Virus record (IMG/VR): IMGVR_UViG_3300009593_000078 | Coordinates: 1-30,971 of that record | DNA from: a virus | Direction: 5' to 3' (one strand) | Length of the DNA stretch: 30,971 bases | Shown: one piece after another, positions 1-30,971 of the stretch | Layout of the letters: each line of letters begins with the position of its first letter | Position numbering within the stretch: the stretch's first letter is position 1 | Program-made: the position numbers and the translations under genes | The notes under the pieces: model-generated | Seen by the model: the letters and a program-made list of their open reading frames with translations, nothing else | What the model was told of the DNA's origin: nothing | Databases searched by the model: none

Positions 1-2
1 AA

Positions 3-191
3 ACTAATGTTACTATAACACATAATAACAATGATGTACTAGAACATAGTGTAATAGAGCCAGACAGCCACTTTTTATTAGATACTACTAAACAGCATGG
101 GTGCGAAAATACTAGCGATTGCGATGCAGAATTTTTAACTATTAATTGGGGGCAAACATATGAGCAAGTGCTCAACCGTAATATCATTTAA
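3..191 (+). CDS. C-terminal part of a 2OG-Fe(II) oxygenase-like protein (5' end outside the window)
   Basis: An open frame enters from the left edge and stops at TAA 189-191, giving the last 62 residues of a protein. Its end resembles the end of the next gene: both carry a DxTxxHG(A/C)(D/E)NT block followed by DCD and a TY pair near the C-terminus. The shared His would be the distal iron ligand of the double-stranded beta-helix fold if the oxygenase assignment of the neighbour is right. In my alignment the position of the neighbour's Arg166, the candidate 2-oxoglutarate-binding residue, is Gly here, so this copy may differ in cosubstrate handling. The gene overlaps the next one by 32 bases in another frame, which suggests translational coupling and tandem duplication. 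The frame and stop are certain; function is inferred only from similarity to the neighbour. Confidence 0.6.
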   Translation, partial: TNVTITHNNNDVLEHSVIEPDSHFLLDTTKQHGCENTSDCDAEFLTINWGQTYEQVLNRNII

Positions 192-699
192 TTACGATGT
201 GGACTTATTATCCAAATGGCGCAACGTCATCATGGAACATCAAGACCCTAAACATAGTGAATGGGTATTAGAACATTTAGACTTAAATGCTATGACTATA
301 GACCAAATGCCATTTAAAATTATGCCAGATGAATTATATGAAGATGTTGCTAAAGCAGTTGCTCCTATAAATGTAATTAAAGATGAGCATTGTTGTAGTA
401 TAGAGCGACTAAAGCCTAATACTAAAGTAGAATTGCATATAGACCATGGTATGAATTTTACTGCGGGACCGCTAGTGCGAAAGACCAATGTTTTGTTTAA
501 CCTATCAGATAGACCTTGTAACATTATCCATGAAGATTCTAAACTCAATAAAAGTTTCCATAAAGGTGAGATATTAATATTGGATGTTACAGATACACAT
601 GGAGCAGATAATACTGATTGTGATGAATGGATTGATTTGTTTGGATTAAACTTACGAATGACATATTCAGATACAATAGAATATTTTAAAACACTTTAA
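160..699 (+). CDS. Putative 2OG-Fe(II) oxygenase / Asp-Asn beta-hydroxylase-like protein
   Basis: A 179-residue soluble protein with no signal peptide or membrane segment. Residues 93-95 read His-Ile-Asp, about 50 residues later comes His147 in a THGADN motif, and Arg166 follows. This HxD...H...R order is the iron and 2-oxoglutarate binding pattern of Fe(II)/2OG dioxygenases with a cupin fold, a class common in marine T4-like phages. The central segment (residues 85-120) resembles aspartyl/asparaginyl beta-hydroxylase-like members. The substrate cannot be read from the sequence; protein, nucleotide or cell-wall hydroxylation are all possible. The ATG at 160 is preceded by a G-rich run (149-152) that could act as a ribosome binding site. 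It lies inside the end of a related upstream gene, and a small hairpin follows the stop directly. The distal His to Arg spacing (19 residues) is somewhat long, which lowers certainty. Confidence 0.6.
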   Translation: MSKCSTVISFNYDVDLLSKWRNVIMEHQDPKHSEWVLEHLDLNAMTIDQMPFKIMPDELYEDVAKAVAPINVIKDEHCCSIERLKPNTKVELHIDHGMNFTAGPLVRKTNVLFNLSDRPCNIIHEDSKLNKSFHKGEILILDVTDTHGADNTDCDEWIDLFGLNLRMTYSDTIEYFKTL

Positions 700-716
700 G
701 AGACACTTCGTGTCTT
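700..716 (+). terminator. Small hairpin directly after the oxygenase gene
   Basis: The stem AGACAC (701-706) pairs with GTGTCT (710-715) around a TTC triloop, with a possible extra G-T pair (700/716). It begins one base after the stop codon at 697-699. No T-run follows on either strand, so it is not a textbook intrinsic terminator; it may instead stabilise the 3' end of the message. Confidence 0.4.
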
Positions 717-805
717 ACCTTGCTACATTCAAGTTTCATTTCATTTCAACTTTCATTTGCAAGTTATTTTTATATTAAGACGTTATCATGTATGTTGAGT
801 CATAA

Positions 806-825
806 TTCTCCTTAAGCAAGGAGAA
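806..825. terminator. Perfect 8-bp hairpin with 4-base loop
   Basis: TTCTCCTT (806-813) pairs perfectly with AAGGAGAA (818-825) around the loop AAGC. It lies between convergent genes, where a bidirectional terminator would be useful, but no T-tract follows on the + strand. The AAGGAG arm also resembles a Shine-Dalgarno sequence, although no open frame follows it. It may be part of a larger structured RNA with the next hairpin. Confidence 0.45.
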
Positions 826-829
826 CAAT

Positions 830-860
830 GAGATGTCATCATGTGATGCATCGCCATCTC
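830..860. ncRNA. Nested hairpin, part of a possible structured RNA
   Basis: The outer stem GAGATG (830-835) pairs with CATCTC (855-860). Inside it, CATC and GATG can pair around ATGT. It sits four bases after the 806-825 hairpin, so the two form a tandem stem-loop block. There is no coding frame here. This is suggestive of a structured RNA but unproven; no known RNA family was recognised. Confidence 0.3.
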
Positions 861-934
861 TAACTCGGGTGCTATTAGGAACCAGTGAGCATTTTGTCCC
901 CATACACTACCGTCTCGAATCTCACGGGAGTCTA

Positions 935-1108
935 ATATAACTTGTAGAGTTCGTTATAATAAACTTGAGTGTTGCTTTTTCTCAGAGCACTCATCCTTTT
1001 AATACTCTTGTCGTAGTTTTGTATCTTTGCCGACCACAATCCAGATCCGGCGCCTAATGGAACCTCAAGGATATCGATACTACCTGCCTCGACTGGGCGG
1101 TGTGGTGC
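935..1108 (-). other. 58-codon open frame without a start, in frame with the GIY-YIG gene beyond two stops
   Basis: Reading the - strand, 58 codons are open between TAG (1109-1111) and TAG (932-934). The frame is the same as that of the GIY-YIG gene: after its TGA at 1172-1174 come 20 sense codons, a TAG, then this segment. The predicted peptide has an ordinary-looking composition, ending in an aromatic-rich tail (two YY/LY pairs). The only ATG is late and has no ribosome binding site. It may be chance, the remnant of a longer gene, or a readthrough extension. I do not call it a gene. Confidence 0.2.
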
Positions 1109-1171
1109 CTATGTTTTGCCTATGTTAGTTTGACTTGGTGTCTGTTTTTTGCCGTTACCAAAAAGTATATA

Positions 1172-1594
1172 TCAATCTTTAAGATGTTCCTTAAGAATTT
1201 TTGATCCACCTATGCGGACATTGATTATTCCGTTGTAATAATCGTCTGTAAGTAACACCTCTCTGTCGAACTGTTCTCTTGCTTCTATGTAACTTGCAAT
1301 ACCTCTGCTAGGACACATGTGAAGGATCTCACGAATAAAATTGTCCTCTCCGTATTTAGCAACGTCTTCGATTAAGTGGTCGGAACTGCCCCAATAGGTC
1401 TTCCAATCACTTTCTTTGTAACCACGCCTTTTATTCTTTTTGCCTTTTAAGGGTGGCTTGGTTGTTTTGAACTTGGCAAGTTTCTTACCAACGTACTTCA
1501 TTCCATTCTTTTTGTTAGTAATCAAATAAACAAATGCTTCACAATCATCTGGAAGTTTGTCTATTACTTTACCTTCGTATGTCCAATCACTCAT
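1172..1594 (-). CDS. GIY-YIG-like nuclease
   Basis: A 140-residue protein with a GIY-YIG-type N-terminal block: near residues 22-38 it reads VYLITN...KYVGKK, matching the paired 'GIY'/'YIG' strands in divergent form. A lysine-rich stretch follows, then DWKTYWGSS and a KYG...F.REIL segment. A later Glu in YIEAREQF is the best candidate for the metal-binding catalytic acid. Such proteins nick or cut DNA; in T4-like phages they occur as homing (Seg-type) or free-standing nucleases. The start at ATG 1594 is preferred over an upstream TTG (1606), because GGAG lies six bases before the ATG and the ATG overlaps the previous stop as ATGA. It is the last gene of the gp55-gp47-gp46 operon, so a role in phage DNA processing is plausible; a selfish homing role is the alternative. 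Confidence 0.7.
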   Translation of the reverse strand: MSDWTYEGKVIDKLPDDCEAFVYLITNKKNGMKYVGKKLAKFKTTKPPLKGKKNKRRGYKESDWKTYWGSSDHLIEDVAKYGEDNFIREILHMCPSRGIASYIEAREQFDREVLLTDDYYNGIINVRIGGSKILKEHLKD

Positions 1595-2382
1595 CTGCAA
1601 CTCCAACTGTGAACATACTTATTGTTTGCTATAGCATCTATGTCTACATCTTGATTTAACTCGCCTAAAGGCAAATAGCCTATTGCAAGTTTAGGATCTT
1701 TCCATTTGTATGGTAGTTTGTGTTCTATTTGTCTGTAAAACATAAACATACTTAACATAAGAGCATCTAGGTCATGTTGATTTGTAAACTTATCTTCTCC
1801 AAACCAACAATATACGGTATTACACATTTTGTTTGTAAGTTGTATTTGTTCATCTGGTATAGTAGTATCTAAGTCGCCAAACAATTCCATAAAATGTTTA
1901 CCAACATGAGGATAGTTCATATACAGTTTGCCATACTCTTTTGTAGGAGTAAACATTTCGTATGCTTCTTCAGGCAAGTCTATGCCATCATCTCCTTCAC
2001 AATTAAATAAGAATCTTTTTGAATTAAAACCTCTACTAATATCTTCTAAATGATGTATGCAGTAATTAAACTCTCGTAATAGTTCAAGTGTGCTACCTGT
2101 GTGTTGCTCATGCAACCTAGGAAAGTTTTCATGCAAGTCATTAAGGTCTTCTTGACTTGTACTTTCTATAAGTCCTAGTTGTTGTAGTTGCTCACTAATT
2201 GCTAAAAGTTTTTGTTCGATGTCTTGCTTTGTTTCGCCAAAATTATAAAATTGTGTTCTGCTTACAATTTTATTTTCTTGTTCAGCCATACGTTGTAAAA
2301 AAGTACGACTTACATTATTATCATATAAATTATAACTGATTGTGTAGTCTGCTTCTTTACCTAAGTGTATATCCAGTATCAT
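1591..2382 (-). CDS. Conserved-looking protein of unknown function in the gp46/gp47 operon
   Basis: A 263-residue acidic soluble protein that I do not recognise. There is no signal peptide or membrane segment. The N-terminal 25 residues look beta-rich; residues 50-110 are Gln/Glu/Leu-rich and likely helical (possible coiled coil). The C-terminal half is rich in aromatics and Met (for example LMLSMFMFYRQ) and contains scattered Cys residues. It starts at ATG 2382, overlapping the gp46 stop by four bases (ATGA), and its own stop overlaps the next gene the same way, so it is almost certainly co-translated with gp46. That placement hints at an accessory role in end processing, recombination or late-transcription coupling, but no motif supports a specific activity. 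Confidence 0.75.
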   Translation of the reverse strand: MILDIHLGKEADYTISYNLYDNNVSRTFLQRMAEQENKIVSRTQFYNFGETKQDIEQKLLAISEQLQQLGLIESTSQEDLNDLHENFPRLHEQHTGSTLELLREFNYCIHHLEDISRGFNSKRFLFNCEGDDGIDLPEEAYEMFTPTKEYGKLYMNYPHVGKHFMELFGDLDTTIPDEQIQLTNKMCNTVYCWFGEDKFTNQHDLDALMLSMFMFYRQIEHKLPYKWKDPKLAIGYLPLGELNQDVDIDAIANNKYVHSWSCR

Positions 2383-4181
2383 GTTTTAACTTCAAATCTA
2401 TAAACGTCACTCTCAGGATCTAATATTTCTATATCAGTTGAGTAAGAAGTAAAACCACCTTCTTTAACAACATACAATACATTGTTTACTCTTCCTTGCA
2501 ATTCCTCTTTGTGCGAAATAAGGAATACGTTTTTGTTTGACTCGCGACCCATCTTTTTCAGAACTGCTAAAGCATTTTCAACACCAGTTGTATCCATACC
2601 ACTATCAACAAGTTCATCTATGCACATCAAATTCATTGGTTGATTTAGACTTTCATATATGTCTCTGAATGCCCAACTCATACCTAATATTAATCTGTTA
2701 CGTTCACCTCTACTTAAATTATCAAAATCTAAGTCTCTGCCGTACTCTGTAATTTCTACAGTTAAGTCACTAGCAAATTTTACATCATGTGGTAAACCTA
2801 ACTTTTCTAAATAATGACTTAATCTATAATTTAAGTATTGTAAATTTTGGTCAATTATTTTCTTTCTAATAAAACTATCTTTGTTAGTTAATAGTTTATG
2901 TAAAAATTCTTGATGTTCTTTTAAGTATGTTAAGTCATTCATTGTGTCATAACTTATTTCTTCCATACCTGTTTCTCGTAATCCTTCTACTTGTTCTGTA
3001 TATGGGTTTTCGTCTTTCATCTTTTCTTCAATTTGAGATTTTAATGTTTCAACATTATGCATGTGTCCCAATGCATCTTCCATACTACTATAAAATGTAA
3101 TAGGAGTTTCAGGCAAGTCGCCTAATTCTTTTAATTGTTCTTCACAGTCAAATACTTTTTGGTCTAACTCTACTTTGTATTCTTCCTCTTCTTTCATTTT
3201 GTCAAATAGTTCTTTTGTATATTCCTCATGTGTTTCTAAATGAGCAGTATCTTGTCCACAAGCAGGACATGTTCCTTCTTTTGCTAATGCAATATTAGTA
3301 GCATAAGTTTCTAAGTTTTTCTCATTACGAGTTAAACTTGTTTGTAACTGTTTAAGTTCATTTTGTACACCTTGTATTTTTGTGTACTTTTGATTTATTT
3401 CTTGTGTTTGTCTATGGTTTTCTAGTTCCATAGTTATGTCTGTTTCTTCTAATGAATCTAGACTAGTTTGTAATTCTTGTATTTTATTTGTGTGTTGTGT
3501 TTCCCATGCTTTGCCACGTAGTTCAATATCTTTAATATTTTTCTCAACACGTTCGTTGGCATTTGTTACTGCTTTTATTCTTGCTTCTTCTGTTTTTATA
3601 TTATCTCTAGTTTCTTTTAATCTTTCTTTTAATACTTCTGCTTTTAAACTAATTTCTGTTATGCCCAACAACTGCTCAATCATATCACGTTGGTCATTTG
3701 CTTTCATACTAAGGAACGGTTCTGTATATGTGTTTAATGCAATTAAATGCTTAAACATATTATGTGGGAAGCCAATAACTTTTTCTATATCCTTTTGTGT
3801 TTCACGCATATCGCCTTGCTGTTCATTATCAGCGGCTTCTGTTCCATCAACGTAAAACTTTAATATGTTAGGGCGTCTTCCTCTTTCTATTCTATATTCT
3901 TTACCATTGATTTCAAAATCAACAGTAGTCATCATTTGTTTGCCGTTTGTTTTGTTTATAAGATTATCTTTACGAATGTTTGTAAGTGCTTCTCCATATA
4001 ATGCAAAACTTAATGCATTAATAATAGTAGTCTTACCAGTACCATTTCTACTACCATCTCCACCCAAGTCTAAGTTATGTCCTAAGACAAGTGTAAGTGA
4101 ATCAGCATCAAAATTAACTGCCTGCATGTTGTTACCAACACTCATAAAGTTTTTTGCACTTACATTTTTAATTTTTAACAT
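2379..4181 (-). CDS. 46: Recombination endonuclease subunit gp46 (Rad50/SbcC-like ATPase)
   Basis: A 600-residue SMC-type ATPase that works with gp47 as the phage Mre11-Rad50 complex, resecting DNA ends for recombination-dependent replication and repair. The Walker A loop (SRNGTGKT, residues 44-51, Lys50) sits in the N-terminal lobe. Long Glu/Lys-rich helices at about 165-300 and 315-460 form two coiled-coil arms around a CPAC zinc hook (305-308), where two molecules dimerise. The C-terminal lobe has the ABC signature LSRGE (489-493), Walker B (LMCIDE, 518-523, catalytic Glu523) and the switch His557. All key residues are present, so it should be active. The length is close to that of T4 gp46. 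Its ATG (4181) overlaps the gp47 stop as TAATG, consistent with making the two subunits together. Confidence 0.96.
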   Translation of the reverse strand: MLKIKNVSAKNFMSVGNNMQAVNFDADSLTLVLGHNLDLGGDGSRNGTGKTTIINALSFALYGEALTNIRKDNLINKTNGKQMMTTVDFEINGKEYRIERGRRPNILKFYVDGTEAADNEQQGDMRETQKDIEKVIGFPHNMFKHLIALNTYTEPFLSMKANDQRDMIEQLLGITEISLKAEVLKERLKETRDNIKTEEARIKAVTNANERVEKNIKDIELRGKAWETQHTNKIQELQTSLDSLEETDITMELENHRQTQEINQKYTKIQGVQNELKQLQTSLTRNEKNLETYATNIALAKEGTCPACGQDTAHLETHEEYTKELFDKMKEEEEYKVELDQKVFDCEEQLKELGDLPETPITFYSSMEDALGHMHNVETLKSQIEEKMKDENPYTEQVEGLRETGMEEISYDTMNDLTYLKEHQEFLHKLLTNKDSFIRKKIIDQNLQYLNYRLSHYLEKLGLPHDVKFASDLTVEITEYGRDLDFDNLSRGERNRLILGMSWAFRDIYESLNQPMNLMCIDELVDSGMDTTGVENALAVLKKMGRESNKNVFLISHKEELQGRVNNVLYVVKEGGFTSYSTDIEILDPESDVYRFEVKT

Positions 4182-5197
4182 TATACAATAATCTCTCTGT
4201 ACAATTCGATTAATTTTTCTTTGTCAACAATTTGACTGTCTATTGTTTCTAATTGACTTATTACAATTTGGTCAACACTCTCAAATTCAACTTCCACACC
4301 TTCGAATGCTTCTTCCTCTTCTTTAATAGGAATCAGTTGTAGTTCTCTTACATTAAATTGTTTAGCAAATGTTTCTCTAATAAAGTTTGCTTCTTCATAA
4401 CTAATAGGAACATCAAGTTTTACTCTAGCATGTGTGTTTTCATCTAAATGTTTTGCTGGGTCTTCTAATAATTCTCTTAGACCCATCATAATATATTTTG
4501 GACAGTCGGGCCAGTCTACATATATAGGTTCTTCTCCCCATGTTAAAAACATAGCACCACGTTCATTATCACCTGCGTCTGCATAGTTGTGTGGGAAAGC
4601 ATTACCAATATAATGTATGTTGCCTTTATATTGTCTAGCATGGAAATGTCCACTAAAGACATATTCTGGATTTGATATATCACTTGCAGTAATACCACCG
4701 TGGTCTGGCATCTCTACCATTGCATTCATTTTAAAGTATGGTAACTCAAAATGACCGAACATATATTTGCAATCAATCTTGTTTAGTTTTTTATGTTCAT
4801 CACCAACTAACCAAGGTATAATAGAAACATTGCCTTCTAGGAAATGTTCATCTATCATTACAAAGTTATCTAAGTCTCTAGCAAACTCAATACTGTTTAG
4901 GTCACGTTTTTCTCTGTAGTATAAATCGTGATTACCTAAAATAAAATAAACTTTGTTAAATGCATCATTAAGTTTTTTTAAGTCTCTGATAGTTGCATTC
5001 ATAGTTGCAATATTAATACTTGCTCTATGATGATGCCAGTCACCTAAAAAGATACATGTCTCACAATCACGTGCTTTGGCTTCTGCAATAAACCACTCTA
5101 CATAATCGTGACAGTCTTTTAAATGTTGTCTACTATTTTGTTTTAAGCCGTAATGTATATCAGTAAAACATGCGGCCCTTTCAAAAAGGTTTGCCAT
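4181..5197 (-). CDS. 47: Recombination endonuclease subunit gp47 (Mre11/SbcD-like nuclease)
   Basis: A 338-residue calcineurin-like metallophosphoesterase, the nuclease partner of gp46. The metal-binding motifs appear in order: DIH (residues 13-15), GD (52-53) followed by three His, GNHD (88-91), GHF (148-150) and GHFH (183-186). These are the two-metal site ligands of Mre11/SbcD. The C-terminal part (about 240-338) is Glu-rich and helical and probably contacts the gp46 coiled-coil base. The length is close to T4 gp47. It lies six bases after the gp55 stop and overlaps gp46, so it belongs to the operon driven by the sigma70 promoter at 6110-6137. No key residue is missing. Confidence 0.96.
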   Translation of the reverse strand: MANLFERAACFTDIHYGLKQNSRQHLKDCHDYVEWFIAEAKARDCETCIFLGDWHHHRASINIATMNATIRDLKKLNDAFNKVYFILGNHDLYYREKRDLNSIEFARDLDNFVMIDEHFLEGNVSIIPWLVGDEHKKLNKIDCKYMFGHFELPYFKMNAMVEMPDHGGITASDISNPEYVFSGHFHARQYKGNIHYIGNAFPHNYADAGDNERGAMFLTWGEEPIYVDWPDCPKYIMMGLRELLEDPAKHLDENTHARVKLDVPISYEEANFIRETFAKQFNVRELQLIPIKEEEEAFEGVEVEFESVDQIVISQLETIDSQIVDKEKLIELYREIIV

Positions 5198-5203
5198 ATG
5201 TTA

Positions 5204-6073
5204 TTACTCGTTGCCGGGTGTACTTTCTACTTCTGACTCTGCAGATTCTCTCATTGCCTTGAGTTCATTCTCATGTTGAATCTGTCTGCCGTAACTAGGT
5301 AAGTGTCCTTGCTCAATTAAAATATCATCTCTAATAGTTTGATTACGTTTTTCTAAATTTAATACTCTAGTAAAACTGTTATTAACAGTAGCAGTATAAT
5401 AAGCAAATGGGTTTTGACTTTTTGCTTCATTAAATTGTAATCCAATTTGTGCTAACTGTACTAAAGCAGTACCACGCATTTCGTCTACATAAGTGTAACC
5501 TCTCCAGTTACCTCTTTGACTATAACGTTCTACTAACTTCATAAACATTTTGCCTAACTCATTTGTAATCTTTCCATGGTCCACACTAAAATGTCCATTA
5601 TGTAATCCACCTACCCAATGACTTCTTACAACTTCTCTAGGATTAATCCCTTTGCTGTCTAAGATGTAATGCTTAAATGGTGGAAAGTTTACTTTTGCTT
5701 TTGAATCAGCAATAGTTTTTGTTGTTTTTTTACGACCAGGTTCATCAGGTATATGGTCATAAGTCATAACCCTAAAAACTAATTCGTCAACAGGAATTGA
5801 TTTTGGGTCAACTGCAAAATCTTTCTGTTTAGGTTTTTTGGTCCAATTACCTTCTGCTATCGACTTTTGATAGGCAGTAGTTTGCATTAGTGAAGCACGG
5901 TTCTGTTGTGCTTCTTTAATTGCTGTTTTGTTAATTTTCTTAACAGACTCTACAATTAAATCTACATGGGCAAACTCATCATCCGCTACATAGCAGTAAG
6001 TAAGTTTACTCTTGTGAATCTCTTTTAAGATGTCTTTATTATTTAGATAGTTGACTCTTCTAGGTTGTGTCAT
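5204..6073 (-). CDS. 55: Late-transcription sigma factor gp55
   Basis: A 289-residue protein matching the sigma factor that lets host RNA polymerase use T4-type late promoters. The recognisable core is residues 190-250: Y.YVDEMRG, then a helix, NPFAYYTATVNNSF and a basic EKRNQTIR segment, a much reduced sigma region 2. The N-terminal 150 residues form a basic extension, making it clearly longer than T4 gp55 (185 residues), as in marine relatives. The acidic C-terminal tail (ESAESEVE...) is where T4 gp55 contacts the sliding clamp, though a clamp motif is not evident. The ATG at 6073 has a strong AGGAG site about eight bases upstream. It is first in its operon and lies back-to-back with late baseplate genes that it should control. 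Confidence 0.87.
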   Translation of the reverse strand: MTQPRRVNYLNNKDILKEIHKSKLTYCYVADDEFAHVDLIVESVKKINKTAIKEAQQNRASLMQTTAYQKSIAEGNWTKKPKQKDFAVDPKSIPVDELVFRVMTYDHIPDEPGRKKTTKTIADSKAKVNFPPFKHYILDSKGINPREVVRSHWVGGLHNGHFSVDHGKITNELGKMFMKLVERYSQRGNWRGYTYVDEMRGTALVQLAQIGLQFNEAKSQNPFAYYTATVNNSFTRVLNLEKRNQTIRDDILIEQGHLPSYGRQIQHENELKAMRESAESEVESTPGNE

Positions 6074-6109
6074 TTATTTCTCCTCAAAACTATCGTTCGT
6101 TTATATTGT

Positions 6110-6137
6110 ATTATACACATTTACAACTGTTTGTCAA
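6110..6137 (-). promoter_or_regulatory. Sigma70-type promoter for the gp55-gp47-gp46 operon
   Basis: On the - strand, TTGACA (6137-6132) and TATAAT (6115-6110) are both perfect consensus hexamers separated by 16 bases. Transcription should start near 6103, giving a leader of about 30 bases that contains the AGGAG site of gp55. Host holoenzyme would recognise it, so the operon is expected to be expressed early or middle. Confidence 0.85.
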
Positions 6138-6186
6138 CTTAATTGTGAAATGTTGCTAATCATTAAAGTATGTTTTTATTTATCAT

Positions 6187-6194
6187 GATAAATA
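6187..6194 (+). promoter_or_regulatory. T4-type late promoter upstream of gp48
   Basis: GATAAATA differs by one base from the T4 late consensus TATAAATA. It is placed so that transcription would begin near 6200, a leader of about 12 bases containing the GGAG site of gp48. It lies just upstream of a run of baseplate genes, as a gp55-dependent promoter should. Confidence 0.75.
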
Positions 6195-6211
6195 GTATTA
6201 GGAGATGCAAC

Positions 6212-6958
6212 ATGGCAGATAATGAAGGTAAAATTTATAGTAGTTTAGTTAGTTATGATAGTGTAGTACCAGCAGACACTACAGCAATTACGGCAGATAC
6301 CGACGACAGGAACTATTTTAAGCCACAAGACTGGAGAGCAAGAATTCGACCCAAAAAAGGTGGCGAGGACTGGGCATACGGTTTAAAGGATCAAAAAAAT
6401 GGTGCTGAACGTTCTATATTACAACCTCTAAAAGAAAGAGGCGGTATTGTATTTCCTTATACACCTAACTTATATTTACAAGCAAGTGTTGATTACAACG
6501 AAGCGATGCAACATGGATCTAACTATCCATTCTACACATACATGAATAGCAGACCACCAACTTTGCCTTTGCAAGGACAATGGACTGCAAACACATTAGA
6601 AGAAGCACAATACTTGTTAGCAGTATTTCATTTTTTAAGAACAGTAACTAAAGCATTCTATGGTGACTCATCAGTTAAACAAGGAATATACGGAACTCCC
6701 CCTCCAGTACTACTTTTTGAATATTTGGGAGAATATGGTTTCCATAAAGTTCCAGTAGTCATACGTTCATATAACTTCCAGTTACCTGACGGAGTTGACT
6801 ACGTTCCAGTTCAATATGATGGTAAAACTACATATATGCCTACCGAAACAGATATAATGATTGAGATGGCACCACAGTACACATACAAGAAACTCAGAAA
6901 GAAATTTGACTTACAGTCATTTACAAGTGGTAGAGGATACAAAGACGGATTTATCTAA
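6212..6958 (+). CDS. 48: Baseplate tail-tube cap protein gp48
   Basis: A 248-residue protein resembling gp48 of marine T4-like phages, which caps the baseplate hub and starts tail-tube polymerisation. Diagnostic stretches are RARIRPKKG (43-50), FPYTPNLYLQ (81-90), the HFLRTVTKAFYG helix (140-151), PPPVLLFEYLGEYGF (163-177), LPDGVDYVPVQY (191-202) and the C-terminal FDLQSFTSGRGYKDGFI. It is shorter than T4 gp48 (364 residues), as expected for this group. I chose ATG 6212 over an in-frame ATG at 6170 because an AGGAG site lies about eight bases before 6212 and the late promoter (6187-6194) lies inside the longer version. Its stop overlaps the gp53 start as TAATG. Related gp54 is the main alternative. 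Confidence 0.85.
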   Translation: MADNEGKIYSSLVSYDSVVPADTTAITADTDDRNYFKPQDWRARIRPKKGGEDWAYGLKDQKNGAERSILQPLKERGGIVFPYTPNLYLQASVDYNEAMQHGSNYPFYTYMNSRPPTLPLQGQWTANTLEEAQYLLAVFHFLRTVTKAFYGDSSVKQGIYGTPPPVLLFEYLGEYGFHKVPVVIRSYNFQLPDGVDYVPVQYDGKTTYMPTETDIMIEMAPQYTYKKLRKKFDLQSFTSGRGYKDGFI

Positions 6959-7257
6959 TGGCAAATTTTCATACTAACGACAGTTTTCTAAAAAATGCTC
7001 AAGTAACTGATTTTTACTTGGACATTAATACTTTACCTAAAATTCCAAAATCAATTTCCGACGACCTATATACAATAGAGCCTAGGTATGAGAACAGACC
7101 CGATTTATTAGCACATGAACTTTATGGCACTACAAACCTGTGGTGGGTATTTTCATTAAGAAATCCTGATATTTTAGAAGACCCTTTAGAGGATTTTACT
7201 GCTGGTAAAAGAATACGCATACCTACACAAGAAACTATTAATATGGTAGTTGGATAA
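6958..7257 (+). CDS. 53: Baseplate wedge subunit gp53
   Basis: A 99-residue protein typical of the small marine gp53, a wedge component with a LysM-like fold that clamps wedges around the central hub. The diagnostic core is ENRPDLLAHELYGTTNLWW (residues 45-63) followed by VFSLRNPDI, a pattern shared with LysM-containing baseplate proteins, and a C-terminal AGKRIRIPT strand. T4 gp53 is about twice as long. It overlaps the gp48 stop by one base and is followed four bases later by the next baseplate gene, all in one late transcription unit. Confidence 0.88.
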   Translation: MANFHTNDSFLKNAQVTDFYLDINTLPKIPKSISDDLYTIEPRYENRPDLLAHELYGTTNLWWVFSLRNPDILEDPLEDFTAGKRIRIPTQETINMVVG

Positions 7258-7261
7258 TAAA

Positions 7262-9865
7262 ATGGCAAAACTGTGGTTCGAAAAAGAAAAGAAAGATAAG
7301 AAAAAATCTAAAGTCCAAAAAACTGATAGATACATCGGTGACATTGAGGGCAACGTTCTCGACAATTATCAAAATACTAGTTACAACTTAAAACTTTACA
7401 TGATTAGAGCAAAGACCTCCGATGGTGGTGGATGGCTTAATGGTGCTATGGCGGCAAAGCCAGAAGACACAGTTGTAATTGCACAAACAAGTGTAACAGG
7501 TGTACAAATAGATAATTTAGATATATCATTTGTGCAAGGACCTAACACAGGAAACAGTACAGCCGTTAGAGCGGCATTTACTTTAAAACAACCAGGTGCC
7601 GCAGATTTATTAGACCAAATACAAATGGCAAAAGTGCATTTAGGACATTACATGTTTGCAGATGTTCCTATGTTTTTAGAAATAAACTTCCAAGGTTATG
7701 AAGATGATTTAGAAGATAACGATGGTGGCGGTAAGCCAATGCATATTGCAGGCCCATACATATATCAACTTATGATAGCAAAAGTTTCTATTGCAATAGA
7801 CCACTATGGTAGTGATTACGAATTTGAATGTCCAATTGGAAATTCACCTGCCTTTAACGATTTCTTTTTTAAAGTTCCTAAAGATATGTCTGTTCAAGGA
7901 GAAACTATTGAAGGCTTAACACAAGATTTACAAGACAACCTTAAAAAATATAAAGAAGATAATTTAAAAGAAGAAGATATACATGACGAAATTGTATTTG
8001 ATATGTCACAAGTTAAATCTATGATTAAAAATACTAGTTTGATGACAGGGTGGAATAGAGGAAACAGAAAGAATGCAGAGCAAGTAAACAGATTAGTAAA
8101 CGCAGAATCCCAAGGTATAAAAACTAAAGAAGAATATGAAAAGAGATTAGAAGAAAATCCTGAAAGTTTAGACGGTGGTGTATCAGTTGAAAGTGCAGGT
8201 TGGGGTACAGCACAACAAATTAATATGAAAGAAGGAACAAGTATGAATCAATTCTTTACAACTTGTTTCGTAATGTGTGATGACTTCCTAGAAGGAACAA
8301 CATCAAAGAAAGATTTTAGAGACCCTGTTATAACAGAAGAAGGGTTAGATATGAATCAAACATTTGTGAGATGGTATAGAATAAGAGCAGATGTTGAATG
8401 GCTAGGATTTGATGAGCAACGAATGAAGTATGCAAGAAGAATTACTTACAAGCCTGAAATATATGAAACAACTCCTGGAGGAAATAATCAACTTGATAGT
8501 ACAGCAGGACAAAATAAAGATAAAGACCAAGTAACGCAAAGTATTAGAGAATTAAATATTAAAAAAGCATATCACTATTTGTACACAGGATTAAATGACC
8601 AAATACTAGATGCAACAATCCAGTATAATGCTGGTCAAGTTTTACTAGGTGCACCAGGTGGTGGTAAATTAGGTGATATGGCTACTAACCCTAACTCACA
8701 ATCAGCAAGTATTAATTCCAATCATGACACTACTGGAAAACAACAAAAAAGTGAAGACCAAAGAAAACTTGAATCAAACAAATTCCAAGAAGCATTAAAA
8801 AATGACGAATCATTCCAAAGGAAGTTCCAAAAGGATATGGGACTAACTGATGACCAAATGAAAGTAATGATGATGTCAAAAAAATACAGGAAGAAAGTTG
8901 CAGATGCAATGGTAAATGTAGATTACCAACAAAAGAAACCTTTAAATAAATCAGGACTTAATCCAAGTGGTGGTAGTGGTACTGGTTCAGAGGACGACAC
9001 AATATCAGATGATTATGTACCAGAAGCAAGTGGCTTTATATATAGTGCAGACTTAATTGCTGATGCTGGTGGTAGTCCTACAGTTATTGGAGAAGGTGAT
9101 GCCTATCTGGCAGATAAGGCGGCACAGCAAAATACAATTAATAAACTTAAAGAAGCATTATTAAAAGAAGGTACAGATCCTAAAGTGAAAATGGAATACT
9201 CAGGATCTTCTGTAGTAGCAACTAGTGGTGATACAGGTGACGGAACAAATGCCGCAACATTATTTGGATACATGTATCAAAATGTAAATGATGCAAGTAT
9301 ATTAGTAGAATTAGGATTGTCTATAAGAGGCGACCCTTGGTACTTAGGTGTTCCTAAAAATCGATTAGAAGCAATGAAGCCGGCGCCGTCTAAAGCCGCA
9401 GATAAAGAATATACAGATGCTGAGGAAGAAAAGACTGACGGAATAATTTATGGTGGTAAAGATAACTTCTTCTTATTCACTATGCAAACACCTAGAGTTA
9501 GAGACCCTGATTATACAGAAGAAGATAACAACTCAGGTTACATGAAGGAACAAGGCACAGCATTTTTTATAAGTGGTATTTACAGAATTGTAAGTACAAC
9601 ATGTTCTTTTGGTGGAGGCGAATTTAAAGTAGAGTTCGAAAAAGCACCAAAAGATACAGCATTACCATTAAGTAAGTTTGACTTAACAGCAGTAGATTAT
9701 GGCAACGACGGAGAACAAGATACAGAAGATAGAGGACCAGATTCTATTAAAGCACAACAAGTAGCACAAAGGAAAGAAGAATTGAAACAGATAGAAGACC
9801 AACAAAATAAAGAAGCCGAAGCGGCAGTTGATGCCTATCTTAATGAACAGGGAGGTAACGGCTAA
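7262..9865 (+). CDS. Virion structural protein, probable baseplate hub component (gp27-like by position)
   Basis: An 867-residue protein. After a Lys-rich N-terminus (residues 4-20) comes a beta-rich domain (about 25-240) with phrases such as YNLKLYMI and VQIDNLDISFVQGP, fitting a tail-tube/hub fold. A charged helical segment follows (about 225-300), then a middle domain, a Gly/Ser/Asp linker (about 567-590) and a C-terminal domain. The end (about 765-805) reads FFISGIYRIVSTTCSF then GGGEFKVEFEKAP, like the closing strands of hub proteins of the gp27/late-control-D type. No enzyme motif was seen. It lies between gp53 and gp5, where cyanophages carry a large structural protein, and the gp5 start overlaps its stop (TAATG). 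An in-frame TTG at 7250 is possible, but ATG 7262 after the gp53 stop is preferred. Structural role likely; exact identity inferred. Confidence 0.6.
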   Translation: MAKLWFEKEKKDKKKSKVQKTDRYIGDIEGNVLDNYQNTSYNLKLYMIRAKTSDGGGWLNGAMAAKPEDTVVIAQTSVTGVQIDNLDISFVQGPNTGNSTAVRAAFTLKQPGAADLLDQIQMAKVHLGHYMFADVPMFLEINFQGYEDDLEDNDGGGKPMHIAGPYIYQLMIAKVSIAIDHYGSDYEFECPIGNSPAFNDFFFKVPKDMSVQGETIEGLTQDLQDNLKKYKEDNLKEEDIHDEIVFDMSQVKSMIKNTSLMTGWNRGNRKNAEQVNRLVNAESQGIKTKEEYEKRLEENPESLDGGVSVESAGWGTAQQINMKEGTSMNQFFTTCFVMCDDFLEGTTSKKDFRDPVITEEGLDMNQTFVRWYRIRADVEWLGFDEQRMKYARRITYKPEIYETTPGGNNQLDSTAGQNKDKDQVTQSIRELNIKKAYHYLYTGLNDQILDATIQYNAGQVLLGAPGGGKLGDMATNPNSQSASINSNHDTTGKQQKSEDQRKLESNKFQEALKNDESFQRKFQKDMGLTDDQMKVMMMSKKYRKKVADAMVNVDYQQKKPLNKSGLNPSGGSGTGSEDDTISDDYVPEASGFIYSADLIADAGGSPTVIGEGDAYLADKAAQQNTINKLKEALLKEGTDPKVKMEYSGSSVVATSGDTGDGTNAATLFGYMYQNVNDASILVELGLSIRGDPWYLGVPKNRLEAMKPAPSKAADKEYTDAEEEKTDGIIYGGKDNFFLFTMQTPRVRDPDYTEEDNNSGYMKEQGTAFFISGIYRIVSTTCSFGGGEFKVEFEKAPKDTALPLSKFDLTAVDYGNDGEQDTEDRGPDSIKAQQVAQRKEELKQIEDQQNKEAEAAVDAYLNEQGGNG

Positions 9866-12474
9866 TGGGTTATAAACCAGACTTATTTGCACACAGACGT
9901 AAGAACCCTGTTGACAAATTAAGAGCAAATGCAGAACTAGACCACGGTATATATGTAGGCGAAGTTATTGTAAGACCTAAAGACGATACTAACAGTGGTC
10001 GTATTCCTGTATATATTCCTATGCTGTCTAAAGATAGAGATGACCCTACAGGATATTTTAACTGTTATTGGAGTTCTCCATTTGCAGGTAGTACGCCTAG
10101 TGAAAAGATTGGCAAGAACGTTAGGAGTTATGACGAAACAATTAAAACATATGGTATGTGGATGGTACCACCTGATCCAGGTAACTTTGTATTAGTTATT
10201 TTTGGTGATGGTAAGAAAAAGAATCCAATTATTATAGGTTGTTTATTTCCTGACCAATCACAGCATATGGTACCAGGCATTCCTGCAGGTCCAACATACG
10301 GAAGTAGTTTACCTTTACCAGTTGCAGAAAAGAATAAAAGAGAACCTGACCCAGATACAAGTAATAAAGTAAACAGACCATTACATCACATTTTAACAAA
10401 ATCAATATTAGACCAAGGATTAATAAACGATCCTATAAGAGGTATATCTACATCTGGTGCTAGAAGAGAAAGTCCTTCACAAGTATATGGTATATTAACA
10501 CCAGGACCAGAAGAGCCAAGTTTAATAACAGGCAAAAAAGATGGTACAAACAGACGTGGTGGACATTCGTTTGTTATGGACGATAATTTAGACCAACGAC
10601 ACATACGTTTAAGAACAGGGTTAGGAAATCAAATCCTAATGGACGACACAAACGGTCTTATATATGTTATAAACAGTAAAGGTACTGCTTGGGTAGAACT
10701 TGCAGAAGATGGAAGTGTCCATGTATTCAGTGATAAAAATATTAATATGCGTTCTACACAAGATATTAATTTCCATGCAGACAGACATATTAATATAGAA
10801 GCAGAAGAAAATATTAATATCCGTGCAGGCATATATACCACCAAGGAAGAAGATAAAGAAGCATCAGGTGGTGAAGAGGTAGTCACAGCAGGGCTAGGAT
10901 CAATTAAAATAGAATCCAGTGATTATGTAGAATTATTAGCGAAAACTGATTTTAATGCTACTGTAGGAATTGACTTAAACTTTAAAGCAGATCAAAATTA
11001 TAAAATTGAAGCAGTTGGTTCCGGAAATCTACTAGTAGGCGATACTCATAAGATTGGTGCTAGTGATATTATGGAACGTGCTAGTGGAGAAGTTAATTCA
11101 CAAGCAGGTGGTAATAATAATGTACTTGGATCAAATGTAAATCTAAACAACGGTGGAAGTGCAAGTGATCCAGACCCGGCGGTAATAGTAGAACCTTTTG
11201 AAAATCCAAATATAATAGATGATGTTCCTTCAGCCAAACCTGGTTGGGAATATGATGAAAAGAATCCAGGAGAAGCAAATCCATTACCAACTGAAGGTAT
11301 TAGAGAAGGTAAGGGTCGCGAAGTAAATACTATTTTAGATGTTGTACCTACAAGAGAACCTTGGGTAGGACATGCTTCGGCAACTGCCGTAACACAAGAC
11401 CCAGCGGCAATGACTTCAAAAGATGAGGCTGTAAAAGATACACCTACAAATGCTATTTCACAAAGTGATAAAGGACCGGCGACAGTTGGTCAATCAGATG
11501 GTTCGCATGATGTTGGTTTAGGATATGTACCTGAACAAGGTAACCCAGCACCAGGTCCTCAGTCAGAACCAATGTATAAAAAATCTGCAATTATGTCCGC
11601 TCCACAAGATGTAGCACAAGTTTGTAACAACATGCATGAAAACGGATTAGCAGATGCTGGAGCACAAGTTTTACAAAGTGCAGGACATAGTATTCCTACA
11701 CCAGTTACAAACAGCAGTGGTAATAAAGTAGTTGGTTATGGTCACATATTAGACAGCAATGAAATGTCAGCAGGTGCTACAATATTTGGCGATGGTAAAA
11801 TATTAGACCCACAAAGTGGTTTCAAAAATCCAGGTATGAAAAGACCAGCAAATGAATATGCTGAAATTATTATGAACGAAAGCGAACAAGGTATAAAAAG
11901 ATATGGTTTAACAAAAATAATGGGTGGTAATGGAAGTTATGCTATAGACGGAACTAAAAATTCAATAGTTCATAGACTATCAGATGCTATGACCACAGAT
12001 GTATCAAAAGCATTGGGAATGAATGGATTAAGTACAACAGGAAGAATTATTGCTGGTTCATTAACAGGCATGACTACAAAGCATAATAGAAATTCTATAT
12101 TGGCTATGACATTATTTGGAAATAGTATAGGTGAAAATAATTGGTACGGCAGTGATGTTAGAAATGCAATTAATCAAGGCGATTCAAATAATTTAGTTCC
12201 TCAACTAATGAACAAATGGATTACTAATTCAGTATATAGACCAACTCTTAAACAAAGACGTGTTTACGAAGCAACATTATTTGGAATGCCGGATCTTTAT
12301 GATATTAATGAAACTCCTAAAGCAAGTGGAATGGGTTGGGGTATTTTGGCAAACAGACTACGTCGAAAACAATACGAGTATTTCGCGGCTGATGGAATGG
12401 CTCCACCTGGTGGAATATACATAGGATCAAATTTTAGTATTAATCTAAAGGCTTTGGTTTCCCAGTACATTTAA
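9865..12474 (+). CDS. 5: Baseplate central spike / hub protein gp5
   Basis: An 869-residue spike protein. Residues 25-145 form the OB-fold of gp5/VgrG (Y.GEVIVRPKDD, GRIPVYIPML, YGMWMVPPDPGNFVLVIFGDG, IIIGCLF). Residues 235-440 show the short hydrophobic repeats of a triple-stranded beta-helix, including DINFHADRHINIEAEENINI. A Pro/Glu/Asp-rich linker covers about 440-570. The C-terminal region (575-840) has features reminiscent of T4-type lysozyme (GH24): VVGYGH (622-627), an AEIIMNESEQGIKRYG helix, and KW.TN..YR....RRV near 784-803. In T4 the lysozyme domain lies between the OB-fold and the helix; here it would be C-terminal, and the residues aligning with T4L Asp20 and Thr26 appear to be Asn and Val. 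The last 30 bases overlap a convergent gene. The gp5 call is firm, the lysozyme domain tentative. Confidence 0.87.
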   Translation: MGYKPDLFAHRRKNPVDKLRANAELDHGIYVGEVIVRPKDDTNSGRIPVYIPMLSKDRDDPTGYFNCYWSSPFAGSTPSEKIGKNVRSYDETIKTYGMWMVPPDPGNFVLVIFGDGKKKNPIIIGCLFPDQSQHMVPGIPAGPTYGSSLPLPVAEKNKREPDPDTSNKVNRPLHHILTKSILDQGLINDPIRGISTSGARRESPSQVYGILTPGPEEPSLITGKKDGTNRRGGHSFVMDDNLDQRHIRLRTGLGNQILMDDTNGLIYVINSKGTAWVELAEDGSVHVFSDKNINMRSTQDINFHADRHINIEAEENINIRAGIYTTKEEDKEASGGEEVVTAGLGSIKIESSDYVELLAKTDFNATVGIDLNFKADQNYKIEAVGSGNLLVGDTHKIGASDIMERASGEVNSQAGGNNNVLGSNVNLNNGGSASDPDPAVIVEPFENPNIIDDVPSAKPGWEYDEKNPGEANPLPTEGIREGKGREVNTILDVVPTREPWVGHASATAVTQDPAAMTSKDEAVKDTPTNAISQSDKGPATVGQSDGSHDVGLGYVPEQGNPAPGPQSEPMYKKSAIMSAPQDVAQVCNNMHENGLADAGAQVLQSAGHSIPTPVTNSSGNKVVGYGHILDSNEMSAGATIFGDGKILDPQSGFKNPGMKRPANEYAEIIMNESEQGIKRYGLTKIMGGNGSYAIDGTKNSIVHRLSDAMTTDVSKALGMNGLSTTGRIIAGSLTGMTTKHNRNSILAMTLFGNSIGENNWYGSDVRNAINQGDSNNLVPQLMNKWITNSVYRPTLKQRRVYEATLFGMPDLYDINETPKASGMGWGILANRLRRKQYEYFAADGMAPPGGIYIGSNFSINLKALVSQYI

Positions 12475-12657
12475 CTCGTTAGTCAATTCAGCAATTCTCT
12501 TATAAGCATTATATTTTGCTTTTTGCTCATCAGCAACGCACTTTTCTAAAATAGTAATATGACTTCTTAGAGCATCATTGGTTTGCTTTTCTTCAATAAG
12601 TTGTAATCTTAATTGTTCTTCTAACGTATCGTTAAGGGTTAGATTCTGTGTTGTCAT
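12445..12657 (-). CDS. Small coiled-coil protein of unknown function
   Basis: A 70-residue protein, nearly all of which (about residues 10-65) is helical with heptad-like Leu/Ile spacing: EEQLRLQLIEEKQ, ITILEKCV, YKRIAELTNEL. One Cys (position 41) lies in the middle. Charged and without a membrane segment, it probably oligomerises or binds a partner. Its ATG (12657) overlaps the end of the hydrolase gene by 26 bases and has AAGGAT upstream. Its 3' end overlaps the end of gp5 by 30 bases in the opposite direction. Its position suggests expression with the hydrolase. Function unknown; Rz-like or scaffold roles cannot be supported. Confidence 0.65.
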   Translation of the reverse strand: MTTQNLTLNDTLEEQLRLQLIEEKQTNDALRSHITILEKCVADEQKAKYNAYKRIAELTNELNVLGNQSL

Positions 12658-13279
12658 CGAATATTTTATCCTTTATAATTTCGACTACTTCTAGAGCCAT
12701 TAAAAGTTCATTATGACTGAGTGTTAATTCAATTGTTTCTACATTTGAAAAAGACTCAGGTATGTTCCTTTGTGTCTCTACAGTAAGTAGTCCGTCATTA
12801 GCCTGTCCCATACCTGCTAACGCATTTCCGGAACTCTTTGTTCCTGTGGATACTATATTACTTATCGGAAATTCTAGGTTTAAATCGGAAACAGCCTTTA
12901 ATAGTTCACTTCCTGGTTGAGTGTTTCTAAATAGCCTACTTTGTCTAAAAACCATTGATAGCCATTTAGCGGAGCGACTGCCTGCCCATGGACTGGATAA
13001 AGCAATCATTTGTTCTACATTGCCGTACTCTTTTGCAAATAAAGAACTTACTAAACATCCATAACTATGAGATACAATATTTATTGGTTCTCCTTGAAAA
13101 TATTCGTTCGCAGTAAATGTGAAACGTTTTACTATGCTTTCCCATTCTTCTTGTGTGTCATACTCTAGACACAAAGAATCATGCTCTGGTAAAAATATTT
13201 CTAAAAAATTGTAACTCAATCTACTTTGCCCACTACCGTGAACAAAAATTATGTTAGTTGTGTTAGGCGAGTTGAGCAT
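12632..13279 (-). CDS. Alpha/beta hydrolase (lipase/esterase-like)
   Basis: A 215-residue alpha/beta hydrolase. The first strand ends in IIFVHGSGQS, the oxyanion-hole HG motif. The nucleophile elbow is VSHSYGC, Ser72 with S-H-S-Y-G instead of the usual G-x-S-x-G. Asp162 in ANDGLLTVETQ and His189 in LSHNELL complete the triad in normal order and spacing. No signal peptide or membrane segment is present, so it acts in the cytoplasm, in the virion, or after lysis. The substrate may be a lipid, ester or peptide-like bond and cannot be told. The start is uncertain: ATG 13279 is used, but an in-frame TTG at 13312 would add 11 residues; both overlap the upstream gene. It is the middle gene of a three-gene cassette inverted relative to the baseplate genes. 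Confidence 0.75.
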   Translation of the reverse strand: MLNSPNTTNIIFVHGSGQSRLSYNFLEIFLPEHDSLCLEYDTQEEWESIVKRFTFTANEYFQGEPINIVSHSYGCLVSSLFAKEYGNVEQMIALSSPWAGSRSAKWLSMVFRQSRLFRNTQPGSELLKAVSDLNLEFPISNIVSTGTKSSGNALAGMGQANDGLLTVETQRNIPESFSNVETIELTLSHNELLMALEVVEIIKDKIFDDNTESNP

Positions 13280-13544
13280 CCTTGACCAATTGTTCCATCT
13301 GGTCAAATTCAACTGGAATTTTATTTTTCTGACCTACCATATTCACCATTTCAAAAAGAACATATTTCTTAGTGTGATAATCATATATTCCTAAAGAATG
13401 CACCCGTTTGCCATCTTTATGTAGCATTTTTCTGAATCTAGGGCCGTAGCCAGTAGATCCATCATAGTCATTTGCCTGTATTTGCTTGTTAGTAGCATAG
13501 GCTTTTTGTACGATTTCTTCAAATCGGTCTAAAACATTTTTCAT
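13263..13544 (-). CDS. Small protein of unknown function heading the hydrolase cassette
   Basis: A 93-residue protein, not recognised. The first 25 residues are helical (LDRFEEIVQKAY). The middle is basic and aromatic (GPRFRKMLHKDGKRVHSLGIYDYHTKKYVLFEMV), suggesting a small beta-sheet that could bind nucleic acid. The C-terminus is again helical and acidic. There is no membrane segment or Cys. The ATG at 13544 has AAGG about seven bases upstream. The downstream hydrolase overlaps its end, so they are co-expressed. Its promoter should lie in 13545-13678, on the - strand; I could not pick out a convincing one. Confidence 0.65.
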   Translation of the reverse strand: MKNVLDRFEEIVQKAYATNKQIQANDYDGSTGYGPRFRKMLHKDGKRVHSLGIYDYHTKKYVLFEMVNMVGQKNKIPVEFDQMEQLVKDAQLA

Positions 13545-13573
13545 TTAGTTACCTTATGTAATGTAAAACAATA

Positions 13574-13589
13574 CAACTATCGCTAGTTG
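13574..13589. other. Perfect 6-bp hairpin
   Basis: CAACTA (13574-13579) pairs perfectly with TAGTTG (13584-13589) around TCGC. It lies in the divergent intergenic region, three bases before a second hairpin. On the - strand it would fall in the leader of the hydrolase cassette if transcription starts further upstream. Confidence 0.4.
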
Positions 13590-13591
13590 CT

Positions 13592-13614
13592 CCTACAAGT
13601 ACTTATCTTGCAGG
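13592..13614 (+). terminator. Imperfect hairpin followed by T-run
   Basis: CCTACAAG (13592-13599) pairs with CTTGCAGG (13607-13614) with one mismatch and a 7-base loop, followed by TTTT. This resembles an intrinsic terminator on the + strand, although the genes just to its left run the other way. It could block read-through antisense to the hydrolase cassette or act as a leader element. Confidence 0.4.
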
Positions 13615-13640
13615 TTTTGTAATGATTCAAAAAATGGTTT

Positions 13641-13658
13641 ATTAAAACTAGTTTTAAT
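13641..13658. promoter_or_regulatory. 18-bp perfect palindrome beside the late promoter
   Basis: ATTAAAACTAGTTTTAAT is a perfect inverted repeat with no loop, ending eight bases before the late promoter at 13666. Perfect symmetry without a loop suits a dimeric DNA-binding protein, or a cruciform, better than an RNA hairpin. The AT-richness of the genome makes chance palindromes more likely, so the operator role is only a suggestion. Confidence 0.4.
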
Positions 13659-13665
13659 GGTTAGT

Positions 13666-13673
13666 GATAAATA
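13666..13673 (+). promoter_or_regulatory. T4-type late promoter abutting the gp25 start
   Basis: GATAAATA is identical to the motif before gp48 and lies upstream of gp25-gp6 and the giant gene. The last base of the motif is only five bases before the gp25 ATG, so with usual T4 late spacing the transcript would begin at or next to the ATG. Confidence 0.65.
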
Positions 13674-13678
13674 TTGAT

Positions 13679-14050
13679 ATGGCAAACATATACAAAGGGT
13701 TTAGTACAATAGGCAAGGTTAGGGCACCTTATACTCTTATTGACGGGGAATTGATTAAAGTAGATTTACTCAATGAACTAAAAGCAAGAAAAGGCGAGAG
13801 AGTTATGAGACCTAACTTCGGAACCACAATATATGACATATTGATGAACCCTATAGACCAGTACGTTATTGAAGAAGTAAAGGAAGAAGTAAGAAGGGTT
13901 ATAGAAAAAGACCCTAGAGTAGAAATAGACGAAATTTTTACTCAATCACAAGACCACCTTATAAGAGTACAAGTCCAATTAAGATTTTTGCCAACACTAG
14001 CAGAGGATAGATTATTTCTTGAATATGCTAGGACAGACGTAGAGATTTAA
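13679..14050 (+). CDS. 25: Baseplate wedge subunit gp25
   Basis: A 123-residue protein of the gp25/GpW lysozyme-like fold family, part of the inner wedge that contacts gp6 and gp53 and links the baseplate to the sheath. Diagnostic features are the N-terminal beta strands, LLNELKARKGERVMRPNFGT (about residues 30-49) with the conserved R.M.P.FG.. pattern, an ILMNP..QYVIEEV helix, and DPRVEIDEI before C-terminal strands. The length equals that of T4 gp25 within a few residues. ATG 13679 is used rather than an in-frame GTG at 13664, because the protein then starts with the usual MANIYKGF-type sequence and the GTG lies before the late promoter. There is no Shine-Dalgarno site. gp6 follows two bases after the stop. 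Confidence 0.93.
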   Translation: MANIYKGFSTIGKVRAPYTLIDGELIKVDLLNELKARKGERVMRPNFGTTIYDILMNPIDQYVIEEVKEEVRRVIEKDPRVEIDEIFTQSQDHLIRVQVQLRFLPTLAEDRLFLEYARTDVEI

Positions 14051-14052
14051 AA

Positions 14053-17000
14053 ATGGCAGTAAACAACAGACAAAATAATTTATTCGCGGCAGAAGATTGG
14101 GAAGTAGCCTATCAGGCATACAGCCAAGTCGACTTCCAAGCATACGACTTTGACTCCATGCGAACAGCAATGGTGGAGTATATCAAAACTAATTTCCCAG
14201 AGAACTTTAATGACTACATTGAAAGTTCAGAATTTATTGCTATTATAGAATTACTTGCCTACTTGGCACAAAGTATTTCATTTAGAATGGATGTAAACAC
14301 AAGGGAAAACTTTTTAGAAACAGCAGAGAGAAGAGATAGTGTTTACAAATTAGCAAGACAATTAGGATACAATCCAAAAAGAAATATTGCGGCTAGTGGT
14401 TTAATGAAAGTTGTAAGTATAGCAACTACAGAACCATTAACAGATAGTTTAGGTAACCAATTACAAACTGTAACAGTTAATTGGAACGATGCTAATAACT
14501 CAGACAGTTACGAGCAATTTATTACAATATTAAATAGTGCATTTGGAAATGTAAACAGATTTAGCAAGCCTATTAAAACAGGAACTATAGATGACATAGT
14601 AACAGACTTGTATGAAATTAATACACCTCTTACAAATCCATTAACACATGCCTTTAAGGCAAACTTAAATGGAATAGATAGATCCTTTGATTTTGTAAAT
14701 GCAGACTTTATAGATAACAAAGCAATATTTGAAAGACATCCAGACAAAACAAATAACTTTGGAATTATTCATAGAAATGACGGATTAGGATTAAGCAGTA
14801 AAGATAACGGCTTCTTCCTTATGTTCAAACAAGGTATTTTAGAATCAGAAGATTTAAACTTTACAGAACCTGTTGAAAATAGAACTGTTAATATTAATGT
14901 TGAAGACATTAATGAAACAGATACTTACTTACAACAAGTAGATGCTGTAGGAAATACATTAACAAAATGGCTTAAAGTTCCTAATACAGTAGGACAAACT
15001 TTACAGTATAATACTAAAGCAACAAGTTCATCATATTTGTATGCTATACAAAATAGAGGACAAGGCGGAGTTCAATTACAATTCGCAGATGGAAACTTTG
15101 CACATGTTCCTGTTGGTTCATTCAAATTCTATCACAGAGTAAGTGATGCAGAAAGATTCCAAATGCAACCAGACGATGTTGGTAACATAGTTGTAGGGAT
15201 ACCTTATAAGAATTCAGACGGTGTAGAATATGTTCTTACACTAACATTAAGATTACAAAATGCTGTTAATAATAGTTTACCGGCAGAATCAGCCGCAGGT
15301 ATAAAAGAAAGAGCACCTCAAAGTTTTTATGCACAGGACAGAATGGTATCAGCACAAGATTACCAAGTGCTACCTTTAAGTAAAAGTACAAATATTGCAA
15401 AACTTAAAGTTACAAATAGAACACATGCTGGACATAGTAGGTATATTGATATTACAGATCCTACTAGTACATTCCAAACAACAAATGTATTAGCAGAAGA
15501 TGGGGCATTGTTTATTGAAGACAGTAACATATCTAAAAACTTTGTAATTGATAACAACAATACACCACTTGAACAAATTACAAAAACACTTCCACTATAC
15601 TTAAAACAGTTAGAACTTAACGATTTTATTTACAGTGACTTTAGAGATAAGTGGTTATTAAGAGAGCCAAACAAATTTAATTTAGCATTGTACGGTATTA
15701 ACTGGCATTGTTTGCCTAAGACTGCAACTAACTCAACTGGGTACTTAACAGAAACATTTACCCAATCAGGTACAACTACAGATGTAAACATAGCAAATCC
15801 GACATTAGCATTAATACAGCCTGGGCATTTAATTAAATTCCAAAACCCAGCAGATATTACAGAAGAGAAATGGGTTAAGATTAAAAGCATTAGAGATAAT
15901 GGTAAACGTGTTAGTAACAATACAACTGTTACTGGTCCTATTACATTAAGTGAAAATGTACCAGAGGGTTGGGAAGGTGTACAAGTTATATCAACATTAA
16001 GAAAAACATTCTTTGATACAGAAATTACATCAATAACAAATGCTATGAACTTAAAACAAAGTTTTTCATTAGGATATAATCCTAGTTCAAATAGTTATTA
16101 TGTAATAGCAAACAATGATACATCTACTAATGAAGTATTTGACATAAACAATGCAGAAGATAAATCAGGTAACGGAAGGGATAGAAGTTGGTTAATAAAA
16201 TTTGATTATGTTCCTATCGATACATTAAGTCATAGATATAATGTAACAATTAGAGGAATACGTTATGTATTCGAAAGTTACGAAGATGTTAGATTTTATA
16301 ATGTTAATGAAAATAGAATAGTTGACAGTTTCACAGGAACTGCAAAATATGATACTATAGAAATTACAACACTTAATAATAAATCAAGAAGTGAAGAAAC
16401 ATTTGAATGGAGTGATACAGGCGTAGACTTTGTAGGCGATGCTTGGTACTCAACAAAGATTGGTCAAAGTTTTACAACTATACCTTTAAAAAATAGAGAT
16501 ACAAAATATGACCAAGTAGAAGTTAAACTTACTAGTAACTTTGGATTATTTAAAAATTCTGATGCAAGTGGTAATGCTTTTGTGCAAGACGCAACAATAG
16601 AGTTAGGCACTAATTACGATACATCAGACTTAACAAGTAATACTAATGTTACTATTGCTAACAACACAGGACAAGTTCATAGTTTACCAAGTAACATTAT
16701 AATTAACTTTACTAATACAACTTTTGGTGCAAACATTTTAGACTCAAACGGAAATGTTAGTTATAGATTTGAAAATACAAACTATAACAACGGTAACGTA
16801 ATGGGAAGTGGACATATTGAAGTTACAAATGCAAATGTTACAGCACAAACTGGAACATTAAGAATAAGCAACTTTAATAATAAAAGACATTTCTCAACAG
16901 ATGCTTCTGGGTTAGCGAGTAAAGATAAATTAACATTTACATATATTCAAGACAGAGAAAGATTAACAAAACCTATTACATATAGTGCAGTAGGTAACTT

Positions 17001-18447
17001 CAACTATCCAGATGGATATGTTGATCCAAGAAAAGTTCAAGTCACACCTATTAATACAACAGGTGATGACAGTCCTGATAATCCAATTCAATTTGCAGAA
17101 TTTGTTGCACTTGATGACGTAATCATTTATGAGGACTATAATAGTTTTGACGGGTACACATATACTAAACCAGTTAAAGCAGGAATACTAGATTTAAGAA
17201 GAGAAGATGGCGTAAACTTTAATACTGACTATAGTAAAATTGCAGGAGACTCTACAGGTGATGCTACAGCCAGCACTGGTACAGTTTATAATACTGCTGA
17301 CTATGATTACTATTTGGTCAAGAAAGAAAGTATTATAGATACATTTGATAATTCAAACATAGGTGGAAAACTACACAATAAAAAAGTTTATGCTAAAGAT
17401 ACAGGCAAAGTTTATATTATGACATATAGTAGTACAAACTTAAATGTTGTTAAGCACTACGAAAGTTCTAACCATAGAGCAAAACATGGTAAGTCATTTA
17501 CACAAAACACAAAATCAACTTACCAAGAAGGTGTAATATTCAAATGGCAACATATTGCAAACAACAGTATGAGAATAGACCCAAGTATTAGTAATGTACA
17601 TGAGATGTTCATGCTTACAGAAACATATCACGATAAAGTTAAATCATACTTAAATGTTCCAGGAACTGCATGGCCCAAAGAGCCTACAAGTTCTGAACTA
17701 GAAATAGAGTTTGCAAACTTAGAACAATATAAATCTGCAAGTGACCAACTATTATTTAAGAGTGGTAGATTCAAATTATTATTTGGAGATGATGCAGACC
17801 AAAACTTACAAGCAAGATTAAAAGTTGTAAGATTGCCTGGAACAAGTTTAAGTGATAACGAAATTAAAACAAATATCATTCAAGCAATTAATCAATACTT
17901 TGATATTGAAAATTGGGATTTTGGTGATACATTCTATTTCACAGAATTAAGTAGTTACATTCATCAACAAGTAGGTAACTCTATAGGAAGTATTGTTATA
18001 GTACCTAAGAGTACTGCTGGAGTATTTGGAGACTTATTCCAAGTTAAATGTGAATCAGACGAATTATTTTTAAGTACAGCAAAAGTTACAGATATTGATA
18101 TTGTAGATAAACTAACAAGTGATAATTTAAGACCAACAACTGTTGGTAGTCAATCATTTAGTAGTTACGACAATTCAACTGAAGCAATTGGTCCATATGC
18201 TATTGACGGATACTATCCGTTATATGCAACGGCAGAGGCGGCTAATTTTGCAGGTAATGGTTCACACCAAACGCATGTGTTCTTTGGTAAAACATTTTAC
18301 ATGCCAAACGGTGTAACATTCTATCATGGAAACTATGTTGTTGATAATACTACATCAACTACTACAGCAAATGCAGATATAACAAATAACACTACAGGAA
18401 CTTCTGCAGGAAGTTCAGGAAGTGGATCTAGTGGTTCAGGCTATTAA
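14053..18447 (+). CDS. 6: Baseplate wedge subunit gp6 (enlarged, baseplate J-like)
   Basis: A 1,464-residue protein whose two ends match gp6, the wedge protein that forms the iris-like ring triggering sheath contraction. The N-terminal 115 residues carry the family signature: F.AYDFDSMR..MVEYIK..., a strongly conserved helix (ELLAYLAQSISFRMDVNTRENFLETAERRD split over 75-100) and the following LARQLGYNP. The C-terminal part (about 1,215-1,320) has the baseplate J-like tail with KTNIIQAINQYFDIENWDFGDTF. Between them lies a long, Asn/Thr/Ser-rich beta region (about 500-1,190) absent from T4 gp6 (660 residues). A Gly/Ser-rich tail ends the protein. The reading frame is uninterrupted, so it is one long polypeptide rather than a frameshifted pair. 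It lies two bases after gp25. Confidence 0.9.
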   Translation: MAVNNRQNNLFAAEDWEVAYQAYSQVDFQAYDFDSMRTAMVEYIKTNFPENFNDYIESSEFIAIIELLAYLAQSISFRMDVNTRENFLETAERRDSVYKLARQLGYNPKRNIAASGLMKVVSIATTEPLTDSLGNQLQTVTVNWNDANNSDSYEQFITILNSAFGNVNRFSKPIKTGTIDDIVTDLYEINTPLTNPLTHAFKANLNGIDRSFDFVNADFIDNKAIFERHPDKTNNFGIIHRNDGLGLSSKDNGFFLMFKQGILESEDLNFTEPVENRTVNINVEDINETDTYLQQVDAVGNTLTKWLKVPNTVGQTLQYNTKATSSSYLYAIQNRGQGGVQLQFADGNFAHVPVGSFKFYHRVSDAERFQMQPDDVGNIVVGIPYKNSDGVEYVLTLTLRLQNAVNNSLPAESAAGIKERAPQSFYAQDRMVSAQDYQVLPLSKSTNIAKLKVTNRTHAGHSRYIDITDPTSTFQTTNVLAEDGALFIEDSNISKNFVIDNNNTPLEQITKTLPLYLKQLELNDFIYSDFRDKWLLREPNKFNLALYGINWHCLPKTATNSTGYLTETFTQSGTTTDVNIANPTLALIQPGHLIKFQNPADITEEKWVKIKSIRDNGKRVSNNTTVTGPITLSENVPEGWEGVQVISTLRKTFFDTEITSITNAMNLKQSFSLGYNPSSNSYYVIANNDTSTNEVFDINNAEDKSGNGRDRSWLIKFDYVPIDTLSHRYNVTIRGIRYVFESYEDVRFYNVNENRIVDSFTGTAKYDTIEITTLNNKSRSEETFEWSDTGVDFVGDAWYSTKIGQSFTTIPLKNRDTKYDQVEVKLTSNFGLFKNSDASGNAFVQDATIELGTNYDTSDLTSNTNVTIANNTGQVHSLPSNIIINFTNTTFGANILDSNGNVSYRFENTNYNNGNVMGSGHIEVTNANVTAQTGTLRISNFNNKRHFSTDASGLASKDKLTFTYIQDRERLTKPITYSAVGNFNYPDGYVDPRKVQVTPINTTGDDSPDNPIQFAEFVALDDVIIYEDYNSFDGYTYTKPVKAGILDLRREDGVNFNTDYSKIAGDSTGDATASTGTVYNTADYDYYLVKKESIIDTFDNSNIGGKLHNKKVYAKDTGKVYIMTYSSTNLNVVKHYESSNHRAKHGKSFTQNTKSTYQEGVIFKWQHIANNSMRIDPSISNVHEMFMLTETYHDKVKSYLNVPGTAWPKEPTSSELEIEFANLEQYKSASDQLLFKSGRFKLLFGDDADQNLQARLKVVRLPGTSLSDNEIKTNIIQAINQYFDIENWDFGDTFYFTELSSYIHQQVGNSIGSIVIVPKSTAGVFGDLFQVKCESDELFLSTAKVTDIDIVDKLTSDNLRPTTVGSQSFSSYDNSTEAIGPYAIDGYYPLYATAEAANFAGNGSHQTHVFFGKTFYMPNGVTFYHGNYVVDNTTSTTTANADITNNTTGTSAGSSGSGSSGSGY

Positions 18448-18458
18448 TGGTAAAGTAA

Positions 18459-21400
18459 ATGGCAGATAAGAAATATACAAAACTACCAGTAGTTAATCAA
18501 ACAACAACAATCAAAAACTTTTTTGATTCGACTGTTGAGCAACTGTTCTCAAAATCAAATATTGAGAGCATAAGTGCTTATACTGGCTCCAAAGACTTTG
18601 AAGTATTTACTCCTGAAGATACATATTTGCTAGAGCCAACTGCTGATAGAAACAAGTATAGTTTAGAACCTGTAGTTAATAACATTAATCAGTTATCAGG
18701 ACGTAGTGAAAACAACATGTTCTATGATGACTTTTTAAATGTATTAAGAAGTGCAGGAGCAGATTCACAAAATCAAAATACATTATTTGATACTAACTTT
18801 TATAGTTTCTTACCACCCATAAACATAGATAAATTTATTAACTACCAAGAATACTATTGGAGTCCAACAGGACCTACACCAAAAATTATTAGTGGTACAT
18901 CAACTAATCCTATTAATGTTGAAAAAGATATTATAGGAAAGAAAACATATACAGCACCAGACGGAACAGTATTTAAAAATGGAATGATGGTTTCCTTTAG
19001 TGGAGACAATGTTATTCCTAATACTTACAAAGATGAGAAACGTTGGATTATAGAAGGTGTTGGTACTAGTATATTGTTGATGAACAGAGACCAAAACTTT
19101 GCAACAACATTTAGTACAGAAGATTATATTTTATTTGATAGAACAATAATTGATACAGCAACAGATACTTTAATTAATACAAGCAGTGATGAAGATGACA
19201 CTAGATGGAAATCAGGTGGATTAGTAGGTGTTGCCAACTATGTTGACGTAGATGGATTTAGTTACACTGATAATAATCAAGTAGATGCTACTAGTGGTCT
19301 TCCTATGTGGGACGGATATGTAACTCCAGTAGGACTACAATTACAATATGTTGTAGGAGGCATTGGAGCATACGATACAGAACCTTACGATAGTGATAAC
19401 ACTCAAGATGTTCCAGACTATATGGTTATGCAACGTGGTTCTAAAGACAACAACGTTTGGAGTAGGATTAACTTTTGGTATCACAGACAAAACTTTTTAG
19501 ATGCTGGTGATTCATTACCTAAGAAAGAGAAAAGAGCAGTAAGACCTATTTTAGAGTTTGATAGAGATTTAGAATTATATAACTTTGGAACTAAAGGTGT
19601 AGACGCAGTTGAAATTGCATCCTTTGATAATTTAAAAAGCGAAGTAGTAGGCAGACCAAACGGTGGTGTTATAGACGGAGTTACACTAGAAGTTGGTAAC
19701 AGAATTATGTTCCCCAACGAAGAAACTAGCATAGCACAAAAAATTTATACTATTGGCAGTAATGGTGCTAGTCCTTCATTAGTAACACTTACAGAAGAAA
19801 GTTATACTGCAAGTATAGGCGATGTAATTAGTATTAAGTTTGGTGCTAGAAAGCAAGGTGTTGAATATTATTGGGACGGTACAAAATGGCTAGAAGGTCA
19901 AAAGAAAGATAAAGTTAATACACCTATATTATTTACAGCATACGACTATAACGGTGTTAAGTTAGATGATGTTGCAACATATCCAAACAGTGACTTTAAA
20001 GGAACAGAGATTTTTAGTTATGCACCTAATACAGATCCTAAAGCAACAGATGATAGTGTTTTAGGTTTCCCAATTAAGTATGCAAACTTTAATAACTTTA
20101 GTGAAATATGTTTTGATAATGATTTAGAATGTGATTTATATTCATACATAGCATTTGGTGGTACAAATAAAACTGTAATAAAAGGTTACATTTATTATAA
20201 GAAAACACTTCCTAATGGAAATGAAATTAAAGAAACAAGTTGGAAAGCACAAGAAAAGAAAACGAATCAAAAAGTAGAAGACAGATATATTGTAAACGAT
20301 AGTGATATTGCTAACAACAGAACAATATGGGAAATTACTGCTAAACCAGAAGTAGATGAAAGCAGTATATTAGTTTTTGTAAACGGTAAACGTAATCAAT
20401 CATTTAGTTACAATGATACTTTTACAGCAATTACATTTGCTACATTTACATTTAGTAAAGATGATGTAATTGATATTAAAACAAAAACTACAACAGGTTA
20501 TATTTTAGATGCTAACAGAAGTGGACGTTATAACATTCCTTTAAGTTGGCACAGTAACTTAGATAATCAAGATATTAAAACAGTTGCACAGCCACAATAC
20601 TTAGAACACTTTTATAGATTAATTAAAGACCAAGATACTATAACAGGTGAGCCTTTAGGAACAAATAACTTTACAGACTTAGATGTAGATACATCTAAAG
20701 CAGATAAAATTGTTCAAACAGATGACGACTTGCAAATGGCAGGATGGTTACTGAGTAACGATAAGTTTAATATAAGAGATGCAATAGAATTTAATAGTAA
20801 CGAATATGTAAAATATAAAAATAGACTTAAGAAAGAAATTAAAAGATATGTCGATAACAACGACACATCAAACATGAGTTATGGTGCAATATTAGAACTT
20901 GTACTAGAAAGTGTTATAAGTTTTAATCAAGGCAAGAATGTTTTTGATTATACTTACATGGCGGCATTTGGCGACCAATACAACGAACAAGCAGTAGTAG
21001 TAAACAATGTATTGCAAAAAGCATATACATTATCAAAGTATTGTGACTTAACAAAATTAGAAAATAGTTTATATGTATATGAACTAGGCACAGACGGAAT
21101 AGAAAAATTATTAGTTGCAGAAAAAGATTATACAATATCCAGTACAACAACTGCTAATACTGTAAACTTTACAGATAGTTTTACAATGACACTTGGTAAT
21201 ACATTCAAGTTTAGAATATATGATTCGAATAGGGAAAGTACACAAACTCCACCTACACCAAGTGCTATGGGACTTTATCCTGCAACACAACCAGAAATTA
21301 TTACAGACAATACTTTTAAAGAACCAATTAAAGTTATTGTTGGACATGACGGCAGTAAAACAGTAGCCGCAAATGATATACATGACTTTGTATTATTAGA

Positions 21401-24400
21401 ATTTGAAAACAGAATTTGGAATGGTATATTAGCAGAGTACAGACAAAAAGATAGTCAATATGATTTGAATATCCATTCAATAAGACCAGGACATTATAGA
21501 AGTGATACAGGATTAACAAGAACAACATTTTATAACTTGTTAAGAAATAACTTTAATCAATTCTTAAACAGAAATAATGTAGACTTTGTTATTAATGAAT
21601 ACTACGATGCAAGTAATTACTTTACATGGAATTACAATAGTGGAACTGTTAATCCAGGATATTGGAGAGGCATATATGAAAATGCTTACGATACAGAAAG
21701 ACCACATACACATCCTTGGGAGATGCTAGGATTTGTAATTAAACCAACATGGTGGGATACTGAATATATCACAACAACATTTACAGATTATAGTAGTGCT
21801 AATAAACCTATGTGGAAAGATTTAGAAGAAGGTATTATCAGACTAGGTAGCAGAGAGAATGTAACAAACAATAGATATAGAACAAATAACCCTTACAGAA
21901 GAATTGGTCTTAAATTAAATTTACCTGTTGATGCAAGTGCTAATTTAATAGCACCAGCAAATATTGTTAGTACAAATGCAACAACAAAAACTGTTACTTG
22001 GGTTGAAACAGCAACAGGAACTGCAACAGCAAATGCAAATTCATTCATTAAAACTGTTGACGGAGTAACTGTACAAGAATTAGATAGTGGTGCAAACATT
22101 AATATTACAACAAATAATATTATAAATCATACTACTGGTACATTCCCAACTACAGATAATACAAACGAGATTGAAGACAAGTTAATTAAGTACACCATTA
22201 CAACTAACACAGGCGACAATACAGCAGGAGACTTTGCTAATGCTACAACAACAGGTAGTACAGCAGTTGGTGTTGCTGTTAATGGAGCACAAATATTTAA
22301 TGCCAGCACAGGTAATTTACATTCACTGAGCAACTCATTCACATACTCACATGAATTTAGAAATGATGTGAGTAAAGATAGTGCTGGCGGTTTTGTTAGT
22401 AGTAATAACATATATGGTTATGTACAACCTAGACCACAAACAGTAGGACTTTCAGCACAATGGGAAACAACTGTTCATTCACCTATAGTAGGTTGGGCAT
22501 TTGATGGTTTACCTATTTATGGACCATATGGTTATACAGATAGATTAGACTCAACTAGTGCAATTAAAAGAATAGAAAGTGGTTACAGTTTAAAAACTGC
22601 ATTAAGAACAACAGTAGGTGGAACACCAAATGGAGAATTTGTTGAAGATTATGAATACGGTGCTTCAACAGGCGACTTAGATGAATTTAATTCACGTTAT
22701 GGTGTAACTCCTGAATTCCCAAGTGGAACAAGATATTATGTAGCAACAGTGGATAGCGATTTGAATCCAGCATATCCATTTACAGTAGGTCCTAAATATT
22801 TCTTTACACCTACAAGTTTAAGTACAAATGCTACAGGTACAGCAACACATGTTAGCGGTACAGAAAATTATAACAATACAAGCAGTCAAAGTATAACGTA
22901 TAGTACAGATACGTCACTAACAGATAAGAATTGGAAATTTGGAGATGGTGCGCCAGTTGAAAACGCATGGAAAATTTCTGAAGCATATCCCTTTGCAATA
23001 GCAGAGGCCCTTTTACTTACCAAGCCCGGTAAGTTTGCCAGTGTGTTTGCAGAGCCAGGAAAAATAGTTCGGGCTTCTGCAAACACCAACCATTTATTAG
23101 ATAAGACAAGTTATAAAAGATATAAAGTTAAAGATGCTACATTACATGGTAGTGTAGATACAAATAATAATATGCTGACTGCTACAGGTTGGTCACCATT
23201 TATAGATTCATATTTAAGATTCCAAGGACTTAATCCTGTAGAAGAATTTACTAAACCATTTAAAACTGTAAACAGTAAATTAGGACATAAGTTAGCAGGC
23301 TTTATCGACAAAGACACAATGACTGTGTTTAGTGACAACTATAGTACAACTGGTAACAGTTCAAGTTTAATTCTTCCACAAGAAGATTTACAAGTAGATG
23401 TACATGTTGGACCATATGCTTCAACAAATGACTACACAGGTGTATTAGTACAATTAACAACTACAGACAAATACAAAGTGTTTGGATACAACAGTACTAA
23501 AAAATATTTTGAAATAGAAACAAGTGATGTTAATGGACCAAAGACTCAAGTTAAAGTAGGTGGCGAGCCTATAGAAACTACTAACTACGATCCAACAACT
23601 CAATACAACGAAGGTTCTATTATTAAGAGTGGATACAACTACTTTAGAGCAAAGACAACAGCCACAGCAGGTAGTAATGTAACTAATACGGCTATATGGC
23701 AACGTTTAAGTTCATTACCTACAGTAGGCGGAGCAGAAGCAACAAACTACCTTTCAGGAACAGGAACGATACAAAGAGTTGAATATGGAACAGAGTTTGA
23801 TACAGTAGCAGAAGTATATGACTTCTTAATTAGTTTAGGAAGACATCAAAAAGTTATGGGTTATAACTTTGGTGATTACGATGATGAAATTGCAGATGTA
23901 AATGATTGGGCATATAGTGGAAAACAATTTTTATTCTGGAGTATAGGTAAATGGGCCGCAGGTAATACAATTAATTTAAGTCCGTTTGCAGGAAAACTTA
24001 CATTCATTGCTCCAATAGGAAAAGTTAGTGCAATAAAAGATATAGACCAAGGACAATTTAGTTTACTAGATGAAGAAGGTAAAAAAATTAGTCCAACAGA
24101 ATGTGAAATTCTTAGAGATGGTAATAAGATAGAACTTAAACCGCCAGTAGGAAAAGAATTATACGGAGCATTATTATATACAAATGAAATAGAACATAGT
24201 TTATTAGTATCAAACAAAACTATTTTTGGTGATACAATTTTTGATGATGTTTACAACCAAAGACAAGCAAGATTAAAACTTAAAGCAAAACGTACAGGTA
24301 ATTGGAACGGAACATTATCAGCAGACGGATATATTATACAAGGTGAGGAACTATTGCCTAACTTTGATACACTTGCAAGTGATATAGGCAAATACAATGA

Positions 24401-27400
24401 GATTGGACATGTGCCTGTACAAAAACAATTATATGAAGCAAGTAGAAGACAATACGGATATCAAGAAAGAAAATATTTAAGAGAATTTGAACTTACTCAA
24501 GATGACCAATATGATTTTTATATGGGTATGATTAGAAGTAAGGGTACACAAAATGCATTAAAGATTTTGTTAAACAGTGATAAAGTTTTAGTACCAGGTA
24601 GTGTTAATGTATATGATGAATGGGCATTAAAACTTGGAGAATTTGGTGATATAGATAATCAACAAAGTTTAGATTTAAAAATAAATCAATCAGAAGTTAA
24701 AAATGAAAAGCAACTTATACAAATTTCTTATCCTGAAAATACAGTAAGTAAAGTTAAAGAAGTTGAAGTATTAGATAGAACAACTAAATTCTTCCAAAGA
24801 CCGTTCTTAGAAATTGAACCACCACCAGCAGAGATTCCAGGAAGTTTCACATATGGTGGAGGAACAACTGCATTAGCAACAGTTAATATAGGACAAGACG
24901 GAACAATTACAACAGTAGATGTTACAGAGCCAGGATATGGTTATACAACTAATCCGGCTGTAACAGTTATTGCGGCGCAATTATTAACTGCAAATATTAG
25001 TACAAGTTACATGCAACCTTATGCAACAAGTAATACTTACATTACTAATACAGGTGACTTAACAGGTGTTGCTAACATTACAATTACTGACCACCATGCA
25101 AATGCAAGTCATTATCCAACTACTATTGACTTATCAACAGTAGCAAGTGGTAGTGCCACAAATGCACAAATGGTTGCAAATGTTATTAGTGCTATTAATA
25201 CTACAATGGCAAACGTGCCATTAGATCCAACTATTACAGCAAACATTGGTGTAACAAGCGGAAACAGTTTAATAAGAGCAACGTCAGAACGTATAGCAAA
25301 TGCTACAACAGAAAACTTTGTTATTACACTTAAAGGTTCAGACTTTACACTTGCAGGCAGTGGTTTAGCAAACTTAGATATAGAAGCAAAAAGATATCAA
25401 CCAAGACAGAGATTTAGTTTTGAGAGTGCAAACAGTACAACATTCTCAGATATAACAGCAACAGTTAATGGTACAGCAACAACAGGTAATGTTGTTGGTG
25501 GAACTAATAACGATTGGGAATTTGATTCAGGTAGTAGAACAACAATTACAAATACTTCATTAGCAGATAGTGGTAACATAAGTTTTGTGTTTGCTCCATT
25601 AAGTAGGTCAGATGAATTATCTGAAGCAGGTAATATTGCTACAGATAATTTAACAATTATAGATGGAACATATCCACACATTGATGTTTACATTGATGGA
25701 ACAAAACTTGAAGAAAGAGTTACAAATCCTTTATATACAATTTCAAGTATAGCAAGTGATACAACTAACTCATATATTAACTTTGCAAATGTACAATCAT
25801 TACCAGGTGGTAATTTATCTGCAGATGCAAAAATTGTTGTAGATGAAAGAGCAACAATAGACTTTGTAGATGCATATCAAGGTGACTTACCAGGTGCAAG
25901 TCTAAATATTAAAGTTGAGGCAAGTGATGCCTTAGCCGCAAAACTACAACAAATTAGAACATATGATATTACTCCAGATAGTAAATCCGATTCAACAATA
26001 TTAATAGACGTTGACGATGCAAATAGGCTAGTTGTAAGACCTAGAGACATGTCAGAAAAAGGCTTATGGCCCACAACTACAAAAGCAGACTATACAGGTA
26101 TAACAGATAAAGATTATAACCCACTACCTAATGCAGGTTATATAAGCAAATATAATGTTGACTATCAAGCATTTGATTTATTCGATTTTGAAAGATTATT
26201 TGATAGAGCGGCAAGAAAAGCAAGTGAGATTCCTTTAGAGGATGAAATAGTACATTTTGCTAGAAGTGAACACGGTGAATTTGATGTTTACAAATTAGCA
26301 AATGTTAGTGCAAATGTATCTTATGTTAAGAATAACGAAGCAACAGGGTCTATGAAACTGTTTACAGATTTACAATTAACAGAAAATGCATTAGACTTTA
26401 ACGACTTATCAAATACTGATGCAAGTTATGACCATACATCAAATTGGGATAACCTAATTGTACTTAAAGGTAACAGTTCATTAAACGATGACGAAACTGC
26501 ATTAAGATTCTTAGACGGTGAAAAGGTTTATGATACAACTATACCTGATACATCATCAGAAGTTGTTGTATGGAATAATGAACAAAGAATATTTGACGAA
26601 GCAGTAAGCATAGGAAACGTAGCATACAATACTGCGGCACTTAAATCAATTACAAAAATTAAACCAGTATTAAGTGGTAACATTACTGCTATTGGTAGCG
26701 ATGCATTTAGTAATGTAAGTGTAACTGCTAATGCGGCATTGGCACCTACTACAGTAGCAATGGATATATGGAGACATGTAACAGCAGATACTCACCCGTA
26801 TAACTTTAATGGTACACCAGCATTTAAAATTAAACAAGGTGACATAGACGGTGTTAGACCAGGACATTATCTCAAATTCGCTGATACTAGTCTTACTAAT
26901 TTAGATGGTAAGGTATTACAAGTTGCAAGTGTAAACAACACTTTAAGAGAAGTAATAGTATATGCAAATACTTCAATAATGAGTGGTATGGCTAATAGTG
27001 TGCCTAAAGCAAACTTAACTTTTGCAAACTATGGAACAACATCAACAGCAAATAGTTCAGGTAACTATAGTGTTCAAATATTTTCTGAGAAGCATGGATA
27101 TACAGGCGACAATACAATTAAATTCTCAGGACACAATTTAGGTAAAGCACAAGGTACAGCATTTACTCCAACAAACGTAACTGTAAACACATTCTTTGTT
27201 GAAGGTATAGCAAGTGGTAACGCAACATTAGATGTAACAGACGATGCCGGTACTCAAACAATAGGACTAGTTAGTGATACAGTTAAACTTACAACAGATT
27301 CTTTAGACGGAGTTACAGCGGCTAATTTAGTACCAGGTGCTTATGTATCTATTACAGACCCTGCCGGTGGTAACATGAATGGAAATGTTTTTCAAGTTTC

Positions 27401-30400
27401 AAATATAAGAACAGAATTATTACCTGCAGAACAAACATCAACTGACAGTATTAGCCAGAACGTTGAATGGACTGATAGTGTTATTTCTAATGTTACAGCA
27501 AGAACATTTATCGAACTTAATAATGGTAAAACACAAAATATTTTCCCTGGGTTAGGACTTAAAGCAAGTGGTGTTGATCCTAAACTTGTAAAAGTTACTA
27601 GAGTAGAGTATGCTAGAAATACATCAATAGCAGGATTAGTAACTGATGTAGTTTCATCCAGCACCACAGTTAATGTTGATACAACTGCTGGTATGGAAGT
27701 AGGCATGGTTATAGGGAACACAGGCTATAGTGCAATAGATTCACCGGCTTTGGCAGATATTACTATTGCAAGTATTGTTGACAATAACACAATAACAGTT
27801 AGTACTGCAATTACTATAGATGCTAATACATACTTTACTGCAACTAAACTTGTAGATGAACCTAGAGTAATTAAAGTTAGATTAAATAATGCAGTTACAT
27901 TAAGTGCTAACGATGAAGTAGAATTTATACGAGAAACTGTTGAAACAGAATTCAACACTTTACCAGAAAGAAGTGTTACATCATTTGAAATTCCAAAAGG
28001 TAATATTTCAGCAGATGCAAATAATATTACTTTTGTTGTGCAAGACGCAACAAGCATCACAACAGATGCAACTATAACAGATTTAATTACTTTCCAAAAC
28101 ATTAAACTAAATCAAATTGGAAAGTATAGTGAAATTAATACAGTAAGAGATTATAATACAGGAAATAAAACAATTAAAATAGATGGTGTATATACAGGAG
28201 AATACAGTATATCGGATACTGCAAGTAGTACACTAACAGATAGTAATGAATTATTACTAACTACAGGTAATGTAAATTTATTTGCAGGCATGACAGTTAC
28301 TGGTGGTAATATTGCAACTAAAATTGTTACAGTTAATGGTACAGCAAACGTAACATTAGCAAGTAATATTGCAATTACATCTGGTACGGCTGTTACAATT
28401 GGAGAAGACTTATTAGGTAATGCAACATGGACTAGTAACCAATTAGAAATTACTACAGCAGAAGACCATGGATATGAATTAGATTCTTCAGGTAACGTAC
28501 AAACAATCGTAGGCGAGAATATTAGAATTTATAACTACGAGCCTGAATACTACAACTATACATTTAAAGTAACAGGTGTACCAACAGCAAACACTCTTTA
28601 TGTAGAAGGTTATGCATTGGATCACCCATACGTTGATAGCGGAGTTGAATACATAGGTAAAACAGACTTTGAAGCATATGGAAATCTTGCTTTACAAACT
28701 AGTCCATCTGCAAACATTAATGTGCAGTATGGTAATACAACAGTATCAAGTCCTAGGGTAACATTCCTTGTTGACCAACACGAAGGTAATATTTCAATTA
28801 ATGGTGCAAACGTTGTTACTAATGCTTTCCCATATATAAATATGGACGAATATAAAGATGAAGTTGAAAGACAACTTATATCTAAAGCAGGTGCAGTAAT
28901 TCACTCAGGAAGTTTAAGATTAGGTTTCCCAATTAATGTACCATCCCATTTATTTGGCGGTAAAGGAAAACACGGTAGGGATCTACATAAAACGACTTTA
29001 CATAATGCGGCTAGAGGAGGAAAAAATTTAGTTACTCCTCCACCAAAACCGCCAATAGGTTCAGTAAAACTTCCAAATAATACATCCACTAATGCACAGA
29101 ATCCTAACTTGTTGCCTAATACAAAGTCTAATCCAAAGATTAAACCTAAGAAAACTAATCCAGTAAGAACATTTTATGCGGCTAGTAACTCTTATACATA
29201 CAATGGAGTAGGTACTCCATATACAGGAACAATACCTCCTGGTGTTACAAAACACATTCACTACGGTGGCGGCGGATTAAGTGTCACAGTACCAGGTGGA
29301 CCTAACGGAGGAATGATATTAGAAACAGGATTAGGAACACAAAATAAAAAACTACCATACATGCCAGGTCATCCAAATTATGTGAAGCCAGGTGGCGGAA
29401 CAGGAAGTGGTCCTCCTGCAGGTGGTAATACCACTGGTAATGCAGGAACACAAAAGAATACAGGTCAACCGGCGGCGGGTGTGGCAAACAATGGTACAAT
29501 AAGTGTTGGCGGCGGTAACTATGGACAAGGAAATCCAGGATATGTTAATCCAGGAAAAGTAGTAACAGCAGATCCAACAGGGCAAAAAACATATAAGAAT
29601 CAAAGCACAGTTACTCCAGGAATTAGTTTCCTAGTACCTGTAACAGATATATTAATAGACCAGAAGAAACGAACAGATTGTCCTCCGGCACCTCCGGCTC
29701 CACCTCCTCCACCCGCAAAGCCTGATATATTTTATATTAACGACTTTGTAACATACAGTGGTAAGACAGGGCAAACAGAAACTAAGAAATATACTTTCAC
29801 AAAGTTTAATGGTGCAGACTATACTATTAAAATGTTGTTTAACATGTATAGTGCCCAAGATAGATTAGAAGTATATCAAAGTTCAACACCTAATACAAGA
29901 GGTAGATTAATAGCAAGTACTAGAAACTTCACTCAACTTACACCTAAAGAAAAGAATGATTTTGCAAAAGCAGGTGCGGCTCATACTAGACCAGCAACTG
30001 TAGGTTCATTGGGAGATGGGTTTGTTGAGTACACAGGTACATTTAGTTGGGTTTATAATGCAGATAACGGAAGATATATTACAACAGTATTAGACAAACA
30101 TCCTAAATCAAGTATTGCATATCAATACAGCATGAACTATCCTGTGGATAAAGATATGGTTGCTAGTGCAAGAGGACAAAGTGTACAAGGACCTGGAATA
30201 CCACAAGCAGGTTGTTCCCAAGTAACTCCTACAGCAGTTGCACAACCGCCATTAACTGGAGGATACAATATTGCAGTTATACCAAACTTTGGTAACTTAA
30301 TGGCAGGAGGACTAGGACTAGGCGGAGGTCAAAATGCTCACCTAAATATTGGAAATTGGGCAACCGGTCATAATTACTCAGGTATATTTGCAAACTTTAC

Positions 30401-30971
30401 AAATATAACTGGTATAACTAACACAGGTACAAAACCAAATACAAGTATTGGTACAAGTGCAACAAGCATTACACCTAGCATACCAACAGCAGGAACGGGT
30501 GGTATAACTAACCCTAATGCTAATCAAGTTACAGGTGGCACAGTTGATATGGGTGGAAAAATATGTACACAATATATTAGTGTTACGCCATTAGAAAAAC
30601 TAAACGGAAAATATGTACCAGGTGCTCCTGTACAAGTTCCATCATGTCCTCCAAAACCAAGAGTTAAAATTTGTGGACAAGCAGATGGTGTTGGTAGAGG
30701 AGATACATTTGCTATTAATGGTAAGAGTATTAGTTTAAGTGGTTCAGTAGATTTAAAAGTTGTTAAGCAAGAAATAGAATCACAAGCAGGTGATGAAGTT
30801 AAAGTATCAATGGAAACTATTAATGGTGAAACATGTATTTCTATTAATACTATTAAAAGAGACCAAATGATTATTAGAAATGGTTGCGCCGGTGGTGCGT
30901 TAAAAGAAGTACTAGATTATTCAGTACAACGTGACCAACAAAACTGTTTCACTCCTACACCGCAGACTGAG
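18459..30971 (+). CDS. Giant virion structural protein with a YHYH-like domain (3' end outside the window)
   Basis: An open frame of 4,171 codons from ATG 18459 to the window edge with no stop, 12 bases after gp6. In T4 this position holds gp7, the wedge protein; marine relatives carry giant structural proteins here. The N-terminal 1,100 residues are rich in Tyr, Trp and Asp (for example NYQEYYWSPTG and GFVIKPTWWDTEY). Residues 1340-1359 read HSPIVGWAFDGLPIYGPYGY, the hallmark of YHYH domains. From about 2,100 to 3,400 it is Thr/Asn/Ala-rich, low-complexity beta sequence. The C-terminal part has Gly-rich linkers (about 3,640-3,700), a proline run (3742-3752, PPAPPAPPPPP), a beta-sandwich-like segment (about 3,765-3,890) and Cys-containing modules. 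Likely a baseplate or fibre-like virion protein; I could not assign it firmly to gp7. Ribosome site weak. Confidence 0.85.
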   Translation, partial: MADKKYTKLPVVNQTTTIKNFFDSTVEQLFSKSNIESISAYTGSKDFEVFTPEDTYLLEPTADRNKYSLEPVVNNINQLSGRSENNMFYDDFLNVLRSAGADSQNQNTLFDTNFYSFLPPINIDKFINYQEYYWSPTGPTPKIISGTSTNPINVEKDIIGKKTYTAPDGTVFKNGMMVSFSGDNVIPNTYKDEKRWIIEGVGTSILLMNRDQNFATTFSTEDYILFDRTIIDTATDTLINTSSDEDDTRWKSGGLVGVANYVDVDGFSYTDNNQVDATSGLPMWDGYVTPVGLQLQYVVGGIGAYDTEPYDSDNTQDVPDYMVMQRGSKDNNVWSRINFWYHRQNFLDAGDSLPKKEKRAVRPILEFDRDLELYNFGTKGVDAVEIASFDNLKSEVVGRPNGGVIDGVTLEVGNRIMFPNEETSIAQKIYTIGSNGASPSLVTLTEESYTASIGDVISIKFGARKQGVEYYWDGTKWLEGQKKDKVNTPILFTAYDYNGVKLDDVATYPNSDFKGTEIFSYAPNTDPKATDDSVLGFPIKYANFNNFSEICFDNDLECDLYSYIAFGGTNKTVIKGYIYYKKTLPNGNEIKETSWKAQEKKTNQKVEDRYIVNDSDIANNRTIWEITAKPEVDESSILVFVNGKRNQSFSYNDTFTAITFATFTFSKDDVIDIKTKTTTGYILDANRSGRYNIPLSWHSNLDNQDIKTVAQPQYLEHFYRLIKDQDTITGEPLGTNNFTDLDVDTSKADKIVQTDDDLQMAGWLLSNDKFNIRDAIEFNSNEYVKYKNRLKKEIKRYVDNNDTSNMSYGAILELVLESVISFNQGKNVFDYTYMAAFGDQYNEQAVVVNNVLQKAYTLSKYCDLTKLENSLYVYELGTDGIEKLLVAEKDYTISSTTTANTVNFTDSFTMTLGNTFKFRIYDSNRESTQTPPTPSAMGLYPATQPEIITDNTFKEPIKVIVGHDGSKTVAANDIHDFVLLEFENRIWNGILAEYRQKDSQYDLNIHSIRPGHYRSDTGLTRTTFYNLLRNNFNQFLNRNNVDFVINEYYDASNYFTWNYNSGTVNPGYWRGIYENAYDTERPHTHPWEMLGFVIKPTWWDTEYITTTFTDYSSANKPMWKDLEEGIIRLGSRENVTNNRYRTNNPYRRIGLKLNLPVDASANLIAPANIVSTNATTKTVTWVETATGTATANANSFIKTVDGVTVQELDSGANINITTNNIINHTTGTFPTTDNTNEIEDKLIKYTITTNTGDNTAGDFANATTTGSTAVGVAVNGAQIFNASTGNLHSLSNSFTYSHEFRNDVSKDSAGGFVSSNNIYGYVQPRPQTVGLSAQWETTVHSPIVGWAFDGLPIYGPYGYTDRLDSTSAIKRIESGYSLKTALRTTVGGTPNGEFVEDYEYGASTGDLDEFNSRYGVTPEFPSGTRYYVATVDSDLNPAYPFTVGPKYFFTPTSLSTNATGTATHVSGTENYNNTSSQSITYSTDTSLTDKNWKFGDGAPVENAWKISEAYPFAIAEALLLTKPGKFASVFAEPGKIVRASANTNHLLDKTSYKRYKVKDATLHGSVDTNNNMLTATGWSPFIDSYLRFQGLNPVEEFTKPFKTVNSKLGHKLAGFIDKDTMTVFSDNYSTTGNSSSLILPQEDLQVDVHVGPYASTNDYTGVLVQLTTTDKYKVFGYNSTKKYFEIETSDVNGPKTQVKVGGEPIETTNYDPTTQYNEGSIIKSGYNYFRAKTTATAGSNVTNTAIWQRLSSLPTVGGAEATNYLSGTGTIQRVEYGTEFDTVAEVYDFLISLGRHQKVMGYNFGDYDDEIADVNDWAYSGKQFLFWSIGKWAAGNTINLSPFAGKLTFIAPIGKVSAIKDIDQGQFSLLDEEGKKISPTECEILRDGNKIELKPPVGKELYGALLYTNEIEHSLLVSNKTIFGDTIFDDVYNQRQARLKLKAKRTGNWNGTLSADGYIIQGEELLPNFDTLASDIGKYNEIGHVPVQKQLYEASRRQYGYQERKYLREFELTQDDQYDFYMGMIRSKGTQNALKILLNSDKVLVPGSVNVYDEWALKLGEFGDIDNQQSLDLKINQSEVKNEKQLIQISYPENTVSKVKEVEVLDRTTKFFQRPFLEIEPPPAEIPGSFTYGGGTTALATVNIGQDGTITTVDVTEPGYGYTTNPAVTVIAAQLLTANISTSYMQPYATSNTYITNTGDLTGVANITITDHHANASHYPTTIDLSTVASGSATNAQMVANVISAINTTMANVPLDPTITANIGVTSGNSLIRATSERIANATTENFVITLKGSDFTLAGSGLANLDIEAKRYQPRQRFSFESANSTTFSDITATVNGTATTGNVVGGTNNDWEFDSGSRTTITNTSLADSGNISFVFAPLSRSDELSEAGNIATDNLTIIDGTYPHIDVYIDGTKLEERVTNPLYTISSIASDTTNSYINFANVQSLPGGNLSADAKIVVDERATIDFVDAYQGDLPGASLNIKVEASDALAAKLQQIRTYDITPDSKSDSTILIDVDDANRLVVRPRDMSEKGLWPTTTKADYTGITDKDYNPLPNAGYISKYNVDYQAFDLFDFERLFDRAARKASEIPLEDEIVHFARSEHGEFDVYKLANVSANVSYVKNNEATGSMKLFTDLQLTENALDFNDLSNTDASYDHTSNWDNLIVLKGNSSLNDDETALRFLDGEKVYDTTIPDTSSEVVVWNNEQRIFDEAVSIGNVAYNTAALKSITKIKPVLSGNITAIGSDAFSNVSVTANAALAPTTVAMDIWRHVTADTHPYNFNGTPAFKIKQGDIDGVRPGHYLKFADTSLTNLDGKVLQVASVNNTLREVIVYANTSIMSGMANSVPKANLTFANYGTTSTANSSGNYSVQIFSEKHGYTGDNTIKFSGHNLGKAQGTAFTPTNVTVNTFFVEGIASGNATLDVTDDAGTQTIGLVSDTVKLTTDSLDGVTAANLVPGAYVSITDPAGGNMNGNVFQVSNIRTELLPAEQTSTDSISQNVEWTDSVISNVTARTFIELNNGKTQNIFPGLGLKASGVDPKLVKVTRVEYARNTSIAGLVTDVVSSSTTVNVDTTAGMEVGMVIGNTGYSAIDSPALADITIASIVDNNTITVSTAITIDANTYFTATKLVDEPRVIKVRLNNAVTLSANDEVEFIRETVETEFNTLPERSVTSFEIPKGNISADANNITFVVQDATSITTDATITDLITFQNIKLNQIGKYSEINTVRDYNTGNKTIKIDGVYTGEYSISDTASSTLTDSNELLLTTGNVNLFAGMTVTGGNIATKIVTVNGTANVTLASNIAITSGTAVTIGEDLLGNATWTSNQLEITTAEDHGYELDSSGNVQTIVGENIRIYNYEPEYYNYTFKVTGVPTANTLYVEGYALDHPYVDSGVEYIGKTDFEAYGNLALQTSPSANINVQYGNTTVSSPRVTFLVDQHEGNISINGANVVTNAFPYINMDEYKDEVERQLISKAGAVIHSGSLRLGFPINVPSHLFGGKGKHGRDLHKTTLHNAARGGKNLVTPPPKPPIGSVKLPNNTSTNAQNPNLLPNTKSNPKIKPKKTNPVRTFYAASNSYTYNGVGTPYTGTIPPGVTKHIHYGGGGLSVTVPGGPNGGMILETGLGTQNKKLPYMPGHPNYVKPGGGTGSGPPAGGNTTGNAGTQKNTGQPAAGVANNGTISVGGGNYGQGNPGYVNPGKVVTADPTGQKTYKNQSTVTPGISFLVPVTDILIDQKKRTDCPPAPPAPPPPPAKPDIFYINDFVTYSGKTGQTETKKYTFTKFNGADYTIKMLFNMYSAQDRLEVYQSSTPNTRGRLIASTRNFTQLTPKEKNDFAKAGAAHTRPATVGSLGDGFVEYTGTFSWVYNADNGRYITTVLDKHPKSSIAYQYSMNYPVDKDMVASARGQSVQGPGIPQAGCSQVTPTAVAQPPLTGGYNIAVIPNFGNLMAGGLGLGGGQNAHLNIGNWATGHNYSGIFANFTNITGITNTGTKPNTSIGTSATSITPSIPTAGTGGITNPNANQVTGGTVDMGGKICTQYISVTPLEKLNGKYVPGAPVQVPSCPPKPRVKICGQADGVGRGDTFAINGKSISLSGSVDLKVVKQEIESQAGDEVKVSMETINGETCISINTIKRDQMIIRNGCAGGALKEVLDYSVQRDQQNCFTPTPQTE

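Follow-up and report, generated by a model that had tools for sequence, protein, structure and literature searches.

A giant gene directly after gp6 in a probable jumbo-phage fragment: a candidate gp7-position baseplate wedge protein

In phage T4, gp7 joins two gp6 chains into the baseplate wedge and carries peripheral proteins. Other phages encode far larger structural proteins, and in huge phages sizes of up to 7,694 aa have been reported (PMC7162821). The replacement of gp7 by a large protein has also been proposed before, in that pelagi- and cyanomyophages are claimed to use VrlC in place of gp7 (PMC7029224). Here we describe a giant gene on a marine viral fragment of 30,971 nucleotides (IMGVR_UViG_3300009593_000078, positions 1 to 30,971; the whole stretch is called the window below). 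We read its product as a gp7-position baseplate wedge protein, equivalent to gp7, of a jumbo myovirus of the RaK2/PA5oct type, and give this reading a probability of about 0.6. In the literature on such giants, no earlier description was found of the gp7-core assignment, the lost YHYH motif or the tally of inserts.

The giant gene and its missing end

The gene starts with an ATG on the plus strand and stays open for 4,171 codons (18459..30971) until it runs off the contig, taking up 40% of the window. Since the window is the whole of a fragment that IMG/VR records as linear, it is the contig that ends here and not the gene, of which only the 5' part is present. At the base composition of the window, a frame open for this long would arise by chance with a probability of about 10^-152, and the other two plus-strand frames contain 322 and 567 stops. 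The choice of the ATG is supported by the N-terminal motif MxDKxYxKLP, which is conserved across the relatives.

The closest complete relative is G001 (IMGVR_UViG_3300012928_000017), an independently assembled contig whose giant is 86% identical to the window protein at the N-terminus and is complete and free of stops through 5,752 aa. In a pairwise comparison, residue 4171 of the window protein aligns to residue 4095 of G001, so that about 1,660 residues are missing from the former; its full length is put at about 5,800 aa, with the N-terminal ~72% carried by the window. A codon comparison of the two genes gives dN/dS values of 0.12–0.44 in every 300-codon block, which indicates purifying selection on the gene over its whole length in the window.

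The preliminary description had reported an uninterrupted gene of more than 4,171 codons after gp6, and had itself raised the concern of an assembly error hiding stops. The source is indeed a metagenomic fragment, and some relatives carry the giant as two or three separate genes, as might be expected if a frame artefact had joined genes or concealed stops here. However, the same unbroken frame is found in many independent contigs and in isolate genomes, and dN/dS remains below 0.45 throughout the giant. The dN/dS range and the reading frame of G001, which continues unbroken, make such an error very unlikely; we regard it as refuted for practical purposes, and the uninterrupted gene stands.

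By its sequence, the window protein belongs to an already known family of oversized virion proteins. It matches phrog_10938 over its full length in three stretches (E 3e-269), and a tblastn search with residues 1-1,000 as the query gave 57 phage records, mostly from jumbo phages and none of them reaching 60% identity; a phmmer search of the giant against the PDB gave no match. The homologue in PA5oct carries an ESI-MS/MS note in its record, the sole record with mass-spectrometric evidence from virions. Among the marine relatives in IMG/VR, complete single-gene giants have 5,279–7,103 aa, and the contigs G023 and G025, which are more distant, have giants of 4,480 and 4,487 aa. In one relative, a giant frame of 6,546 aa lies on a contig of 340 kb, which makes it very likely that the window derives from a jumbo phage as well.

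In three contigs the giant is found as two or three adjacent genes, with summed lengths of ~8,070–8,410 aa. Split giants occur in L020, L027 and L034 (G009, G015 and G019 in the other numbering) and in L017/L039. In L017/L039 the break comes behind residue 789 of the first part, and each of the two ends that it creates bears a YPLY...FYMPNG domain. The gp6 protein of the window (14053-18447) ends in this same domain, there with the pattern YPLY...HVFFGKTFYMPNG...YHGNY, which suggests a mobile terminal domain common to wedge proteins.

Conserved cores and inserted domains

With G001 as the ruler, pairwise comparison and iterative profiles define four cores that are common to all or nearly all members: A (residues 1-1190), B (1490-2190), C1 (4540-5205) and C2 (~5340-5610), of which C2 is found in fewer of the distant members. 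C1 and C2 lie beyond the end of the window contig, and G001 has both. In the window, core A (18459..22028, plus strand, as are all parts of the giant below) is the region shared by all jumbo-phage members and was modelled with a pLDDT of 68, and core B covers residues 1490-2191 (22926..25031). Core A contains a beta domain (residues 838-925, 20970..21233) whose fold matches fibre-docking and wedge domains. The best comparison is with the P1 baseplate chain 9vzk_Y (Z 9.8, 2.2 Å over 79 residues), a chain of the length of T4 gp6 (5iv5_A) gives Z 6.9, and T7 gp17-N and CBA120 TSP4 are also similar (Z 9.8 to 6.9 across the matches). The fold is widespread in tail proteins and non-specific.

A YHYH domain (PF14240) is found between cores A and B, at residues 1256-1433 (22224..22757), with E 4e-30 and 105.7 bits against a curated cut-off of 25. 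It occupies this place in the marine members, and PA5oct, RaK2, Atu_ph07 and SCTP-2 are without it. YHYH domains are predicted to be metal-dependent hydrolases with a histidine metal site (PMC7824862). The FHYH motif of the domain, as seen in G011-G013, has become YGYV in the window and in G001, which makes catalysis by the window copy unlikely; of the histidine motif, only the histidine of HSPIVGWAFDG is left. A hydrolase function through YHYH was therefore rejected for this copy. Across the family, the FHYH motif is kept in G011, G012, G013, G015 and G019, and lost in the window, G001, G004, G009, G014 and G022.

Within core B there is a small domain of the chitin-binding type, similar to CBM5/12 (PF02839; residues ~1703-1755, 23565..23723). 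The Pfam model is matched by seven of 24 family members (best E 8e-8), and comparison with chitin-binding domains gives Z 6–7 and ~2 Å over ~46 residues. It is followed by the KGT domain (residues 1942-2122, 24282..24824), which by profile comparison is the candidate gp7 core, and by one GxGY...PxV repeat unit (residues ~2134-2180, 24858..24998), of which other giants have many copies. The rest of the window protein is a variable middle (residues 2192-4171, 25032..30971) that is absent from PA5oct, RaK2 and SCTP-2, and whose composition marks a Gly/Pro-rich linker at ~29016-29738. Aromatic residues make up 12–13% of residues 1-1200 and 6–8% of residues 2801-3600, and residues 3601-4000 have 15% Gly and 9% Pro, so that the change of composition noticed at the outset is borne out.

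The suggestion that this is a modular protein built by domain accretion also holds up. The region from ~2170 to 4540 of the giant is mostly lineage-specific, and this region and the YHYH domain are lineage-specific inserts in a shared core. On comparison of the sequences, this supports the view that the giants differ in size because mobile domains were inserted into a core the size of RaK2's protein, ~3,300 residues. The family allows stepwise domain accretion to be traced from 3.3 to 8.4 thousand residues.

Mobile domains of this kind and Thr/Asn/Gly-rich beta regions would also be at home in a tail or side-fibre adhesin, a mainly receptor-binding fibre for which the place after gp6 would be incidental, and the homologue in syn9 is annotated as a 'putative fiber'. 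Against this, cores A and B are large and invariant across phages of unrelated hosts, unlike host-range tips, and separate fibre-like genes lie downstream of the giant, which leaves the adhesin improbable. In the relative, the stop codon of the giant is followed by a gene for 209 aa and a fibre-like gene. A tape measure protein, often the longest gene of a phage (PMC8570332), has still less in its favour, as the giant is strand-rich and Thr/Asn/Gly-rich in composition and predicted structure, is without long helices, and sits in a wedge operon; this identity was rejected.

Position after gp6 and the link to gp7

The window encodes several baseplate proteins ahead of the giant, all on the plus strand. 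These are a gp53-like wedge protein (6958..7257; E 7e-4, below the Pfam cut-off), a gp5-like hub protein identified by profile matches, with a weak lysozyme match (9865..12474), the wedge protein gp25 (13664..14050; PF04965, E 1e-9), and gp6 itself (14053..18447, 1,464 aa; phrog_10646 E 6e-302, phrog_219 E 2e-17, and hhalign E 1e-5 against T4 gp6). The end of gp6 at 18447 adjoins the start of the giant at 18459. On the minus strand are an alpha/beta-hydrolase-like ORF between gp5 and gp25 (12632-13312), with Pfam matches below cut-off, and a SegE-type GIY-YIG homing endonuclease near gp46/gp47 (1172-1606; PF19835, E 5e-33).

The order gp25-gp6-giant, with the giant at the position of gp7, recurs elsewhere as described for the window. 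In PA5oct, Atu_ph07 and RaK2 the giant directly follows gp6, usually with gp25 ahead, and in SCTP-2 it follows an unannotated protein of 3,096 aa in the place of gp6, presumed to be gp6 (L004:8606-17896). The same order is found in the isolated T4-like cyanophages P-HM2, ACG-2014f, RB11-B and syn9, where three of the four giants are annotated as gp7 or 'baseplate wedge initiator'. The PHROGs category of PHROG 10938, 'head and packaging', counts against gp7. Every context examined is that of a baseplate wedge, and the category is probably a misfiling.

A link to gp7 in sequence is harder to establish. Profiles of T4 gp7 do find the cyanophage giants, through T4 residues 731-833 (E 1e-6; with hhalign, P 96% and E 1e-9). 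With the jumbo giants they give no significant hhalign or hmmsearch match, and the gp6 control worked (E 1e-5). Nine segments of the giant compared by hhalign with T4 gp6-gp12 gave nothing above background, and T4 gp8, gp9 and gp10 against 33 windows reached E 0.01-0.1 at best and were rejected. The comparison with T4 gp7, gp8 and gp10 that the preliminary description had suggested thus yields nothing with direct profiles, but the cyanophage gp7 core picks out one stretch of 180 residues in the jumbo family. This is columns 451-630 of core B, residues ~1942-2122 of the window protein, with the motif DFYxGMIxSKGT. The match has E 1.2e-4 and is the best of 39 windows (next best E 0.008). Its score exceeds those of all 300 column shuffles, and the reversed control gives E 0.3. 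With larger alignments the register is unchanged and E is 1.1e-4 to 1.7e-4 (1.1e-4 to 1.9e-4 overall). The T4 counterpart of this candidate shared core is gp7 residues 732-833. This test used main copies only, because segments B and C0 draw dozens of small matches that represent the GxGY repeat. Similarities between cyanophage and jumbo giants in the repeat and the GERIEY-type domain were set aside as mobile domains and not as whole-protein homology.

The hhalign probability of the match is only ~50%, and the structure model at this place is poor, so that the evidence for the link is moderate and homology to T4 gp7 through the KGT domain is weakly supported. Prediction by segments, another check that had been proposed, gave a model of core A and an AlphaFold model of residues 1010-2205 that was usable only at ~1649-1914. 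The gp7 fold was not confirmed, and the KGT domain has a pLDDT of ~40, so the model is no test of it. The places in the Foldseek and VIA lists went to matches of the CBM5/12-like domain and of the beta domain at 838-925, and the absence of gp7 among the matches listed therefore says nothing.

It is worth considering a giant that is attached to the baseplate and not homologous to gp7, that is, an unrelated scaffold or fibre anchor after gp6 with a chance or convergent likeness in the KGT domain. The lack of a direct match to T4 gp7 profiles fits this, as do the fibre-docking type of the beta domains in core A, a CBM5/12-like module suggestive of receptor or glycan contact, and the precedent of VrlC (PMC7029224). 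A KGT match that is the best of its set and above all shuffles speaks against it, as does synteny with giants annotated as gp7, and we consider it unlikely, though a serious competitor.

If the giant is instead the gp7-equivalent wedge protein, as we prefer, its gp7-like core (1942-2122) would tie the chain to the wedge of gp6, gp25 and gp53, and the protein would act as a long clamp on the gp6 ring that carries peripheral parts, by analogy with T4 gp7. The remaining chain, with its beta domains, CBM5/12-like and YHYH domains, repeats and linker-rich middle, would reach outwards. These domains may supply the fibre anchoring and the surface or glycan contacts that are elsewhere placed on separate proteins such as gp8, so that the giant's own extra domains would replace separately encoded belt proteins. 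The family, its position, the cores and inserts and the detection of one homologue by mass spectrometry are observed, whereas the model infers the contact with gp6, the copy number, the orientation and what the CBM-like and YHYH modules do.

Searches with gp7-core and gp8 profiles found neither in the genomes of PA5oct, Atu_ph07, SCTP-2 and RaK2 (287–490 kb) nor in the 340-kb relative, and the same searches match the T4 and cyanophage controls; they were a loose first pass that divergent copies may escape. This is consistent with a giant that replaces several wedge and fibre genes, as had been suggested, but leaves that part unproven, and fibre-like genes are still encoded separately behind the giant. 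For the suggested expansion of a wedge protein, the gp7 position holds, and the homology is weakly supported by the KGT match. A bolder version is that, in this jumbo-phage clade, one continuous chain of 5,800–8,400 residues, encoded by one or a few genes, took over the tasks of gp7, of gp8 and of some of the fibre-anchoring belt, stretches from the gp6 ring out to the face of the baseplate that meets the receptor, and grew by mobile domains within a fixed gp7-type core; we offer it tentatively, as a possibility with the odds against it.

One candidate core domain would link T4 gp7, the 'wedge initiators' of cyanophages and the 'virion structural proteins' of jumbo phages, which are annotated apart from one another. 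Should the assignment be true, many giants now listed as 'head and packaging' or hypothetical could be re-annotated as baseplate wedge proteins.

Comparison with known giants

T4 gp7 (1,032 aa) shares with the window giant the position after gp6 and the candidate core, but is four to eight times shorter and gives no direct profile match to the jumbo giants. The giants of huge phages are of the same size class and some are annotated as structural; the likeness seen is one of size and annotation (PMC7162821).

The gp7 giants of cyanophages (PHROG 2885/701) have ~4,450 aa in P-HM2, 4,225 aa in ACG-2014f, 4,337 aa in RB11-B and ~6,076 aa in syn9. They resemble the window family in the gp25-gp6-giant order, the YHYH domain, the GxGY repeat and a small GERIEY-type domain. 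However, their gp7 core lies near the N-terminus (around residue 200, or ~700 in syn9) and not around residue 2000 as in the window giant, and cores A, B and C1 were undetected in them by profile search.

The closest known proteins are the members of PHROG 10938 in jumbo phages, namely RaK2 ORF070 (3,326 aa), PA5oct gp355 (3,857 aa, about 400 kDa), SCTP-2 gp140 (3,807 aa) and Atu_ph07 gp180 (4,449 aa). They have in common with the window giant cores A and B and the position directly after gp6. The lineage of the window differs from them in the extra YHYH domain and in a middle of up to ~2,400 aa, and its complete marine relatives mostly have 5,300–7,100 aa, compared with 3,300–4,450 aa in these jumbo phages.
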